A stretch of 64,000 nt of DNA from Actinomycetes bacterium (lineage in GTDB: Bacteria; Actinomycetota; Acidimicrobiia; Acidimicrobiales; Palsa-688). The translations under genes and the position numbers were made by a program. Below the pieces are notes generated by a model. The model worked only from the letters and a program-made list of their open reading frames with translations, was not told the DNA's origin and ran no database searches. The stretch lies in assembly GCA_021809105.1 (NCBI GenBank), contig JAKBAM010000005.1:64633-128632 (forward strand), written 5' to 3'. This document shows, in pieces, positions 1 to 64,000 of this stretch (its first letter is position 1; the number at the start of each line of letters is the position of its first letter).

Positions 1-1
1 G

Positions 2-997
2 CCGGAGCCCGACCCGGCGCCGGAGCCCGACCCGGCGCCGGAGCCCGACCCGGCCGAGATTCCGTTTAGCGGCGAAGCCGGGGTGCGGGCCGGCGCCACC
101 CCGGCGCCCACCACGTCCGGCACCTGGAGCACTGCAGATACCGCGCCAGACCCGAAGCCTGAGGAGGCCGAGCCCGACTTGGCTGCCGAGCCCGCCGTCA
201 GCGAGCCTTCGGCGGTCGAAGTGCCTGCAGGCGAGCTACAGGGTGTCCGTGGATCGGAGGCAGATGCCGAGGCCATCGCCGAGGGCACTCCCGCCAGACG
301 AGGCGAGGAGGTGATGCCCGCTAGGAGTGACAATGACGAGGCGTTGTTGGAGCGGCGAGACCAGTTGGTCGTCGACGTCGAGGCAGGACTCGCCAAAAAG
401 TTGAAGCGGGCGCTCCAAGACGAGCAGAACGAGCTGCTGGACCGGCTGCGCAGCGTCCGCGGCACGCCCAAGGCCGCCACGCTGCTGCCCGACGAGCCCG
501 AGCACGCCGCCCACTTGGCGGAGGCCGCGCGCGAGCTGCTCGACCTGGCGGTCAGGGCGGGCGTCACGTTCGCGGGTGCCGGGCCCGGCGACGACCTAGC
601 GCGTATCGGCGTCGAGGTGTCCGACGAGGTGGCCGCCAACCTCATCACCCCCTTGCGTCGACGGTTGAGCGAGGCCATCCGGGACAACGCCACCGACGAG
701 CAGCCGGTGCTGGTCGAGGCCATCGGCGCCGTCTACCGGGAGTGCAAGACCCAGCGGGTGGAGCTGGCGGTCGTCGACGGCGTGGCCACGGCCTTCTCCA
801 AGGGCATCTTCAGCGCCGTCGCCCCGGGGACGCGACTGAGATGGGTCGTCGAGGACACCGATGGGCCATGCCCGGACTGCGACGACAACGCCTTGGCCGG
901 GTTCCTGCCCAAGGGTGAAGCGTTCCCGACCGGCCAGTTCCACCCGCCGGCGCACGTTGGCTGCCGGTGCCTGCTCACCGGTGAATCCTCTGCCTGA
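2..997 (+). CDS. 5'-truncated hypothetical protein with C-terminal Cys/His motif
   Basis: The reading frame is open from base 2, so the gene starts upstream of the window; an internal GTG at 83 is possible but not needed. The visible N-terminus is a PEPDPA repeat followed by an acidic, Pro/Ala-rich stretch, probably disordered. The middle is helical and charged. The C-terminus carries CPDCDDNALAG and, about 25 residues later, HPPAHVGCRC, which together could bind a metal. This resembles the C-terminal His/Cys signature of Mu F-like head morphogenesis proteins, but the setting is chromosomal, next to a UPF0182 gene, so I assign no function. It ends 85 bp before the next gene on the same strand. 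Confidence 0.6.
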   Translation, partial: PEPDPAPEPDPAPEPDPAEIPFSGEAGVRAGATPAPTTSGTWSTADTAPDPKPEEAEPDLAAEPAVSEPSAVEVPAGELQGVRGSEADAEAIAEGTPARRGEEVMPARSDNDEALLERRDQLVVDVEAGLAKKLKRALQDEQNELLDRLRSVRGTPKAATLLPDEPEHAAHLAEAARELLDLAVRAGVTFAGAGPGDDLARIGVEVSDEVAANLITPLRRRLSEAIRDNATDEQPVLVEAIGAVYRECKTQRVELAVVDGVATAFSKGIFSAVAPGTRLRWVVEDTDGPCPDCDDNALAGFLPKGEAFPTGQFHPPAHVGCRCLLTGESSA

Positions 998-1082
998 CGC
1001 TCGGTGAGCAGGGCCACTGGGCTGTCGGACCCGAGGCCCGCATGGTCGCGGCCCGGGCACCACCGATAGAGTCGCCGTCCGC

Positions 1083-4000
1083 ATGCGCACACCCGCCGAG
1101 ATGCCCCGCCGCTTACCTACCGCGTCCCGCCGGCTGCGCATCAGCTTGCTGATAGCCGTAGTGGTCGTCATCGTCGGCTTGATCTCGCTTCGGAGCCTCG
1201 CACGGTTCTGGACCGACTACCTGTGGTTCCAGGAGGTCCACTTCACGTCGGTTTTCCGCGGCGTGCTGCTGACCAAGATCTTCCTCGCCGCAGTTTTCAT
1301 CGTCGTCTTCTTCGCGATGATGTTCTCCAGCCTCGTCGTCGCCGACCGCGTCGCCCCGGCCATCCTCGCCCCCGGCCCGGGCGACGAGCTGGTAGCGCGT
1401 TACCGGGAGGTCGTCACCCCCAGGGGACGGCTGGTGCGGATCGTCACCGCAGCCATCTTCGCCGTCTTCGCCGGCGCCGGCGCCAACAGCCAGTGGAACA
1501 ACTGGGACCTGTTTCGCTACCACGTCAGCTTCCACGCCACCGACCCGCAGTGGCACCGCGACATCGGCTTCTACGTCTTCCAGCTGCCCTTCATCAAGTT
1601 TCTGCTGGATTGGTTCTTCGTTGCGGTCATCGTCGTGCTGATCGTGACCGCGGTGGCCCACTACCTCAACGGGGGGATCCGCTTCCAAGGCACCGGACAG
1701 CGCGTCACCGGGGCGGTCAAGACCCACCTGTCGGTGCTGCTGGCCATCCTCGCGCTGATCAAGGCGGTCGATTACTACTTCCAGCGTCTCGAGCTGGTCC
1801 TCTCCCGGAGCCACATCGTGGACGGGGCCACCGCCACCAGCGTCCACGCCGACGCGCCGGCCAAGCAACTCCTGATGGTGATCGCGGTCCTGGCGGCGAT
1901 CCTCTTCATCGTCAACGTGCGCCAGAAGGGCTGGACGTTGCCGGCGGTCGCCGTGGTGCTGTGGCTGCTGGTCCTCATACTGGTCGGAGCCGTGTACCCC
2001 GCCCTCTACCAGGCCCTACGGGTGAGCCCGTCGGAGCTCACGCGAGAGGCCCCTTACCTGCAGCGCAACATCAACGCGACGCAGGCGGCATACGGCCTCA
2101 CGCCGAGCGATGTCGGGGTGACGACCAACTACGCGGGCAACGCCCAGCTGAGCCCGGGCGACGTCAACAACAGCCAGATCAACCAACAGACCATCGCCAA
2201 CATCCGGCTGCTCGATCCCAACCAGGTCGTCAACACCTTCGACAAGCTGCAGGCGATACGCAACTACTACCAGTTCAACAAGCTGAGCATCGACCGCTAC
2301 GACATCAACGGCCAGCTGACCCAGGTCGTGACCTCAGCCCGCGAGCTGAACCCGTCAGGGGTTCCGGCAGGATTCGTCAACCAGCACTTGGAATACACCC
2401 ACGGGTACGGGGCGGTCGCAGCGCCGGCAGGACAGGCCGGCGTCAACCCCGACGGCACGCCGGCCTTCTCCTTGCAGAACATCCCGCCGCAGGCCGGCAG
2501 CCAGCCGTCGCTCACCGCCGGCCCGGGGTCGGAGATCTACTACGGCTACGGGCAGCAGTCGCCCGGAAGCTATGTCGTCGCAGGGTCGAAGCAGCCCGAG
2601 CTCGACTACCAGGATCCGACGACCAACAACCAGGTCACCAATTCCTACAGCGGGTCCGGTGGTGTTCCCGCCGGCAGCATCTTTCGACGGTTGGCTTTCG
2701 CCCTGCGCTTTGGTGACCCCAACATGGTGCTCTCCGGCCAGATCACCTCATCGTCGCGAGTCATGTATATCCGCAACGTTTCGGACCGCGTGCAAAAAGC
2801 CGCTCCGTTCCTCAAGTACGACGCCGACCCTTACCCGGTGATCCTCAACAACCAGGTGTACTGGGTCCAAGACGCCTACACCACGTCGGCCAACTATCCC
2901 TACAGCCAGTTGGCCAACACGTCGCGAGTACCAGCCAACAGCGGGCTGGCAAGCGCCTTCAATTACGTGCGTAACTCCGTCAAGGTCGTGATCAACGCCT
3001 ACAACGGCAAGATGCACTTCTTTGTCATGCAGCCGAACGACCCGATTATCCAGGTCTACGAGCGGGCCTTCCCCGACCTGTTCACGCCGGTGTCGCAGGC
3101 GGACAAGCTGATCCCGGGTATCACGTCCCACTGGCGCTACCCCGAGGACCTGTTCCGGGTCCAGACCAACATGTTCGGGCGCTACCACCTCTCGAAGCCC
3201 AGCGACTTCTACACCCAAGCCCAGGCTTGGGCCATCAGCCAGGACCCGGGCAGCGGCCAGCTGTCGGCCACGTCGACCGGCGCGGCTGTGAGCGTGACCG
3301 CCAACGGCACGATCGTGGCGCCGACGATCCCCCGGCTCGATCCGGAGTACCTCATCGCTCGGGCGCCGAAGGGGTCCAGCAGTGGGTTGGCATTCATGGC
3401 CCTTCAGCCGTACGTGGCGGTCTCGCAGTCCGACAAGCAACAGAACTTGACGGCTTTCATGACCGCCACGATGAGCAACAACGGCACTCCGCAGCTCCAG
3501 GTGTTCGAGACGACACCCGGCTCCAACGTGGACGGCCCGGCCCTCATCACCAACGCCATCCGATCCAACAACGAGATATCCAGCGAGCTGACCTTGCTCA
3601 ACCAGGGAGGCTCGCAGGTTGTGCTCGGTCAAGTGGAAGCCATCCCGATCAACCAGACCCTGCTCTACGTGGAGCCGATCTACGTCGAGTCGACGGGCAA
3701 CCCGGTGCCCACGCTCCACGATGTGGTCGTCGTCTACAATTCGACGGCCTTCCACTCTGGCAACGCCTCGCTCGACAAGGCGCTCTGCAACGTCACCAAC
3801 GCTGACGGAACCACCCATCCCTTCGAGATGTACTGCAATACCGCAGCCGCCAACGAGCCGTCTACCCCTCTGACCCCGACGGCGGGTAGTGGCTCTGGAT
3901 CGACGACTACGACCACAACGCCGGCCACCACACCATCGTCGAGCCCGACCACGGTGCCCACCGCACCGTCGGGTTCCACCGCCCAAGGCCTCCTGGCGCA

Positions 4001-4211
4001 GGCCCAGGCCCAGTTCAGCGCCGCCCAATCGGCGCTGAAGGGCGGCAACCTGGCTGGCTACGCCGCCGACATCGCCAATGCCCAGCAGCTGGTCAACCAG
4101 GCGGAGGCACTCCTCGGGTCCTCGGGCACCAAAGCCCCGACGTCGACGGCTCCTACGACCACCGCGTCGACTATTCCGATCCCGACGTCGACGAGCGCGC
4201 CCAGCGGATAG
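1083..4211 (+). CDS. UPF0182 family integral membrane protein
   Basis: A protein of 1042 residues, usual for the UPF0182 family of actinobacteria and cyanobacteria, whose function is unknown. The first ~310 residues hold about seven hydrophobic segments, starting at ISLLIAVVVVIVGLISL and ending with VLWLLVLILVGAVYPALY. A long extracytoplasmic region follows with the family-typical stretch TREAPYLQRNINATQAAYGL. The last ~120 residues are Thr/Ser/Pro-rich linkers around an Ala/Gln helical segment, AQAQAQFSAAQSALKGGNLAGY, also seen in other members. ATG 1083 precedes the first membrane segment. Its 3' end overlaps the convergent alkB-like gene by 41 bp. Confidence 0.93.
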   Translation: MRTPAEMPRRLPTASRRLRISLLIAVVVVIVGLISLRSLARFWTDYLWFQEVHFTSVFRGVLLTKIFLAAVFIVVFFAMMFSSLVVADRVAPAILAPGPGDELVARYREVVTPRGRLVRIVTAAIFAVFAGAGANSQWNNWDLFRYHVSFHATDPQWHRDIGFYVFQLPFIKFLLDWFFVAVIVVLIVTAVAHYLNGGIRFQGTGQRVTGAVKTHLSVLLAILALIKAVDYYFQRLELVLSRSHIVDGATATSVHADAPAKQLLMVIAVLAAILFIVNVRQKGWTLPAVAVVLWLLVLILVGAVYPALYQALRVSPSELTREAPYLQRNINATQAAYGLTPSDVGVTTNYAGNAQLSPGDVNNSQINQQTIANIRLLDPNQVVNTFDKLQAIRNYYQFNKLSIDRYDINGQLTQVVTSARELNPSGVPAGFVNQHLEYTHGYGAVAAPAGQAGVNPDGTPAFSLQNIPPQAGSQPSLTAGPGSEIYYGYGQQSPGSYVVAGSKQPELDYQDPTTNNQVTNSYSGSGGVPAGSIFRRLAFALRFGDPNMVLSGQITSSSRVMYIRNVSDRVQKAAPFLKYDADPYPVILNNQVYWVQDAYTTSANYPYSQLANTSRVPANSGLASAFNYVRNSVKVVINAYNGKMHFFVMQPNDPIIQVYERAFPDLFTPVSQADKLIPGITSHWRYPEDLFRVQTNMFGRYHLSKPSDFYTQAQAWAISQDPGSGQLSATSTGAAVSVTANGTIVAPTIPRLDPEYLIARAPKGSSSGLAFMALQPYVAVSQSDKQQNLTAFMTATMSNNGTPQLQVFETTPGSNVDGPALITNAIRSNNEISSELTLLNQGGSQVVLGQVEAIPINQTLLYVEPIYVESTGNPVPTLHDVVVVYNSTAFHSGNASLDKALCNVTNADGTTHPFEMYCNTAAANEPSTPLTPTAGSGSGSTTTTTTPATTPSSSPTTVPTAPSGSTAQGLLAQAQAQFSAAQSALKGGNLAGYAADIANAQQLVNQAEALLGSSGTKAPTSTAPTTTASTIPIPTSTSAPSG

Positions 4212-4785
4212 ACGCGCTGATGCGAGGCCCCGCCGCTGCCACCTTGGGCACGGAGTGCTGCCACGACAGCTGGCAGGATCCGCCCATGACCAGAAGGTCA
4301 CCGCTGCCGGGGCGCAAGTCGAGCGACCTTCCGCCTCGGGCCGGGCGGAGGAGGAAAGGGCGCGCCGCGCCGAAGGTCACTATCGCCACCAGGGTGTCGT
4401 CGAGGTGGCGCAGCTCGCGATCGGAATGCCATGCGACGCTGTCGGCCCCGTCACGGTAGTAGTTGAGCCCCAACGGACCGAAACGCACGCCATAGAGCCC
4501 CGCCATCTCCCCCCGGAACCCGTCCAGGGCACGGTGGGGGAGGGCATCGCCGGCGCGGTACCAGCGGGTCAACCGTGGTTCGTCGACCACCCGGTCGTAC
4601 ATTCGCCGCCGGCGGTGACGCCACGCTACGGAGGCCGTCAAGGCTTCGAGCACCTCGTCGGCACCGCCCATCCAGCTACGGCTGACCTCTACCCAGGCTC
4701 CAGCGGCGAGGTCGTGCCGCTCCACCTCACGGTCGGGGCGTGGACCGACAGCGCCGATCGCGAAGAGGTCGCGCTGCAGCTGCAC
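4171..4785 (-). CDS. alkB: AlkB-like 2-oxoglutarate/Fe(II)-dependent DNA dioxygenase
   Basis: A 204-residue protein of the AlkB family, which oxidatively removes alkyl groups from damaged DNA bases using Fe(II) and 2-oxoglutarate. The facial triad is visible: H120 and D122 in WHSDRE, and H177 in WQHSVPK; R188 in GPRIS is the expected 2-oxoglutarate-binding arginine. The family NYY motif is at 108-110. The start is GTG 4785 with an AAGGTGG-type ribosome site. A perfect actinobacterial SOS box lies 14 bp upstream, so LexA control is likely. The 3' end overlaps the convergent UPF0182 gene. Confidence 0.92.
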   Translation of the reverse strand: MQLQRDLFAIGAVGPRPDREVERHDLAAGAWVEVSRSWMGGADEVLEALTASVAWRHRRRRMYDRVVDEPRLTRWYRAGDALPHRALDGFRGEMAGLYGVRFGPLGLNYYRDGADSVAWHSDRELRHLDDTLVAIVTFGAARPFLLRPARGGRSLDLRPGSGDLLVMGGSCQLSWQHSVPKVAAAGPRISASIRWARSSTSGSE

Positions 4786-4798
4786 GGGGCCACCTTAG

Positions 4799-4812
4799 CG
4801 AACATACGTTCG
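4799..4812. promoter_or_regulatory. LexA/SOS box upstream of alkB
   Basis: CGAACATACGTTCG is a perfect match to the Gram-positive LexA operator CGAAC-RNRY-GTTCG. It is 14 bp before the GTG start of the alkB-like gene on the minus strand, where bound LexA would block initiation. I saw no second box nearby. Confidence 0.85.
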
Positions 4813-4879
4813 CCTCACGGAGGCCGCCTTCGCCAGGCGCCTAGCGGTCGATGGTGCTCATGTCGGTTTGGCCTGTGAT

Positions 4880-6304
4880 CTAGTTGGAGGTCACCATGTC
4901 CAGAGCGCCGAGGAAGGCATTCGCCCAGTGGTGCACATCCGATTCGATGACGCGCCGGCGCATCGGTCGCATCCTGCGCGACTGCTCGCTGGGGGAGGCC
5001 CCGACGGCTGCCAGGATGGCCTCTTTGGTCCCGTCGATGTCGTAAGGGTTGACGAGGTAGGCCTGGCGCAGCTCGTCCGCCGCGCCGGTGAACTCGGAGA
5101 GGACCAGGGCGCCGCGCAGGTCGTGGTGGCAGGCGACGTACTCTTTGGCCACCAGGTTCATTCCATCGCGAAGAGGGGTCACCAGCATCACGTCGGCCAG
5201 CAGGTAAAGCGCGGCCATCTCTTCCTTGGGGAATGACTGGTGCAGGTAGTGGATGGCCGGATTGCCGACCGAGGAGTGGTCACCGTTTATTCGTCCCACG
5301 ATCAGCTCCACCTCGTCGCGCAGGTTCTGGTACTCCTCGACCCGCTCCCGTGAGGGGCTCGCCACCTGGACCAGCACCGTTCCGGGTGGTCCCAGCTCGC
5401 CGTCGTCGAGCAGCTCGCCGTAGGCCCGTAGGCGGTGCAGGATGCCTTTCGTGTAGTCGAGGCGGTCCACGCCGAGCAGGATCGTCCCCGGGTTACCGAG
5501 CTCGGAGCGCAGCTCGGCGGCTCGGGCGACAACTTCTGGCTGGCGGGACAGCTGCTCCAAGCCGGCGGTGTCGATCGAGATGGGGAAAGGAGCGGCCCGC
5601 AGGCGACGCCCCGACCGCCCGTTCTCGGGGGCGGTCTCGATGACCGAGCCCCGTGTCGTCGCGCCGGTCAGCATGCGTGCGGCGCGCAGGAAGTTGGAGG
5701 CGTCGTCCCGGCGCTGGAACCCGATCAGGTCGGCGCCCAGCAGACCCTCCACGACCTGGGTTCGCCACGGGAGCCGGGAGTACAGCTCGTAGCCCGGGAA
5801 GGGGATGTGGTTGAAGAACCCGATCCGTAGGTCTGGTCGCTCGGCCCGCAGGAGCGCGGGCACCAGCTGTAGCTGGTAGTCCTGCACCCAGACCACCGCA
5901 TCCTCGGCGGCCTCTTCGCCGGCAGCGGCAGCGAAGCGCCGGTTGACCTCGTGGTACGCTTCCCACCAGCGCCGCTCGAAGGCGGGTGGGGCGGTGACGT
6001 CGTGGTAGAGCGGCCACAGCGTCGCGTTGGAGAAGCCCTCGTAGTAGTCGCTCACGTCGTCGGTGGAGAGCGTCACCGGGACCAGATGCATGCCGTCCGC
6101 GTCAAAAGGCTCGCACTTCTCGTCGGGGGCACCGCTCCAGCCCACCCACGTGCCGGAGTTGGCCACGAGGACCGGCTCCAGTGCAGCAACGAGGCCGCCG
6201 GGGCTGGTGCGCCACTCCTCGCGCCCGTCGGCTCCGGCGTAGCGGTCGACTGGCAGTCGGTTCGCCACGACCACGAAGGTCGCTCTTTCCGCCGTCGGAG
6301 CCAT
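4880..6304 (-). CDS. otsA: alpha,alpha-trehalose-phosphate synthase (UDP-forming)
   Basis: A GT20-family enzyme of 474 residues that makes trehalose 6-phosphate from a nucleotide-glucose and glucose 6-phosphate in the cytoplasm, for osmoprotection and the trehalose pool. Family signatures are present: VVVANRLPV and GGL near the N-terminus, YQLQLVPALLR, FNHIPFPGYELYSRLPW, GADLIGFQ, GVDRLDYTKGI and a C-terminal DGMNLVAKEYVA. The frame stays open upstream, but ATG 6304 sits just before the conserved ATFVVVANRLPV start. No phosphatase (otsB) gene is adjacent; the next gene upstream is a secreted esterase 42 bp away on the same strand. Confidence 0.95.
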   Translation of the reverse strand: MAPTAERATFVVVANRLPVDRYAGADGREEWRTSPGGLVAALEPVLVANSGTWVGWSGAPDEKCEPFDADGMHLVPVTLSTDDVSDYYEGFSNATLWPLYHDVTAPPAFERRWWEAYHEVNRRFAAAAGEEAAEDAVVWVQDYQLQLVPALLRAERPDLRIGFFNHIPFPGYELYSRLPWRTQVVEGLLGADLIGFQRRDDASNFLRAARMLTGATTRGSVIETAPENGRSGRRLRAAPFPISIDTAGLEQLSRQPEVVARAAELRSELGNPGTILLGVDRLDYTKGILHRLRAYGELLDDGELGPPGTVLVQVASPSRERVEEYQNLRDEVELIVGRINGDHSSVGNPAIHYLHQSFPKEEMAALYLLADVMLVTPLRDGMNLVAKEYVACHHDLRGALVLSEFTGAADELRQAYLVNPYDIDGTKEAILAAVGASPSEQSRRMRPMRRRVIESDVHHWANAFLGALDMVTSN

Positions 6305-6345
6305 GGGGTCACGATACGAGGTCGCGCCTACTGTGGGGGTCGTCC

Positions 6346-7296
6346 TCAGGCCCCCTGGGACACGAAGAACTGCCACATGGTGGCGGTGGCACCGGGCGTC
6401 TCCCCGCTCGGCTGGGGCCACGAGTGGCTACCGCCGGAGTAGACCGCGAGTGCCACCTGCCGCCCCGCGGCGCACGACCAGGTCGTCGTCGTGAGGGCTC
6501 CGGCCGTGGAGGTCGAGTCTTGTGGGGAGCAATCGGCGGCGCGGCGAGCGATCGTCACCTGGTCGTCCACGGTCGGCTCCGGGAAGCCGTGGATGCTGTG
6601 AGGGGCACTGCCCGGGCCCATTGTCAGCTCGGGGTCCCCGGTCGAGGCGCCCACCTGTAGCGAGGTGGCTGGGAAGTCGGGGCAAGCGGCGGTGGCGGTG
6701 GCTCCGTACACGGCCACGGCCTTCCATCCGTCTGGGTCCTGGCAGGCCAGGTCGAGGGCCATCTTGCCGCCGTTGGAGTAACCGGCCAGATACACCCGGG
6801 CGGGGTCGGCGACGCTCACGGTAGCCAGCACCCTGGCGGTCACCGCCTCCAGGAACCCGATGTCGTCAACGTGGTTCTCTGCGGAGCTCCCGCAACAGTT
6901 CCCGGCGTCCCAGGTCAGCCCGACGTCGGAGGGGAATACGATGACGGCCCGGGTGGTCACTGCCTGCCAGTCCATCCGGGCGGCCTCGTAGGACGCGGAG
7001 ACGGCCCTCCCGCTCAGATCGATGATCAACGGGAGAGGGCCAGCGACCCCTATCGGCGCCACGACCAGGTAGGACCGCCGCAACCCACCGTAGGCCATCG
7101 CCACCGTGGTCCTCGACCATCGCGTGGTGCCCGTCGTCGTCGACGTAGTGCTCCTGCCTGCCCTCGAAGCGGCGACCGGCGGAGGGGCGGTGCCGGCCGC
7201 GCTGCTGCGGTCGGCCACCCACACTGCGAGCAGTGCGACGAGCGAGGTCGCGACCACCGCCGCGGCACGCTTCGGAGGCCGTCGACGAGCAGTCAT
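6346..7296 (-). CDS. secreted PHB-depolymerase/feruloyl-esterase-like hydrolase
   Basis: A 316-residue alpha/beta hydrolase of the Esterase_PHB (LpqC-like) type. ATG 7296 opens a signal peptide (RRRPPKR, then a hydrophobic run and SSAAG). The nucleophile elbow is AGYSNGG with Ser near residue 174, and the expected histidine is in SGGSHSWPQPS near the C-terminus. CCGSS in the middle is typical of the family. These enzymes cleave short polyester or aromatic esters outside the cell; the substrate here is unknown. The neighbour upstream on the same strand is a membrane acyltransferase, so a shared envelope role is possible. Confidence 0.85.
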   Translation of the reverse strand: MTARRRPPKRAAAVVATSLVALLAVWVADRSSAAGTAPPPVAASRAGRSTTSTTTGTTRWSRTTVAMAYGGLRRSYLVVAPIGVAGPLPLIIDLSGRAVSASYEAARMDWQAVTTRAVIVFPSDVGLTWDAGNCCGSSAENHVDDIGFLEAVTARVLATVSVADPARVYLAGYSNGGKMALDLACQDPDGWKAVAVYGATATAACPDFPATSLQVGASTGDPELTMGPGSAPHSIHGFPEPTVDDQVTIARRAADCSPQDSTSTAGALTTTTWSCAAGRQVALAVYSGGSHSWPQPSGETPGATATMWQFFVSQGA

Positions 7297-7391
7297 CCGA
7301 GGAGACCCAACCGTCGTGGTGGCAACTCCGGGCGGTCGGGGCCGGCTCGGTCGGGGCTCGGGGGAGATCGGTACGCCACCCAGTTGCTCGA

Positions 7392-8666
7392 TCACACCGC
7401 TCGGACGGGAGCCTCGGCGGCGGTCGACGCCGCTAGAGCCCTGGTCGGAGCGAGCGGGTGGAAAGCGGGCAAGGCGGGGCCGGCTTGGCGCGGACCTGTC
7501 GCCGCCGGGCGTGCGGGGACGAGGTCACCCACGGTTCTGCTCTCCCTTCGAGGCCTTCCGCACAGCGCCAGGCTGAGGGGCGTTCGGCGCGCCAGCCAGA
7601 CTGCGGTGCCCGCCAAGATCAAGAGGAGCGGGGCGACGAGGAGGGTGATGACAGCTACCGCTGCGACCGGCGGCAACTTCGCCAGCTCTGGCCGCGCGGC
7701 GGCGTCGACGGCCAGCTCGAGCAGGAGCGGGTGAAGGAAGTAGATCCCGAACGACACATCCGCTCCGGTGGCGACGGTCCGCAGCGTCCTTTCGCTGGCC
7801 CGCGCGCTCCAGGCCTGGAACACCCCGAGCTCGAGGGCGGCGATCACCAGGCTCTCGATGACCACTGCGGGCTGGAAGACCGTGGATGCTTGGACCGGGC
7901 CGGTACCGAGCATGCGTACCGACACGGCGTACCAGACCAGCGAAGCCCCGACGACCCCCAGCGTCGTCGCCACCAAGGCGCGGACGTGAAGCTCGCACCA
8001 TGCAGCGACATCGCCGATCTTGATACCGACGGCCACTCCGGCGACGACGTACAACTGGTAGGCGGGGAGCCACGAACCCGGACGGTCCGACAGCCAAACA
8101 AGGGGAGGAGGTGCTGGTAGCCGCCAGTAGGAGAGGGCCGTGAACCCCAACTGCAGGACCAGGCTGATGGCCACCATCCGGGCCAGACGGCCCTGGCGCG
8201 CGCGCAGCCACCGCAGGAGCCACGGGAAAATCAAGTATAGCTGAAAGGTCAGCAGCACGAAGTACAACTGGTAGCGGGCGTCGCCGGTCAGGAGGTCGAG
8301 ACCGAGGCGGCTCAGGGCTGAACCGGGGGAGACCAAATCGCCATCGGTCAAGAAGTAGATCAGCGTCCACACCGCGTAGGGGGCAGCGATGATCGGGAAC
8401 CGGCGGCGCCAAAATCGGAGGGGTGCCACCGTCGAAGAGCTAGCCGTGTAGGTCAGGACCAAGGCGCTCAACAGCAAGAACACCTCGCGGCTCGAGTGGA
8501 ACACCATGAGCACCGCGCCAGCCGGGCCGCCGTCCTCGGGGACCAGGATAGAGAGCGAGTGGACGATGACAACACTGAGTACCGTGGCCACCCGCACGGC
8601 GTCGAGGGAGGGAAGGCGGGGGAGGGGCGAACGAGTCGAGGCGGGCGTCGTTCGTCGCTCGTGCAC
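7392..8666 (-). CDS. acyltransferase family 3 (OafA/YrhL-like) membrane protein
   Basis: A 424-residue protein of the Acyl_transf_3 family, integral membrane enzymes that move acyl groups onto cell-surface sugars or secreted metabolites. The N-terminal SLDAVRVATVLSVVIVHS holds the family His in the first membrane segment, and R61 in SSREVFLLLSA is the second typical position. About ten hydrophobic segments follow, ending with VITLLVAPLLLILAGTAVWLARR. The start is GTG 8666. The acyl acceptor cannot be told from sequence. Confidence 0.88.
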   Translation of the reverse strand: MHERRTTPASTRSPLPRLPSLDAVRVATVLSVVIVHSLSILVPEDGGPAGAVLMVFHSSREVFLLLSALVLTYTASSSTVAPLRFWRRRFPIIAAPYAVWTLIYFLTDGDLVSPGSALSRLGLDLLTGDARYQLYFVLLTFQLYLIFPWLLRWLRARQGRLARMVAISLVLQLGFTALSYWRLPAPPPLVWLSDRPGSWLPAYQLYVVAGVAVGIKIGDVAAWCELHVRALVATTLGVVGASLVWYAVSVRMLGTGPVQASTVFQPAVVIESLVIAALELGVFQAWSARASERTLRTVATGADVSFGIYFLHPLLLELAVDAAARPELAKLPPVAAVAVITLLVAPLLLILAGTAVWLARRTPLSLALCGRPRRESRTVGDLVPARPAATGPRQAGPALPAFHPLAPTRALAASTAAEAPVRAV

Positions 8667-8737
8667 CCCACTGGTCTACCGGCTCGCGTGTCACGCGATC
8701 ATGAAAAAGATGTGAGAGTTTGGTGAGTATCCGAGCT

Positions 8738-8764
8738 CGGCTGCCACCATCGAAGGGGCAGCCG
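8738..8764. other. inverted repeat in the intergenic region before tRNA-fMet
   Basis: CGGCTGCC and GGCAGCCG form 8-bp arms around an 11-nt loop, with no T-run. The 208-bp gap (8667-8874) separates the acyltransferase start from the tRNA and holds no gene. GATAAC at 8855-8860 is a plausible -10 for the tRNA. Confidence 0.4.
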
Positions 8765-8874
8765 TGATGCAGTCCACTCGCCGGCCTCCGGGGCCGCTCC
8801 ACGAAGTCCACCTCGTGGGGATGCTGCCTCCGTGTGCCGATCCGGCGCTCGGTCTGATAACTTGTCGGGACCGC

Positions 8875-8949
<75 letters not shown>

Positions 8950-8969
8950 TCAAGAAACAGCAGGTCAGG

Positions 8970-8999
8970 GCCGGTGCGAGAGCACCGGCTCTCTTGCTT
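8970..8999 (+). terminator. stem-loop terminator after attL
   Basis: GCCGGTGC-GAGA-GCACCGGC, a perfect 8-bp stem with a tetraloop, is followed by the T-rich TCTCTTGCTT. It lies inside the element, 21 bp after the tRNA, and would stop tRNA transcription before the convergent integrase gene. The tRNA's original terminator now lies beyond attR. Confidence 0.75.
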
Positions 9000-9020
9000 C
9001 CGGGGCGGCGATCGGCCTCT

Positions 9021-9072
9021 CGGGCAGCGATCGGGCAGCGATCCAACGGCCGGGCAGCATCCGGGCAGCGAT
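9021..9072. repeat. left arm-site repeats, two tandem pairs of CGGGCAGCGAT
   Basis: CGGGCAGCGAT occurs at 9021, 9032 and 9062, with a one-base-shorter form at 9051. They form two pairs with 11-bp steps, the pairs 30 bp apart, between the attL core and the integrase stop codon. The same motif pair occurs inside the other end at 28701. Tandem direct repeats in this place are typical arm-type binding sites of tyrosine integrases. Confidence 0.7.
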
Positions 9073-9080
9073 CTGAGGGT

Positions 9081-10253
9081 CTACAGGTCGTTGACGAGCG
9101 CAGCGAACATGCGTGCCGCCTCCGCCTGCATGCCCGGCAGGACGTGCTGGTAGGTAGCCATCGTGAAGGCAGGCGACGCGTGGCCTAGGCGCTCCGACAC
9201 GACCTTCACCGGTACGCCGGCCTGCAGGAGCAGGGAGGCGTGCCCGTGGCGCAGGTCGTGGAACCGGATCTGTGGCACGGCGGCGGCCTTCACTGCCCGA
9301 GCAAAGGCTCCCGCCAGGTGGTCGGCGTGCAGGCCCGTACCGTCTTCGCGCGTGAACACCAGACCGGTCGCTGTCCAGGCTGGGCCCCAGGCAAGCCGCT
9401 CCTCCGTCTGAGCCTTCCGCCACGAGCGCAGCCGGGCGACGGTGGAGTCGTCCAGGTCGACGACCCGCACCGACCTGTCCGTTTTCCCGCCTAGCCCTTC
9501 GAGCATTACGTAGCCGACGGCCACCCGCTTGCGACGGACCGACAGCCGGCCGGTGTCGAAGTCGATGTCCTCCCAGCGCAGCCCAAGCAGCTCGCTGCGC
9601 CGTAGACCGGTGTGCGTTGCCACCCGCCACAGCGGCGCCAGCCGCTCGGTGTCCGTAGCCTCGAGGAACTGCGCCAGGCTCGTGCGGTCCCACACCTGCA
9701 TCTCTGTGCGGGCCCGCTTCGGCTTGCGGACCCCGTCGGCGGGGTTGCGGGCGAGCAGACCTTGGGCGACGGCGTAGCCGAGAGCGGCGTGGAGGGTCCG
9801 GTGGCTGTGCTCGATCGTCGTCTCCGACAGCGGCCGGCTGACCTTGCCGCGCCGGTTGGCCCCGGACTCGCGTAGTGCGTCGTAAGCCTTCGCGATGTGG
9901 CCGGGTCCGAGGTCCTGCAGGCGCACCGCCCCCAGGTGCGGCACGAGCCGGTTGGTGACGATGCCCTGGTAGCTGGCGTAGGTGGACGGGGCTAGGTCAT
10001 GCTTGACGACCGGCAACCAGAGCTCGGTGAGGAATTGACCAACCGTCTGACGCGTGGGGGAGACGGAGCGGCCGTCGCGAGCTCGGGCCAGCTGATCGGC
10101 CAGGAAGTCGTCCGCTTCACGCTTGAGCCGGAAGGGCCCCCTGCTTGCCTGCCTGCGCTTGCCTTCGCCGGTCGTGTAGCTCCAGTAGACGAACCACCGC
10201 GGCGCTCGCTCGGTGCCCCGATTGCGGACCGAGCCGGTGCCCTTGGACCTCAC
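9081..10253 (-). CDS. int: tyrosine site-specific integrase
   Basis: A 390-residue phage-type integrase that would join and excise the element at tRNA-fMet. The N-terminal arm-binding region is roughly 1-60, the SAM-like core-binding domain 68-170, and the catalytic domain 190-375. Catalytic residues are all present: R218 in TGLRRSELLGL, H332 and R335 in HDLRHGH, H358 in LGHAS and Y368 in ATYQHV. It reads toward attL, as usual. The start GTG 10253 overlaps the stop of the upstream regulator gene by four bases, so the two are translationally coupled. Confidence 0.96.
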   Translation of the reverse strand: MRSKGTGSVRNRGTERAPRWFVYWSYTTGEGKRRQASRGPFRLKREADDFLADQLARARDGRSVSPTRQTVGQFLTELWLPVVKHDLAPSTYASYQGIVTNRLVPHLGAVRLQDLGPGHIAKAYDALRESGANRRGKVSRPLSETTIEHSHRTLHAALGYAVAQGLLARNPADGVRKPKRARTEMQVWDRTSLAQFLEATDTERLAPLWRVATHTGLRRSELLGLRWEDIDFDTGRLSVRRKRVAVGYVMLEGLGGKTDRSVRVVDLDDSTVARLRSWRKAQTEERLAWGPAWTATGLVFTREDGTGLHADHLAGAFARAVKAAAVPQIRFHDLRHGHASLLLQAGVPVKVVSERLGHASPAFTMATYQHVLPGMQAEAARMFAALVNDL

Positions 10254-10828
10254 GCCGAGACCGCCAGGATCCGGCGCGCTTCGTTGGTGAGCTGCCCGCC
10301 TGCCTTTCCTCGAGGAGAAGCTGGCTTCGTCAGCAGGCCCTTCTCGCGAGCTTTGTGGACGAGCCGGGTCGCTGTCCTCGTAGTCAGGCCGAGCCGGTCA
10401 GCCAAGACCACGTTCGAGCGCCGCGGGTCTGCAGCAACAGCCTCAACATAAGCCTCCGCCACTCGTGCCAGATCGGTATCGGGAAGACTCACCTGGGAGC
10501 GCCTCCGTTCGACCCGATCTAACTGCAGGATCCCGCGCACGACCTCGTCGGCGGTCATAGCTCCCGGCTCGTTGGTGGTCTCATAGCCGACGTGGCCCGG
10601 CTCGCCAAGGACCGCTTTCCGCATGCCGGTGAAAGGCACCTGGCGAAGCACCTCCCAGGTGAGGTCGCCAGCTGACATGCCGTCTCGTGCCTTGACTCGT
10701 ACCTCCCGGACCACCAGGTCACCGCGGGCGATAGCCATGGTGGCGGTCACGACCCATTCGGTCCCACGGTGCTCGACGACACTCTCAAGCTCTAGGACGC
10801 CTTCAGAACCCAGGCTTCCACGAACCAT
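10250..10828 (-). CDS. putative HTH regulator coupled to the integrase
   Basis: The frame is open further upstream, but ATG 10828 keeps the conserved-looking part and leaves a control region before the divergent gene at 10961; GTG 10861 is an alternative. The product has 192 residues. The N-terminal half resembles a beta-rich module seen beside integrases of actinobacterial elements (VTATMAIARGDLVVREVRV). The C-terminal part RRSNVVLADRLGLTTRTATR is a predicted helix-turn-helix. It likely controls integrase expression from the same transcript. I do not recognise a named family. Confidence 0.65.
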   Translation of the reverse strand: MVRGSLGSEGVLELESVVEHRGTEWVVTATMAIARGDLVVREVRVKARDGMSAGDLTWEVLRQVPFTGMRKAVLGEPGHVGYETTNEPGAMTADEVVRGILQLDRVERRRSQVSLPDTDLARVAEAYVEAVAADPRRSNVVLADRLGLTTRTATRLVHKAREKGLLTKPASPRGKAGGQLTNEARRILAVSA

Positions 10829-10905
10829 CAACGGCGGCTGTACCAGAGTCACGACCCACACGGTAACCCAGCGGCGTGACAGTGACGGATACTCCGGAGG
10901 ACTAT

Positions 10906-10935
10906 TTGTTTCTCCCGCCGAGAACCCGGGATACA
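10906..10935 (+). promoter_or_regulatory. candidate promoter for the rightward regulator genes
   Basis: TTGTTT at 10906 and GATACA at 10930 are 18 bp apart, 25 bp before the GTG of the Cro/C1-type gene. The 132-bp divergent region also holds CTCCGGAG (10892-10899) and several GTCAC/GTGAC half-sites that could be operators. The promoter match is only fair. Confidence 0.35.
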
Positions 10936-10960
10936 GGCGAGACGGGATGACGATCTTGCC

Positions 10961-11206
10961 GTGAGACTGCCCACATCTATCGAGGCGAAGCTCGCGACCC
11001 GACCCCGGCTGCCCCCGGTGCCGGTGCGCCGTGAGATCCGCAAGTGCCACAATCTGACTTTGCAGGACTTCGCCGTCCCCCTCGGTGTGACGGTCCAGAC
11101 GGTCGGACGTTGGGAACGGGGAGATCGAGAGCCCACCGACGACCATGCCCGCCAGTACGCGGATCTCTTGCAAGCGTTGGCCGAGCGCACTCAGGTGCCG
11201 GCGTGA
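10961..11206 (+). CDS. Cro/C1-type helix-turn-helix protein
   Basis: An 81-residue protein whose second half is a classic XRE HTH: LTLQDFAVPLGVTVQTVGRW ERGDREPTDD. It is divergent from the integrase-regulator pair, the usual position of a lysis/lysogeny-type or satellite regulator. The start is GTG 10961. Its stop overlaps the next start (GTGA). Confidence 0.8.
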   Translation: MRLPTSIEAKLATRPRLPPVPVRREIRKCHNLTLQDFAVPLGVTVQTVGRWERGDREPTDDHARQYADLLQALAERTQVPA

Positions 11207-11448
11207 CCGGTATCCGCGTAAGGGTGGGCGATGTCGACTACCCCGCGACGCTCAGCACCGAAGAGGTCGCCACCGGCTTCTTCGACTGCTCGGCTGAGTT
11301 GCTACAGCGCCAGGCCGGCAAGGGGCAGCTACCGGTGGAGCCTCTGAGGCTCGGCAACCGCCTTCGCTGGCCTACCCTTCTCATAGCTCAAGCCGTCGGC
11401 CTGCCCGCTGTGCTGGTAGAGGGTTACGGGTCAGGCGCGGAGTCGTGA
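11203..11448 (+). CDS. excisionase-like winged-helix protein
   Basis: An 81-residue protein starting at GTG 11203, overlapping the previous stop. The tail LPVEPLRLGNRLRWPTLLIA followed by QAVGLPAVLVEGY resembles the MerR/Xis-type DNA-binding fold of small excisionase-like proteins in actinobacterial elements, where the RLG-x-RLRWP stretch is common. Its position next to the divergent regulator fits an excisionase for the tyrosine integrase. Size and context support this; no catalytic motif is expected. Confidence 0.55.
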   Translation: MTGIRVRVGDVDYPATLSTEEVATGFFDCSAELLQRQAGKGQLPVEPLRLGNRLRWPTLLIAQAVGLPAVLVEGYGSGAES

Positions 11449-11636
11449 GTACCAAGAGCGTCACCGAACCGGACCAGCGCGGCAGACTCACCGACGGCTC
11501 GGGCCGGCCGCCAGCGTGGTGGGACGCCGATGAGGCGGTCGGACGGATCCGCCGCCAGGCGGAGGCTATGCGGGAGGAGGCACGCCGGCGACGCCGGGAA
11601 CGTCTAGCAGCTGATGCATCACCTGGGCGTCCATGA
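11445..11636 (+). CDS. small charged hypothetical protein
   Basis: A 63-residue protein rich in Arg and Glu, with a helical stretch RRQAEAMREEARRRRRERLA. GTG 11445 overlaps the preceding stop and its own stop overlaps the helicase start (ATGA), so it is translated within the operon. Function unknown; perhaps an accessory to the helicase downstream. Confidence 0.65.
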   Translation: MSTKSVTEPDQRGRLTDGSGRPPAWWDADEAVGRIRRQAEAMREEARRRRRERLAADASPGRP

Positions 11637-13138
11637 CCGCCCCCGCCAAGCTGAGCTCGATCACCCCCTTACGGACCCCGGCGTCCAACGAGGACGCGGA
11701 ACGCGCTCTGCTCGGGGCGATGCTGTTGTCCCGCACAGCGATCGATGACGCCTTGGTCGGCGGGCTCGAGGTCGACGACTTCTACTCCCCTGCCCGTGGC
11801 CACATTTACCAGGCGATCCGGCGACTCGCCGGCGCCGGCGAGTCCGTCGACCCGGTCACCGTCGCCGACGAGCTGACCAAAGCCGGCGTGCTCGACATGG
11901 CCGGCGGGGTGGCCGGCCTGATCGAGTTACAGAGCGACACGCCCTCGACGCGCAACGCCTCCTCGTATCTACGCATCATCCGTGATACGGCGCGTGCCCG
12001 TCGCCTTGCCGCCGGCGGCGCCGAGATCATCGAGCTGGCCCACAACCAAACCGTCGATGTCAACGAGGCCCTCGTCGAAGCCGCCCGCCTGATCGGCGCT
12101 GTACAGGGCAGCCACGCCGATCGCACTCGAATGGTGGACGGGGTCACCTGGCTGCAGGGGGTGGATAGTAGCGGCCGGGCACTGTGGGGAACCCCCGACC
12201 GCCCAGCCTGGGTTCGTGGGGAGTCGCTCATGATCACAGGGCCTCCGGGGATCGGTAAGACGACCCTGGCTCATCAGCTCGTGTGCCGCCTGCTCGGCAT
12301 TTGTGACGACCCCCTTCTCGGGATGCCAGTCGTTCCGACCGACCGCAACCTGCTCGCCCTGTCCATGGATCGACCCGACCAGGCTGCGGCGTCCCTGCGG
12401 CGCATGGTCAATCCCACCGACGAAGCGACGGCGGCCGGGCTCCGACGGCTGCGGGTGCTACGAGGGCCTCCGCCGAAGGACCTTGCCCGACATCCAGACA
12501 TGCTCGCGGCGTTGGCTCGGGAAGCCGACGCCGGCATCGTGCTGGTCGACTCGTTGAAGGACGCTGCCATCGGTCTCACCGACGACGAGGTCGGCGCCGG
12601 ATGGAACCGGGCGGCGCAGGGGCTGCTCGCGAGCGGGTGCGAACTCATCGTCCTCCACCACCAGCGCAAGGGTGCAGGGGGGACCAAACCAAAATCGCTC
12701 GAGGACCTGTACGGCTCGACGTGGATCGCTGCCGGCGCCGGCAGCGTCCTTCTGTTGTGGGGCGAGCCCGGCGGCCCGCACGTCCAGCTCACCCATCTGA
12801 AGCAGCCAGCGGAGCCAGTCGGCCCGCTGCGGCTAGTCCACGACCACCTGGCCGGCACGACGTCTCTCGCCGCCGACGGCGGTGGAACTTCGAGCGGGCC
12901 CGACGCACTGCGGGCGCTTCAAGATGCCCCCAGAGGTCTTGACGCTCACGAGCTCGCGGCGAGGTCTGCGGGCGGGGGCGAACTGACCGACGCGCAGTTG
13001 AAACGTGCCCGCCGCCAGTTGGGTGAGCTGGAGAAGAGCGGCAAGGCGCACCGGCAGTCCGGTGGACGGGGCGGCGGCAGCGGCGGGGCGGCGCCGGACC
13101 GCTGGTTCGCCATCGTCGATCGAGGAGAAGAGCCGTGA
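11633..13138 (+). CDS. DnaB-type replicative helicase (DnaB N-domain plus RecA-like ATPase)
   Basis: A 501-residue protein. Residues 17-130 match the DnaB N-terminal helical domain (AERALLGAMLLSRTAIDDAL, then FYSPARGHIYQAI). Residues ~185-400 are an AAA_25/RepA-like RecA fold with Walker A GPPGIGKT at 203-210, Walker B GIVLVDSLKD near 305 and LIVLHHQRKG after it. The C-terminus looks like a small winged helix (ELTDAQLKRARRQLGELEKS). It probably drives autonomous replication of the excised element from the repeat array that starts six bases after its stop. Confidence 0.85.
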   Translation: MTAPAKLSSITPLRTPASNEDAERALLGAMLLSRTAIDDALVGGLEVDDFYSPARGHIYQAIRRLAGAGESVDPVTVADELTKAGVLDMAGGVAGLIELQSDTPSTRNASSYLRIIRDTARARRLAAGGAEIIELAHNQTVDVNEALVEAARLIGAVQGSHADRTRMVDGVTWLQGVDSSGRALWGTPDRPAWVRGESLMITGPPGIGKTTLAHQLVCRLLGICDDPLLGMPVVPTDRNLLALSMDRPDQAAASLRRMVNPTDEATAAGLRRLRVLRGPPPKDLARHPDMLAALAREADAGIVLVDSLKDAAIGLTDDEVGAGWNRAAQGLLASGCELIVLHHQRKGAGGTKPKSLEDLYGSTWIAAGAGSVLLLWGEPGGPHVQLTHLKQPAEPVGPLRLVHDHLAGTTSLAADGGGTSSGPDALRALQDAPRGLDAHELAARSAGGGELTDAQLKRARRQLGELEKSGKAHRQSGGRGGGSGGAAPDRWFAIVDRGEEP

Positions 13139-13734
13139 GCGCCATCGGACACCCGACCGGACACGTCACATCCATGCCCCCGATCGGACAGCGACCTCCG
13201 CCATCGGACACCGAGAGCAGAAGTGCTGGTCAGGCGATCGGACACGCCACCGGACCGATCGGACACGGGAGCGACCGGACACGACCCCCCCTCTATAAGG
13301 AGGGGGTCGGTGGCCCCTGGCCCGGTGCGGCCGACGACCTGAGCCGCCTGTCTCCTCGCCGACGAGCGGCGGTGACGCTTCGACAGGTCCCGACCGGCGC
13401 CGGGCCGTGCTGGGAAGACCGGGCCGCGACTCCTGCTCGCCATCATCGAGGCCGGACCCGTGAGTACTGGGAACTCCTGGTTGGACCTATCGGCCCGGGC
13501 TTGGTGCTGCACCACAAGTGTGCCAACCCGGGGTGTGTGCGCCCCGGGCATCTCGAGATGCTGACCAGAGCCGAGCATCGAGCCCGCCACGCCGCCGGTC
13601 GGAACGGTAGCGGCGACCGCCAGGCTCTTGAGTGGCTCGTCCGTCACCGCCACTTATGGGAGACCGGCGTCCGGTCGATGCAGGCAGTCAGCTACGACCA
13701 CCGCGCCGGACGGACATGCCCGTCGTGCCCATGA
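13135..13734 (+). CDS. HNH endonuclease-like protein
   Basis: A 199-residue product. The C-terminal half holds an HNH_3-like core, LVLHHKCANPGCVRPGHLEM followed by LTRAEHRARH, as in phage and intron HNH nucleases. The first ~55 residues (IGHPTGH, IGQRP, IGHATGPIGHG) are encoded by an iteron-like DNA repeat and may have no protein role. GTG 13135 overlaps the helicase stop. In phages, HNH proteins beside terminase genes assist packaging; here the terminase-like gene is five genes downstream, so this remains inference. Confidence 0.75.
   Translation: MSAIGHPTGHVTSMPPIGQRPPPSDTESRSAGQAIGHATGPIGHGSDRTRPPLYKEGVGGPWPGAADDLSRLSPRRRAAVTLRQVPTGAGPCWEDRAATPARHHRGRTREYWELLVGPIGPGLVLHHKCANPGCVRPGHLEMLTRAEHRARHAAGRNGSGDRQALEWLVRHRHLWETGVRSMQAVSYDHRAGRTCPSCP
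13144..13308. repeat. iteron-like array of seven 9-bp repeats and hairpin (candidate origin)
   Basis: A(T/C)CGGACA(C/G) occurs seven times in direct orientation at 13144, 13156, 13183, 13203, 13237, 13258 and 13274. The array is followed by a GC-rich imperfect hairpin around TATA (13283-13308). It begins right after the DnaB-like gene and sits in the 5' part of the HNH gene. Replication origins of phages and satellites often hold such iterons next to the initiator or helicase gene. Confidence 0.55.
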
Positions 13735-14084
13735 CCGCCGACCTCAAGATCCGTTTGCGGGAGGCGATGGCTGAGGAGCCGCTCCTCGTCGACAGTCGTG
13801 CCGGCTACGACACCTTCCGGCGGGGTGACATGACGTTCGCAGTGCCAATCGTGCCGCCCGGGGCGAACCCCTACGCCGCAACTGCGATCGCCGCAGCCCG
13901 ATCGGCCTACCTCGATAGCGGTTGCCGGATATGTGCAGCGCGACTCCACGTGAGGGCCAGGGACGGCGCCGTAACCGTTACGCACCGAAGTACTTGCCCC
14001 GGCCGACGCGTCGCCTGCTATGTGGCGCCCAACGCCACCACACCAGCCGGCTCCTGCCGGCCCGACCACCCGAAGGAAACCTGA
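13731..14084 (+). CDS. small Cys/His-containing hypothetical protein
   Basis: ATG 13731 overlaps the HNH stop by four bases and gives 117 residues; ATG 13716 is an alternative. A possible zinc site is formed by GCRICAARLH and, about 17 residues on, HRSTCPG. No family recognised. It shares the transcript of the replication genes. Confidence 0.65.
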   Translation: MTADLKIRLREAMAEEPLLVDSRAGYDTFRRGDMTFAVPIVPPGANPYAATAIAAARSAYLDSGCRICAARLHVRARDGAVTVTHRSTCPGRRVACYVAPNATTPAGSCRPDHPKET

Positions 14085-14728
14085 TGCCCCCCCGCCTTAG
14101 CAGCCCTCCGCCCGCTGTCTCCGCCCGATGGGGACGCACAGCCGCCGATATCGACCTCGTGGCGACCACCTCGTGGCGGGTGGTCGAGAGTGAACGCGTC
14201 CTCGAGGTGTTGTTCACCCCCGATCTCGCCGCCCTCGCTGACCTGCGCGAGCACCACCTCGCAGCCGAGGGGTCCGGGCGGATCCCGTCGTCCGGCTTAC
14301 GGGATGCCACGTTGTCGGTCCCGGAAGCCGAACGGCTCCCTTCGGCGGGCCCGCTCCTGGCGCTGCTCCGATGGGCTGCGATGGTGCGAGCGATTGGCTG
14401 TCGTGTCGACCTAGGTGGCTTGGGGGAATGGACCGCCCGGTGGAGCCCCGACCATTGGCGCCTGTCGCGACGCACGCCCCGGAATTCGACGATGAGCGGG
14501 TCGTACCGCCCGCTGGATGACTTGCTCGTCGTAGCGCCACCGGCCAACGCCAGCGACGACGAGCTGCTTCGCACGTACGCGGCGCGGGCGGGGGTCGACG
14601 CCATGGCCGGCCGGCTCCGCGCCATCCGCAACGCCACCCGCGGTCGGGATGTAACGGGTGCGTCGTTCGACCTGGACAGCGCAGTCAGCAGCACCATGAC
14701 GGCAATTATCGAACTGGCGCGCTCGTGA
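14084..14728 (+). CDS. hypothetical protein
   Basis: A 214-residue protein starting at ATG 14084, which shares one base with the preceding TGA; GAAGGAAAC is a good ribosome site. It has no membrane segment or recognised motif. The centre is helical (LLALLRWAAMVRAIGCRVDLGG) and the end is polar. Translationally coupled to both neighbours. Confidence 0.65.
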   Translation: MPPRLSSPPPAVSARWGRTAADIDLVATTSWRVVESERVLEVLFTPDLAALADLREHHLAAEGSGRIPSSGLRDATLSVPEAERLPSAGPLLALLRWAAMVRAIGCRVDLGGLGEWTARWSPDHWRLSRRTPRNSTMSGSYRPLDDLLVVAPPANASDDELLRTYAARAGVDAMAGRLRAIRNATRGRDVTGASFDLDSAVSSTMTAIIELARS

Positions 14729-15183
14729 TCTCCCCCGAGGCACTCGAGGACGACGCCGGCCGCCTGCGCTACACCACCCGGCAGCTGTCCTCGATCCTCC
14801 TGCCCGACGAGCCAGTGCCGCACATCACCTTCGGCGAGCTGCCCGAAGGCACCGCCGCCGAGTACCACTCCGGTGTCATCCACATTTCGCCCGAATGGGT
14901 GGCTGGCACGATGTGGCCAGCGGAGTGCGCCGCCGTGGACCGGTGGGAAGCCACGGCTGCGATGGTGACCCATGAGCTCGGCCACGTGGCGCTTGATCGG
15001 CGCGGCTATGCCGGTGAGGACGAGCACGGATTCATGTACGTGCGTGTGGCCCGCCGGTTCGCCGCACGGCTGGCGATCCCGGGACCTCGTAGCCGGGCCG
15101 CCGCCCGCCAGTGGCCGTACAGCCAGCTAGCCGAGGGCTTGTGGTCCGGGCAGCTTCTCGCCGTCGTAGGGTGGGAGACGTGA
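14725..15183 (+). CDS. HExxH zinc metallopeptidase-like protein
   Basis: A 152-residue protein with HELGH at 83-87 inside AAMVTHELGHVALDRRGY, the zinc-binding signature of small gluzincin-type peptidases. ImmA/IrrE-type peptidases of mobile elements have this size and cleave a repressor to start excision, but their usual N-terminal pattern is not clear here, so a repressor-processing role is a guess. GTG 14725 overlaps the previous stop. Confidence 0.65.
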   Translation: MISPEALEDDAGRLRYTTRQLSSILLPDEPVPHITFGELPEGTAAEYHSGVIHISPEWVAGTMWPAECAAVDRWEATAAMVTHELGHVALDRRGYAGEDEHGFMYVRVARRFAARLAIPGPRSRAAARQWPYSQLAEGLWSGQLLAVVGWET

Positions 15184-15749
15184 GGCTCGTCACTGGCCCT
15201 GAGTCCCCGCCCTGGGAACGACGAGACGGAGAATCGACACGGGCCTTCGCGTCCTTCACCGCTTACCGCGACCTCGGCCCTCGTCGCTCGCTCCGCAAGC
15301 TCGCCGACCTCGACGGAACACCATCGAAGCTACGTCAGTACGCGCAATGGTCGAGCCATTGGTCATGGCCCGCCCGGGCTGCGGCCTGGGATGACGAGAA
15401 GGACCGAGAAGCGCGCCGAGATGAGATCGAGGCAGCGCGCAGGGCCCATCGGGTGCACGCGGCGTTGGCACAAGCCATGGTGGCTAAGGGCGCAGAGCGA
15501 ATCCGCCAGATCGACCCAGCCCGGCTGTCGGTGCGAGACGCCACAACGCTGGCCAGCCTGGGGGTGCGGATGGAACGCTTGGTGCGCGGCAACCCGACCG
15601 AGAGCCTCACGGTTCGGGCCGACGTCGACGCCTGGGGTGAGGAGAGGGTGACCGGTAAGCAGATCCTCGGTCTACTGCGGGCGAACCCGCGGGTGGCGGA
15701 GCTGGCCGACGAGATGGCGGGCCTGATCGACTTCGGGGTGCGTGAGTAG
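15180..15749 (+). CDS. terminase small subunit-like protein
   Basis: GTG 15180, after GGGAG, gives 189 residues. The N-terminus PPWERRDGESTRAFASFTAY RDLGPRRSLRKLADL with a Trp-rich QWSSHWSWPARAAAWD is a pattern of phage proteins often found at the small-terminase position, with an HTH for DNA recognition followed by a helical body (residues ~75-150). If correct it would select DNA for packaging, as terS does in phage satellites. No large subunit follows. Confidence 0.5.
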   Translation: MRLVTGPESPPWERRDGESTRAFASFTAYRDLGPRRSLRKLADLDGTPSKLRQYAQWSSHWSWPARAAAWDDEKDREARRDEIEAARRAHRVHAALAQAMVAKGAERIRQIDPARLSVRDATTLASLGVRMERLVRGNPTESLTVRADVDAWGEERVTGKQILGLLRANPRVAELADEMAGLIDFGVRE

Positions 15750-16093
15750 TGACCGCTGCGGTCAAGGCCAAGACGGCGACCGACCGCGTTCGGGGGTGGG
15801 AACTCGAAGAGCAGCTCGTCAAGACCGCCCTGGAGCTGGTCGACCGGTTGGCACCGGATGGGGCGGCCCTGGTCGCCGACAAGGCCCGTGTCTTGCGGCC
15901 GCAGGAGCCCTGGCAACTCATCGCGGCGAGTCGGGAGGTACTTCGGCCAGCCCTTCTGAGCGACGCGTCCGACCTCGCTGGCCTGGCCTCGCTGGGACTT
16001 CTCAACGCTGCGCTGATGTTGCAAGGAGAAAGAGATCGGGAGGAGAAGGGCCGTCGATCCCCGATCGCTGGCGGCGGAGGCGACGAGGAATGA
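15749..16093 (+). CDS. helical hypothetical protein
   Basis: A 114-residue product starting at GTG 15749, within the stop of the previous gene (TAGTG). Mostly alpha-helical (LEEQLVKTALELVDRLAPDG) with a charged Gly-rich tail. Last gene of the first rightward operon; a new promoter lies 58 bp downstream. Function unknown. Confidence 0.6.
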   Translation: MTAAVKAKTATDRVRGWELEEQLVKTALELVDRLAPDGAALVADKARVLRPQEPWQLIAASREVLRPALLSDASDLAGLASLGLLNAALMLQGERDREEKGRRSPIAGGGGDEE

Positions 16094-16150
16094 CGAGCGG
16101 CGGCTGGCGAGAGAGCAGAGAGCCTGTCCGCCGTAGTCCGTCTACCACGT

Positions 16151-16181
16151 GTGTTGCAACACTTTTGGTTGTTGCTACACT
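16151..16181 (+). promoter_or_regulatory. promoter with two dyad operators, probable leaderless start
   Basis: TTGCAA at 16154 and TACACT at 16176 are 16 bp apart. The GTG start at 16188 is only 6 nt after the -10, so the transcript should begin at or next to the start codon. GTGTTGCAACAC (16151-16162) is a perfect palindrome and TTGTTGCTACAC (16169-16180) is a 10/12 copy; together they cover the promoter, which suggests autorepression. Confidence 0.65.
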
Positions 16182-16187
16182 GTCGTC

Positions 16188-16958
16188 GTGTCGACCGCAC
16201 GGACGAAGCGCCTGAAGCTCGTCGTCTACCTTCGGGTCAGCACCGATGCCCAGGCACAGGACGGCTTTGGCCTCGACGCACAACGTGATGCAACGGCCAG
16301 GTGGGCGAAGTCCCACAAGCACCGTGTCGTCCAGCTCTGCACCGACGAGGGCATCTCAGGCACCGTCGACGCCCTCGACCGAGAAGGCCTCGGCTGCGCC
16401 CTGGAGGCCATCGAGTCCCGGAAGGCGCACGGACTGCTGATCCCGCGTCTCGACCGACTCGCCCGCCTCCTCACAGTGCAGGAAGCCGTCCTCGCTCATG
16501 TGTGGCAGCGGGGCGGCCGCGTGTTCACCGTCGACGCCGGCGAGGTTCTCCCCGATGATCCTGATGACCCGATGCGCACGGCGATGCGGCAAATGATGGG
16601 AATCTTCGCCCAGCTGGACCGAGCCATGATCGTCAAGCGCCTCCGGGACGGGCGTCGAGCCAAAGCGGCTAAGGGCGGGTACGTCGCCGGCTCGCCGCCG
16701 TTCGGCTGGCGCGCGGAGGAGCGTGAGCTGGTACTCGACGAGGCCGAGTTCGCCGTCCTCGAACGGATGCGGGCACTGCGGGCCGCCGGCGCCAGCCTCC
16801 GGGACATCGCCGAGGCCTTGAATAGCGAAGGCATCCCCTCGAAGAGAAGCCGTCTGTGGTCGGCGTCGTCGGTCGCGCGGACGCTGGATCCCGCAGCCCG
16901 AGAGGCGGCAAGGGTGGCGCAGGCGCGTCGCCGGGCATGGCCCGCCACGCCCAATTAG
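16188..16958 (+). CDS. serine recombinase (resolvase/invertase family)
   Basis: A 256-residue protein. The catalytic domain spans ~10-150: VVYLRVSTDAQ with nucleophile S18, then GISGTVDALDREGL, LLIPRLDRLAR and MMGIFAQLDRAMIVKRLRDG. A C-terminal HTH-like region follows (AGASLRDIAEALNSEGIPSK). It is longer than a plain resolvase but lacks the large-integrase zinc ribbon. It has its own promoter, and a long palindrome 21 bp after its stop could be its site. Possible roles are multimer resolution, inversion or accessory integration. Confidence 0.92.
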   Translation: MSTARTKRLKLVVYLRVSTDAQAQDGFGLDAQRDATARWAKSHKHRVVQLCTDEGISGTVDALDREGLGCALEAIESRKAHGLLIPRLDRLARLLTVQEAVLAHVWQRGGRVFTVDAGEVLPDDPDDPMRTAMRQMMGIFAQLDRAMIVKRLRDGRRAKAAKGGYVAGSPPFGWRAEERELVLDEAEFAVLERMRALRAAGASLRDIAEALNSEGIPSKRSRLWSASSVARTLDPAAREAARVAQARRRAWPATPN

Positions 16959-16978
16959 CCAGTTGAGAGCCTGACCAT

Positions 16979-17028
16979 TTGCCTCAATGCATGGTAATAG
17001 GCGGCACGTATTACCATGTCAGAGGCAG
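16979..17028. repeat. long inverted repeat after the serine recombinase
   Basis: ATGGTAATA (16991-16999) and TATTACCAT (17009-17017) are perfect 9-bp arms around a 9-bp centre. GCCTC (16981-16985) and GAGGC (17022-17026) extend the symmetry. It is AT-rich in a GC-rich region and has no T-run. It could be a recombination site for the adjacent recombinase or an operator for the promoter at 17037. Confidence 0.6.
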
Positions 17029-17036
17029 ATTTACCC

Positions 17037-17065
17037 TTGTATACGAGCCGCCTGTCCCCTATAAT
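17037..17065 (+). promoter_or_regulatory. sigma-70-type promoter of the SWIM-gene operon
   Basis: TTGTAT (17037-17042), a 17-bp spacer and a consensus TATAAT (17060-17065) form one of the strongest promoters in the window. The start site should be near 17072, leaving a leader of about 67 nt before ATG 17139. Confidence 0.8.
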
Positions 17066-17084
17066 TAGGTCTATAAACATAAGC

Positions 17085-17116
17085 GATCCCGGCGCCGTTC
17101 CAGCGGCACCGGGATC
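17085..17116 (+). other. strong hairpin in the 5' leader of the SWIM gene
   Basis: GATCCCGG and CCGGGATC pair as the outer stem, with GCCG/CGGC-type pairing inside. It lies between the promoter and the ribosome site GAGAGGA, and no T-run follows. It could stabilise the mRNA or act in attenuation. Confidence 0.55.
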
Positions 17117-17138
17117 TGACCACCGAGAGGAAGCCTCG

Positions 17139-17606
17139 ATGACCACAGCAACCGTACTTCCCGTCGCCACCGCTACACCCGACGTAGCGTCGAAGGTGTT
17201 CACGTCGCCGTCGGCCAGCCACCCAGGCGTTCACCATACGCTGGGCATTGTCGAGTCGACCAGCGGGACCTTGATTGTCCGCTGCACCTGCCCGGCCGGC
17301 ATGTTCCCTCGCCGCAAGCCGGTCCCCTGCCGGCACGCCCGCGGGGTCGTGGAGCTGCTCGATGGTCTGGGAGCCGTCGAGCCGGCCGCCGGCGGCAGCT
17401 ACCGCTTGACGTGCGCAGTCAGCACGGTGTGGGATGACTTGGCCCGCTCGGGCAACGCCGAGCCCGAGTCCTCCTGGACCATTGGCTACCGCGCCGGATG
17501 GGCCGATGCGGTAGCCCACCTCGCCTACCTCGTCGAGACGCTGCCGACCATCGACGTCGCAGCGGTCCTGGCCGAGGGCAGCTCCCCGTGGCCCGTGGCC
17601 GCCTGA
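17139..17606 (+). CDS. SWIM zinc-finger protein
   Basis: ATG 17139 after GAGAGGA gives 155 residues. LIVRCTCPAGMF and PVPCRHARGVVELL form the CxC...CxH pattern of SWIM zinc fingers, which bind DNA or proteins. The C-terminus is helical. First gene of a second rightward operon with its own strong promoter. SWIM domains occur in phage and plasmid proteins of unknown role; I see no fused helicase or transposase domain. Confidence 0.75.
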   Translation: MTTATVLPVATATPDVASKVFTSPSASHPGVHHTLGIVESTSGTLIVRCTCPAGMFPRRKPVPCRHARGVVELLDGLGAVEPAAGGSYRLTCAVSTVWDDLARSGNAEPESSWTIGYRAGWADAVAHLAYLVETLPTIDVAAVLAEGSSPWPVAA

Positions 17607-17890
17607 TGAGCCCCCAGTTCGCCGAAGGCAAGCTTGTAGCGCTCCAACGTTGCGCCGAAGAGGGTGCCGCCCGCGGGTGGGACACCGTACCCGCGCTCGT
17701 CGATCTGCTCCTCGCCATCACCCGATCCGACCGTATGGCACAGCCCGACCCGGAGCGGGCGGTGTTCCACTCGGGCTGGGGCGCCGGCGTCCTCACTGCT
17801 GCCGGCCACCTCATGGCACCTCTTGAGCAGCTCGCCGACCGCATCCGCGCCTCCGTCATCGAGGCCGAACTGGCGGTGCTCCAGCCGTGA
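17606..17890 (+). CDS. hypothetical protein
   Basis: A 94-residue helical protein starting at ATG 17606, sharing one base with the preceding TGA. No motif recognised (MSPQFAEGKLVALQRC, then VDLLLAITRSDRM). It is coupled to the DUF488-like gene by a GTGA overlap. Confidence 0.6.
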   Translation: MSPQFAEGKLVALQRCAEEGAARGWDTVPALVDLLLAITRSDRMAQPDPERAVFHSGWGAGVLTAAGHLMAPLEQLADRIRASVIEAELAVLQP

Positions 17891-18309
17891 ACCTCACGCC
17901 CGACCTGGCCACCTGTAACTACCGCTCCATGACCCCGGAGCTCGGCGTTCCCATCTCCACCTCAGTCGGAAAGCCGAGAGGGTGGCACGGCAACAAAGAG
18001 AAGGGCATCCCCACCAAGCCGTACCTCAACTCGATCGCACCGTGGGGTGTGTTCAATCACCGCCCGGCGTATTGCGAAGGCGAGTTCCGCCGGCTCTACG
18101 CCGAACGCCTGGAGGCCAAGGCGGACGAGATCGACGCCGGCATCGAGCGCTACAGCTTGGAGTACCCGGGACAGCGTCTGGTCCTGCTCTGCTGGTGCAC
18201 CGTCACCCATCTCGACGACTACTGCCACCGGAGGATGGCCGCGCGGTGGCTGGAGGCCCGCTACGGCATCGAGGTCCCCGAGCTGGCTCTCGAGGCCGGT
18301 CCGCGGTGA
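17887..18309 (+). CDS. DUF488-like protein
   Basis: A 140-residue protein. RLVLLCWCTVTHLDDYCHRR MAARWLE matches the C-terminal core of DUF488-type proteins, where a Cys pair and CHR are conserved; the N-terminus NYRSMTPELGVPISTSVGKP fits the family's opening strand. Phage relatives are common, but no biochemical role is known. GTG 17887 overlaps the previous stop. Confidence 0.6.
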   Translation: MNLTPDLATCNYRSMTPELGVPISTSVGKPRGWHGNKEKGIPTKPYLNSIAPWGVFNHRPAYCEGEFRRLYAERLEAKADEIDAGIERYSLEYPGQRLVLLCWCTVTHLDDYCHRRMAARWLEARYGIEVPELALEAGPR

Positions 18310-18734
18310 AGGCGCTGACCATCCGCGCGCCGTGGGCACATGCCGTGGCCTTCGCCGACAAGCGGACTGAGAACCGGTCGTGGCCCACGAAGTACCGCGG
18401 CCCGCTTGCCGTACACGCCGGACTCAGCTGGGATGCCGGCGCCGAGCATGACCCGGCGCTCATCCACGCATGGCCGGCGCTGGCCGGGCCCGGTGACCCC
18501 GACCGGCCTACCACGGACTCGCCCGCCTTCGCCGCCCGCGGTGCGGTCCTTGCTGTCGCCGAGCTAGTCGACGTCCATGCTGACGCCAGGTGCTGTCGCC
18601 CGTGGGGTCGCGCGAGGCAGTGGCACTGGGTCATGACGGACGTGGTGCCCCTCGGGGAGCCCGTGCCGGCTCGTGGCTCCCTCGGGCTGTGGCGTCCGAC
18701 CGCCGATGTCTGCGCCGTGCTGGAGGACCGATGA
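18306..18734 (+). CDS. ASCH domain protein
   Basis: A 142-residue protein opening with VKALTIRAPWAHAVAFADKR TENRSWPTKYRGPLAVHAG, the hallmark of ASCH-domain proteins, which have a PUA-like fold and act on RNA or modified nucleosides. The C-terminus is the expected short beta strand region with Trp (QWHWVMTDVVPL). Phages often carry such genes. The DUF488-like gene before it is coupled by overlap. Confidence 0.8.
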   Translation: MKALTIRAPWAHAVAFADKRTENRSWPTKYRGPLAVHAGLSWDAGAEHDPALIHAWPALAGPGDPDRPTTDSPAFAARGAVLAVAELVDVHADARCCRPWGRARQWHWVMTDVVPLGEPVPARGSLGLWRPTADVCAVLEDR

Positions 18735-19000
18735 GCGGCCGCTGGGAGTCCGTGGAGGAAGAGGCGGTGTGGGCTGCCGGCCATCGGCTGCTCTCCGAGC
18801 TCCACGACATCGACTTCCACCACTACGCCGAGTACGGCTTCGCCTCGATCGACAACGAGTGGGGAGAGGCTCTCGTCGAGCGGGTCGCCGACCTATGCGA
18901 CCAGGTCGACGCCGCGGCGAAGGACGCCCGCCGTGCTGTCACGCATTGGCGTCGGCTGCGAGCGCTCGATCGGCTGCACCCCTTGCACCACGGGGGGTAG
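18731..19000 (+). CDS. small acidic hypothetical protein
   Basis: An 89-residue protein from ATG 18731, overlapping the ASCH stop. Acidic N-terminal half (SVEEEAVWAAGHRLLSELHD), His/Arg-rich tail. Last gene of the SWIM operon; the next gene is on the opposite strand. Function unknown. Confidence 0.6.
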   Translation: MSGRWESVEEEAVWAAGHRLLSELHDIDFHHYAEYGFASIDNEWGEALVERVADLCDQVDAAAKDARRAVTHWRRLRALDRLHPLHHGG

Positions 19001-19115
19001 ACCCAACCCCGCCGTGGTGACAGGCGTGGTGCTACTCGGGGGCCTGGCCACCGCGATCGGTGACCGCGACAGATGTAGGGCGGGTGTTGGGGTACTCCGA
19101 CAGCTGGATGTGGTG

Positions 19116-19565
19116 CTACTCCGGCGATCCCGCTGACAGGGCGGGCCCGGGCATTGCCGTCAGTTGGCCTGCCATGCCTGGGGCCTGCACCATTGCCGAG
19201 ACGGGTGCGTAGGTCACCGACCCGACCAGGAAGGCCGGCGGAGGCGGGCTGCTCGGGTCGAAGTCGGTGTGCTCGGTCACCCACTGGTTGATCCGCGGGA
19301 TCACCCAGAAGGAGTACACCCCGATCGTGATGATCATGAGCGCGAGCCATTTGATCCACTGGCCGAACAGGCCGAGGCCGGTGCCGGTGAAGATGAGGCG
19401 CACGCCGTTGATCTGGGTGTGGTGGGCCTTCCACCGCTGCCGTAGGACCAGGGCGTACGGGTAGGCGATGCCGAGGGTGAACACGGTGACTAGTGCCTGG
19501 AGGATGAGCGTGCCGAGGTAGGTGCCTGCTCCCCCGTCGAAAGTGAAGCTACGCGACTTCGCCAT
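19116..19565 (-). CDS. DUF898-like membrane protein
   Basis: A 149-residue protein with GTYLGTLILQALVTVFTLGI AYPYALVLRQRWKAHHTQINGVRLIFTG, a pattern of DUF898 (YjgN-type) membrane proteins, which usually repeat this unit; here a single unit with two or three hydrophobic segments remains (IKWLALMIITIGVYSFWVIP is the second). The tail is Pro/Ala-rich. It is the only leftward gene between 11 and 28.5 kb and faces away from the tape-measure gene, so it may be cargo. Confidence 0.7.
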   Translation of the reverse strand: MAKSRSFTFDGGAGTYLGTLILQALVTVFTLGIAYPYALVLRQRWKAHHTQINGVRLIFTGTGLGLFGQWIKWLALMIITIGVYSFWVIPRINQWVTEHTDFDPSSPPPPAFLVGSVTYAPVSAMVQAPGMAGQLTAMPGPALSAGSPE

Positions 19566-19742
19566 TTCCGAACCCCCCTACCCGAGCCGGTTTCTGCAGC
19601 CCCGATGGCCGCCCAGCCACCCCGGGACCATAGCGAATCTCACGCCACAAGGCGCTGTTGCTGTTGCTGCGCAGAGGTGGCAGAGCGGGCCATTGCATCG
19701 AAGGTCCCCGAACGGTAAAAGAAAGGGTGGACGGAAACATCG

Positions 19743-22700
19743 GTGGCTGACGGCCCAATCAGCATTGCCTACATAGAGCTCCAGGCCCGCACCAACACCC
19801 TGGCCGACCAGGTAGAGGCCGGAGCGGCCAAGGTCGACGAGCTCCTCACCGAGCAGATGACCGAGACGTCCGACCACATGTCGTCGTTGATGGCCTCGGC
19901 CGGCGAGAAGATGACCTCGACGCTCCAGGCGGCCGGGGAGGAAGGCGGGGCGGCGTTCGACACCGTCTCCGAGCGGGCAGCCACGGCCGCGGACAGGACG
20001 TCGAGCGTGTTCACCGCCGCCGCCGACAAGGTGACGTCCTCGTTGACCACGGCCGGCGAGGCCGGCGGCACCGCCCTCGGGGTGGTAGGCACCCGCGCCG
20101 GCGAATCGGCGGACAAGACCTCGACCGTGTTCGGCGCAGCGTCGGACAAGGTGACCACCGCCCTGTCCGGGGCCGGGGAGAAGGGAAGCACCGCTTTCGA
20201 CGCGGTGAGCTCCCGGGCGTCGGAGTCCGCCGACAGGACCTCCAGCGCCTTCACCGCGGCAGCCGACAAGGTGACCACCGCCCTGTCCACGGCGGGGGAG
20301 GAAGGCGGGTCATCCTTCTCGGCTGTCTCCGATCGTGCTGCCACCTCGGCCGACAAGACCTCGAGTGTGTTCTCCGCGGCGGCGGAGAAGATGAGCTCTG
20401 CCTTCTCGGCGGCGGACGCCAAGATCACCGCCGGGTTCTCCGAGGACGCCGCGGCAGGATCGGCTTCGGCCGACAAGATGTCGGCGTCGGCGGAGAAGTC
20501 AGCCACCGAAAGCTCGAGCCATTTCTCGGCGGCGGGCACGGCGATGGTCGGAGCGTTCGCGGGGGTTGCGGCGTCGATCGGGGTGTTCAAGGATCTGGCC
20601 AACGACGGGATCGCCGCCAACAAGAGCCTGGCGGTCACTACCCAGATGTTGAAGAACGCCGGCGGTGCCTCGGGGATGACCGCCACATCGATGCAGCAGC
20701 TCATCGACAGCCAGATGAATCTGTCGGGGGCTAACGAGGAGACGGTCCGCTCCGGCGAGAACGTGCTGCTCCGCTTCGGTGACATCAAGAACGCCGCGGG
20801 CGCCAACAACGACATCTTCAACCAGGCGTCGACCGCGTCGCAGAACCTGGCGGCGGCGATGGGCACAAGCATGCCTGCCGCCGCCCAGATGCTCGGCAAG
20901 GCTTTGGGTGCCCCTGCTACCGCGGCGGCGCAGTTACGCCGGGCGGGGATCATCCTGACCGCCCAGCAGCAGGCGCAGATCAAGACGATGACCGCCGCCG
21001 GGAACACGATGGGCGCCCAGAAGGTCATCCTCGACCAGTTGAACAAGTCCTACGGCGGCCTGGCCCAGGCGACCGCCAACCCGATGCAACGACTCAGCTC
21101 GGCTTTCTCGCAGATCAAGGAGGAGCTGGGCCAGGCCATCGTCCCGGCGCTCGGATCGTTGGCCACCGCCCTCACCGCCGTGCTGCCTGCTCTCGGCCCG
21201 CTGATCGAACAGCTGGGGCACGGCCTGGCGTCGGTACTGACTGCCATAGCCCCGGCCATCACGTCGCTGGCGCCGTTGGTGACCCAACTCGCTTCGTTCC
21301 TGGCCGGCGCCCTCGGCCAGGCCCTCGGGTCGATTGTCCCGCTGTTCTCCAAGCTGCTCAAGGCCGTCGAACCTTTGGTGCCTCCGTTGCTCAAGCTCGC
21401 CGAGGTCATCGTCGGCAACATCATCGGCTCCCTGGAGCCGTTGATCCCGCCGATCGTAGAGGTGGTGCAGATCCTGGCGTCGGCGTTCCTGCCGATCATC
21501 CAGCAGTTGACACCGATCCTCAAGGAATGGGGAGGCGTGATCAGTGTCGTCGCCGATTTCCTGGGCGGCTTGTTGATGAGCGCCCTCGGCATGCTCATGC
21601 CGATCATCCAGGCGTTGGAGCCGGTCGTCACGGTGCTGCTCAAGGCCTTCTCGTCGCTGCTCGGACCGCTCCGCAACGTCGTCGAAGAGATGGGCGGTGC
21701 GTTCCAAGACGCCTTGCAGGCGATCGCCCCTTTGATCACAGTGCTGGTCAAGTCCGCGGTGACGCCGTTGCTCAACGCCTTGTTGCCGTTGATCCCCACC
21801 CTCGTCGGGCTGATCGCGTCCCTGCTTCCTCTTCTGCCGGTGTTCGACCAGCTGACCGCCCAGCTGATCCAGTTCCTGGTGCCGATCCTCACCCCGTTGA
21901 TCCAGTTGCTCTCCGGGTTGGCCACCATGCTCATCGGGGTGGTAGTGGTGGCCCTGCAGCAGATCATCTCGGTGGTCACCGAGGTGATCTCCTGGTTCGT
22001 GAACCTGATAACCGGTGTCACCAACGTCGGGAATGTGTTCACCACCATTTGGAATGGGATAAAGAGCACCATCGAAACGGTGTGGGGTGCGATCAGCTCT
22101 TTCTTCACCTCGGCATGGTCCACATTCACCACGCTGGTGTCGACCGTCTGGACTGGCATCCAAACCGCGGTGACCACACCGTGGGATGCCCTGTTCGGTA
22201 CCAGCGGGATAATCCTTGGCACCTGGAACACCGTCTACTCGTCGCTGTCGTCGGTGTGGACCACCTTCACCACATGGGTGGAAGGGGTGTGGGGTAACGC
22301 CAAGGCCGGCACCGGCATCGTCGGGTTCATTGCCAGCGCCTGGAATGATCTGACCTCGATCCCCGGCCAGATATGGTCCACCATCAAGCAGGATTTCGTT
22401 ACTGGCATCGACGACGTGATCAAGGCCATAAACCACACTTTTATCGACCCGATCAACAAAGGGCTGGGGATAGTCGGCCTGAAGATCCCCGATATCCCGC
22501 TGATAACCGCCGCGACGGGAACAAGGATCACTCCCGGCATGAAAACCCAGGGCCCGACCTATCTGGTCGGCGAGGGACGCGCGCCGGAGTATGTGATACC
22601 GACCGATCCGGCGTTCAAGAACAACGCCACCTCCTTGTGGAAGCAGGCCGGCGGCGAGCTCGGCATGTTCGCCTCCGGCGGCACCACCGGCGGTGTCACC

Positions 22701-23576
22701 AAGTTCGGCGGCGGCGGTATCACTGGATTCTTCGGCAGCCTTGTGAGCGGCGGCGAGCATCTCGTGCGAGGTCTGGCCGGCGACGCCGTACAACCGATCC
22801 TCGACGCCGCCAAGTCGGCCATCGACGGTGTCCTCAGCTCGATCCCACCTCCGATCGTCGCCGAGGTCGGCACCGGCCTGGTCAACACCGCGGTCACCGA
22901 CATCGAGAAGTTCATCAAGGGGAGCTCCAGCTCCTCCAGCTCCAGTGGTGGGTCGGGGGTGTCGGGCGTGTCGGCTACCCCGTCGTCGGCGAACGCCGTC
23001 CTCGGCCAGAAGATGGCTGCAGCGTTCGGCTGGACCGGCCCCGAATGGATCGCTTTGAACAATGTGGCCATGCGCGAGTCGGGCTGGTCGATGACCGCCA
23101 AGAACCCATCGTCGAGTGCTTATGGGATAGCCCAGTTCATCAACGGGCCGGCCGAGTACGCCACCTACGGCGGGGACGTGAACACCGCCGTGGGGCAGAT
23201 CACTGCCTTCATGAACTACATCAAGCAGCGTTACGGTGATCCGATCGCAGCGTGGGGCCACGAGCAGAGCGCCGGCTGGTACGAGCAGGGCGGTGTCCTC
23301 GGCATGCCGGTCGGGGTGTACGACCAGGGCGGGTTCCTGCCGCAGGGCTGGTCGGTGGCCGGGAACTTCACCGGAGCCCCCGAAGGCATCCCCAGTCCGA
23401 ACGCAGCTGCGGGCGCCCCCAGCGTGAGCGGTGCCGGCCCGAGCTTGGCCATGACGTTCAACCTCAACGTCGACCCGGCGACCTTGCGGGAGCAGATGAA
23501 GGCTGCCGCAGACGAGCGGATCGACGCCTTCGTTACCGACTTCGAGCAGCAGCAGAACGCAGCGGGCAGGCAATGA
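19743..23576 (+). CDS. phage tape-measure protein with SLT transglycosylase domain
   Basis: A 1277-residue protein. Residues ~83-242 are tandem 40-residue Ala/Ser/Thr repeats; ~260-480 are typical tape-measure helical sequence (TMAAGNTMGAQKVILDQLNK); ~480-790 form a long run of hydrophobic segments; ~1075-1180 is a lytic transglycosylase SLT domain (MRESGWSMTAKNPSSSAYGIAQF is split by the catalytic-type Glu in MRESGW). Tape-measure proteins set tail length in siphophages and the SLT domain opens the wall. GTG 19743 follows GGGTGG. Unusually, no tail chaperones, tail tube or baseplate genes adjoin it. Confidence 0.88.
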   Translation: MADGPISIAYIELQARTNTLADQVEAGAAKVDELLTEQMTETSDHMSSLMASAGEKMTSTLQAAGEEGGAAFDTVSERAATAADRTSSVFTAAADKVTSSLTTAGEAGGTALGVVGTRAGESADKTSTVFGAASDKVTTALSGAGEKGSTAFDAVSSRASESADRTSSAFTAAADKVTTALSTAGEEGGSSFSAVSDRAATSADKTSSVFSAAAEKMSSAFSAADAKITAGFSEDAAAGSASADKMSASAEKSATESSSHFSAAGTAMVGAFAGVAASIGVFKDLANDGIAANKSLAVTTQMLKNAGGASGMTATSMQQLIDSQMNLSGANEETVRSGENVLLRFGDIKNAAGANNDIFNQASTASQNLAAAMGTSMPAAAQMLGKALGAPATAAAQLRRAGIILTAQQQAQIKTMTAAGNTMGAQKVILDQLNKSYGGLAQATANPMQRLSSAFSQIKEELGQAIVPALGSLATALTAVLPALGPLIEQLGHGLASVLTAIAPAITSLAPLVTQLASFLAGALGQALGSIVPLFSKLLKAVEPLVPPLLKLAEVIVGNIIGSLEPLIPPIVEVVQILASAFLPIIQQLTPILKEWGGVISVVADFLGGLLMSALGMLMPIIQALEPVVTVLLKAFSSLLGPLRNVVEEMGGAFQDALQAIAPLITVLVKSAVTPLLNALLPLIPTLVGLIASLLPLLPVFDQLTAQLIQFLVPILTPLIQLLSGLATMLIGVVVVALQQIISVVTEVISWFVNLITGVTNVGNVFTTIWNGIKSTIETVWGAISSFFTSAWSTFTTLVSTVWTGIQTAVTTPWDALFGTSGIILGTWNTVYSSLSSVWTTFTTWVEGVWGNAKAGTGIVGFIASAWNDLTSIPGQIWSTIKQDFVTGIDDVIKAINHTFIDPINKGLGIVGLKIPDIPLITAATGTRITPGMKTQGPTYLVGEGRAPEYVIPTDPAFKNNATSLWKQAGGELGMFASGGTTGGVTKFGGGGITGFFGSLVSGGEHLVRGLAGDAVQPILDAAKSAIDGVLSSIPPPIVAEVGTGLVNTAVTDIEKFIKGSSSSSSSSGGSGVSGVSATPSSANAVLGQKMAAAFGWTGPEWIALNNVAMRESGWSMTAKNPSSSAYGIAQFINGPAEYATYGGDVNTAVGQITAFMNYIKQRYGDPIAAWGHEQSAGWYEQGGVLGMPVGVYDQGGFLPQGWSVAGNFTGAPEGIPSPNAAAGAPSVSGAGPSLAMTFNLNVDPATLREQMKAAADERIDAFVTDFEQQQNAAGRQ
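19989..20468 (+). repeat. four 120-bp tandem coding repeats in the tape-measure gene
   Basis: Each unit encodes 40 residues beginning ADRTSS or ADKTSS and containing AADKVT and AGEEGG-like steps. Units start at residues 83, 123, 163 and 203; the last is degenerate. In-frame expansion or loss of units would change protein length by fixed steps. Confidence 0.8.
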
Positions 23577-23601
23577 CCCGAACCAGCCGGAGGTCCCCCA
23601 C

Positions 23602-23988
23602 ATGACCGTACGTACCCAGACAAGCAACGCGGAGCGGCGGCAACTGACCCGAGCGTTCGCAGCAGCCATCGCCATGGCCGACCACTCGGAGGTCGCCCAG
23701 ATAACCGAGGAGGCGACCGGGAGCATCATCCAGGCCGTCTGTCGCTTCCTCGCCGCCCCGAGCCAGGACACTGCAGACGCTGTCCAAGCCGCCGCCATCG
23801 GGCTAGGAGGGCTCTGGACCTCGGCCTGCGCCCAGCTGGCTGCGGCCACGCACGAACGGACACTCCAGACCGCCCTCGATGACATCCTGGGTGACCATGC
23901 GCCGCAACTGGACCTCGAAGCGGATAGCTTCCGCCGAGCCGTGTTCGCACGCCTTCAGGCTAGGGACGACCCCCCCGCAGACGGATGA
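23602..23988 (+). CDS. hypothetical protein, paralogue of the next gene
   Basis: A 128-residue helical protein, ATG 23602 after GGAGG, 25 bp past the tape-measure stop. It shares a scaffold with the following gene: AFAAAIAMADHSEV / FLAAPSQDTADAV / LWTSACAQLAAATHE / ILGD. No known family. Position after the tape measure suggests a tail- or assembly-related role, but this is inference. Confidence 0.7.
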   Translation: MTVRTQTSNAERRQLTRAFAAAIAMADHSEVAQITEEATGSIIQAVCRFLAAPSQDTADAVQAAAIGLGGLWTSACAQLAAATHERTLQTALDDILGDHAPQLDLEADSFRRAVFARLQARDDPPADG

Positions 23989-24389
23989 GCGAGTACCGCC
24001 CCGACGCCCGAGCTGAGCTGAACCGACTGAGCCGGGCCCTGGCCACGGCTATCGCCACAGGCGACGGCAACGACGTCCGCCAGGTTGTCGCCGCCGGCCT
24101 CGATCCGGTCGTCGACGCCGCGACAGCCTTCATAGCCGCGCCCGACCAGGCACATGGTGACGCTCTCCTGGCGGCTGCCCGACGGCCGATGGACTTGTGG
24201 AACGCCGCCTGCGTGCAGCTCTCGGCCGCCACCGAGGACGTGGTGCTCGTCGCTGCGGTGCAGGGCCTGCTCGGCGATCAGACACCTACGATCCGCCTGG
24301 CACCGGGAGAGTTGCGCCAGCTCGTGTTCGCTGGCCTCGAGCAGAGCGACCAGCGCGCGTCCAAGGGTGTAGCGGGCAGCGAACGGTAG
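23985..24389 (+). CDS. hypothetical protein, paralogue of the previous gene
   Basis: A 134-residue protein, ATG 23985 overlapping the previous stop. Equivalent blocks are ALATAIATGDGNDV / FIAAPDQAHGDAL / LWNAACVQLSAATED / LLGD, showing descent from a tandem duplication. The second halves have diverged. Function unknown. Confidence 0.7.
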   Translation: MSEYRPDARAELNRLSRALATAIATGDGNDVRQVVAAGLDPVVDAATAFIAAPDQAHGDALLAAARRPMDLWNAACVQLSAATEDVVLVAAVQGLLGDQTPTIRLAPGELRQLVFAGLEQSDQRASKGVAGSER

Positions 24390-24411
24390 CGGGAGCTGTC
24401 TGGCCACGGCG

Positions 24412-24440
24412 TTGCCGCTTCTCGTCACAGCCTGTATCGT
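24412..24440 (+). promoter_or_regulatory. promoter for the secreted repeat protein
   Basis: TTGCCG (24412-24417), 17-bp spacer, TATCGT (24435-24440). It lies 33 bp before ATG 24474 with GGGGGGAAC as ribosome site, giving the gene an expression signal separate from the tape-measure operon. Confidence 0.6.
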
Positions 24441-24473
24441 CCCGAAATCAGCTAACTGAGCGGGGGGAACGAC

Positions 24474-25352
24474 ATGAGACGGATGGCGGCTGTTGCGGCG
24501 TCGGTCGCGGCACTGGGTACCTGTTTCACAGGAGGTGCGTCTGCAGCGCCGGCGCCGACAATCCACACCAACTCGGTAGCGCTGTCATGTCCCTATGGCG
24601 ATAGTCGGACGGCGGCCGACCAGCAAGTGCAGCCTGGTGTTGTCACTTACGACGCATTCGGCGACGCTCAGACCTACACCGTCGACAGCGGCGGCAACCT
24701 TCAGTCGATCGACACAAGCGCCCCATTCGGTGCGGCGCTCGACGCGGTCTGGCAGAACGGCACTGACTGCTCCGGCAGTTCGATCTCCCGCAACGCTTGG
24801 GCGGTCGATGTCAACGGTGTTGTCTACGGCGAATCGGACTTCAGCGGACCCCCGGCAAACAACTACGGTGACCTGGGAGGAATCCACCTCAACCGGCCGG
24901 TTGTAGGGATGAGTCCGACTTCGACCGGACAGGGCTACTGGCTGGTGGCAAGCGACGGAGGGATCTTCGATTTCGGTGACGCCTCCTTCTACGGGTCTCT
25001 CGGCAACGTCCGGCTGAATAAGCCGATCGTGGGTATGGCGGTAACCCCGGATGGTCGCGGGTACTGGCTGGTCGCCACTGACGGCGGCATCTTCCAGTTC
25101 GGTGATGCGCCGTTCTACGGGTCTCTGGGCAACATCAAGCTGAACGAGCCGATCATTGGCATGGTGGCAACGCCTGATGGTGGTGGCTATTGGTTGGTCG
25201 CCTCCGATGGCGGCGTGTTCGATTTCGGAGACGCTACGTTCCACGGCTCGACCGGAAACCGGACGCTCTCGGCCCCGATCGCAGGATTGGTGCCGAACGG
25301 CTCCGGCTACACCCTGATCGGTGAGGACGGCCAGACCTACCCGTTCCCGTAG
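24474..25352 (+). CDS. secreted protein with GYWLVASDGG beta-propeller-like repeats
   Basis: A 292-residue protein with signal peptide MRRMAAVAASVAALGTCFTG followed by GASAAPAP. Three units of about 42 residues start at 154, 196 and 238 (GYWLVASDGGIFDFGDA, then YGSLGN, PIVGM), with a degenerate one before them. Such repeats are abundant in secreted Acidimicrobiia proteins and probably form propeller blades. Its own promoter and a signal peptide mark it as element-borne cargo acting outside the cell; the ligand is unknown. Confidence 0.75.
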   Translation: MRRMAAVAASVAALGTCFTGGASAAPAPTIHTNSVALSCPYGDSRTAADQQVQPGVVTYDAFGDAQTYTVDSGGNLQSIDTSAPFGAALDAVWQNGTDCSGSSISRNAWAVDVNGVVYGESDFSGPPANNYGDLGGIHLNRPVVGMSPTSTGQGYWLVASDGGIFDFGDASFYGSLGNVRLNKPIVGMAVTPDGRGYWLVATDGGIFQFGDAPFYGSLGNIKLNEPIIGMVATPDGGGYWLVASDGGVFDFGDATFHGSTGNRTLSAPIAGLVPNGSGYTLIGEDGQTYPFP

Positions 25353-25361
25353 ACGGCGCTC

Positions 25362-25412
25362 TACGCTGGCGTCGTGACGCCCAGCGGAGGTTCACCCGAG
25401 TGCAGGAGCTAA
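25362..25412 (+). other. possible leaderless 12-codon leader ORF with -10 box
   Basis: TACGCT (25362-25367) lies 6 nt before GTG 25374, the same spacing as at the two recombinase genes. The 12-codon frame MTPSGGSPECRS stops at 25412, overlapping the start of a 31-codon frame at 25400. It may be a translated leader that couples the small genes downstream. Confidence 0.35.
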
Positions 25413-25495
25413 GCGCCAGGCCACCGCAGCCGAGGTTCGGCTGGTGTCAAGCACGGATCCGGGTGCGCATCGAGCTGGAGCTGCGCGACCAGTGA
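25400..25495 (+). CDS. 31-residue small protein
   Basis: GTG 25400 follows GGAGG with 9-nt spacing. The product, opening MQELSARPPQPRFGWCQA and ending IRVRIELELRDQ, stops in a GTGA overlap with the next gene at 25492, the coupling style of this element. Unknown function; it may serve only to deliver ribosomes. Confidence 0.4.
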   Translation: MQELSARPPQPRFGWCQARIRVRIELELRDQ

Positions 25496-25737
25496 ACTGC
25501 AAGCAGATCGAGCGGTTCCGAGCGGTGATGAAACGAGAGATGGCGGCCGGGCTTGCGCCTGCCGCAGCGCTCGACGTGGCGCTGGCTGAGATCCCAACGG
25601 CCGACCGGGACCGGCGAGCGACAGCCCGACGACTGCGCGCGGCCCTCGGCGCTTTGCCGGTCGAGCCCGGGCAGGCGGACGGGCCGCTCCGGCGGCACCT
25701 AGCCGCGATCTCCGACCTGCTCGACGTCGGCGGATAG
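25492..25737 (+). CDS. small helical hypothetical protein
   Basis: An 81-residue protein from GTG 25492: NCKQIERFRAVMKREMAAGL then basic helices RDRRATARRLRAALGALP. It precedes the second serine recombinase by about 40 bp. Length and charge suit a small DNA-binding or regulatory protein, but no family is recognised. Confidence 0.55.
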   Translation: MNCKQIERFRAVMKREMAAGLAPAAALDVALAEIPTADRDRRATARRLRAALGALPVEPGQADGPLRRHLAAISDLLDVGG

Positions 25738-25743
25738 CAACCC

Positions 25744-25773
25744 TGTACATAGTTGGTTCCATCTGTGTACACT
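25744..25773 (+). promoter_or_regulatory. -10 box and TGTACA operator pair before the second recombinase
   Basis: TGTACA occurs at 25744 and again at 25766, inside GTGTACAC. TACACT (25768-25773) overlaps the second copy and is 5 nt before ATG 25779, so a leaderless transcript is likely. No clear -35 is seen. The layout parallels the promoter at 16151. Confidence 0.55.
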
Positions 25774-25778
25774 GGATC

Positions 25779-26474
25779 ATGGCCAAGGCCACAGGTCGCC
25801 CCGATCACCCTGTCCGCGCCATCGCTTACACCCGAGTGTCGACCGGGAAGCAGGCTGAAAGCGGCCTAGGGCTCACCGACCAGATCGAGACCATCGAGGC
25901 CGCCGTCGCACGTCGCGGCTGGCAGCTCCTCGACCACGCCGAGGACGCGGGGATCAGCGGCAAGACCGTGGCGAAGCGGCCGGCTCTCGCCGCTGCGCTC
26001 GCGCGCCTGGACCGAGGCGAAGCCGATGTGCTCGTCGCCGCCAAGCTCGACAGGCTCACCAGGTCTGTCTCCGATCTCGCCGGCCTGCTCGACCGAGCCG
26101 CCCGCCACGGTTGGGCTGTCGTGGTCCTCGATGTGGACGTGGACTCGACGACGCCGGCGGGAGAGATGGTGGCCACGATGGTCGGCGCCGCGGCCCAATA
26201 CGAACGCAGGCTGATCGCTGCCCGCACCGCTGCAGCCCACCGGGTGCGCCGAGACCGGGGTGAGCGAGCCGGGCAGGCCCCGCTGCTTCCGGGCGACGTG
26301 CGGGCCCATATCGCCGCCGAGGCCGCCGCCGGCCGCAGCCTCCGATCGATCGCTGCCCAGCTCAACGCCGAGGGTGTCCCGACTGCCCGAGGCGGACGCT
26401 GGCACGCTTCCACGGTGGCGCACGTGGTTCGCTCCGTCGCTCTGGATCGGGAGCTGGCTAGCTCGGCGACTTGA
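25779..26474 (+). CDS. serine recombinase (resolvase family)
   Basis: A 231-residue recombinase. AIAYTRVSTGKQ carries nucleophile S21; DAGISGKTVAKRPALAAAL, LDRLTRSVSDLAGLLDRAA and GEMVATMVGAAAQYERRLIA complete the catalytic domain; GRSLRSIAAQLNAEGVPTAR then a Trp-ended segment make the DNA-binding HTH. It is distinct from the 16188 recombinase, not a recent duplicate. Two small serine recombinases plus a tyrosine integrase in 20 kb is unusual. Confidence 0.92.
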   Translation: MAKATGRPDHPVRAIAYTRVSTGKQAESGLGLTDQIETIEAAVARRGWQLLDHAEDAGISGKTVAKRPALAAALARLDRGEADVLVAAKLDRLTRSVSDLAGLLDRAARHGWAVVVLDVDVDSTTPAGEMVATMVGAAAQYERRLIAARTAAAHRVRRDRGERAGQAPLLPGDVRAHIAAEAAAGRSLRSIAAQLNAEGVPTARGGRWHASTVAHVVRSVALDRELASSAT

Positions 26475-26503
26475 CCGACGACCGTTCTCGGAAGCGCAGC
26501 GCA

Positions 26504-26545
26504 TTGACACTTGACACACTAAGGACGTTATGCGACAGTAGATGC
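26504..26545 (+). promoter_or_regulatory. candidate promoter with doubled TTGACA
   Basis: TTGACA occurs at 26504 and 26511. With the second, a 17-bp spacer leads to GACAGT (26534-26539), 6 nt before ATG 26546. The -35 is consensus and the -10 is weak. The stretch is AT-rich compared with its surroundings. Confidence 0.45.
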
Positions 26546-26845
26546 ATGACAAACACTAGTGACGCTATGGACTCCAAGCCCAAGCCACAGCCGATCGAAA
26601 TGTGGTTGACACAGAAGAACATGGAGGTGTCCTGCACCGTCGCCCGCGAGGACGAGACGACGACGGAGTTGGACGTGCAATCGCTGTCTATCCGCGGGGC
26701 CCAACGGGAGATGACCGGCTGGGCTCTCCGCATGGGTTACGAACCCGTGGGTCGCTGGGTCGCGGAGGTAGAGCCGGACAGCGGTGGCTGGGGGGAGACG
26801 TACCGGCGGTTCCGGCCGACGGCCGCGGCGACGTGGCGGGTGTGA
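26546..26845 (+). CDS. hypothetical protein
   Basis: A 99-residue protein from ATG 26546, acidic and beta-rich: MEVSCTVAREDETTTELDVQ, then GWALRMGYEPVGRWVAEVEP and a Trp/Arg tail. Preceded by a doubled TTGACA. No family recognised. Confidence 0.55.
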   Translation: MTNTSDAMDSKPKPQPIEMWLTQKNMEVSCTVAREDETTTELDVQSLSIRGAQREMTGWALRMGYEPVGRWVAEVEPDSGGWGETYRRFRPTAAATWRV

Positions 26846-26925
26846 AGTACTGACAGCCCCCGCCTCGTCGCCTAGGTTGCGGACTCCAGTCCCCGGCATG
26901 GTGCAGACCGCGACAGACTGGCCGT

Positions 26926-27534
26926 GTGGCCAAGTCCCTGATCCCGCTGTTGGGCGCCACCGCCGTCCAGGCAATCATGAACGCAGCGAACCTGCCCGAA
27001 GCTGGTCTTGCCACCGCAGTCGTAGGTCTCGCTCAAGCGCTCTGGGAACGACGTGGCGACGACTTCGTGAAGGAGACGGTCGCAGCCCATGGCGGGTCGA
27101 CTGAGGAACTCGGGGAACGCCTCCTGAGCAGCGAGCGCTTCGTCGACATGTTTGCCACAGCGCTGCTGGCTGCCCGCCGGACGGACAACGACGAGAAGCG
27201 GGTTGCGATGGCCAGGGTGCTCGGCCAGGCGATGCAGGACGACGCCGACCTCGACGAGGACGCAGCCCTGCTGACTGCTCTCGCTGCGCTGGAGGCTCCG
27301 CACTTCCGGATCCTGAAGACCATGACCGTCACGCCTCCTCCGCCGCCACCGCTGGCCGAGGCCGTCATCTCAGAGCCCTACCGGTCCCAGCTGATCGCTC
27401 AGGGAACACTTGAGCTCGGAGCGTCAGGAACGTGGGAGCCGCACCTCCGAGTATCCGGCGTCACCGCCTTCGGCCACCGGCTCCTGGAATGGGTCCAACG
27501 GGACGGGCCGATCGAGGGGGACGGCGAGTCGTGA
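26926..27534 (+). CDS. hypothetical protein with helical bundle
   Basis: A 202-residue protein starting at GTG 26926. Residues 1-120 are helical (LIPLLGATAVQAIMNAANLP, then FATALLAARRTDNDEKR); a Pro-rich linker TPPPPPPLAEAV separates a C-terminal region ending in FGHRLLEWVQRDGP that looks like a winged helix. Possibly a stress or immunity protein, but I cannot place it. Coupled to the next gene by GTGA. Confidence 0.6.
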   Translation: MAKSLIPLLGATAVQAIMNAANLPEAGLATAVVGLAQALWERRGDDFVKETVAAHGGSTEELGERLLSSERFVDMFATALLAARRTDNDEKRVAMARVLGQAMQDDADLDEDAALLTALAALEAPHFRILKTMTVTPPPPPPLAEAVISEPYRSQLIAQGTLELGASGTWEPHLRVSGVTAFGHRLLEWVQRDGPIEGDGES

Positions 27535-27845
27535 TCAACCGGCAGGCGGTTCGGCTTGCAGCGCTCACGGGCATCGAGCCGGCAGAAGCGGCGGCGCTTC
27601 GATGGGGTGACGTCGACTGGCTCCGAGGCCGCCTGGTCCTCGCTGTGCGCCTCGCTGACGGTCCGACGCTTGCCCTAGAGGCCGTCGACCCTCAGCGGGC
27701 GGTACCGGTCGACTGGGAGACGCTACGCCTCCTCGAACGACAGCACGGGGTTGTCGTAGGCCTCGGCGCCGTCGACGGGCCAGCCCGGTTCGTGTTCCCC
27801 GACCTCGACGCCTGCCCGCTCGGATCGGTGCCGCTGTCACCGTAG
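27531..27845 (+). CDS. orphan degenerate tyrosine-recombinase catalytic-domain fragment
   Basis: A 104-residue product from GTG 27531. AALTGIEPAEAAALRWGDVD WLRGRLVLAVRL copies the box I region of tyrosine recombinases (usual TGLRRGELLALRWSDVD), but the catalytic Arg is replaced (IEPAE). RAVPVDWETLRLLERQ and FVFPDLDACPL match the next strands and loop. The HxxR and Tyr boxes are absent. It may be a decayed integrase or a DNA-binding domain kept for another use. Confidence 0.5.
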   Translation: MINRQAVRLAALTGIEPAEAAALRWGDVDWLRGRLVLAVRLADGPTLALEAVDPQRAVPVDWETLRLLERQHGVVVGLGAVDGPARFVFPDLDACPLGSVPLSP

Positions 27846-27937
27846 GCGGTTCAACGCTCGCCGTTCGGGGCGACTGTGGCAAAACGTCCGACAGTCACGG
27901 TGCCTGTCGCACCGTTCGGTCAGACTGGGACGCAAAC

Positions 27938-27971
27938 GGCCCGGCAGGTGGCTCCACTCACCTACCGGGCC
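27938..27971. other. strong hairpin between integrase remnants
   Basis: GGCCCGG-c-AGGT pairs with ACCT-a-CCGGGCC, an 11-bp stem with one mismatch and a 10-nt loop. Further dyads lie just upstream (CGGTGC/GCACCG and GACTGT/ACAGTC, 27868-27921). No T-run. Part of a 190-bp gap without a gene. Confidence 0.5.
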
Positions 27972-28036
27972 AAGGACGACACCCAGGAGGAGGTGCCATC
28001 CGTGGCCGAGGTTATGCAACAGGGTGCGACGAACGG

Positions 28037-28567
28037 GTGACCGGTCGCCGGCACTTCGGCTCGACCCGCAAGCTCCCATCCGGTAGGTGGCAGGCGGGGT
28101 ATTGGCACAACGGGACACGGCACGTCGCACCCCGGACGTTCCCGGCCAAAGCTGACGCCCAGGCGTGGCTGTCGGCCGTCGAGACCGACGTCAACCGAGG
28201 CGCCTGGGTCGATCCATCTGGCGGCCGCCTGACCGTCGCGCAGCTGGCGAGCCGGTGGCTGGCCAGCAACCCGACCAAGCGAGCCAGTAGCCGAGTGCGC
28301 GACGACGTCGTCCTCCGCCTCCACGTCCTGCCGTCGCTCGGCGACATCACGCTCGCCAGTGTCACCCCGGCCGAAATCCAGGCCCTGGTAAACGCCTGGG
28401 CCGTCGAACATGCCCCATCGACCGTCGGCAGGCAGTACTCGGCGCTGCGGGCCATGTTCACCTACGCCGCGGCCTCCGACCTGATCTCCCGCACCCCGTG
28501 CCCTGGGACCGGCGGCGCCGGCCGTCATTGCGGCAGACGTGGAGTTCCGCCTCACGTGCGCGATTAG
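28037..28567 (+). pseudogene. truncated tyrosine integrase (N-terminal half only)
   Basis: GTG 28037 opens an Arm-DNA-binding-like start (STRKLPSGRWQAGYWHNGTR) and a SAM-like core-binding domain (LTVAQLASRWLASNPTKR through TVGRQYSALRAMFTYAAASD LISRTPC). The frame then drifts into unrelated sequence and stops; the entire catalytic domain is missing. It is a remnant of a second integrase near the right end, perhaps from an older insertion at the same tRNA. Confidence 0.8.
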
Positions 28568-28700
28568 GAGCATCTGGAGCGACGACCAGCTGGCCTCCGG
28601 GGTCTGAGGACGAGGCGACTGGTTGGCTCGCCGATGGGCTGGCTCAGTACGAGGCGGTCGCGGACCGGACCGGTGAGCTGTTCCCGGTAGATCTGACTCC

Positions 28701-28722
28701 CGGGCAGCGATAGGGCAGCGAT
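28701..28722. repeat. right arm-site pair (CGGGCAGCGAT, AGGGCAGCGAT)
   Basis: Two 11-bp copies in tandem, 118 bp inside attR, matching the two tandem pairs inside attL in sequence, spacing and orientation. Between them and attR no gene is visible. Confidence 0.7.
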
Positions 28723-28839
28723 CCCCCCATCGGTCCCGTCAGGTCGACGTCGGCCGGGATCGGTCCGCTGGCCACGAAAGTCCAGGTCACAGCGGTGGGC
28801 GTCGGTCGGCGGCGTCAGACATCGGTGGCTACCGTCACC

Positions 28840-28882
28840 CTCATAACCCGAAGGTCGTTGGTTCAAATCCAACCCCCGCCAC
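28840..28882. repeat. attR core (43-bp direct repeat)
   Basis: Perfect copy of 8907-8949. It has only the anticodon loop and 3' half of tRNA-fMet, with unrelated sequence to its left, so it marks the element's right junction. The last codons and stop of the serine integrase lie antisense within it. Confidence 0.95.
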
Positions 28883-30527
28883 CACATAGCTCCAGCTGGG
28901 CGTGGACTAGTTCCCGCCCGGTTGGAGCTTCTTTTTCGTATTTGATGCTGAGGCCGAGCGCTCGGTAGAGGGCTGCTCGGTCGATGCGATCCGCCGCGGC
29001 CAGGAGCTCGACGAGTCCTCTGGCTTGGGTGAGCACAGCCCGCAGGTCGGGTTCGGTCAGTTGGGTCGGTCGCTCGTGCGATCGAACCCAACGTTCGATG
29101 ACGGATCTGGCGGCCATGATGTCGTTCTGGATCTGGCGGGTCTGCCCGGCGGCGAGGGTGGGGTCCATGCCGGCACGGACGGCCGCAAGGATTCGGTCCA
29201 GTTCTACTGCGAGACGGTGCTCTCGGTTGCGTGCTTGGGTCACGTCCGCGGGTTCGGTGTCGGCCTTTTCGTCCGCGGTCAGGATGGCAGCCACGGTGGC
29301 ATCGAGGTGGTCGGGGTCGGTGAGGAACCTGAGCCACTTGTCGACGGCGGCAAGGATGCGTTCTTCGCGGACCGTGTACGTGGGGGGGTGCCCGGGGGCC
29401 GAAGGCGTGGCGTAGTCGGGCCGGGTCGCCGAGCAGCGGTAGTAGGGCTTGTTCTTGGCGGTGTTGCCGGACATGGACTTTCCACAATGCGCACATCGGA
29501 TTGCCCCGGAGAGCAGGTACTGGCCCGGCTCGGAACGCTGCCGCCGACGGCCGTTGCCGTGGGTATTGGTGATGCGTTTGTTGACCCGCTCGAAAAGCTC
29601 GTTGGGCACGAGTGCCGGCCACGAGGGCTGTTCCGACCACGCCCAGGCCTCTGGGTCCTGCCATCGTTGGCGGGAGGTCGTGCCGAGGGCGGGGTCGCGG
29701 GTGTCGAGGAGTTCGTCGTGACGGCGTTGGCGTCCGGCGACCTGGTGGCCGAGATAGCGAGGGTTGATGAGGATGGCGCGCACCGCAGATCCACCCCAGA
29801 CCCCGGCGGAGCGCGGGTGTCGGACGGGTCCTACCTCGCCGGGGCTCAGGATGCCTTCAGTTTCGAGCCGTTGTGCGATGGAGCGGTAGCCGACGCCAGC
29901 GTCGTACAGGTCGAAGATGCGTCGGACGACGGGCGCGGTGTCTGGATCGGGTTCAAGGGTGCGGAGCTGTGCGCCCGCCGATGCCTTGGCGCGGTTGGGG
30001 TGGGGGACGCCGGTATCGACGACTCGGTAGCCGTAGTTGGGCCGACCGCCGAGCCATCTTCCGTCGGCGGCGAGGGCTAGGGCGGCGGCTCTGGTGCGGT
30101 GCTGGATGCGCCGCCGCTCGGCCTTGGACAACCCACCGAAGAGACTCATGACGAGGTCGTGAGCCTCACTGTCGGGGTCGACCGCGCCCCCGATCTCGGG
30201 CACCCACAGCTCGACACCGAAATGGGACAGGACGGGGAACACCAATTGGAACTGCGGGCCGGAGAAGGCTCGCTGGGGTTCGCCAATCACAAGTCGCTTC
30301 CATCCGCGGCCCGGGTCGGCCACGTCGGTGAGGAGGCGGCTGGCTTCGGGGCGACGACTCCAGGGCAGCGACCGGCTCACGTTGATGTCGTGATACACGG
30401 CGGTGATACTCCCGGCGTGCGGGACTATCAGCTGATTGGCAAGGGCGAGCTGCCAGCGCTTTGAGTCTTCCGGCGATTGGTTGTCTTCGGTGCTGGTGCG
30501 TACGTAGGCGGCGAATGGCTCGGTCAT
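28863..30527 (-). CDS. large serine integrase
   Basis: A 554-residue large serine recombinase. Catalytic domain: YVRTSTEDNQ with nucleophile S12, then VIGEPQRAFSGPQF and LFGGLSKAERRRIQHRTRAA. The Recombinase domain follows (GYRSIAQRLETEGI, then AVRAILINPRYLGHQV), then a zinc ribbon (CAHCGKSMSGN...YYRC) near 345 and a coiled-coil region. ATG 30527 is chosen because the catalytic strand begins right after it and it overlaps the upstream stop; the longer frame upstream has no homology. The stop lies inside attR. Confidence 0.94.
   Translation of the reverse strand: MTEPFAAYVRTSTEDNQSPEDSKRWQLALANQLIVPHAGSITAVYHDINVSRSLPWSRRPEASRLLTDVADPGRGWKRLVIGEPQRAFSGPQFQLVFPVLSHFGVELWVPEIGGAVDPDSEAHDLVMSLFGGLSKAERRRIQHRTRAAALALAADGRWLGGRPNYGYRVVDTGVPHPNRAKASAGAQLRTLEPDPDTAPVVRRIFDLYDAGVGYRSIAQRLETEGILSPGEVGPVRHPRSAGVWGGSAVRAILINPRYLGHQVAGRQRRHDELLDTRDPALGTTSRQRWQDPEAWAWSEQPSWPALVPNELFERVNKRITNTHGNGRRRQRSEPGQYLLSGAIRCAHCGKSMSGNTAKNKPYYRCSATRPDYATPSAPGHPPTYTVREERILAAVDKWLRFLTDPDHLDATVAAILTADEKADTEPADVTQARNREHRLAVELDRILAAVRAGMDPTLAAGQTRQIQNDIMAARSVIERWVRSHERPTQLTEPDLRAVLTQARGLVELLAAADRIDRAALYRALGLSIKYEKEAPTGRELVHAQLELCGGGGWI
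28888..28936 (+). terminator. original tRNA-fMet terminator, now beyond attR
   Basis: AGCTCCA and TGGAGCT, with inner GGGCG/CGCCC pairing, are followed by TCTTTTT. It sits just past the tRNA-derived attR and would have ended tRNA transcription before the 20-kb element inserted. It lies inside the coding region of the serine integrase on the other strand. Confidence 0.75.
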
Positions 30528-30754
30528 GAGCGAGAGCTTCCCTCCACAGGGGGACCGATTGCGAGGACACCTTGTTTCGCTGATCCGTCGGCCCGAGACG
30601 CCCGTGCGAGGTGAGCGCGAACGACGCGTGCCAGGATCGCCGCCGCTTCCGGAGGGAGCGTCAACGCCCCCGCATTTTCGGCGATCAGGCGAATCTCGTC
30701 GAGGCTCCCGGCAACTGGCCCGTGCTGGGGCGCTGCACGCTTGGCGCTCGTCAC
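30524..30754 (-). CDS. small protein coupled to the serine integrase
   Basis: GTG 30754 overlaps the upstream methyltransferase stop (GTGA) and its own stop overlaps the integrase ATG (ATGA). The 76-residue product has one good helix pair (SLDEIRLIAENAGALTLPPEAA, then ILARVVRAHLARAS). Its place directly before the integrase makes it a candidate directionality factor or accessory protein; no family is recognised. Confidence 0.6.
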   Translation of the reverse strand: MTSAKRAAPQHGPVAGSLDEIRLIAENAGALTLPPEAAAILARVVRAHLARASRADGSAKQGVLAIGPPVEGSSRS

Positions 30755-31596
30755 CGTCGGGTCCGAAGCCGCCAAACCAACAAGTCTTCATGAGCCGTGA
30801 CCGAACGGGCCACGCCGCCGGCGCGAGCCTTACGGACCTGTTCGAGGGCGAAGAACGACGACCGGGGAACGAGGTGGTCGTCTCGAAGCGCGGCGAGGAG
30901 GGCGACGTTGCGCTCGTAGAGGACGAGGCCCGCTTCCTCACCGACGGTCACGAGGGCACCGGGCAAGTCGATGAGCTGACCGGCGCGCCACCAGGGGCGC
31001 ACGGTCATGGCGACGACCCCGTCAGGGCGCAGCAGTTGGGCCGCTCCTCGCAGCACGGTGCGCATGGCGTCGAGGAGGCCGGCGAGCCCGACATGGGCGA
31101 GGTTCGCTGGGTCGGTCGAGTACCGGTCGTGTTCTTTGCGGACGCCTTGGCCGGGAGTGGCGGTGACCCGGCCGTGGAGGGATGGCCCGTAGGGCGGGGA
31201 GGTGAGAACCAGGGCGACGAGCCCCCGGACGGCCGGGTCGACCAGGCTGGCCATGGACCGCCCGTCCCCGCAGATCACCTCGCCGTGGCCGCTGGCGCCT
31301 TGGGTGAGGGCGAGGGCGAGGTTGGCTTCGGCGAGTTCGGCCCAGCGGGGCTCGTACTCGATGCCGATGGCGTCGCGTCCTTGGTGCACCGCCTCGACGA
31401 GCGTCGTTCCTACGCCGGCCATGGGGTCGACGCAGAGATCACCGGGTCGGGTGTAAGTAGCGATAGCCCGTGCCGCGATGGCCGGGAGCATCTTGGCCGG
31501 GTGGACGCCAGATACCTCGAGATACCGGCCGGCCCGCTGGGCGCGGGCGGTGCGCTGAGCGGTGGGCCACACCGACAGGGGGAGCTCAATGGGCAT
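30751..31596 (-). CDS. SPPY-type DNA methyltransferase
   Basis: A 281-residue AdoMet-dependent amino-methyltransferase. The AdoMet motif is DPMAGVGTTLVEA and the catalytic motif is LTSPPYGP (SPPY), as in N4-cytosine and beta-class N6-adenine enzymes. ATG 31596 overlaps the end of its paralogue by 11 bp. No restriction nuclease is in the operon, so it may protect or regulate the element, for example at transfer. Confidence 0.85.
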   Translation of the reverse strand: MPIELPLSVWPTAQRTARAQRAGRYLEVSGVHPAKMLPAIAARAIATYTRPGDLCVDPMAGVGTTLVEAVHQGRDAIGIEYEPRWAELAEANLALALTQGASGHGEVICGDGRSMASLVDPAVRGLVALVLTSPPYGPSLHGRVTATPGQGVRKEHDRYSTDPANLAHVGLAGLLDAMRTVLRGAAQLLRPDGVVAMTVRPWWRAGQLIDLPGALVTVGEEAGLVLYERNVALLAALRDDHLVPRSSFFALEQVRKARAGGVARSVTAHEDLLVWRLRTRR

Positions 31597-32491
31597 CGGG
31601 TACCTCCGGTCGACGAAAGGCCAAACAGTCCTCGTGCACCGTGAGATGGGCGGGTTCGCCTCGGGCCCGTGACTTGCGGACTTGGGTGGTCTGCCAGAAC
31701 GACGGCCGGGCCACAAGGTCCCCGTCGCGGATCGCCGCGTGAAGGGCGATGACGTGGGCGAGGTACGTGAACCCGGCTCGACGGGCGAGGACGCTGGTGA
31801 GACCGGCCAGGTCGAGGGTCCGGCCCCCTCGTCGGGAGTGCTTGGTCACCGTGACGAGCACCCCGCCGGGCCGCAACAGGGCGAAGCAGCCGGCGTAGAT
31901 GTCGGCCATGGCCGCCTCGTAGGCGGCGCCACGGGCGTGACCGAGGTTGGACCTGTCGGTGGAGTAGTTCCGCTCGTCCGACGGGCACAGGTCGCCGCCC
32001 GATCCCCAGTTGGCCTTGGCCATGTTCCCGACGTCGCACGCGTACGGCGGGGAGGTGCAGACCAGGTCGACGGTGCCGGCCAGGTCGCCGAGGACGTCGC
32101 CGAGCTTGCGGGCGTCCCCGACCCGGATCTCGGCCAGCGGCCGGCGGCCTGGGTCGAGGATGTGGTCGATGTTGGCTCGGGCGACGTCGGCCCAGCGGGG
32201 CTCGACCTCGACGCCGACGGCGCGCCGGTCGAGGGCGGCGGCCTCGACGACGGTGGTCCCGATGCCGGCCATGACATCCACCACGAGGGAGCCGGGGGTG
32301 GAGTACTCGGTGACGATGCGCCGGGCGAGCTCGGGGAGCATCTTGGCTGGGTGTTGGGCGCACTCGGGCAGGTAGCGGCCGGCTCGCTGGTACTGGGCTG
32401 AGGTCTGGGCCACGGGCCAGACGGCCAGCGGCACGACGGGACGAGACGGTGTGGGACGGGCGGCACTACGGGGGGTGGTGGGTGTGGTCAT
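31586..32491 (-). CDS. SPPY-type DNA methyltransferase, paralogue
   Basis: A 301-residue paralogue of the next gene: both open with PLAVWPVAQTS / PLSVWPTAQRT, then QRAGRYL and HPAKMLP. AdoMet motif DVMAGIGTTVVEA, catalytic motif CTSPPYACD. ATG 32491 is used; 32512 is an alternative. It heads the leftward operon methyltransferase-methyltransferase-small protein-serine integrase, driven from the region shared with the divergent winged-helix gene. Confidence 0.85.
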   Translation of the reverse strand: MTTPTTPRSAARPTPSRPVVPLAVWPVAQTSAQYQRAGRYLPECAQHPAKMLPELARRIVTEYSTPGSLVVDVMAGIGTTVVEAAALDRRAVGVEVEPRWADVARANIDHILDPGRRPLAEIRVGDARKLGDVLGDLAGTVDLVCTSPPYACDVGNMAKANWGSGGDLCPSDERNYSTDRSNLGHARGAAYEAAMADIYAGCFALLRPGGVLVTVTKHSRRGGRTLDLAGLTSVLARRAGFTYLAHVIALHAAIRDGDLVARPSFWQTTQVRKSRARGEPAHLTVHEDCLAFRRPEVPDAH

Positions 32492-32522
32492 GGGCGGCCC
32501 ACGACCGAACAAGCGTCACCTA

Positions 32523-32557
32523 AAGAACAAGGGGTCCGGCCCTCTTTTTCTACAAAC
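32523..32557. repeat. 35-bp inverted repeat, left copy
   Basis: This stretch, opening AAGAACAAGGGGT and ending CTTTTTCTACAAAC, matches the reverse complement of 34309-34343 at about 31 of 36 aligned positions. It lies in the divergent promoter region. Read on the plus strand it has a short GC stem followed by T5, so a terminator role is possible, but no plus-strand gene precedes it. Confidence 0.65.
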
Positions 32558-32634
32558 CCCCGAGATCACCCCCAGCTCATTCATATTCTCCGGCACGTCG
32601 GAAAAGGTCGGCACATGGCCTTGAGATGGAGCCG

Positions 32635-32670
32635 GAGACGGAGGTAGCTCCTCCGAGACGGAAGTAACTC
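32635..32670. repeat. tandem 16-bp repeats before the winged-helix gene
   Basis: GAGACGGAGGTAGCTC (32635) and GAGACGGAAGTAACTC (32655) are 14/16 identical with a 20-bp step, close to two helix turns, and end 18 bp before ATG 32689. They look like operators for a regulator of this divergent region. Confidence 0.6.
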
Positions 32671-32688
32671 GACCCGAAAGGAGCCACC

Positions 32689-33213
32689 ATGGCAACCACG
32701 CAGAAGGTCTCACCCGAGCAGATCCTCAAAGTCCTCACCACCCACCCGGGGGCGACCTCGTCGGAACTGGCCGAGGTCCTCGGGATCGGCCAGTCGACCG
32801 CGGCCAAGCACCTCGCCACCCTCGAATCAGCGGGCACGGCCCGCCGGGAGCCCGGTGGGCGCGAGGGTGGTCGGCGCCTGGCCGACCGGTGGAGCACCAC
32901 GACGCCGGCCCCCGACGACACCGCCCCCGACGACGTCGTGGCGGAGGTGACCGGTGACGCCTCGGCCGACGACAGCACGGGTGGCGGGCCGGCCCGTTCG
33001 ACGGACCGGCTCGGCCGGGGGGCGCTGGGCGTCCTGGTGCGCGAGTACCTGGCGGGCCGGCCCGGTGAGGACCTCGGTCCGACCCAGATCGGCAAGGCCC
33101 TCGGCCGCTCCCAGGGGGCGGTGTCCAATGTCCTGGCCCGCTTGGAGGCCGAGGGCGAGGCACGACTGGTGACCGCCTCGCCTCGCCGCTACCGGATCGT
33201 CGAATCCGGATAG
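32689..33213 (+). CDS. double winged-helix transcriptional regulator
   Basis: A 174-residue protein with two winged-helix domains: residues ~8-60 (HPGATSSELAEVLGIGQSTA AKHLATLE) and ~105-170 (LGPTQIGKALGRSQGAVSNVLARLEAEGEARL), joined by an acidic Asp/Ala linker. AAAGGAG precedes ATG 32689. It lies between tandem operator-like repeats and a palindrome array and is probably the regulator of the divergent integrase operon and of the transfer genes. Confidence 0.82.
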   Translation: MATTQKVSPEQILKVLTTHPGATSSELAEVLGIGQSTAAKHLATLESAGTARREPGGREGGRRLADRWSTTTPAPDDTAPDDVVAEVTGDASADDSTGGGPARSTDRLGRGALGVLVREYLAGRPGEDLGPTQIGKALGRSQGAVSNVLARLEAEGEARLVTASPRRYRIVESG

Positions 33214-33262
33214 CCCGGCCCCCAGGAGTCCGTCCCCGCGGCGTCGAACCCCGGGGGGTGCG

Positions 33263-33540
33263 GACTACCCCACATCGGGGCACCGACTACCCCACTTCGG
33301 GGTAGTCGCCTCCGTCGACGACCCCAGCCTCGCCGCAAGGGGTCGTCGAAGAAATTTCTTCCGGCGCCTGGGCGGCGGCGACCCCGCGGACTACCCCACT
33401 TCGGGGTAGTCGGTACCCCGCCCCACTGACCTGCCCGAACGCGTCGGGCCGGTCAGGACACCCCGCGAGACCCCACATTCGGGGTAGCCGCGGGGTGCGG
33501 CCGGGTGGGGTCGATTCGGGGTAAAAGCGGGGTACCCCGC
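33263..33540. repeat. array of GACTACCCC/GGGGTAGTC palindromes (candidate origin or operator region)
   Basis: The 364-bp gap 33214-33577 has no gene. It holds GACTACCCC...GGGG at 33263-33280, a perfect CGACTACCCC-acttc-GGGGTAGTCG at 33284-33308, TCGACGACCCC/GGGGTCGTCGA at 33315-33349, GAAGAAATTTCTTC at 33348-33361, GACTACCCC/GGGGTAGTC at 33389-33411, an imperfect copy at 33470-33487 and GCGGGGTACCCCGC at 33527-33540. Such a region may be an origin of transfer or replication, or an operator field. Confidence 0.7.
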
Positions 33541-33577
33541 GTGGCGCGATGGCGGCTCCCAGTGAACGGAGCTGCCC

Positions 33578-34426
33578 ATGGCCCCCCGCCGCATCCTCAC
33601 CGACTCGCCGTTCGACACCCTGGAGAAGACCTTCGATCTCCTCGTGACCGGCCCCAACCCCCTCGCCCTCGACGGCGCCACGGTCGCCGGCTTGCCGGAC
33701 CGGGCGATCCCGCTCGGGGAGCTGAAGGCGAGGCTCCTGCACCCCTCCACCCCCTTCGACGTGCGCGACGCGGTGGTGGGCGAGCTCGTCGCCCGCTCCC
33801 AGACCCAGGGCGGGGCGTGGACGGTCGGGCTGGCCGGGGTGCTCCTGCCCGGCCTGCGCCGCGCCGCCTGGCCGCTCGTCCAGGCCTGCCCCGGCAAGGC
33901 AGCCGACGTCGAGGCCGAGACCCTGACCGCCTTCTTGGCCGCGGTCGCCGACTGCACGCCGGGCCGGGCTCGGCTGGCGTCTCGGTTGTGCTGGCTGGCC
34001 CGCATCGGCGCCAACCGGCTGCTGCGGGCCGAGCTGGCCGAGCGTGCCCGGCCCGGCAACGAACCGGTATCCGTGGCGCCGCCCCGCCCGTGGGGGCACC
34101 CCGACCTCGTCCTCGCCAAAGCGGTCCGGGCCGGGGTGCTCAGCGCCGCCGACGCCGAGCTGATCGGCGCCACCCGCATCGGCGACATCGACCTGGCCGA
34201 CGCCGCCAACGCACTCGGGCTCGGCTACAAGACCTGCCACCAACGGCGCCGCCGCGCCGAATCAGCACTCGCCGAATGGCTCACCTCCGACGACTATCCG
34301 CCGGATGAGTTTGTCGAAAAAAGGGCCGAAACCCCTTGTTCTTCTAGTGGGGGTCGTCCCCGGCACGGCCAGTCAATGGACCGGCGACCGGACCAGCGTC
34401 GCTCGACACCACCACCGAGGAGGTGA
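33578..34426 (+). CDS. sigma-like helix-turn-helix protein
   Basis: A 282-residue protein. The middle (EAETLTAFLAAVADCTPGRA RLASRLCWLARIGANRLLRAE) resembles a sigma region-2-like helical segment, and VLSAADAELIGATRIGDIDLADAANALGLGYKTCHQRRRRAESALAEW is a region-4-type HTH. The last ~45 residues are low complexity and overlap the right inverted-repeat copy, so they may be unimportant. ATG 33578 after CGGAG. It heads the rightward transfer operon and may control it. Confidence 0.65.
   Translation: MAPRRILTDSPFDTLEKTFDLLVTGPNPLALDGATVAGLPDRAIPLGELKARLLHPSTPFDVRDAVVGELVARSQTQGGAWTVGLAGVLLPGLRRAAWPLVQACPGKAADVEAETLTAFLAAVADCTPGRARLASRLCWLARIGANRLLRAELAERARPGNEPVSVAPPRPWGHPDLVLAKAVRAGVLSAADAELIGATRIGDIDLADAANALGLGYKTCHQRRRRAESALAEWLTSDDYPPDEFVEKRAETPCSSSGGRPRHGQSMDRRPDQRRSTPPPRR
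34309..34343. repeat. 35-bp inverted repeat, right copy
   Basis: Inverted partner of 32523-32557. On the minus strand it reads AAGGG-loop-CCCTT followed by T4. It lies within the 3' coding end of the sigma-like gene. The pair flanks the winged-helix gene, the palindrome array and the sigma-like gene. Confidence 0.65.
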
Positions 34427-34926
34427 GAGTGCCCAACCCGGCCCGACCGGACCGACCGGGCCGACCCCACACCACGCCCCGGCCGCCGAACCGGGACCGG
34501 ACCGAGGAGGCCGCCACGACACATCCCACACCCACGAACCCCACCCAACCGGACCATTCGGGATACGCCCGGCGCCTGTTACGCGGGCTGGTGCGACGGC
34601 CCCCAGTCGCCGTGCGCCGGCTGGCCCTCGCCGCCCTGATCACCCTCGGCCTGCTGTTGGCAGTCGCACCCCCTGCATTCGCGGCCGGCGCCAGCCCGAC
34701 GCTCAGCGGGGTGATCTCCAACCTGACCAACTGGATCGTCGGCATCCTGGCCGGGCTCGCCACCCTGTTCCTGACCATCGGCGGGCTCCGCTACCTAACC
34801 GCAGGCGGCGACCCAGGCCAGGTCGAGAAGGCCAAGATTGCCCTCAAGTCGGCGGCCATCGGCTACGCGCTGGCCGTCCTGGCCCCGCTGCTGGTCTCAA
34901 TCCTCGCCTCGCTGGTCGGCGGATGA
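34423..34926 (+). CDS. VirB2/TrbC-like conjugative pilin
   Basis: A 167-residue protein with a polar Pro/Arg N-terminus, then a signal-peptide-like segment LALAALITLGLLLAVAPPAF AA and two membrane helices (LTNWIVGILAGLATLFLTIGGLRYL and IGYALAVLAPLLVSILASLV) joined by a short basic loop with GGDPGQVEKAK. This is the layout of actinobacterial VirB2-type pilins. It overlaps the sigma-like gene and the VirB6-like gene by four bases each. Confidence 0.8.
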   Translation: MRVPNPARPDRPGRPHTTPRPPNRDRTEEAATTHPTPTNPTQPDHSGYARRLLRGLVRRPPVAVRRLALAALITLGLLLAVAPPAFAAGASPTLSGVISNLTNWIVGILAGLATLFLTIGGLRYLTAGGDPGQVEKAKIALKSAAIGYALAVLAPLLVSILASLVGG

Positions 34927-36221
34927 CGACCCGGGCCTTCACCTGGCGACCCGGCACCTGGCGACTGGGCGTGTGGCGACCCCGGCACCCGAGGCTGTTC
35001 ATCGCGATCGGCGGCCTGGTCGTCGTGCTCGCTCTCGCCGGCAGCGGTCACGGCGCCAAGGCGTATGGTGCCCACGCCCTGCCCCCGCGCTCCGGGGCGA
35101 GCGTCACGACGGTGGTGTTGACCGCCGCCCACGTCTCAGCCTCGACCACTGCAGCGTCGACCAACACGTCGTCGACCACTCCGACCACGCCGGGGTCGGG
35201 CTCGGGGTCGGCGGGTGAGGGGCCGCCGGGCATCCAGGTCGGCCCCGGCAACACCACCGCGCCGACAACGCCTACGCCGGGGAGCGGCGGCAGTGTCAGC
35301 GGCGGAACCCAGGCCTCGCCGGGGCTGTTCGACATCACCGGCCACATCACCGCCGCCATCGATGACTGGTTCCGCAGTGTGGTCACCGACGCCCTGAACC
35401 CGATCCTCACCTTGCTCGGCCATACCCTGCTCGCCACCCCGAACGTCACCGCGCAGAGCCGGGTCGGTCAGCTGTGGCAGATGACCGAGGGCATCGCCGA
35501 CGCCTTCCTGGTCCTGTTCGTGTTGGTGGGCGGGGCGATAGTCATGGGACACGAGACCATCCAGACCCGCACCGCCATCAAGGACGTCCTGCCCCGCATC
35601 GTCGTCGCCGCGGTGGCGGTGAACGCCAGCCTCAGTCTGGCCGGCCTCGCCATCTCGACGGCCGATTCGCTTTCCCAAGCGGTCCTCGGCCAGGGCGTCG
35701 ACCCGTCGGGGGCCGCGGTCGTGCTCCGCCAGCTCGTCCTCGGGTCGCTGGCCGACGGCGGCATCTTCGTCGTCCTCTTGGGCGGGGTCGTCGCCGTCCT
35801 CGCCATCATCCTGCTCGCCACCTACATCGTCCGCCTGGCGCTGGTGATCCTGCTCATCGTGGCCGCACCGATCTGCCTGGTCTGCCACGCCCTGCCCCAA
35901 ACCGAGGGCCTGGCCAAGCTGTGGTGGCGGGCCTTCGCCGGCACCCTGGCCGTCCAGGTCGCCCAATCGCTGGTGCTGGTCACCGCCCTGCGAGTGTTCC
36001 TGGCCTCGGGCGGCCCGGCCAACTTGGGGATCGCCTCGACCGGCGGCCTCGTCGACCTCCTGGTTTCGGCCTGTTTGTGCTGGGTGCTGGTCAAGATCCC
36101 CGGCTGGGTCAGCAAGGTGGTGTTCTCCGGTTCACGTGGTCACGGCGGTCTCGGCCGGGTGGTGCGCGACGTCATCATCTACAAGGGCGCTAAGGCCCTC
36201 GCCGCCGGGGTCGGGCTGTGA
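34923..36221 (+). CDS. VirB6/TrbL-like type IV secretion membrane protein
   Basis: A 432-residue protein from ATG 34923. One N-terminal membrane helix (LFIAIGGLVVVLALAGSGHG), a Ser/Thr/Pro/Gly linker to about residue 130, then five or six helices (DAFLVLFVLVGGAIVMGHET, GGIFVVLLGGVVAVLAIILLATYIVRLALVILLIVAAPICLV and others), the TrbL/VirB6 pattern that forms the inner-membrane channel. Coupled to neighbours in the transfer operon. Confidence 0.8.
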   Translation: MTTRAFTWRPGTWRLGVWRPRHPRLFIAIGGLVVVLALAGSGHGAKAYGAHALPPRSGASVTTVVLTAAHVSASTTAASTNTSSTTPTTPGSGSGSAGEGPPGIQVGPGNTTAPTTPTPGSGGSVSGGTQASPGLFDITGHITAAIDDWFRSVVTDALNPILTLLGHTLLATPNVTAQSRVGQLWQMTEGIADAFLVLFVLVGGAIVMGHETIQTRTAIKDVLPRIVVAAVAVNASLSLAGLAISTADSLSQAVLGQGVDPSGAAVVLRQLVLGSLADGGIFVVLLGGVVAVLAIILLATYIVRLALVILLIVAAPICLVCHALPQTEGLAKLWWRAFAGTLAVQVAQSLVLVTALRVFLASGGPANLGIASTGGLVDLLVSACLCWVLVKIPGWVSKVVFSGSRGHGGLGRVVRDVIIYKGAKALAAGVGL

Positions 36222-37213
36222 GCCCCGCCGACCGGGCACGGGACCGGACCCGGGTGCGCATCCCCGCCGACGTCGAGCGCCCGGACAAGCTCCTCGCCGG
36301 TCTCACGGCCCGTCAACTCGCCATTTTGGGCGTTACCGCAGTAGCGCTGTGGGCCGCATTCACCGCAACCCGACACGCGGTGCCCATCGCGGTGTTCGGC
36401 GTGGTGGCCGTGCCAGTGGGCGCCGTGGCGGCGATGCTCGCCCTCGGACGGTTCGAAGGGGTCGCCGCCGACCGGTGGGTGAGCTCGGCGTGGCGCCACC
36501 ACCGCAGCCCGCACCGGCTCGTCCCGGCCCCCGACGGGATCACACCGCCCCCAACCTTCGTCGGCGCCGCGGTCTCGGCCGGCGGACCCGGGCCGCTGCC
36601 GGCACCCCTGCGACTCCCGGTCACCGGGATCCGCGCCGACGGGATCATCGGCCTCGGGGCGGATGGGCTCGCGCTGGTGTGCCGGGCCAGCGCGGTCACC
36701 TTCGCCCTGCGGACCCCGACCGAACAAGAGGCGCTGGTGGCCGGGTTCGCACGGTTCTTGAACTCCCTCGCCGAGCCCGTCGAGGTCCTGGTGCGGGCCG
36801 AGCCGGTCGACCTGACCCCAGCTATCGACGCCCTGCTCGACTCGGCGCCGGGCCTGCCACACCCCGCCCTGGAGGTAGCGGCCCGCGGCCACGCCCGGTT
36901 CCTGGCTGAGCTGGCCGAACGACGGGACCTGCTGCGCCGTGAGGTGCTGGTCGTGCTGCGCCAGCGCGGCGGTGACGACGCCGCCGGCCGGCTGCACCGG
37001 CGGGCCGCCGAAGCCGGCGCCGCCCTCGGCGCCGCAGGCGTGACCCTCAGCGTCCTTGACGGCCCCCAGACCGCTGAGTGCCTGGCCCGCGCCCTCGACC
37101 CCGCCGGCACCACCCGGCTCCCCGGCCTAGCCGGCCCTGCTGCCTACGACACCGAGGAGCCCATCACCCTCGCCCAGTCCGCTCGTCGCCAACCGAACCG
37201 GACCGTGCATTGA
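36218..37213 (+). CDS. PrgI/SCO6880-like type IV secretion protein
   Basis: A 331-residue protein. The N-terminus RVRIPADVERPDKLLAGLTA RQLAILGVTAVALWAAF followed by a second helix is typical of PrgI-family (VirB3-like) proteins that sit beside VirB4 in Gram-positive systems; the soluble remainder is shared with SCO6880-type proteins of actinobacterial elements. GTG 36218 overlaps the previous stop; VirB4 follows after 35 bp. Confidence 0.8.
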   Translation: MSPADRARDRTRVRIPADVERPDKLLAGLTARQLAILGVTAVALWAAFTATRHAVPIAVFGVVAVPVGAVAAMLALGRFEGVAADRWVSSAWRHHRSPHRLVPAPDGITPPPTFVGAAVSAGGPGPLPAPLRLPVTGIRADGIIGLGADGLALVCRASAVTFALRTPTEQEALVAGFARFLNSLAEPVEVLVRAEPVDLTPAIDALLDSAPGLPHPALEVAARGHARFLAELAERRDLLRREVLVVLRQRGGDDAAGRLHRRAAEAGAALGAAGVTLSVLDGPQTAECLARALDPAGTTRLPGLAGPAAYDTEEPITLAQSARRQPNRTVH

Positions 37214-37248
37214 GACACCGTGCGTCGAGACCCGAAACGAGGAAGCCA

Positions 37249-38997
37249 ATGACGAGCCTCTTGTCCCGCATCCCCCGGCCCGCCACCCGGCCGCCATCGC
37301 CGTTCGGTCCCGACGCCATCGAGGTCGGCCCCCGGGCCGTGCGCATCGGGGACGGCTGGTGCGCCAGCTTCGCCATCGTCGGCTACCCCCGCGAGGTCGG
37401 CCACGGCTGGCTCGAGCCGCTCACCGCCCACCCCAGCCGCCTCGACGTCGCCCTCCACATCGAGCCGGTCTCGGCCAACATCGCCGCCGACCGCCTCCGC
37501 CGCCAACTGGCCCGCCTCGAATCCGGGCGCCGGGCCGACGCCGCCAAAGGCCGCCTAGGCGACCCCGACGTCGAAGTCGCCGCGGAAGACGCCCGGGAGC
37601 TGGCCGCCGGCCTGGCCCGGGGCGAGCAGAAGCTGTTCCGGGTCGGGCTCTACCTCACCGTCCACGCCCGCAGCGAGAAAGCCCTCGACGCCGAGTGCGC
37701 CCGGGTGCGAGCGGTGTGCGCCTCGATGCTCCTCGACGCCCAGCCGTCCACCTGGCGCACCCTGCAAGGCTGGACCTCCACCCTCCCCGTCGGTGTTGAC
37801 GCCCTCGGCCAGCGACGCTCCTTCGACACCGACGCCCTCGCCGCCAGCTTTCCGTTCGCCTCGGCCGAGCTGTCCGCCAGCCAAGGCGTCCTCTACGGCA
37901 CCGCCACCAACGGGTCCGGGCTGGTGCTGTGGGACCGCTTCGCCCAGGACAACCACAACTCGGTCATCCTCGCCCGCTCCGGTGCCGGGAAGTCCTACCT
38001 GGCCAAGCTCGAAGCGCTGCGGTCCCTCTACCAAGGGATCGAGGTCGCGGTGGTCGACCCCGAAGACGAGTACCGCCGCCTGGCCGAGACCGTCGGCGGC
38101 GCGTATGTCCGTCTCGGCGCACCCGGCGTCCGGGTCAACCCCTTCGACCTCGCCCCCGGACCCCGAACTTCCGAATCGGATGCGCTCACCCGGCGGGCAC
38201 TGTTCGTCCACACCCTCATCGCCGTGCTGCTCGGCGGCAAACCCGACCCGGCGTCGACCGCCGCCTTGGACCGGGGGATCGTCGCCGTCTACGAGTCGGT
38301 CGGGATCACCGCCGACCCCCGCAGCCACACCCGACCGGCACCCCTACTCCGCGACCTCGCCGCCGCCCTCGAGTCCGACGGCGACCCCGCCGCCCGGACC
38401 CTGGCCGCACGCCTGGTGCCGTTCACCACCGGCACCCACCGGGGACTCTTCGACGGGCCGACCACCACCCGCCCAGACGGCCACCTCATCGTCTTCAGCC
38501 TCCGGGACCTGCCGGGCGAGCTGAAAGCGGCGGGGACGCTGCTCACCCTCGACGCCATCTGGCGGCGCGTGTCCGACCCGGCCAACCGCAAGCGCCGGCT
38601 GGTGACCGTCGATGAGGCCTGGCTGCTCATGGCCGAGCCGTCCGGGGCCGAGTTCCTGTTCCGCATGGCCAAGTCCGCCCGCAAGCACTGGGCCGGCCTC
38701 ACCGTCGTCACCCAAGACGCCGGCGACCTGCTGGGCTCATCGCTCGGCCAGGCCGTGATCGCCAACGCCGCCACCCAGATCCTGCTCCGCCAAGCCCCCC
38801 AATCCATCGACACCCTGGCCGAAGCGTTCGGCCTATCGGGTGGCGAACGGGCCTACCTCCTCGGCGCGGCACGCGGCCAGGGCCTCCTCGCCGCCGGAGT
38901 CGACCGGGTGGCCTTCACCGCCCTGGCCAGCGACGAAGAGGACGACGTGTGCCGGACTGGGATCGAACAGACCCTCGACGACACCCCCGACCTCTAG
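37249..38997 (+). CDS. virB4: VirB4-type conjugation ATPase
   Basis: A 582-residue ATPase from ATG 37249 after GAGGAAG. Walker A ARSGAGKS is at 242-249, Walker B RRLVTVDEAWLLM near 460, and VTQDAGDLLGSSLGQAVIAN AATQILLRQ is the conserved C-terminal block of the family. It energises type IV secretion at the inner membrane. The N-terminal ~200 residues are the VirB4 N-domain. Confidence 0.93.
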   Translation: MTSLLSRIPRPATRPPSPFGPDAIEVGPRAVRIGDGWCASFAIVGYPREVGHGWLEPLTAHPSRLDVALHIEPVSANIAADRLRRQLARLESGRRADAAKGRLGDPDVEVAAEDARELAAGLARGEQKLFRVGLYLTVHARSEKALDAECARVRAVCASMLLDAQPSTWRTLQGWTSTLPVGVDALGQRRSFDTDALAASFPFASAELSASQGVLYGTATNGSGLVLWDRFAQDNHNSVILARSGAGKSYLAKLEALRSLYQGIEVAVVDPEDEYRRLAETVGGAYVRLGAPGVRVNPFDLAPGPRTSESDALTRRALFVHTLIAVLLGGKPDPASTAALDRGIVAVYESVGITADPRSHTRPAPLLRDLAAALESDGDPAARTLAARLVPFTTGTHRGLFDGPTTTRPDGHLIVFSLRDLPGELKAAGTLLTLDAIWRRVSDPANRKRRLVTVDEAWLLMAEPSGAEFLFRMAKSARKHWAGLTVVTQDAGDLLGSSLGQAVIANAATQILLRQAPQSIDTLAEAFGLSGGERAYLLGAARGQGLLAAGVDRVAFTALASDEEDDVCRTGIEQTLDDTPDL

Positions 38998-39017
38998 CCA
39001 ATAACGGAGCGCTCGAC

Positions 39018-41717
39018 ATGGCAATCCTCCTCGCGTCCACAGCGGGCGTAGCCCTTCCCACGCCCCAACCGGTCCCACCCCCCACCGTCCCGTCCGGTCC
39101 CTTAGGGAACTACCTGACCCACCCCGGCGACACCACCTTGCATCTCGTCCATCACCTGAGCCACATGGTCGGCCACCTGGCCACGACGTTCGGCCCGGCC
39201 GCCGCCTGTGTGGCGCTGGCCGGCCTGGTGGCGCTCACCGTGATCCGTCGGACCCAGGCCGCCCGGATGGGCGAAGACGCCCGGCTGGTCGTGGTGCTGA
39301 CCCCGCCCGACGTCGACCCCCAAGGGGCCGCCACCTTGTGGACCAACCTCGTCGCCCTCCTCCGCCCGGCGTGGCGGCGCTTCCTTGGCGGCCAGCCCCA
39401 CCTCGGCTTCGAGCTCACCGCGTCCGACGGCGGGCTCACCATCGCCATCTGGGTGCCAGGACAGATCCCGCCCGGACTGGTCGAACGGGCCGTCGAGGCC
39501 GCCTGGCCCGGGGCGCGCACCGAGACCGTCCCCGCTATCCCTCCGCTCGTGGGCGACGGGGTGGCGACAGGCGGCACGCTCACGCTTGCCCTCCCCGAGC
39601 ACTACCCGCTGCGCACCGAACACAAGGTCGACCCGCTCCGACCACTCATCGGCGCCCTGGCCGGCCTTGACGAAGCCGAGTCGGCTGCCGTGCAGATCCT
39701 GGCCCGCCCCGTCACCGGCCGACGCCTCACCCGACTCCACAAAGCCGCCGCCGCCCGCCGCTCCGGGCGGCCCGCCGCCCGCATCGCCCGACTCATCGAC
39801 CTCGTCACTCCCGGACCGGCCGCCCAAGCCCCAGCCACCGACCCGTCGCGCTCCGCGGACGTGGCCGACATCTTGGACAAGGCCGCGCAGCCCTCATGGG
39901 CCATCAGCGTCCGTTACGCCGTGGCAACCACCGCCACCGACGGCCAAGCCGTCCTCCGGCTGCGGGGCCGGGCGCACGCCGTCGCGTCCGCCTTCGCCCT
40001 CTACGCGGGACGGAACCGCCTCGACCGCCACCGGCTCCGCCACCCGGCCCAGGTCCTCGCCGGACGCCGCCTCGGACGGGGCAACCTGGTCTCGGTCGCC
40101 GAGCTGGCCGCCCTGGCCCACCTGCCCACCGACGCCAGCGTCCCCGGCCTGGCCCGAGCCGGGGCCAACGCCGTGGCCCCCCCGCCGGCAGTCGCCCGGT
40201 CGACTCTCCCCGGGTCGAAAACCCAGAGCGGCCGACCACTCGGCGCGCCCAAGCTGCTCGGCGACGCCCAAGCCGGCGGCCGCCGGCCCGTCGCCCTGGC
40301 GGTACCGGACGCCCGCTACCACCTCCACGTCATGGGAGCCACCGGTTCGGGTAAGAGCACCCTGCTCACCAACCTGGTCCTGGGCGATGTCGCTGCCGGC
40401 CGCGGGGTGGTGGTGATCGACCCCAAGGGCGACCTGATCACCGACCTGTGTGACCGGCTCCCCGAACAAGCGGCGGCGCGCACCGTGCTCATCGACCCCG
40501 AGGACCCCGACGCCGCCCCCGTCCTCAACGTGCTGTCGGGACCGGACCCGGACCTCACCGTCGACAACCTGGTCGGGATCTTCCGCTCCATATTCGCCGC
40601 CTTCTGGGGACCCCGGACCGACGACGTGCTCCGCTCCGCCTGCCTCACCCTGCTCCGCTACGGGGCAGCCACTGGGATCTCGACCAGCCTGGCCGACGTC
40701 CCCAGGCTGCTGGCCGACGACGCGTTCCGAGCCCCCCGTGTAGCGGCGGTGGCCGAGGACACCGTCGGGCTCGGCGGGTTTTGGGACTCCTACGAGGCCA
40801 TGAGCGAGGCCAGTCGCGCCCAGGTCATTGGCCCGGTCATGAACAAGCTCCGGGCCTTCCTGCTCCGCGACTTCGTGCGCTCCGTGGTCGGCCGACCGGA
40901 CTCCAGCTTCGACATGGGTCACGTCCTCGACGGCGGCATCTGCCTGGTCCGGGTGCCCAAGGGCATCCTGGGCGAGGAGACCGCCAAGCTGCTCGGCTCG
41001 TTCGTGGTGGCCAAGGTGTGGCAGACCGCCACCCACCGTGCTCGGCTCGGCCAGGCCGCCCGGGTCGACGCCTCCCTTGTCGTTGACGAGTGCCAGAACT
41101 TCTTGAACCTGCCCCGCTCCTTCGACGAGATGCTGGCCGAGGCCCGCGGCTACCGGCTGTCCATGGTCCTCGCCCACCAGCACCTCGGCCAGCTCCCACG
41201 AGAGCTACGCGAAGCGGTGTCGGCCAACGCCCGGACCAAGATCTGGTTCTCCATGTCCCCCGAGGACGCCCACACCCTCGGCCGCCACGTCACCCCCGAA
41301 GTCTCCGAGCACGACCTCTCCCACCTCGGCGCCTACACCGCCGTCGCCCGCCTCGTCGTCGACGGCGAAGAAACCCCCGCCTTCACCCTGCGCACCCGCC
41401 CCGCGCCGCCGGCCATAGCGGGTCGAGCCGACGCCGTCCGGGAAGCCAACCGGGCCGCCCACACCCGTCCCGCCAAACCACCTGTAGCGCCGGCCCGGCC
41501 GGCCCTGGCCGGGAGGACCCTGCCCGCACCCGCCCATCCCTCCGCCGGTCCTCGGGGTAGGAGCGATGTCCGTGAGGGGCTCCATCAAGGGCTCCGCAAC
41601 GGGCTCCACGAGGGGCTCCGTCCTGGATCGGAGCCCTCACCCCGCGTCGGACCGCCACGACATCGGACCGCAGGGGGCTCCGTGGCGTCGGCGGACTTAA
41701 AGGGTGAGAAGTCGTGA
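39018..41717 (+). CDS. virD4: VirD4/TraG-type coupling protein
   Basis: An 899-residue coupling ATPase from ATG 39018. An N-terminal membrane helix (FGPAAACVALAGLVALTVI) precedes a long insert domain; Walker A GATGSGKS is near 440-447, Walker B GVVVIDPKGDLI near 463, and SLVVDECQNFLNLPRSFDEM and MVLAHQHLGQLP follow. It brings the relaxase-DNA complex to the channel. The C-terminus holds four GL-rich repeats encoded by a 12-bp tandem repeat at 41577-41619. Confidence 0.93.
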   Translation: MAILLASTAGVALPTPQPVPPPTVPSGPLGNYLTHPGDTTLHLVHHLSHMVGHLATTFGPAAACVALAGLVALTVIRRTQAARMGEDARLVVVLTPPDVDPQGAATLWTNLVALLRPAWRRFLGGQPHLGFELTASDGGLTIAIWVPGQIPPGLVERAVEAAWPGARTETVPAIPPLVGDGVATGGTLTLALPEHYPLRTEHKVDPLRPLIGALAGLDEAESAAVQILARPVTGRRLTRLHKAAAARRSGRPAARIARLIDLVTPGPAAQAPATDPSRSADVADILDKAAQPSWAISVRYAVATTATDGQAVLRLRGRAHAVASAFALYAGRNRLDRHRLRHPAQVLAGRRLGRGNLVSVAELAALAHLPTDASVPGLARAGANAVAPPPAVARSTLPGSKTQSGRPLGAPKLLGDAQAGGRRPVALAVPDARYHLHVMGATGSGKSTLLTNLVLGDVAAGRGVVVIDPKGDLITDLCDRLPEQAAARTVLIDPEDPDAAPVLNVLSGPDPDLTVDNLVGIFRSIFAAFWGPRTDDVLRSACLTLLRYGAATGISTSLADVPRLLADDAFRAPRVAAVAEDTVGLGGFWDSYEAMSEASRAQVIGPVMNKLRAFLLRDFVRSVVGRPDSSFDMGHVLDGGICLVRVPKGILGEETAKLLGSFVVAKVWQTATHRARLGQAARVDASLVVDECQNFLNLPRSFDEMLAEARGYRLSMVLAHQHLGQLPRELREAVSANARTKIWFSMSPEDAHTLGRHVTPEVSEHDLSHLGAYTAVARLVVDGEETPAFTLRTRPAPPAIAGRADAVREANRAAHTRPAKPPVAPARPALAGRTLPAPAHPSAGPRGRSDVREGLHQGLRNGLHEGLRPGSEPSPRVGPPRHRTAGGSVASADLKGEKS
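41577..41619 (+). repeat. 12-bp tandem repeat in the coupling-protein tail
   Basis: GGGCTCC recurs at 41577, 41589, 41601 and 41613 with variable 5-bp spacers, encoding GLHQGLRNGLHEGLR. Copy number could change in frame. Confidence 0.6.
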
Positions 41718-42709
41718 GTCCGTCGGAGATGTCCGGCCGAAGGCCGGTCCGCATCGCATCGTCGGCGGGAGCGCCACCAGGCGCCGCAGCGGGAAGCATC
41801 GCGCCGTCAGGCGCCATCAAGGCAGCTACAGCGCCGTCAGGCACCGCATCGACTGCGCCGTCAGCTCCGATGGTCGGTCGTCGTGGATGGCGGGACCTCG
41901 ATCGTCGGCTGCTGCCCGTCCTCGGTCGGCTCACCGAACGCGACCGTCACCTGTGCCGCCTGCTCGAGGACCACCGTGTCCTCACCACTGCACAGGTAGC
42001 CGACGTCGGCTTCACCGGGGAACGACGAGCCCGCATGCGACTGGGCGAGCTGTACGCCCTCGACGTCCTCGACCGCTTCCGACCCCGGACCGGTGGGAAC
42101 CCGGCCCCCTTCCACTGGGTCCTCGGTCCGCTCGGCGCTGCCCTTGCCGCCGCTGAGGCCGGCATCGACGTGGCCGACCTCGACTGGCGCCGCGGTCTCG
42201 TCCACGACCTGGCCGCCAGCCAGCGCCTGGCCCACCTCGTCGGCCTCAACGGCTTCTTCACCGCCCTGCTCCGCTCCGCCCGTATCCAACCTGGTCGCTC
42301 GCTCGATGAGTGGTGGTCCGAGCGGCGCTGCGCCCGCGAGTGGGGCGAGGTCGTCCGCCCCGACGGCTACGGCGTCTGGACTGAGGCCGGCACCACCCTG
42401 CCGTTCCTCCTCGAACACGACAACGGCACCGAACGTCTCGCCCGTCTCGCCGGGAAGCTCGACGGCTACGCCAAGCTCGCCGCCGAGGCCGGCCATCCCA
42501 ACTGGGTCCTGTTCACCTTCCCCGGCCCCCGCCGCGAAGCCGACGCCCGCCGGGTCCTGGCTCGCCCGGACGTTCCCGTCGCCACCGCCGCTCGATCGCC
42601 CCACGCTTGGCCTGGCTTCGCTCCCGACACCGACGTCTGGCTGCCGATCGGCAACCGCGGCCCGCGCCTCCGCCTCGCCCAGCTCGCCGGGCTGGCCATC
42701 GGCAGGTGA
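41714..42709 (+). CDS. Replic_Relax (replication-relaxation) family protein
   Basis: A 331-residue protein. The first ~55 residues are low complexity (APSG repeats). Residues ~58-325 match Replic_Relax proteins: LGRLTERDRHLCRLLEDHRV LTTAQVADVGF is the N-terminal winged helix, and HLVGLNGFFTALLRSARIQ and LEHDNGTERLARLAGKLDGY are family blocks. Such proteins are linked to replication and mobilisation of actinobacterial plasmids and are the only relaxase candidate here. GTG 41714 overlaps virD4. Confidence 0.8.
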   Translation: MSPSEMSGRRPVRIASSAGAPPGAAAGSIAPSGAIKAATAPSGTASTAPSAPMVGRRGWRDLDRRLLPVLGRLTERDRHLCRLLEDHRVLTTAQVADVGFTGERRARMRLGELYALDVLDRFRPRTGGNPAPFHWVLGPLGAALAAAEAGIDVADLDWRRGLVHDLAASQRLAHLVGLNGFFTALLRSARIQPGRSLDEWWSERRCAREWGEVVRPDGYGVWTEAGTTLPFLLEHDNGTERLARLAGKLDGYAKLAAEAGHPNWVLFTFPGPRREADARRVLARPDVPVATAARSPHAWPGFAPDTDVWLPIGNRGPRLRLAQLAGLAIGR

Positions 42710-43683
42710 GCATCGGCCTCGACGCCACCGCCTCCTCCGGGCTCGGCACCAAGATCGCCTCCGGTGCCGCCGGCCTCGTCCTCGTGGTCGCCGTCCTCGC
42801 CGCCGGGGCCGGTGCCGGAGTCGCCTCGCTCCTCGGTGGCGGCGACAGCACCCCCAGCACCACGGCCAGCGACAACATCCCCGCCGCCATGCTCACCCTC
42901 TACCAAGAGGCAGCCACCACCTGCCCCGGGCTGCCCTGGACCGTGCTCGCCGCCATCGGCACCGTCGAATCGGGCAACGGGACCTCGAACCTTCCCGGCG
43001 TCCACTCCGGCGCCAACTCCGCCCGGGCCGAAGGACCCATGCAGTTCGAGCCCGCCACCTTCGCCGCCTACGACACCCCCGTCCCGCCCGGCGGGGCCAA
43101 CCCGCCCAGCCCGTATGACCCGACCGACGCCGTTTACGCGGCGGTCCGGATGCTCTGCGCCAACGGAGCCGAAAACGGCGCCAACCTCAACGCCGCCGTC
43201 TACGCCTACAACCACAGCGACGCCTACGTGTCCGAGGTCCTCGACCTCGCCCAGACCTACGGCCAGACCCAGGCCCAGACCGTCGCCGCCGACACCGCCG
43301 GCGGGATCGCTGTCGACTGGGCGCTCGCCCAAGTCGGCACCCCCTACATCTGGGGCGGCGAGACCCCCGGCGTCGGCTTCGACTGCTCCGGCCTCGTCCA
43401 GGCTGCCTACAAGGTCGCCGGCATCACCCTGCCCCGAGTCGCCCAGGACCAGTACGACGCCACCACCAAGCTCGGGCCGAACGACCCCATCGAACCTGGC
43501 GACCTCGTCTTCTTCGGAGGCGGACCCACCAACGTCAGCCACGTCGGCATCTACATCGGTAACGGCCAAATGGTCGACGCCCCGTACACCGGAGCCGACG
43601 TCCGAGTGGAATCGACCCCGACCACTCCCGGTGCCTTGTGGGGCAGCGACATCGTCGCCGGCGTCACCGACCCGGCCGGTTGA
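42706..43683 (+). CDS. VirB1-like bifunctional wall hydrolase (SLT plus NlpC/P60)
   Basis: A 325-residue secreted hydrolase. GTG 42706 opens a short polar start and membrane helix AGLVLVVAVLAAGAGAGVAS. A transglycosylase-like domain (LAAIGTVESGNG with E88, GPMQFEPATFAAY) is followed by an NlpC/P60 peptidase with C227 in FDCSGLVQAAY and H279 in VSHVGIYIG. It would open peptidoglycan for the transfer channel. Last gene of the rightward transfer operon. Confidence 0.9.
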   Translation: MSIGLDATASSGLGTKIASGAAGLVLVVAVLAAGAGAGVASLLGGGDSTPSTTASDNIPAAMLTLYQEAATTCPGLPWTVLAAIGTVESGNGTSNLPGVHSGANSARAEGPMQFEPATFAAYDTPVPPGGANPPSPYDPTDAVYAAVRMLCANGAENGANLNAAVYAYNHSDAYVSEVLDLAQTYGQTQAQTVAADTAGGIAVDWALAQVGTPYIWGGETPGVGFDCSGLVQAAYKVAGITLPRVAQDQYDATTKLGPNDPIEPGDLVFFGGGPTNVSHVGIYIGNGQMVDAPYTGADVRVESTPTTPGALWGSDIVAGVTDPAG

Positions 43684-43841
43684 TACGGGGGCCGGCCCAG
43701 GATCCGGCATCCCGTCACAGCCTGGCGCGAGACTCGACGCACACTGGCACGGGCTGGGAGGCCGCCACGAGGTCGAGGCGCGGGGACTGACCCCGGCCGG
43801 AGCGGCCTGCCGACCTCCAGACAGTGGAACTGGCCCTATCG

Positions 43842-43870
43842 GAGCTGTAACACTCGGAAGCTTGTATAGT
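43842..43870 (+). promoter_or_regulatory. candidate promoter for the RHH-methyltransferase pair
   Basis: TATAGT at 43865-43870 is a good -10; the -35 at about 17 bp upstream is poor. It is 37 bp before ATG 43908. The 224-bp gap 43684-43907 holds no gene and separates transfer from defence-like genes. Confidence 0.45.
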
Positions 43871-43907
43871 TCGCGATGGTCACTTCCGTTTGACACTGGA
43901 CTTAGCG

Positions 43908-44081
43908 ATGGCGCGCATCAATGTGGACTTGGATGACGAACTGCACCGGAAGGTTAAGGCTGCGGCCGCGCTCCAGGGTGTCACGCTCAAGGACTTCGTC
44001 GTGACGACGTTGCAGGGCGCGGTCGAGGAGGTCTCGCACCAAGTTCGGCCATCCGAACAGGCCAAAGGCCGTCGGTCTTGA
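43908..44081 (+). CDS. ribbon-helix-helix protein
   Basis: A 57-residue protein: ARINVDLDDELHRKVKAAAA LQGVTLKDFVVTTLQGAVEE is a typical MetJ/Arc/ParD-type ribbon-helix-helix DNA-binding fold. Its stop overlaps the TTG start of the cytosine methyltransferase, so the two are coupled. It most likely represses its own operon and so tunes methyltransferase level. No toxin gene is adjacent, which argues against a simple antitoxin. Confidence 0.8.
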   Translation: MARINVDLDDELHRKVKAAAALQGVTLKDFVVTTLQGAVEEVSHQVRPSEQAKGRRS

Positions 44082-45382
44082 GAACTTCAGGGACGGCGCT
44101 GTCGCTGTTCACCGGCGCCATGGGGCTCGACTTGGGTCTGGAGGCCGCCGGGTTCCGCGTCATCGGCGCGGTCGACAGCAATCCCAGGGCAGCAAAGACC
44201 GTCGCGCGAAACCGGCCCGACGTGCCTTTCTTTGACGGCCGCATCGAGGACGTGTCGACTGAGGAGCTGCTGGAGCTCGCTGGCGTTGACGTCGGAGCGG
44301 TGACGGTCGTGAGTGGTGGTCCAAGCTGCCAGTCGTTCAGTACGGCCGGACAACGACGGTCACTGGGCGACCCTCGCGGGACCTTGTTCCGCGAGTTTGT
44401 CCGCGTGGTGACTGAAGCCAAGCCGCGCTTCTTCGTCATGGAGAACGTCCGCGGCATCCTGTCCGCTGCCATCCGCCACCGGCCGTTGGCCGAACGTGGG
44501 CCAGGGAAGCCCACCCTCAAACCTGATGAATGTTATGGATCGGCCTTTCTGAGCATCCTGGGCGAACTGCAAGCAACCGGTTACTCGCTGTTCTTCGATC
44601 TATTGAACGCCGCTGACTACGGGGCGCCGCAACGTCGCGAGCGCTTGTTGATCGTCGGGTCACGTGACGGCGAGCGGGTTGTGTTTCCCAAGCCGACGCA
44701 TGCACGTGAGCCTGCGGACGGCCTGTCCCGTTGGGTCACCCTCCGCCAGGCGCTGGCGGATCTCGACGATCCGGCGCCAGCTTTCACCCAGCTGCCCCCA
44801 TCGAAACGGAAGGTCATGGCCCTGGTGCCGGAAGGAGGCAACTGGCGAGACCTCCCACCGAAGCGGCACCCGGAGATCCTCGGTCGTGCGTTTCAGTCCT
44901 GGGGCGGCCGTACCGGTTTCTATCGACGTCTCAGTTGGGACGAACCGACGCCGGCACTCACGACTAGGCCAGACAGCAAGGCGACCATGCTCTGCCATCC
45001 GACGGAACTGCGACCGCTCTCGATCCGGGAGTATGCGCGCATCCAACAGTTCCCAGATGACTGGATGTTTGAGGGCAGTGTCGCCCAGCAATACGAGCAG
45101 ATCGGCAACGCCGTTCCCGTCGGCCTCGGTTGGGTGGCCGGGGAAGCGATCCGCTTGGCGATACGGCACATACCTGGTCGGGCCGCGCCGGGACGGGTTT
45201 ACTGCGACAACGCCGACCTACTGCGACGCCTAGGCCAAGGGGCTGGGACGGTACTCAACCCGCGCCGCATGCGAGAGGGCGCCACTGACACGAAGACGAC
45301 GCGAACCTGGATGGCCGGGGTCCATGAGAACCGCTCGCGGATCCTCGAGATCGTCGGCCCGTGGGTTGCCAGCACCTCTTGA
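44078..45382 (+). CDS. C5-cytosine DNA methyltransferase
   Basis: A 434-residue Dcm-type enzyme starting at TTG 44078; later starts would lose motif I. Motif I ALSLFTGAMGLDLGLEAAGF, motif IV GGPSCQSFS with nucleophile C84 (Ser replaces the usual Pro of PCQ), motif VI MENVRG, motif VIII QRRERLLIVGSR, target-recognition region ~215-300, and motifs IX-X REYARIQQFPDDW and QIGNAVP. The last ~60 residues are extra and overlap the convergent nuclease gene. A Vsr-like gene in the island fits a cytosine methylase. Confidence 0.95.
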   Translation: MRTSGTALSLFTGAMGLDLGLEAAGFRVIGAVDSNPRAAKTVARNRPDVPFFDGRIEDVSTEELLELAGVDVGAVTVVSGGPSCQSFSTAGQRRSLGDPRGTLFREFVRVVTEAKPRFFVMENVRGILSAAIRHRPLAERGPGKPTLKPDECYGSAFLSILGELQATGYSLFFDLLNAADYGAPQRRERLLIVGSRDGERVVFPKPTHAREPADGLSRWVTLRQALADLDDPAPAFTQLPPSKRKVMALVPEGGNWRDLPPKRHPEILGRAFQSWGGRTGFYRRLSWDEPTPALTTRPDSKATMLCHPTELRPLSIREYARIQQFPDDWMFEGSVAQQYEQIGNAVPVGLGWVAGEAIRLAIRHIPGRAAPGRVYCDNADLLRRLGQGAGTVLNPRRMREGATDTKTTRTWMAGVHENRSRILEIVGPWVASTS

Positions 45383-45805
45383 AGTTGAACCTCCCGCCGC
45401 GAAGACGGCAGTCACGACACCGCTGTTACCCCCCATCGGGCGGACTGAGGGCACACACCCCGACCAACCGAGTTCACGGGCGAGACAGGTGATGGTTCCT
45501 GACCACGGAGTCGTCGTGGCTCGCGGGCAACACAGGACCAGGATCCCGATACGGCCGCTACGGGCGTGCGAGATGACCCACGTCAGGTAGCGGGCAAGAC
45601 GGACCATGGTCTCTGAACCACGCGGGTGCTCGGTGTCCTTCGCCTCGCCGACGAACAGCAGGTGACGCTGTGGTGAGAATCGCAGCACATCGGGTTCCGT
45701 GCCGTCCGGCAACCACCGCAGGTCGATAGCGGCACCGACCAAGGTCGCTAGCGCGACGAGGACGTCGACACGATCCTCGTGGGCGACGCCACCGGTACCG
45801 CTCAC
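45230..45805 (-). CDS. putative PD-(D/E)XK nuclease
   Basis: A 191-residue protein. EPDVLRFSPQRHLLFVGEAK gives D39, E54 and K56 in the order D-x14-E-x-K of PD-(D/E)XK nucleases, followed by a conserved-looking helix (ETMVRLARYLTWVISH). GTG 45805 overlaps the SNF2 stop. Its last ~150 bp overlap the convergent methyltransferase 3' end; that tail is probably not structural. It is the best candidate for the cutting subunit of this island. Confidence 0.65.
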   Translation of the reverse strand: MSGTGGVAHEDRVDVLVALATLVGAAIDLRWLPDGTEPDVLRFSPQRHLLFVGEAKDTEHPRGSETMVRLARYLTWVISHARSGRIGILVLCCPRATTTPWSGTITCLARELGWSGCVPSVRPMGGNSGVVTAVFAAGGSTSRGAGNPRADDLEDPRAVLMDPGHPGSRRLRVSGALSHAARVEYRPSPLA

Positions 45806-47571
45806 GCCCGACCCGCAGCCGACAACGACGAGGATCGCCTCAGCTCATCGATCATCGCGGTCCTCGTGGGCGGCGGGATGACTTCGTCGCCGAGCAGCTC
45901 CTGGGCGCTCTGCTCCTTGGCGTTCAGCCTTTCGTACTCGACTTCTTCGATCGTGTCCTCGGCGAGCAGCACTAAGTACTCGACCTGGCGGTCCTGGCCG
46001 CGGCGGTGGATCCGGTCCAAGCTCTGGAGGTAATGGGCCGCCTGGTTCGAAAATGACTCGTACAGGGCAAAACGTGCCCGGTGCAAGGTGATCCCTGCCC
46101 CCGCCGCAGCGGGGTTCCCGACGAACAGCATGGTCGAGTCGTCGGTCTGGAACCTTTCGATCGCCTCGCGGCGGAGTTGGACATCTCCTACCGTGCCGTC
46201 ATAGCGGACCGGTCGATAGCGGTGGTATCTGGCGACGAGCGCATCGATCGCCGCCGTGTAATAGGACCATACGACGACCTTCTCGTGTTGCCGGCCCACG
46301 AGATCAGCCAATAGCTCGTCCATCGCCAGGAGTTTGGCAGGGGTCTCGGTCCAGTCCTCGACGACGCCGCCTGGGTTAGAGCACACCTGCAGGAGCGCGC
46401 TACGGCGAGCCAGGAACGACGTCAGCTCCTTTCGGAACTGGGTGTCGTCATAGGTTTCGAGGTCTTTGACGAGCCCGGCCGCTAGGTCGTCATAGACGGC
46501 GCGCTGGCGCGGTGCCAGCGGCAGGAGGACCCTGGTGAATGATTTCCCCGGCAGGTCAGGTAGCACCTGGCTCTTGAGGCTCCGGACGAGCAGGCCGCGT
46601 CGGGATAGGACGTCGGCGACCACCGGTCGAGCCTCCTCGCGGTCTTCGGGGATGCTCGTCCCCCGGAACGCCGTACCGAAATCAACCAGGTTGTGCTGCT
46701 CGACGACGTCATGGGGGGAGTTCGGGGCCGGGGTCCCGCACAGCACGAAGGCCCTCCCACACCATTCACGCAGCCGACGCATGGCCCGCGTACGCCGGGC
46801 GTCAGAGTTCTTCACGTAGAAGGACTCGTCGACGACGAGCACCGCCCGGTCAGCTCGCCGACCGAGCAACGCGCGCAGCTCGGCCTCCATGGTGACGGTG
46901 GATTCGAAGTTGGTGACGAGCACCTCAGGCATCCCCGACAGTGCTGCCCGCTTCTCACGAGGAGCACCCACCAGCATCCTGACGTCGTACAGCGACCCGC
47001 GGAACCGTTCGAAGTCACGGGGCCACTCGGCGACCATGCTCTTCGGTGCCACGATCAACAGGAAGTCGGCCTCGTCGCGGTGGTGGAGGACGTCGAAAGC
47101 GAAGATGGTGGTCACCGTCTTGCCGGCGCCTTGCTCGTCGAAGACGCACAGGCCGAAAGCATCACGACCGGTCATGGCGGCGACGTTGACCCACTGGTGG
47201 TCGTCGAGCACGTCCAAGCCGGGCACGTCGGTTAGCCGCGTCTTTGCCAAAGACGGCCCCCCATCTATGACCGACCGGATGTCCGTCAGGACCGTGTCGT
47301 AGCGCTCGGCGACCCGGACGCGGTTCTCCGACCACCGCTTCGCCTCGTCGGCCCAACGGAGGCGGACGGACGAGGCCGCGAGGAGCAGTGGTAGGTCCTG
47401 GACCCCGACGACCACGCCCGCTGCGCTTCGACGTAGTGCCGTCATGCCCTCCGCCGCGAGCGCTTGGATGACGAGGCCGTCCGACGACCGGCCGCCTGAC
47501 GAGAGCACGACGCAGTCGGCGCCCTCGCCGAGACGGACTTCAGCCGTTGGCACCGACGGGCTCGTCGTCAC
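45802..47571 (-). CDS. SNF2-family helicase/translocase
   Basis: A 589-residue superfamily 2 ATPase. Walker A DEQGAGKT at 145-152, motif II VLVVDESFYVKN at 245-256 (DESF in place of DEAH), LCGTPAPNSPHDV as motif III, and helicase C motifs MLFVGNPAAAGAGITLHRA and QSLDRIHRRGQ. A ~90-residue N-terminal region is unlike other SNF2 proteins. Such translocases drive restriction complexes along DNA. It overlaps the ParB-like gene by 32 bp. Confidence 0.92.
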   Translation of the reverse strand: MTTSPSVPTAEVRLGEGADCVVLSSGGRSSDGLVIQALAAEGMTALRRSAAGVVVGVQDLPLLLAASSVRLRWADEAKRWSENRVRVAERYDTVLTDIRSVIDGGPSLAKTRLTDVPGLDVLDDHQWVNVAAMTGRDAFGLCVFDEQGAGKTVTTIFAFDVLHHRDEADFLLIVAPKSMVAEWPRDFERFRGSLYDVRMLVGAPREKRAALSGMPEVLVTNFESTVTMEAELRALLGRRADRAVLVVDESFYVKNSDARRTRAMRRLREWCGRAFVLCGTPAPNSPHDVVEQHNLVDFGTAFRGTSIPEDREEARPVVADVLSRRGLLVRSLKSQVLPDLPGKSFTRVLLPLAPRQRAVYDDLAAGLVKDLETYDDTQFRKELTSFLARRSALLQVCSNPGGVVEDWTETPAKLLAMDELLADLVGRQHEKVVVWSYYTAAIDALVARYHRYRPVRYDGTVGDVQLRREAIERFQTDDSTMLFVGNPAAAGAGITLHRARFALYESFSNQAAHYLQSLDRIHRRGQDRQVEYLVLLAEDTIEEVEYERLNAKEQSAQELLGDEVIPPPTRTAMIDELRRSSSLSAAGRA

Positions 47572-49102
47572 CTAGCACCTCCTCGGCCTGGACTCGCACC
47601 AATTCGAGCGAGCGGAGCAACCTCCTCAGGTTGGCCGGCGTGATCTGGTCCCGGAACGCCTTGACCGGGAGGTCTTCGAGCCAGCTCGTGAAGGCCTCGA
47701 TCCGGCTGTTGGCACCGAGCATTCGGGTCTCCGCCTTGCGGGCGCGGGCGATCGAGAGCGCGTCCTCTACCTGGTCCTGGGCCTCATCGGTGTCGACGGT
47801 TTCCTTGGCCTTCTTCAAGAGCTCATAGGCGTCACCGTCGCTAAGGACGTGCTTGAGGTCGCGAATCTGGCTGAACCTACGGAACTTCCCGTCATAGAGC
47901 AGGTCGAACACGGTCTGGCGGAGCTGGTCATCCTGGTTCATCGCGAACGCGACCCCACCCGACCCACGACCCTTCTGCAACTCGTCGAAGTACTGGAAGT
48001 ACCTGCTCGCCCGGTGCTGCACCTCGAAGACATCGCGCTTGTTCTTGGCCAGGTGGTGGTCCTCGAACTCGAGCGCCCAACCCATCATGTTGAGGTACCG
48101 GTTGACCGTGGTGGTGTCGGGGCCAAGGCCGAACTGCTTGGACAGCTCGCGCTTCATCTGCGCTTGCTCCTTAGGACCAGGGGTCCTCGGGAGCGCCGCC
48201 AACAGCGACTGCCAACGGTCGTAGACCTTCCTCGCCTTGATGTAGTCCGGCCACTCCTCCTTGAAGTCGGGCTCGAAGTTCAAGGACATCATCACCGCTT
48301 CGCGGTCTTCGTCCGTGGCGTGCTCGGTCAGCTGCCAAACGAAGAGCCACTCAACGCGGTCACGTTCGGTCGCGTCGAACTCGATCGGGTTCGCAAGGAT
48401 GTACTTCGAGGCGGCGACCCGACGGTTCCCGTCGAGGAGGGTGCCGTCGACGTCAATGATCGGAGGCTTTTGCACACCATTTGCCGCGATACTGCGCGCC
48501 AGCGGTCGGATTCTGAACTGGTCGTCGCGGTCTTCTTCGTCGACACCGGTCAGCTTGAGGTTGCTCAACATGATGTCGAGCACCTCGCCGGGGGTGGGCT
48601 CACGCCCCTCTTGCTGTTCGAACTGCTTCGTGTGGATGTCCAAGCGCTCGTTGTCGTCCCACAGCTGGACGTCGTGGACTCGCACGAAGCCTTGGACCAT
48701 CGGCACTCTCCGGCCGAGGTAGATCGGCGTGGGGTGCACAGCACCGACCTTGGTGTTCAGTCGGTCCTGCAGCGTCAATTTCGCTGGGGCCTCGTTTTCA
48801 GACGCTGGTGTGCTGCCACCGTGGTCCGCTGCCACGCTCTCCCGTAGCCGGATCACCTTCTCCACGAAGGCCCCGACATCGTCGAGATCCGTTGCCGCGG
48901 ACTCGTCGGAGAGTACCTCGCTGTTAGAGCCCAAGGTAGTGAGGAGGGTTGTGAGGGCTCGACGCGCCTCGTCGCGTGAGAGCGGTCGCTCCAGCCCCAG
49001 GCGGAGGATGTCCTCGGCACCGTTCCCCGCTGCAGGCGATAGGGCGAATGCCTCCTGCAGCAAGGCTTCGAACTCTTCGCGAAGGTCCATCTGGTCGTTC
49101 AT
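47540..49102 (-). CDS. ParB/Srx-fold protein
   Basis: A 520-residue protein. Residues ~195-260 form a ParB/sulfiredoxin N-domain (IRPLARSIAANGVQKPPIID then LLDGNRRVAASKYI, with GNRR at 225-228), which in ParB relatives binds or hydrolyses nucleotides. The N-terminal 110 residues are helical and acidic; the C-terminal half is a long helical region (KQFGLGPDTTTVNRYLNMMG looks like an HTH). Not a plasmid ParB: no parA lies nearby. Coupled to the sigma-like gene by ATGA. Confidence 0.8.
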   Translation of the reverse strand: MNDQMDLREEFEALLQEAFALSPAAGNGAEDILRLGLERPLSRDEARRALTTLLTTLGSNSEVLSDESAATDLDDVGAFVEKVIRLRESVAADHGGSTPASENEAPAKLTLQDRLNTKVGAVHPTPIYLGRRVPMVQGFVRVHDVQLWDDNERLDIHTKQFEQQEGREPTPGEVLDIMLSNLKLTGVDEEDRDDQFRIRPLARSIAANGVQKPPIIDVDGTLLDGNRRVAASKYILANPIEFDATERDRVEWLFVWQLTEHATDEDREAVMMSLNFEPDFKEEWPDYIKARKVYDRWQSLLAALPRTPGPKEQAQMKRELSKQFGLGPDTTTVNRYLNMMGWALEFEDHHLAKNKRDVFEVQHRASRYFQYFDELQKGRGSGGVAFAMNQDDQLRQTVFDLLYDGKFRRFSQIRDLKHVLSDGDAYELLKKAKETVDTDEAQDQVEDALSIARARKAETRMLGANSRIEAFTSWLEDLPVKAFRDQITPANLRRLLRSLELVRVQAEEVLGDDEPVGANG

Positions 49103-49794
49103 TCGGTCTCCTCCGATTCCTCGTTGCCTGGGAGCTCCAGTTCCATCGGGAGGAGCTCGAAATGTTCTGCGGCCAGTCCTTCTTCCTGGGCGACGCGTGA
49201 GAGTCGCCTGAACCCGCGGTGCGCCCAGGTCTTGACGTTGTCCTTGTCCATCCCCAAGGCGTCGGCGATCTCCTGATAGCCCAGCGACGCGACACCTTGC
49301 TCGACCGCATCGATGTAGAAGCCCATGACCGCCTGTACGTTCGCCGAGCCCACCCTGGGGAGAAGGCCGCGAGCGAGCTGGGCGAGCTTCGAGCGACGCT
49401 CGCTGTCGTCGGGCAGCAGGTCGCGGCGGAGGCTGCCGACGGCCAAGGGCATCTCCCCGCGCAGCTCCTCTCGTTCACGGGCTCGCATGATGTCCGCCGC
49501 CTTGTGCCGGGCTGCGCCGGCTAGCCACAGCACGGGATCCTCGACGGCGACCCCTTTGCCGAGGGCTTGGTACAGAGCCTCAAAGGCCTCGGCGACCGCT
49601 TGGTTCACGTCGTCGGAGGGCAACCAGGACCACTGTGCCCGCAATCGGGCGCTGAGACCGTCGAACGCCGGGCTGGCGAAGAGCACCTTCACCGCTTCCC
49701 AGCGGTCCCCGGATGCCACGGCTAGGTTGAAGGCGGCCAACACCTCCTCCGAGAGCCGGCGCTGTCCTGATGTAACCGGCTCTCCGTCGCCCAC
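49099..49794 (-). CDS. sigma-70/ECF-like protein
   Basis: A 231-residue protein with an ECF layout: SDDVNQAVAEAFEALYQALG ... WLAGAARHKAADIMRARERE as a region-2-like part and VASLGYQEIADALGMDKDNV KTWAHRGFRRL as region 4. GTG 49794 has an excellent ribosome site (GAGGAGG, 6 nt). Whether it acts as a sigma factor or as a DNA-binding subunit is open. Coupled to the ParB-like gene and 56 bp after the Vsr-like gene. Confidence 0.75.
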   Translation of the reverse strand: MGDGEPVTSGQRRLSEEVLAAFNLAVASGDRWEAVKVLFASPAFDGLSARLRAQWSWLPSDDVNQAVAEAFEALYQALGKGVAVEDPVLWLAGAARHKAADIMRAREREELRGEMPLAVGSLRRDLLPDDSERRSKLAQLARGLLPRVGSANVQAVMGFYIDAVEQGVASLGYQEIADALGMDKDNVKTWAHRGFRRLSRVAQEEGLAAEHFELLPMELELPGNEESEETE

Positions 49795-49850
49795 TGAACC
49801 TCCTCTCGCCTTCGTTCTTCACATAGGAGTCGGTGGGCCGTAACAGTTGG

Positions 49851-50333
49851 TTATTGCCAGCCGAGTTGCTTGAGCTCAGACCGAACGCGGTCGGCCACTG
49901 CGCCCGGTTCTTCGTGTTCCCACGCACGGATGACCCGCCAGCCGGCTGAGCGCAGCCGTTCATCAGTGTCGCGGTCGCGGTCCCAGTTCCTTCGCAACTT
50001 CGTGGCCCACCACTCGGTGTTGGTCTTGGCGTCGTGACCATGGTCAGGGCACCCGTGCCACCAGCAGCCGTCGACGAGGAGAGCGAGCCGGACCCGCGGG
50101 AAGGCCACATCGACCCGCCGTCGCATCCCCGGCAAGGCCGCGTACTCGACGCGGTAGCGCAGGCCGGCCGAGTAGAGGGCTCGGCGGACAGCCAGCTCAG
50201 GGGTGGTGTCCCGCCGACGCTGGCCGACCATCCGCCGACGCACCGCCGCTGATGAGGCCGGGGGCGCCGGAGGGCGCCGACCAGCTGTCAAGGCCTCGGT
50301 TGGGAGGGTGGGGACCGGACCAGCCGCGGTCAT
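49851..50333 (-). CDS. vsr: Vsr-type very-short-patch endonuclease
   Basis: A 160-residue protein from ATG 50333. It matches Vsr: RDTTPELAVRRALYSAGLRY, PGMRRRVDVAFPRVRLALLV with D75, DGCWWHGCPDHG with H93, TNTEWWATKLRRNWDRDRDT and GWRVIRAWEHE. Vsr nicks T:G mismatches from 5mC deamination and accompanies C5 methyltransferases. Here it heads the operon opposite the methyltransferase, and could be a repair partner or a recruited restriction nuclease. Confidence 0.92.
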   Translation of the reverse strand: MTAAGPVPTLPTEALTAGRRPPAPPASSAAVRRRMVGQRRRDTTPELAVRRALYSAGLRYRVEYAALPGMRRRVDVAFPRVRLALLVDGCWWHGCPDHGHDAKTNTEWWATKLRRNWDRDRDTDERLRSAGWRVIRAWEHEEPGAVADRVRSELKQLGWQ

Positions 50334-50455
50334 GCTCAAGCTTCTCATGGCGGAAGGCACGCTGTCGTGGCCGGCGACGCCCAGAGTCGGCGCCTTGCCT
50401 TCCCCGCTGAGCGGGGGTCTCATCGCTGCAGGCCCGCGATCAGGAGGTACGTGTC

Positions 50456-50766
50456 ATGCGGCGAGTCGCCATCTATACAAGTGAAGCACCAGGGAGGTCG
50501 GGCCGGGCCACGCTGGACTGCCAGGTTGCCGGGATGGTTGCCCAGGTCGCCCGTCAGCCCGGCTGGCAGCATGTCGCATCGACGTGGTGGTGGTCGACGG
50601 CTACGGGCGGCTGTCGCCCAACGGGCACGAACAGGGTGCGCTCGTCGCCCAACTGGGCGCGGCCGGCGTGAGGGTGGTGGTCCTGCGGCCGTCAGCTGGT
50701 CACCGGTTCGCGAAGGCGCTGGCGAACTTTGCGCTGGCCGCCCTGATCGGCGAAGGGCTCCGCTGA
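50456..50766 (+). pseudogene. frameshifted serine-recombinase remnant
   Basis: MRRVAIYTSEAPGRSGRATL and QPGWQHVAS read in one frame, then VVVVDGYGRLSPNGHEQGAL and GAAGVRVVVLRP continue in the +1 frame from about 50584. The order matches a resolvase N-domain with ~25 residues missing at the join, and the catalytic RVS is degenerate (YTSEA). A decayed recombinase between the defence-like island and the Tad operon, perhaps an old boundary. Confidence 0.65.
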
Positions 50767-50830
50767 CCGACCGGGTCGAACCGTCGACGGCTACGGGCGC
50801 AGTCGTTGGTGCGTGACGCGATGCTGTCGG

Positions 50831-51397
50831 CTACGACGACAGCAGTACGGCGACGAGGGCGCCGGCCACGAGGAACGGGCCGGCGGCCAGCGCACGGCGT
50901 CGAGCGCCGTGGTCGAGAAGGTGATGTGCCGGGAGGGCGAGAGCAGCGAGTAGCCAGGCGGCGAGGGTGCCGCTGCTGAGGGCGGACCAGCCGAGCCAGC
51001 CGAGGTAGAGGCCGAGTAGGGCGCCGAGTTCGATGTCGCCAATGCCGAACTGGGTTGGTAAGGCCAGCCCGAGGACGAGGTAGAAACCCACGAGCGAGGC
51101 CATGGCGATACTGCCGCGGGCAAGCGCCCACCACTGGCCCCGAGATGCCGACGCCACGGCGAGCAGCACGGCGGCGAGTGGATATGACGGGAGCATGATC
51201 GCCTCGGGGATCTTTCGGGTGGCGAGATCGGTGACGGTGACCACAGCTGAGGCCGCGCCGAGAGCGAGGTATGCGGGGAGGGCGGGGGACCATCCGAACC
51301 GCCAGGCCATCGCTGCCTCGATGCCGGCGCCCAGGGCGCAGGTTGCCGCTATGCGGGCGGGCGTGTCGATGCCGGGGAGGAGCTTCGCGGTGTTCAC
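50831..51397 (-). CDS. prepilin peptidase (A24 family)
   Basis: A 188-residue membrane protease from GTG 51397, overlapping the upstream stop. The two catalytic aspartates are in VTVTDLATRKIP and GIGDIELGALLG (GxGD). About six hydrophobic segments. It would cleave the Flp pilin and TadE-type pseudopilins made by this operon. Confidence 0.88.
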   Translation of the reverse strand: MNTAKLLPGIDTPARIAATCALGAGIEAAMAWRFGWSPALPAYLALGAASAVVTVTDLATRKIPEAIMLPSYPLAAVLLAVASASRGQWWALARGSIAMASLVGFYLVLGLALPTQFGIGDIELGALLGLYLGWLGWSALSSGTLAAWLLAALALPAHHLLDHGARRRALAAGPFLVAGALVAVLLSS

Positions 51398-54177
51398 GAC
51401 GACAGCCGGACCGGGTGAGGTCCCGTCGGCGGATTGGCGCTGGGGGCGGTGAGGTTGCGATAGAGGCGGGCGGTGGCGTCGTCCATGTCGACGTCGAGAT
51501 CGGCCAGGCGACGCCGCAGGAGCTGCCAAGTGGCGGTGACCGCGTCCATGCGGCCGTGGACAGCGTGGAGGGCCATGAGCCGGCGGTAGGGCTCCTCGGC
51601 GTAGCGGTCCAGGTCGATGGCCCGCTCCAGGGTGGCGACCGAGGCGTCAGGGCGGCCGGCGTGGTCTTCGAGCTCGGCCAGGCGGAGGTGCGCGTCGAGT
51701 GCTCGGCGGTGGAGGTCTTGGCGGGTCGGTTCGACCCACGGGTAGCCGACACCTTGGAGCAGGTCGCCCCGGTAGAGGTCGACCGCCTGGCGGAGCGCGA
51801 CCCGGGCGGTCTCGTCGGTGTCGGCCCGGGCGGCTTGGGTGAGCGCGGCCTGGAAGACCCACAGGTCACAGCTGATCTCGGCCGGGTTGGGCCGGTAGTG
51901 CTCGCCGGTCTTCTCCAGCACGTCGAGGGCGTCGTCGCCTGCGCTGCGGAACCGGGCGCGCAGGTCGCCGAAGGGACGCCAGAACTGCTTGCGAACCTGG
52001 TCGGGGTCGGTGTTCGGCCACAGGGCATCGACGGCCTCGTCGCTCGTAGCACCCTCGGGGCGCAGCAGGTACCAGGCGAACAGGGCCTTGGCCCGGCCGC
52101 GTAGCCCACTCGTGACCGGCTCGCCGTCCACGGTGATGCGGAAGGGGCCGAGCATGTGGACAACGATCGGGCGCTCACCATCCGCGTTGGGGAGTGACTG
52201 CTCGGGCCATGGTTCCGCTATTTGCTGGGCAAGCGCGGTATCGCCGTTCCGGTGGGGCGGGTGGAGGATGGTGATCGCCTCGTCCTCCTCGTCCAGGAGG
52301 TCCGCGTCGTCGGAGTGCTCGTCGTGGCTGTTGGCCACCGCACCGAGCAGCTCGGCCGCCTCGTCGCCCCGGAGGCCGAAGAGCTGCGCGCCGGCGAGAC
52401 GCGCGTCGAGCGTGGCCGGCTCGGCATGGGTGACGGTGCGGCTGGTGTCGGTAACCAGCTGGCCGGTGCTGAGCGGGTTGTCACCTAGGAAGATCACGGC
52501 GATGCCGAGCCGCGGTGCGTTGGTGAGCAGCGCGGCCCATCGCCCGAGTGAGGGTTGGGGGACGTCGTCGACGAACGTTGCGACTAGCGGCAGGGGGTTC
52601 TCGGGGTTGGCGGCCCGGAAGCTGGCGGCGTCGAGAGCGTCTGCCGCGTCGAGGCGCCGGGTCCGGGCGATGACCTCGGCCTCGATCGCCCGGGCCGCCT
52701 GGTCGGTCGATCCGACTCGGCGGATCGCCGGGTCGGGACGCAGGCCCGGTAGGAGCCGCTCGGCGAGGTCGGCGGTGAGCAGGATCTCGGCGGCGCCGGG
52801 GCCGGCCCGCACGAGCAGACCGGCGACGACCGCTCGGGCGATGTCGTCGGTTCCCGGCCCACAGAGCGCCATGCCGGACAGGTCGGTCATCTCGATCACG
52901 ACGGGCCTTCCGTCGCGAGTGCCGACCTCCAGGTGGCCGGGGTCCTGGCGGCGTTTGTCGTCGTCGAATGGAGCGACTGGCACTGTTCCGGGATCCGGGA
53001 TGGTTTCCTGATCGGCCTCGGTACCGGAGGGATGGGAGAGGTAGCGCAACGTCGGCCGGAGCGGCTCGGGGGTGAGGGTCCGGCCGGGCTCGGGTGGCCG
53101 GTAGCGGTAGGCGTGGCGGCGACGGAGCTGGCCGAGGGCGACGGCGGAGAGGACCCCGGCGGCGAAGGAGCCAGCGACTACCGACCCTGACGGCAAGCGC
53201 ACCGGTTCGGCGGTGTGAGCGGCGGGATGCGGCGCGACAGCCGCCGTCGGTGAGGCGTCGTGGTGGGCACGCGCTGGAAGCGAGACGGGTGCCGGTGCCG
53301 GTCTGGTCGGTTCGGTGGTGGGTGCCGGTGCCGGCTGGGTGACGGGAGCCGGTGTAGGGGATGACGTCGCCGCCGAAGGCGCTTGGCGTGCCTGGGTGGG
53401 AGTGGGTGGTGAGGGTAGGACGAGGGTCCAGCCGGGGTCGATCCAGTGGGGGTCGGTGAGGGTGGCCCCGTCGGGTTGGGACCGGCCTTCGTTGAGCTGG
53501 TAGATCTCGGACCATCGCAGCGGGTCGCCGAGCTGCCGTTCGGCGATGCCCCAGAGGGTGTCGCCGCGTTGGACGACATAAGTGGTCGAGGCGGCCGGCG
53601 GCGGGGCGGCCGGCGTTGTTGCGTTCGGCGGGCTGGTTCCGTCCGTTGCGGCGGGGGTGGCCGGGTTGCTGGTCATGAGCGGCGGGCTGGCGTCGGTGAG
53701 GACGGTCTCCTTCAATGTCGTGTCCTTCAGGACCAGGGCAGCGACCGGGCGGCGCGCCGTGGCGGCGGACAGGCCGCCGTCGGTCGATCCTGGCGTGGTC
53801 AGGTGGCCGGGCCGGGGGACGAGGGTGAGGCAGGCCACGACGACGGCGACGACGAGGCGGCCGGTGACGGGTTGGAAGATGCCGGCGAGGGGGAGCCGGG
53901 GAGCGTGGCGGCCGGAGAGGGCAGCGGGGATCTCGACGGCGATCGACGCGACGAGGACAGCCCAGGTGATCCACACGACCACGGCCAGGGCGTCGACGAG
54001 GGTTTGGTTGGGGATGCCTTGGCGGTTGAGGGCGCGGCCGACTTGACCGGCGGAGGGGACGTGGTGTGGGAGGGGCCAGCCGACGAAGTGCCACAGCGCC
54101 CAAGGGACGCCGACCACCAAGACGGCGAGGAGCGCCAGGGCGGCAACGCCCTTGACGAGGTGCCCGAGGCGGGTCAT
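51394..54177 (-). CDS. LysM-BTAD fusion membrane regulator
   Basis: A 927-residue protein. ATG 54177 is chosen because it opens a membrane region (three helices within 1-130) and overlaps the upstream TadG-like stop. LysM at ~199-255 (YVVQRGDTLWGIAERQLGDP), a Pro/Thr linker, another membrane helix (~350), an ATPase-like middle (ALCGPGTDDIARAVVAGLLV), then a winged helix and BTAD domain (~667-910: HMLGPFRITVDGEPV, DLYRGDLLQGVGYPW). Possibly a wall-sensing regulator of the pilus. Confidence 0.82.
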   Translation of the reverse strand: MTRLGHLVKGVAALALLAVLVVGVPWALWHFVGWPLPHHVPSAGQVGRALNRQGIPNQTLVDALAVVVWITWAVLVASIAVEIPAALSGRHAPRLPLAGIFQPVTGRLVVAVVVACLTLVPRPGHLTTPGSTDGGLSAATARRPVAALVLKDTTLKETVLTDASPPLMTSNPATPAATDGTSPPNATTPAAPPPAASTTYVVQRGDTLWGIAERQLGDPLRWSEIYQLNEGRSQPDGATLTDPHWIDPGWTLVLPSPPTPTQARQAPSAATSSPTPAPVTQPAPAPTTEPTRPAPAPVSLPARAHHDASPTAAVAPHPAAHTAEPVRLPSGSVVAGSFAAGVLSAVALGQLRRRHAYRYRPPEPGRTLTPEPLRPTLRYLSHPSGTEADQETIPDPGTVPVAPFDDDKRRQDPGHLEVGTRDGRPVVIEMTDLSGMALCGPGTDDIARAVVAGLLVRAGPGAAEILLTADLAERLLPGLRPDPAIRRVGSTDQAARAIEAEVIARTRRLDAADALDAASFRAANPENPLPLVATFVDDVPQPSLGRWAALLTNAPRLGIAVIFLGDNPLSTGQLVTDTSRTVTHAEPATLDARLAGAQLFGLRGDEAAELLGAVANSHDEHSDDADLLDEEDEAITILHPPHRNGDTALAQQIAEPWPEQSLPNADGERPIVVHMLGPFRITVDGEPVTSGLRGRAKALFAWYLLRPEGATSDEAVDALWPNTDPDQVRKQFWRPFGDLRARFRSAGDDALDVLEKTGEHYRPNPAEISCDLWVFQAALTQAARADTDETARVALRQAVDLYRGDLLQGVGYPWVEPTRQDLHRRALDAHLRLAELEDHAGRPDASVATLERAIDLDRYAEEPYRRLMALHAVHGRMDAVTATWQLLRRRLADLDVDMDDATARLYRNLTAPSANPPTGPHPVRLSS

Positions 54178-54626
54178 GGTCCAGCGCCGATCTGATTGTT
54201 GGCTTGTTCGGCGGTGGCGGTCCCGCTGCCGGTCTCGGTGAAGTGGCTGATGCCGGCGAGGTCGAGGATCTGGGTGGGCTGGGTGATGGTGACGGTCACG
54301 GTGACCTGGTTGCCGGTGACGGCCACGGTCCCGGTGTTGCCGGCCGCCGCGAGATAGTGCTGGGCGTCGGCGGTGGCCTGGGTGGGGTCGAGGGTGATCT
54401 GGCCGGTGGCCCGGTAGGTGGGGATGTCGATGGCCTGGGCGCCGGCCCGGGCGCCGGCTTGGGCGTCGTCGATGGCCCGGACCCGGGCGGCAAGGGCAAG
54501 GCCGCCGTCGAGGACGAGTCCGGCCATGAGTAACAGCGCCAGGGTGAAGATGACCACGAAGGCGGTGACCATCCCCGCGTCTCGTTCGCCGAGCCGGGCG
54601 CGCACGTGTCGGACGGCGGCGGTCAT
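54174..54626 (-). CDS. TadG/Flp-assembly-like pseudopilin
   Basis: A 150-residue protein: GERDAGMVTAFVVIFTLALL LMAGLVLDGGLALAARVRAID is a TadG-type N-terminal membrane segment; the rest is Thr/Ala-rich and exported. It overlaps both neighbours by four bases. Confidence 0.78.
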   Translation of the reverse strand: MTAAVRHVRARLGERDAGMVTAFVVIFTLALLLMAGLVLDGGLALAARVRAIDDAQAGARAGAQAIDIPTYRATGQITLDPTQATADAQHYLAAAGNTGTVAVTGNQVTVTVTITQPTQILDLAGISHFTETGSGTATAEQANNQIGAGP

Positions 54627-55063
54627 GGGGCTCGGTAGACGTCGATGACCGCGGTGGCGGTCGAGCTGACCGACTCGGAGGCGGGGAGCCGGAGCCCGGT
54701 GAGGTCGGAGAGGGCGACGTGGCAGGTGACGGTGACCGCCACTGAGCCGCCGGGGGCGAACTGGGCGGTGTCGGTGTTGACGGTGAGTTGGGCGCAGGTG
54801 ACATGGGCCGAGCCCAGTGCCGCCGTGGCGGTCTGGGTGGCCATGGCCGTCGCGGTGGCGGGGTCGCGTGCGATGGAGGCGGCGCGGGCCGCTTGGGCCG
54901 CGGCCCCGTCGACGTCGAGGCGCGCCCCGGCAAGGCGGCCGATGGCGACCACGAACAACAGCAGCAAGATGAGCAGCGGGGTGAGTAGGACCAGCTCCGT
55001 AGTGACGCTGCCTCGTTCGTCGTGCCCCAGCCGGCCCAGGCTTCGGGTGCGCGGGTGGGTCAT
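54623..55063 (-). CDS. TadE-like pseudopilin
   Basis: A 146-residue protein with the TadE opening DERGSVTTELVLLTPLLILL LLFVVAIGRL, the Glu at position 5 of the processed segment included; two Cys in the exported part may form a disulfide. Second of three tandem TadE/G-type genes. Confidence 0.85.
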   Translation of the reverse strand: MTHPRTRSLGRLGHDERGSVTTELVLLTPLLILLLLFVVAIGRLAGARLDVDGAAAQAARAASIARDPATATAMATQTATAALGSAHVTCAQLTVNTDTAQFAPGGSVAVTVTCHVALSDLTGLRLPASESVSSTATAVIDVYRAP

Positions 55064-55512
55064 GGGCCTTGGCCCGGGACCGTGTAGATCTCGGTCGGTC
55101 CGGTAGCGACCGCCTTGACCGGGAGCGAGAACAGTCCGACGATGCTCTCGGCGTGGCCGGTCACCGTCACCGTCGTGGTGGCGTTGGTCCGGGCAGCGGT
55201 GATGCTCGAGTCGACGAGCACGCTCGATCCGAGCTGATGCAGGACGCTTTGCGCTTGTTCCTGGCCGGCCGCCGCGCTCTCGCCTTGGAGCCGGCCTACT
55301 GCGAGGCCTTGTTGGGCGACGGCGGAGGCGATGTGCTCTGCGTGCTGCCAGAGGGCGAACTGGATGACCCCCATGATCAGCAACAGCAGGAGCGGCGTGG
55401 CGATGACCAACTCGGCCGACACCGCGCCGCGCTCATCGCGGACCAGGGCGCGACCTACCCGACGATGGCGTCGTCGTTGTACCGACAGGTCGAAGGACCG
55501 GGCGGCGGTCAT
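55060..55512 (-). CDS. TadE-like pseudopilin
   Basis: A 150-residue protein from ATG 55512. DERGAVSAELVIATPLLLLL IMGVIQFALWQHAEHIASAV is a textbook TadE segment. It follows the Flp pilin gene and overlaps the next tadE. Confidence 0.88.
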   Translation of the reverse strand: MTAARSFDLSVQRRRHRRVGRALVRDERGAVSAELVIATPLLLLLIMGVIQFALWQHAEHIASAVAQQGLAVGRLQGESAAAGQEQAQSVLHQLGSSVLVDSSITAARTNATTTVTVTGHAESIVGLFSLPVKAVATGPTEIYTVPGQGP

Positions 55513-55520
55513 GGTGCTGG

Positions 55521-55724
55521 TCAGTTCCCGGTGTTGATGTTGTGGGCCGAGGCGACGACCTTGGCCACGATGATCCCGACCGCGGTGAGCGCCAAGGCGG
55601 CCAACAGGGCGGTCACGATGACGGCTTCGGTTGAGTAGCCGGCCTCGGGATCGGCCCGCAACGCCTGCCACCTGACGGTGAGGGTTTGGATGAGATGGCG
55701 GAGGATGATCAGTTCAGGGAACAC
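55521..55724 (-). CDS. Flp-type pilin
   Basis: A 67-residue protein from GTG 55724 with AAAGGAC upstream. ADPEAGYSTEAVIVTALLAA LALTAVGIIVAKVV has the Glu and Tyr pattern of Flp-type or TadA-type pilins with a single helix. It is the likely pilus subunit. Confidence 0.75.
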   Translation of the reverse strand: MFPELIILRHLIQTLTVRWQALRADPEAGYSTEAVIVTALLAALALTAVGIIVAKVVASAHNINTGN

Positions 55725-55774
55725 GGTGCTTGTCCTTTCATGTCATGGGCCTACTTTCCGTTGGTGTTGCTGGG

Positions 55775-56683
55775 CTATCCGAGGCCGGTGAGGACCTTCT
55801 CGACGGCTGGGTAGCCGAGAAAGACCAAGAATCCGGCGAAGAGCAGGACGACGGGGAGGCTCATGCGTTCGGTGGCGGCCTGATCGGCGGTCTCGGCTTC
55901 GGCCAGCTCGTGGGTGCGTAGCGAGGCGGCCTTGGCCGCCAACGAGGCGCGGACCTTGGAACCTTCGGTGCCGGCCAGGGACACGCTGGCGGCCAGCTCC
56001 GACAGCTCGCCGACCCCGAGCTCGTTCCCGAGCCGGCCGAGGGCGGCCCAGGGGGTCTCCCGGGCCAGGCGGGCCTGGTCGAGCGCGCGGCGCAGGTAGG
56101 CGAACGCCCAACCGGCCCCGACACCGGCTGCATCGCCGAGCGCGGTCTCGACCCCGCCACCTCCGGCCAGGGCCACGACGACGAGGTCGAGGAAGCTGGA
56201 CAGGGCGTGGCGGAAGTCCCGCCGCCGTCGCCCGGCGTCGGCGTGGATACCGAGGTCGGGCAGCACGAAACCGGCCACCGCGAAGACCAACGACGCCCAC
56301 AAGGGCACCACCACCGGCAGATGGGCGCCGCCCAAGAGCAGCAGCGAGGCGACGGCGGGGACGAACAGTAGCCCGACTAGCGCCAGGGTGACCTTCTCGG
56401 CTAGGTGACGTTCCGGGCTGCGGCCCAATACGGCGAGATCACGGCGGACGGTGCCCGGGAGCAGCCAGCCGGCCCCGGCCCGGGTGAGGGCGTCGGCGGC
56501 CGGACGCCCGAGGCGGGCGGCGAACCCGCCGTCTGCCTCTGGGACAAGGACGGGGGCGGCTTCGGGGAGCCGGCGCAGTTGGGCCAGGGCTTGGGCGAGG
56601 GATGGCCGGGGCGGGTAGAGGCCGCGAACGATCAGCAGCAGTCCGGCGCCGACTCCGCCGCCACAGACCAGGGCGACGATCAC
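55775..56683 (-). CDS. tadC: TadC-like pilus assembly membrane protein
   Basis: A 302-residue T2SSF-domain protein: an N-terminal helix, LGIHADAGRRRRDFRHALSS FLDLVVVALAGGGGVETAL, and a C-terminal helix pair (MSLPVVLLFAGFLVFLGYPA). It forms the inner-membrane platform with TadB. GTG 56683 overlaps tadB. Confidence 0.88.
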   Translation of the reverse strand: MIVALVCGGGVGAGLLLIVRGLYPPRPSLAQALAQLRRLPEAAPVLVPEADGGFAARLGRPAADALTRAGAGWLLPGTVRRDLAVLGRSPERHLAEKVTLALVGLLFVPAVASLLLLGGAHLPVVVPLWASLVFAVAGFVLPDLGIHADAGRRRRDFRHALSSFLDLVVVALAGGGGVETALGDAAGVGAGWAFAYLRRALDQARLARETPWAALGRLGNELGVGELSELAASVSLAGTEGSKVRASLAAKAASLRTHELAEAETADQAATERMSLPVVLLFAGFLVFLGYPAVEKVLTGLG

Positions 56684-57549
56684 GACCGCACCCCGGTAAG
56701 CCCGTCCCGGCTGGCGAACTCAGGACCTTTGCCGAGGAACCGCTCGACGGTGACCGGTCGGGTCATCTTCGCCAGCCACATGAACGCCGCCGCGAACACC
56801 CCGCCGACGAGGAGCAGGACGAGCTGGCCGACCGCGGTGTCGTAGGGGGCGAGGTAGCCACGGTTGAGGACAGCAAGGCCGAGGACGAGGCCGCCGGTGG
56901 CACCCACGATCACCCGGACCGAGGTGCGGGTGCGTGCCCGCCCGGCCTCGACCCGCAGGCGCATGGTGGCCTGGTCCCGGGCGGCTTGGGCGAGGGAGCC
57001 CAACAGCTCCCCGAGGCGTTGGGCCTGGTGCTCGGCCGCCAGGATGAGCGCGGCGACGACCAGGTCGCAGGTCGGGTCGGCCACATCGTCGGCGAAGGCC
57101 CGCAGTGCCGGGGCGAGCCGTTCGCCTTCCAAACGGACGGCAAGGGCGACGACTTCGGCTCTGATGGGCAGCGGGGCGACGGTGGCGGTGGCGACGATGG
57201 CCTGCTCCAATCCGGCGGCGCCGGCCATGGTGTCGCGCAGCATCTCTGCCCACCCGGCGATGGCCTCGATGCGCGCCACCGCCAAACTTCCGCCTTTGGC
57301 GCCGGTGAGTAGCCCGGGGGCACCCCAGCCGGCCAGGGCGGCCAACAGGGCGCCGACAGGCCAACCGGTGGCCGCGCCGACCACCACGGCGGCGCCGACG
57401 GCCAAGCCGATGCGCAGGTTGGCCCGCTCCACCTTCGGCCGGGTCGAGTCCCGCGTCGGCCGGGGCAGGTCGACGCCGCGCCAGCCGACGATGACCGAGA
57501 GGAGCCCGAGGCCGACCCCGGTCCCGCACAGGGCGGCCAGGGCGGTCAC
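56680..57549 (-). CDS. tadB: TadB-like pilus assembly membrane protein
   Basis: A 289-residue T2SSF-domain protein. GTG 57549 overlaps the tadA stop; the frame is open far upstream but only as the shadow of tadA. IAGWAEMLRDTMAGAAGLEQ AIV is the conserved block; hydrophobic helices flank it on both sides. Confidence 0.88.
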   Translation of the reverse strand: MTALAALCGTGVGLGLLSVIVGWRGVDLPRPTRDSTRPKVERANLRIGLAVGAAVVVGAATGWPVGALLAALAGWGAPGLLTGAKGGSLAVARIEAIAGWAEMLRDTMAGAAGLEQAIVATATVAPLPIRAEVVALAVRLEGERLAPALRAFADDVADPTCDLVVAALILAAEHQAQRLGELLGSLAQAARDQATMRLRVEAGRARTRTSVRVIVGATGGLVLGLAVLNRGYLAPYDTAVGQLVLLLVGGVFAAAFMWLAKMTRPVTVERFLGKGPEFASRDGLTGVRS

Positions 57550-58859
57550 TGCTCCCACCATCCCTGGGGCCGGTCCAACAGGCCCGGGTCGAACCCGACG
57601 GCGACCAGCTGGTCGAGGGTCTCGTTGCGCAGCGGGGCGCCGGGGACGGCCCGCCCGTCGGGGCCGGGCCGGAAGATCTCGTTGGAGACGATCATCGGTC
57701 CTTCGGCGTCGACCACCTCGCGGATCGAGGACACGTACCGGCGGTCGCCGTCTTGCGCCAGGTGGATCACAAAATGCACCGCGTTGGCCACCAGCAGGTT
57801 GGTGGCCTCCAGCGGCAGGCGCTCGGGGGCCTGGACGGCGTAGGTGGCGAGCTTGGAGAACGCGCCCCGCGACGACGAGGCATGTAGGGTGGCCATGGAC
57901 CCGTCGGTGCCCTGCGACATGGCGTTCAACAAGGCCAAGACCTCTTCGCCGCGGGCTTCGCCGACGATCACCCGGTCCGGGGACATGCGTAGCGCCCAGC
58001 GCACCAGCTCGGCCAGGCTGACCCCGCCCTCTCCCTCCAGGTTGGGTTCGCGGGCCTCCAGGGCGACGACGTCGGGGTGCAGATCGGGGAACCGGTCCAA
58101 GCCCAGCTCGAGCGAGTCCTCGATGGTGACCAGCCGCTCGGTGGGCGGGATGTCGGCGGCCATGGCCCGGAGCAGGGTCGTCTTTCCGGCCCCGGTCCCG
58201 CCGCAGATGATGCACGACTTGCGGGCCAGCATCACCGAGCGCACGAACTCGCGCAGTGCGATATCCAAGGTGCCCAGGCCGATCAGCTCGTCGGCGGTGA
58301 TGCGCAGGTAGCGGTGCCGGCGGATCGACAGGCACGGCCGGGCGGCCACCGCCATCAACGCGAACAGCCGCGACCCGTCCGGCAGCTGGAGCGAGAGCCG
58401 GGGGGAGCCGCGGTCGAAGCGGCGCTCGCCGATCCCGGTCCGAGCCGCCGCGGTGCGCAGCATCTCCTCCAGCTCCTCGTCGGACGAGGCGATCGGCTCG
58501 ACTTGTTCCCGCCGTCCGTCGGCGTAGCGGACCCATACCTGGTCGGCCCCGTTGGCGTTGATGTTCTCGATCCCCGGGTCATCGAGCAGCCGCTGGAGCC
58601 GGTTCAGGCGGAACAGGGCGTCGAACGTGGCCCGAGCCAGCTCGTCCTCGGCTGACGGTGACATGACCGGCTGCCCGGAAGACACCGCCTGGCGGGCACG
58701 GCGCTCCAACACCTCGGCGATCAACTGGCGCCCCAACGCCTGCTCGTCGGCCGCGCCCAGCGGCGCCCGGCCCGCCGCCTGCAGGCCACGCTCGCGCTCG
58801 GCCAGGGCCGCGAGAACCTCGACCCGCAGGTCGGCCACCAACCCGGTATCGGCAGTCAC
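57546..58859 (-). CDS. tadA: TadA/CpaF-type secretion ATPase
   Basis: A 437-residue hexameric ATPase of the T2SSE family. Walker A GGTGAGKTTLLRAMA, Asp box RLVTIEDSLELGL, Walker B MSPDRVIVGEARGEE and His box TDGSMATLHASSSRGAF are all present. It powers pilus assembly. Confidence 0.95.
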   Translation of the reverse strand: MTADTGLVADLRVEVLAALAERERGLQAAGRAPLGAADEQALGRQLIAEVLERRARQAVSSGQPVMSPSAEDELARATFDALFRLNRLQRLLDDPGIENINANGADQVWVRYADGRREQVEPIASSDEELEEMLRTAAARTGIGERRFDRGSPRLSLQLPDGSRLFALMAVAARPCLSIRRHRYLRITADELIGLGTLDIALREFVRSVMLARKSCIICGGTGAGKTTLLRAMAADIPPTERLVTIEDSLELGLDRFPDLHPDVVALEAREPNLEGEGGVSLAELVRWALRMSPDRVIVGEARGEEVLALLNAMSQGTDGSMATLHASSSRGAFSKLATYAVQAPERLPLEATNLLVANAVHFVIHLAQDGDRRYVSSIREVVDAEGPMIVSNEIFRPGPDGRAVPGAPLRNETLDQLVAVGFDPGLLDRPQGWWEQ

Positions 58860-58883
58860 GGCGTCGCCTTCATCGGGTCACCT

Positions 58884-59756
58884 TCACCGGGACACCTCCT
58901 CGGGCGCCGAGCCGTTCGTCGCAGACGCCGTGCCGTTCGTGGCAGACGCCGCCGGCTCGGTCCGCCACGACCGCAGCACCCGGGTCCGCAACGATCCGGC
59001 CGTTACCCTGTCTTCGACATGCTCTCCGGGGGCAGCCCCTGGGGCTTCGCCCCCGAGACTGTCGGCCAACGAGCGGGCCGCCCGCACCAGGGATGACATC
59101 CGCAGCTGCCGGGCCGATGCCGGCACCGATACCAGCCCGGCGGCCCCGTCGGGGTCCCACGGCAGGCGCGCCAGGACCTCAATCCCGAGGGCCTCGGCGA
59201 TCTCGTGGTCGGGGTAGGGGCCGTCGCCCACCAGCACCACCCCGGGCTTGCCGCCGTCGAGCAGGTGCGTCTCGGCCCACGTCGCCAGCGCGTGCAGATC
59301 GGCCAAACGCGGCCGGGCCACCAGCACGACCCGGTCCGCCGTCGCCATTGCCCCCAGGTCCGGCGAGCCGTGGTCGAGCCGGCCGCAGTCGATCAGCACG
59401 TCGGCGTCGAGCTCACCGAGGCGACCGATGACCCCGGCCAGCATCCCCAATGCGTTGCGTGCCTGTTCCCCCGCGGTGGGTCCGGCCAGCACGGCCGCCC
59501 CGCCCGGCAGGCGTTGGCAGTGCTCCCAGACCAGGTCCGGGTCGCCGCCGCGGCGGGCGGCCGCGGCCAAGGAGACCAGGCCCGGTTCGGGCGACCATCC
59601 CGACGCCGCGGCCAGCGTGCCGCCCGCCGGGTCCAACTCCGCCAGCAGCACCCTGTGCTCACTGGAATCGGGGCCACCGGGCCAGGTCGCGGTCAAGGCC
59701 ACGGCAAGGGTGGTGACTCCGCACGACCGGACCGAGGCGAACGCCAGCACGCTCAT
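58884..59756 (-). CDS. CpaE/TadZ-like MinD-family protein without a canonical P-loop
   Basis: A 290-residue protein from ATG 59756. FASVRSCGVTTLAVALTATW occupies the deviant Walker A position but lacks both lysines; LLAELDPAGGTLAAASGW, DVLIDCGRLD and VVLVARP are MinD-like. It likely places the pilus machine at the pole or membrane, as TadZ does, without ATP hydrolysis. 24 bp before tadA. Confidence 0.75.
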   Translation of the reverse strand: MSVLAFASVRSCGVTTLAVALTATWPGGPDSSEHRVLLAELDPAGGTLAAASGWSPEPGLVSLAAAARRGGDPDLVWEHCQRLPGGAAVLAGPTAGEQARNALGMLAGVIGRLGELDADVLIDCGRLDHGSPDLGAMATADRVVLVARPRLADLHALATWAETHLLDGGKPGVVLVGDGPYPDHEIAEALGIEVLARLPWDPDGAAGLVSVPASARQLRMSSLVRAARSLADSLGGEAPGAAPGEHVEDRVTAGSLRTRVLRSWRTEPAASATNGTASATNGSAPEEVSR

Positions 59757-59760
59757 CTCG

Positions 59761-60453
59761 TCACCCGCCCGCCCCGACCTGGACCAAGCTCGCCTGATTG
59801 GCTGCGGCGAGGGACGCCACCTCGTCGGCGTCACCCGTCGACACCTGGAGCGAGAACACCGTCGGGCCGCCCGAGGCGGGCGACGCCGCCTCGACGGCCA
59901 AGACCGTCGCCGCGACCGGGCTCCCGCTCGTGGCACTGACGGTGCCGCCGCCCGAGGACGATGAGGTGACCGGAACGACCTGGACCCGATCCCCCGCGGC
60001 GAGGTCGGGAGGGAACGAGCCGGCTTTGAGGGCCAATGCCACCACGTCCGACCTCGATCCCACCGGGGAAGCCGACCCGACCTCGCCAGAGGTGAGAAGC
60101 GCCCCCGCCACCAGGGGAACCGCCAGGCTGCGCCCCACCACGCTCGACTCCTCAGTGACCGGGATCGGCGCCAGGCCGCTCCCGGTCGAGACCCGCGCCG
60201 CCCGCAGGTCGCCGGGGGTGAGTACCTGGCCGGCGGCGAGGGGCTGGGTGACGACGAGGACCTCCTCGCGGCTACCCAGGTGCAGCGAGGCGTCGGTGAA
60301 CGCCAGAGCGCATCCGATCACCAACAGCACCCCGACCACGACGAGAGGCACCTGGCGGCGCCGGCCCGCCGGTCGAGGGCGCGCCGTGGCGAGTCGGGCG
60401 CCATTCGACGCCTGCTGGCCGTCGGTCGAGGTTCGCGGTGCGGTGATCGGCAT
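59761..60453 (-). CDS. CpaB/RcpC-like SAF-domain protein
   Basis: A 230-residue protein: a membrane helix (VPLVVVGVLLVIGCALAFTD), then a SAF domain (VLVVTQPLAAGQVLTPGDLR, VVGRSLAVPLVAGALLTSGE) and the RcpC-type region LAAGDRVQVVPV. CpaB proteins act in the envelope for Flp pilus assembly. Confidence 0.82.
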   Translation of the reverse strand: MPITAPRTSTDGQQASNGARLATARPRPAGRRRQVPLVVVGVLLVIGCALAFTDASLHLGSREEVLVVTQPLAAGQVLTPGDLRAARVSTGSGLAPIPVTEESSVVGRSLAVPLVAGALLTSGEVGSASPVGSRSDVVALALKAGSFPPDLAAGDRVQVVPVTSSSSGGGTVSATSGSPVAATVLAVEAASPASGGPTVFSLQVSTGDADEVASLAAANQASLVQVGAGG

Positions 60454-60470
60454 AGTTGGATGCGCCTTTC

Positions 60471-61364
60471 TCAGTTGCCTCCCGGGCCGGACGTGTTGAT
60501 CGCCTGGGACTCCGTCACGGTCACGGGGACCCGGGCCGCCGGGCCGGCCTGGACACCGAGGTTCCCGCCGCCCGCCGCACCTGTCGCGGTCCAGGTGACC
60601 GACCAGTAGACGGTGGCGGTTACCTGGTAGCTGCCAGCCGTCGACCAGGTGTAGGAGCAGCCCGTCGTCGCGTTCGGGTCCGACGCGCTGTACGGGGTAC
60701 CCGGCCCATTACAGGTGACCTGGCTGCCGTCGCCCATGTCCCACACCACCTTCGAAGGGGTGGCCGTCGCCGTCGTGGTCACTGTCCCGGCGCTCGCCGT
60801 CGCAGTAAGGGTGTGCCAGGGGCCTGGACTGATCCACAGCCACGTAGCCACGCCCAGCAACTGCGGATCGCCATCTGGCGGAGCCATCTCGATCGTGGGG
60901 GAGCCGAGGGGCAACTGGCTCGCCGCCTGCTGAGCCACGACCACGGGATTCACCTGCACCGCAGCCGCAGCCGGCTGTGCGTTGGTCACCCAAACCGGTG
61001 ACATTGGATTGAGCACCCCTGGTCCGGCGCAGGTCGGGAACACCCACTGGCCGGGCTGGGCACCGCCCACCCCGATGGACGCCGTGGCTGACGGCCCCGC
61101 TGCGGTGTAGGTGCAGCCGTAGGGCTGGTTCGGGTTCGGCTTCCCCGGCGGTGGAGAACTGCTTGCGCGTGTTGCCCAGGTCGAGCCCGAGGGAGGAGTC
61201 CAACGAGTCTGACCGGCCTGGACCGTGAGCTGGCCACCCGATGCCGTCGCGTTCGCCCAGCTGTTCTGCCCGTTGGGATCGCCCGCCCACGCCCGTGGCG
61301 CGCCGGCCAGCACCGACGCCGAGGTTGCCAGGAGTATGGCGGGGATCACGAGCCGGGCGCGCAT
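60471..61364 (-). CDS. secreted PKD-like protein of the Tad operon
   Basis: A 297-residue protein from ATG 61364 with a signal peptide (MRARLVIPAILLATSASVLA, cleavage near AWAGD). The C-terminal ~110 residues hold a PKD-like fold (VVWDMGDGSQVTCNGPGTPY, CSYTWSTAGSYQVTATVYW). It may be an adhesin or pilus accessory. 17 bp separate it from cpaB. Confidence 0.7.
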   Translation of the reverse strand: MRARLVIPAILLATSASVLAGAPRAWAGDPNGQNSWANATASGGQLTVQAGQTRWTPPSGSTWATRASSSPPPGKPNPNQPYGCTYTAAGPSATASIGVGGAQPGQWVFPTCAGPGVLNPMSPVWVTNAQPAAAAVQVNPVVVAQQAASQLPLGSPTIEMAPPDGDPQLLGVATWLWISPGPWHTLTATASAGTVTTTATATPSKVVWDMGDGSQVTCNGPGTPYSASDPNATTGCSYTWSTAGSYQVTATVYWSVTWTATGAAGGGNLGVQAGPAARVPVTVTESQAINTSGPGGN

Positions 61365-61912
61365 GACCCGTCCGTCACCGTCTGCTTGGACACCTTCCAC
61401 GTCGAGCCCAGCAGCACCAAGTTGGAGCGAACCCCGTCGTTCTCCGGCGGGGTTATCGGCGGGACCGGTTTGCCGGTGCTCGCGTAGACCAGCTCGGCGG
61501 TGCTGTAGGCGCAGTCCACCACCGTCGCCGTCGTCGCTGTCAGGGCAACGATCCTCGGGTGCAGCGTCGTCGTCCCTCGTCCAATTATTCCCTGGCGCCG
61601 GTCGGCCAGCAGGTTCGCCCTCACCCCTTGCAGCTGCGGATCGACCATCGTCGCTGCCAGCTCCGGGTCGCTTGGGTTTGCGTCGGTCAGCGCGTGCTCG
61701 AAGGCCGCCCAGGCGGCACGGTAGGCGACGAGCACCGCCGAGGCCGCGTCGAGCGTCGTCGAAGTCGACGACACTCTCGTGGTGGTGGCGGGCTTGGCAG
61801 TCGTGGTCGCTGGAGCCCCGCTGGGCGTGCTGCCACACGCAGAGATCAAAATCGCAAGGCTGCAGACTGCGGCGACAACGGCCGCTCTGGTATGCAACCG
61901 ACCAACTTGCAT
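61346..61912 (-). CDS. putative lipoprotein heading the Tad operon
   Basis: A 188-residue protein from ATG 61912: VVAAVCSLAILISACGSTPS is a lipoprotein signal with lipobox Cys, followed by a Thr-rich linker and a domain of ~125 residues resembling secreted NTF2-like or SnoaL-type folds (AYRAAWAAFEHALTDANPSD PELAATMVDPQLQGVR). It overlaps the PKD gene by 19 bp. Possible right-end gene of the conjugative element. Confidence 0.65.
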   Translation of the reverse strand: MQVGRLHTRAAVVAAVCSLAILISACGSTPSGAPATTTAKPATTTRVSSTSTTLDAASAVLVAYRAAWAAFEHALTDANPSDPELAATMVDPQLQGVRANLLADRRQGIIGRGTTTLHPRIVALTATTATVVDCAYSTAELVYASTGKPVPPITPPENDGVRSNLVLLGSTWKVSKQTVTDGSCAPGS

Positions 61913-62093
61913 AGGCTGGACCTCTCGTTCATCTGTGGTCACTCGGTAGACTTGGGGTCTGTGAGACAGATGCCTTCCACAACCGATGTTCCAGCTATAC
62001 ACCTGCTCAAACGGCACTTCAACGAGAGCTGACTTACCGGCGGGTGCCCCCTATTACTTAGCCGTAGGTGAGAGCGGGGATCGATGCACGGGT

Positions 62094-62474
62094 TCAGGAT
62101 GTGGACCGGGCGGACCAGCTGCGACGCGCCTTCTCGACCCGCTCCCAGTTCAGTTCGACCCATCGGTCGAGCACGTCGAATGGCCCATCCAAAGACCGGC
62201 CGAGCTCGGTGAGCTGATAGAGAGTGGCAGATTCAACCTTCGTAGGATCGAGGTATCGACTGACCAATCCGTCACGCTCCGCCCGTCGCAGCGTCTCGGT
62301 GAGCACCTTATGCGATACTCCGTCCAAGGCATCGTGGAGGTCCTGGTAGCGACGACCGCCGGGAGTAAGTTCAGCCAACAACGCCGGGATCCAACGTCCG
62401 TCTAAAAGGCGAATAAACGGTTCGGGTCGTTGCCGCCTCCCATTCACGCTGGCCCCGCTACCCTCGGAGCGCAA
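62094..62474 (-). CDS. HxlR-family transcriptional regulator
   Basis: A 126-residue winged-helix protein. LLDGRWIPALLAELTPGGRR YQDLHDALDGVSHKVLTETLRRAERDGLVSR is the HxlR core. The HxlR family's usual N-terminal Cys is missing. The start is uncertain (GTG 62444 is an alternative). No divergent target gene is adjacent. Confidence 0.85.
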   Translation of the reverse strand: MRSEGSGASVNGRRQRPEPFIRLLDGRWIPALLAELTPGGRRYQDLHDALDGVSHKVLTETLRRAERDGLVSRYLDPTKVESATLYQLTELGRSLDGPFDVLDRWVELNWERVEKARRSWSARSTS

Positions 62475-62958
62475 TCGCTGTCAATACAGCATCGGCCGGG
62501 CTCGTGCTCTCGACCTGTCACGGACGATCCTGACTCGTGTCCAACCAGACCCGGCTCGGGCGGCAAGCCAAGCCGCCCGGCGAGGCTCCCCCCGGCGGGG
62601 CCGCACTTGTTCGATATCACGGTCCCCTCAGCGACTTGGCGGACTGGCCATCCGCTCGCCAACACGAAAGTCGTCGCATTGGTGGTGTCGAGGACGGTGG
62701 CGAAAACTTCGGGCCGGGGTGTCCGCCCTCGCCTTCCGGACGAGCCGCTGCTGCGCCGGAAGCGAACCCCAGCTCGAAGAAACCCTGCGCCTGAACGCTC
62801 GCTGGTTCCCTCAGGTGCAAGCGAGCCACAGTCAGAGGCAACTGCGGGCCTACGAACACATGCGAGCAACGTAGCGGCCGATAGACCGGCGCCATCTGCG
62901 GCAGAGGCGGCGTCAGCCATCGACTGCACGTCGGAGCAGTCGCCGGAGAGCTTCCAGC
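62475..62958. other. gene-poor, probably decayed stretch
   Basis: No convincing gene. On the minus strand a frame from 62962 to 62444 is open but has an odd composition; one piece (PEVFATVLDTTNATTFVLAS GWPVRQ) looks like worn coding sequence of a reductase- or hydroxylase-type enzyme, too weak to name. Confidence 0.4.
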
Positions 62959-63096
62959 TCATCCGCGTTCCCCGTCGAGGGCATCATCGAGTTCTTGGTA
63001 GCGCCGACCGCCATCATCCAGTAGCGCCAGCACCGCGATGGTCCAGCGACCGGAAAACAGCTGCACCAGCCAGTTCGATGACTCCCGAGCGCTCAT
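62959..63096 (-). pseudogene. truncated HxlR-family regulator
   Basis: ATG 63096 opens 45 residues, SNWLVQLFSGRWTIAVLALL DDGGRRYQELDDALDG, then stops where the HxlR recognition helix should begin. It parallels LLDGRWIPALLAELTPGGRR in the intact gene at 62094, so it is a relic of a second HxlR gene. Confidence 0.7.
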
Positions 63097-63464
63097 CGCT
63101 TCTTCTCAGCGAGCAGGTGTCGTTGCGAAGTTATGCCGGCAACGAGCAGATCGACGACGGCGTTGGAAAGAGACTGGTCGGTCGGAAAACCCAAGAACTC
63201 ACATGGTGCGTTTCCTTCCTTCGCCCCCTCGTTCGTCTGACAGAACGTCATGGCATTTGTCCCTGCCAGTCGAGATTCAGAGGACGAGATCTCGCTGTCG
63301 GACCAGGACAACGTTGATGACGATCATCAACGCGTAAAAAGGGCAGTGTGGGAATGGCCATTCGTTGCCCGAGAAGATTCGCTCGACGGCGATGTCGGTC
63401 GCCTGTCACGGACTCACGTCTGTTGGTGTCGGCACGTCGTGCGCGCCCAGCCCTATAGGTCATT
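63097..63464. other. intergenic stretch without a recognised gene
   Basis: 368 bp of lower GC content than the rest. Short open frames on both strands have no recognisable homology or good ribosome sites. I see no RNA gene, repeat or clear terminator. Confidence 0.4.
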
Positions 63465-64000
63465 TCACTCGTTCCGGGCGGTGTCGGGTCCGGTGATCCG
63501 CTCAATGAGCGGCAAGGTGGAGGCAATAATCGCGAGGGAAGCCAGGAGCCCTGCGCCGACCAGGACGTAGTAGGTGAGTTCTGGTGGCTGGAGGGATTCA
63601 CCAAGCTGTGATCTGAGAAAGAGCTCAGCGGCCAGGAATCCGGTCGTGATTGAGAGCACGGCGCTGGCAAGAAGGGGCACGCCGGCCTCCAACTCGACTA
63701 CCCGTCGGAGTACGCGGATGGGGACTCCGGTAAGGCGCAGCAGGCTGAACGGACGTCTGCGGTCGCTGACCCCGGCGATGACGCTCACCATCAGACTGCA
63801 TCCGGCGATGACCAGACTGATGACGATGATGACGCTGGTCATCTGTTTCAGTTCAGTGATCTTTCGGAGATCCTGTGCGCTGATCGCGCCCAGAGTCGAG
63901 GGAGGACGTCGGTTTGGTAGGTCGACCTCGAAACGGGTTCGCGTACGTTCGATCGCAGAAGTCGACCCGTTCGTGCCGACAACGATCGCTTGTACCGGAA
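63465..64000 (-). CDS. FtsX-like ABC transporter permease (C-terminal part, runs off window)
   Basis: The frame is open from the window's right edge to the stop at 63465, so this is the C-terminal ~178 residues. The sequence before the internal ATG 63842 (ISAQDLRKITELKQ) continues the same protein. MTSVIIVISLVIAGCSLMVS then VSDRRRPFSLLRLTGVPIRV LRRVVELEAGVPLLASAVLS is the FtsX/MacB permease domain with three or four membrane helices. The partner ATPase is outside the window. Confidence 0.82.
   Translation of the reverse strand, partial: PVQAIVVGTNGSTSAIERTRTRFEVDLPNRRPPSTLGAISAQDLRKITELKQMTSVIIVISLVIAGCSLMVSVIAGVSDRRRPFSLLRLTGVPIRVLRRVVELEAGVPLLASAVLSITTGFLAAELFLRSQLGESLQPPELTYYVLVGAGLLASLAIIASTLPLIERITGPDTARNE

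Follow-up and report, generated by a model that had tools for sequence, protein, structure and literature searches.

A putative system tied to DNA methylation, with ParB-like and sigma-like proteins at its core, on an actinomycete conjugative element

What does a C5-cytosine methylase do in the company of a Vsr-type endonuclease, a SNF2 translocase and proteins with ParB and sigma folds, and do such genes form one system or several? The question is raised by an island of seven open reading frames on a conjugative element in a stretch of 64,000 nucleotides from an Actinomycetes bacterium (contig JAKBAM010000005.1), hereafter the window. Sequence comparisons, drawing on co-occurrence, co-variation and a cargo slot, strongly support what the initial annotation had proposed, a conserved system tied to methylation whose core includes ParB-like and sigma-like subunits, and one that matches no named system; action against phages or plasmids is what we infer for it.

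The island and its cargo slot

The seven genes lie in two convergent operons with internal overlaps (Table 1), and all the open reading frames, domains and overlaps (-4, -32 and -4 nt) that had been annotated on the conjugative element were confirmed. The earlier gene limits stand for the reading frames but not for the Vsr start, which can be at 50423, and the exchangeable cargo extends to the slot listed last in Table 1.

Table 1. Features of the island, in coordinates of the window
Feature	Position	Strand	Matches and remarks
RHH, ribbon-helix-helix protein (ParD/HicB-like)	43908..44081	+	PF09386 ParD 1e-8; 4-nt overlap with DCM
DCM, C5-cytosine DNA methyltransferase	44078..45382	+	PF00145 1e-57, TIGR00675
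PDX, small PD-(D/E)XK protein, candidate nuclease	45230..45805	-	P38-D39 / E54-x-K56
SNF2, SWI2/SNF2-family ATPase/translocase	45802..47571	-	PF00176 4e-20, PF00271; signatures FDEQGxGKT and SNQAAH[YF]LQS
ParB-like protein	47540..49102	-	ParB N-domain (DGNRR motif), helix-turn-helix, helical C-terminus
SIG, ECF-sigma-like, sigma2- and sigma4-like regions	49099..49794	-	TIGR02937 7e-6
VSR, very-short-patch-repair endonuclease	49851..50423	-	TIGR00632; first start codon 50423, domain begins near residue 59
Whole cargo	43677..50390		swapped for other cargo in sister conjugative element, same genome

By blastn, a sister conjugative element in the same genome matches at 81% identity through 43676 and picks up again at 50391; precisely between these two points it carries an AbiEii cargo instead. 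The GC fraction of the cargo is about 0.64–0.66 vs 0.71–0.73 in the surrounding element, whose genes beside the island include Replic_Relax, TraG-like and NlpC/SLT. A 16-nt site shared 5' of both arms was set aside, since the nearest relative lacks it and it did not reach significance. Residence on a conjugative element, together with serine recombinases close by in several loci, would suit an addiction or element-maintenance module: cells that lost the element would be killed, methylase and nuclease would thereby stabilise it, and phage defence would come as a side effect. This we hold to be quite unlikely: a set of five to seven genes that includes a translocase would be unusual for addiction, copies also reside in phage genomes and in genomic contigs from many phyla, and the slot alternates with abortive-infection cargo.

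Recurrence of the core across phyla

Relatives were retrieved through one SNF2 signature: a 3-row SNF2 alignment gave a first wider set, and an 8-residue signature, used as a DNA pattern, then gave genomes, 40 of its 67 matches having no detectable relative. Besides the window, the same core gene order was found in the genomes of 27 species and in 6 viral contigs, 33 loci in all, from about 12 phyla, whereas not one of 77 control loci with other SNF2s carries a sigma-like, type A ParB (see below) or PDX gene, or the core order; this rules out chance adjacency. Single-protein searches alone would have suggested no co-occurrence: the ParB-like protein had no match in plasmids, phages, viral contigs or about 700 genomes drawn from the host's family, class and phylum, nor did the sigma-like protein or PDX have one in plasmids, these searches being empty because the proteins are too divergent or rare.

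The loci are of two types. In type A, that of the window, the order is sigma-like, ParB-like, SNF2 and small PD-(D/E)XK protein, with the 5mC methylase alongside, and the first three genes form an invariant core; in type B, which is also found in phages, it is methylase, an unknown protein (Z), ParB-like, SNF2 and a larger PD-(D/E)XK protein. Among cultured strains, Aquibium sp. A9E412 has a type A operon, and Methylobacillus sp. MM3 and Aliidiomarina maris have type B. That Z might be a diverged sigma-like protein was rejected, its profile giving no match with SIG. The SNF2 tree recovers a clade A+B at 100/99, with A at 98/96 and B at 98/94, and pairwise distances of SNF2 correlate with those of its partners (r=0.73–0.88 in type A and 0.93–0.95 in type B, all p<0.001). 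The ParB-like gene is flanked by the sigma-like gene (or Z) and SNF2 in every tabulated locus, never by ParA. Restriction-modification genes adjoin some copies, as seen with PADLOC in neighbourhoods picked by size and not at random.

The two arms converge in the window, three cyanobacterial copies have no linked methylase, and in the nearest relative a further Dcm-Vsr pair lies at a distance of 2.4 kb, all of which would fit two unrelated pieces side by side, Dcm-Vsr being an orphan pair and sigma-ParB-SNF2-PDX an independent operon with no role assigned. Yet an orthologous methylase adjoins the core, in varying orientation and on either side, at 17 of the 21 distinct loci of type A and all 12 of type B, and in several it is co-directional with the core and part of a single operon; methylase distances also track the core (r=0.80 with SNF2, 0.90 with ParB). 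Such a juxtaposition is largely refuted by co-occurrence and strikes us as very unlikely indeed. The three cyanobacterial copies also have no PDX, while encoding other, more distant C5 methylases; thus neither the linked methylase nor PDX is obligatory in these copies.

Probable repair partner, candidate nuclease and core proteins

The annotated arm of a ribbon-helix-helix protein and a C5 methyltransferase was confirmed by the profiles in Table 1. The former is probably a regulator of the latter, and the pair recurs in the nearest relative; the methylase has intact catalytic motifs and is the only PF00145 match in this genome. The identity of Vsr also stands (113.3 bits against TIGR00632, above the curated cut-off of 97.85, with the catalytic Asp and a GCxWHG block), but the part of restriction nuclease once given to it does not. 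In other loci an endonuclease III-like glycosylase, resembling endonuclease III and 1kea, stands in its place, the slot having changed state at least 5 times on the tree, and among the relatives there are four methylase-glycosylase and two methylase-Vsr fusions. Such swaps and fusions are expected for repair of the T:G mismatches that come from deaminated 5mC; since the two enzymes are interchangeable and either can fuse to the methylase, Vsr is better read as a T:G repair partner functionally tied to the methylase, probably serving repair rather than restriction. If so, systems based on 5mC carry along an enzyme to repair the mutations, which is exchanged between two unrelated folds and at times fused to the methylase; the cost of 5mC thereby becomes a testable selective force.

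The candidate nuclease of the island would then be PDX, not Vsr. The D-x14-E-x-K pattern noted earlier is a genuine PD-(D/E)XK signature: P38, D39 and K56 are invariant in 13 of 13 relatives, with no residue but E or D at position 54. The predicted structure (pLDDT about 96 over residues 10–130) has a helix-strand order compatible with a PD-(D/E)XK core and gave no match in the PDB with E<=0.001. Five type A loci are missing PDX, and a search of five genomes found none at another place. In both types the nuclease position is taken by a protein of PD-(D/E)XK type; as profile comparison detects no homology between PDX and its type B counterpart, they share a slot in the sense of position and motif.

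The remaining families were likewise upheld. SNF2 (Table 1) has as its nearest structures dsDNA translocases and chromatin remodellers, not RapA specifically. The ParB-like protein has no Pfam match, a PHROGs match at 5e-5, and an AlphaFold model whose top 13 PDB matches are all ParB/KorB-type (probability 0.89–1.0, E 0.004–0.13); these matches, each weak by itself, agree with one another, and DGNRR is invariant in 20 of 20 sequences. SIG, besides its TIGR02937 match, scores 23.6 bits as a single protein, short of the 25.7 that Pfam requires, and the profile of its family (A10) matches PDB sigma-E at 3e-7 over residues 55–208. It shares sigma2- and sigma4-like regions with ECF sigma factors and could be an ordinary operon regulator.

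With both regions recognisable, contact with polymerase is possible, and the sigma-ParB-SNF2 trio might be an effector on the transcription complexes of invaders: on foreign DNA the sigma-like protein would engage promoters or RNA polymerase, SNF2 would remove or stall the polymerase as RapA does, and methylation would only mark self. The trio is, after all, what is invariant in type A, and the cyanobacterial copies keep it with neither linked methylase nor PDX. We nevertheless judge this unlikely, for type B, with no sigma-like protein, still has one of nuclease type, PDX and methylase are retained in most type A copies, and the nearest SNF2 structures do not single out RapA.

Named systems and a possible mechanism

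The MORC/paraMORC restriction-modification operons are built around GHKL ATPases (MORC/paraMORC), and their neighbourhoods hold an SF2 helicase (in one group SWI2/SNF2), a C5 methylase, Vsr and a separate restriction-fold nuclease (Iyer, Abhiman and Aravind 2008, PMC2292703). The island similarly joins C5 methylase, SNF2, Vsr and a separate PD-(D/E)XK candidate nuclease, whereas its seven proteins include no GHKL/HATPase family and its core has ParB-fold and sigma-fold proteins. With class 2 DISARM it shares a methylase of the DrmMII-type family and a multi-gene helicase logic, but no island protein matches DrmA, DrmB (DUF1998), DrmC or DrmE, and the SNF2-DrmD similarity is generic. From BREX, PglZ, BrxC/PglY and PglX were undetected in the island, the SNF2-BrxH similarity being weak and generic; from Dnd/Ssp, so were DndC/DndD/DndE and SspB-E, save one sub-threshold helicase match. 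The SNF2 core is nearest to the PADLOC models ZorD (2e-29) and DpdE (6e-28), but matches are confined to that core (28.9 bits against the ZorD NCBIfam, far below the cut-off of 1500), and the island is without the ZorA/B motor or other Dpd proteins. As in Dcm-Vsr of E. coli, a C5 methylase is paired with a T:G repair enzyme; unlike that pair, or the archaeal C5 methylase beside which Mig (T:G glycosylase, PDB 1kea) sits, the island adds a sigma-ParB-SNF2-PDX operon, and its relatives the fusions described. The ParB N-domain, helix-turn-helix and GNRR motif recall segregation ParB and KorB, which are CTP-gated DNA clamps, whereas the context is a methylase-SNF2-nuclease operon with no adjacent ParA, and there are extra N- and C-terminal helical regions. 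The earlier statement that no named system has this set thus survives tests against DISARM, BREX, Dnd, Zorya and MORC-type systems, and no published description was found in the literature searched.

On balance we favour, with some reserve, an undescribed multi-gene system akin to restriction-modification, which conjugative elements and phages would bear as defence cargo, with restriction by motor and nuclease and self-protection by 5mC. For defence speak the 33 recurrent loci, the distance correlations, the SNF2 clade, the repair slot, the sole C5 methylase, AbiEii in the sister slot, adjoining restriction-modification genes and PD-(D/E)XK proteins in both types; against it count the five type A loci without PDX, the cyanobacterial copies, the lack of a significant PDB match for PDX, the weak ParB fold matches and the possibility that SIG is an ordinary regulator. 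In such a system the methylase, its catalytic motifs being intact, would mark a fixed site in host DNA by 5-methylcytosine, tuned by the RHH protein, while Vsr or the glycosylase would repair the mismatches from deamination, a maintenance part and not a weapon. The sigma-like and ParB-like proteins would form a module for recognition of, and loading on, unmethylated DNA, the latter perhaps as a nucleotide-gated clamp; to judge from families and operon order, SNF2 would translocate on dsDNA and the PD-(D/E)XK protein would cut. More tentatively, this may be a categorically new class of DNA defence, its complex for telling self from non-self rebuilt from parts of transcription initiation and chromosome partition: a sigma-fold protein and a ParB-fold clamp would jointly bring a SNF2 motor onto invading DNA, 5mC would be the mark of self, and a matching enzyme for deamination repair would be built in.

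If this holds, a widespread and unnamed anti-invader system would be added to those known, with ParB and sigma folds as core subunits of restriction, a role for which we know of no precedent and which was not found in the literature searched. The system is directly testable, as copies are present in cultured species of Aquibium, Nitrospirillum, Herbaspirillum, Aliidiomarina, Methylobacillus, Geodermatophilus and Nocardia.

The island as one cargo of the element

The seven open reading frames that the initial annotation had claimed are all present as described, and within each arm the genes overlap or almost touch (-4, -32, -4 nt). The island has a GC content of 0.64-0.66 against 0.71-0.73 in its surroundings, and its methylase is the sole PF00145 match in the whole genome. 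On one side lies an NlpC/P60+SLT gene, itself adjoining Replication-relaxation and TraG-like genes, and on the other a region with prepilin-peptidase-like and BTAD/LysM proteins. A second copy of the conjugative element is found on contig C111 of the same genome (NlpC protein 78% identical); since the copies are collinear as far as window position 43676 and become so again at 50391, the island constitutes exactly one cargo. In the sister element this slot holds an abortive-infection pair, an AbiEii nucleotidyltransferase (8e-29) and an AbiEi-like partner, along with an MFS transporter and an HTH regulator.

At the right cargo edge is a serine-resolvase-like N-terminal fragment, in two frames in the window and open in the sister element, the split being due to decay or assembly error. 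A 16-nt site, CTTGTATAGWTSGCGA, sits just upstream of both arms, oriented along transcription, and these are its only two occurrences in the window; two matches were also reached in 6 of 100 shuffles, and the site was not found in the nearest relative, the actinobacterial MAG locus L173.

Coordinates of island genes and associated features
Feature	Locus	Position	Strand	Basis or remark
RHH	window	43908-44081	+	ParD/HicB-type RHH domain match
C5 methylase	window	44078-45382	+	PF00145
PDX (small PD-(D/E)XK protein)	window	45230-45805	-	conserved PD-(D/E)XK-type residues
SNF2	window	45802-47571	-	PF00176+PF00271
ParB-like	window	47540-49102	-	PHROGs ParB 5e-5, AlphaFold model, DGNRR motif
Sigma-like	window	49099-49794	-	profile of 20 relatives vs ECF sigma structures
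Vsr	window	49851-50423	-	above curated cut-off for Vsr
CTTGTATAGWTSGCGA	window	43861-43876	+
CTTGTATAGWTSGCGA	window	50466-50481	-
Resolvase-like fragment	window	50456-50766	+
tRNA	window	28794-28884		called by ARAGORN; anticodon unclear
Sister slot content	L201 (C111:74000-92500)	11312-15386
Methylase-endonuclease III-like glycosylase fusion	L163	6111-8318
Same fusion	L168	11565-13547
Same fusion	L179	4717-6687
Same fusion	L186	11234-13312
Second Dcm-Vsr pair + PDC-S28-like helicase	L173	2285-6526
Tandem ParB-like arrangement	L002	5295-10365

The sigma-like protein falls below the Pfam cut-off as a single sequence; its profile matches ECF sigma structures at 3e-7 across sigma2 and sigma4, which bears out its earlier reading. 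The ParB-like reading, though weak by single sequence, is likewise supported: the best 13 PDB matches of the AlphaFold model (pLDDT 82) are all ParB/KorB-type (probability 0.89-1.0, no E-value < 0.001), and the DGNRR motif is invariant among relatives, both pointing to a ParB fold. In PDX, P38-D39 and E/D54-x-K56 are kept in 13/13 relatives; its confident model has a helix-strand order compatible with the PD-(D/E)XK fold and gave no significant match against the PDB.

Two operon types and their co-variation

As lone queries, the ParB-like, sigma-like and PDX proteins retrieved no relatives, while SNF2 retrieved the viral contig L003 and then four further viral contigs. The SNF2 signature NQAAH[YF]LQ, run as a DNA pattern over 84,980 species genomes, gave 67 stretches, of which 27 are real relatives, a lower bound because all 8 residues had to match exactly; one more viral record is in effect a duplicate of Nitrospirillum. 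The regions were annotated with profiles made from the loci themselves. The initial annotation had proposed to seek co-occurrence of all seven families elsewhere; this was found for the core operon, which recurs in 27 other species genomes and in viral contigs.

Type A comprises 21 distinct loci, the window included (one ends inside SNF2 at a contig end), with the order sigma-like, ParB-like (~510 aa), SNF2; PDX follows SNF2 in 16, and the methylase is present in 17, one further locus being cut by a contig end. By record titles, its hosts are Actinobacteria, Proteobacteria, Planctomycetes, Chloroflexi, Cyanobacteria, Acidobacteria (Bryobacterales) and Binatia. Type B (12 loci) consists of the methylase, a ~275-aa protein (Z) matching no known family, ParB-like (~374 aa), SNF2 and a protein of ~400 aa that carries D-x12-E-x-K in its C-terminal part and is lost to a contig end in one locus; it occurs in Nitrospinota, Nitrospira, Kiritimatiellae, Proteobacteria, Chitinophagaceae, Kaiserbacteria, an unplaced bacterial MAG and viral contigs. 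The ParB proteins of the two types are homologous (hhalign 99.95%, 1e-37); no homology was detectable between Z and the sigma-like protein, nor, by profile comparison, between PDX and the type B nuclease-type protein.

In a maximum-likelihood tree, 33 SNF2s form one clade against 14 other SNF2s (support 100/99), with type A (98/96) and type B (98/94) each on one side of a branch. The nearest SNF2 to that of the window belongs to L173 (93/72, under the strong threshold), which has the same convergent RHH+methylase arm. Pairwise distances of the partner proteins correlate with those of SNF2 in type A (ParB 0.88, sigma-like 0.87, methylase 0.80, PDX 0.73) and in type B (0.93-0.95; all Mantel p<0.001). 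The sigma-like, type A ParB and PDX genes are all absent from 77 control loci that contain other SNF2s; a distant ParB occurs in 3 of these loci and a C5 methylase in 3. Tree, distance correlation and control loci together indicate that the island genes form a unit.

A type B copy in a Kaiserbacteria MAG (Patescibacteria) is ~77-91% identical gene by gene to the copies in two viral contigs (L007, L008), one of which has a portal/adaptor gene nearby; the system thus seems to be carried by a phage that infects this group of reduced genomes. A third, remote arrangement, on a Bradyrhizobium plasmid (L002) and in L010, has two or three tandem ParB-like genes with SNF2 and no linked methylase; L002 also has a small EAK-motif protein, then ATP-binding, radical-SAM and DGQHR-domain genes. 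The Nostoc, Calothrix and Iningainema copies consist of sigma-like, ParB-like and SNF2 only, and a Type IIG R-M gene adjoins the Nostoc copy.

Interchange of probable repair enzymes

Deamination of 5mC yields T and hence T:G mismatches, which are corrected by Vsr in E. coli and by Mig-type glycosylases. In L003, the methylase and sigma-like genes flank one for an HhH-GPD glycosylase (PF00730), which is most similar to endonuclease III and has a further match to 1kea, a G-T mismatch enzyme. Such a glycosylase accompanies the methylase as a separate gene in 7 loci (one cut) and as a fusion in 4; Vsr is the partner in the window, L162 and L170, and is fused to the methylase in Geodermatophilus and Nocardia. 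In L173, Vsr adjoins a second methylase, this pair and a candidate defence helicase immediately preceding the type A operon. Of ten aligned glycosylases, nine retain both catalytic residues of endonuclease III, Lys and Asp; most Vsr proteins keep their catalytic Asp and the GCFWH-block His, with Asn replacing His in Nocardia. On the SNF2 tree, the repair label switches at least 5 times. This swapping of unrelated T:G repair enzymes, either of them fused to the methylase, is what selection by a working 5mC methylase would be expected to produce; Vsr, earlier taken for a restriction nuclease, is thereby dropped from the likely effectors.

Possible mode of action and known systems

Composition, gene order, co-variation, motifs and slot were directly observed; in a restriction model built on them, the methylase would mark self DNA by methylation, the ParB and sigma-like proteins would carry out recognition, SNF2 would translocate and PDX would cleave DNA. 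CTP-gated clamps occur among ParB-fold proteins. NTP-regulated nucleases with a ParB fold have been described in conflict systems (PMC10853773, PMC12839542, PMC5512222), and a sigma-HTH-like domain has precedent as the predicted DNA-binding part of BREX BrxL (PMC12839542). Two observations weaken the restriction model: five type A loci lack PDX, a search of five genomes having turned up no copy at another site, and the cyanobacterial copies have neither PDX nor a linked methylase. Such incomplete loci suggest sigma-ParB-SNF2 as the irreducible core and keep alive the rival that this trio acts on transcription complexes.

As the initial annotation had supposed, no named system emerged with this set: PADLOC gave no family above noise for the ParB-like, sigma-like, PDX, Z or type B nuclease proteins, and a full-text literature search on component combinations, its scope taking in few subscription papers, found no description. 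Among published architectures, the MORC/paraMORC R-M operon comes closest; it shares a SNF2 or other SF2 helicase, C5 methylase, Vsr and nuclease but has a GHKL ATPase where the island has ParB and sigma folds (PMC2292703). We rate the island as a new form of the methylase-translocase-nuclease kind of system; that its recognition core places it in a category of its own is a real possibility, though less likely than not.
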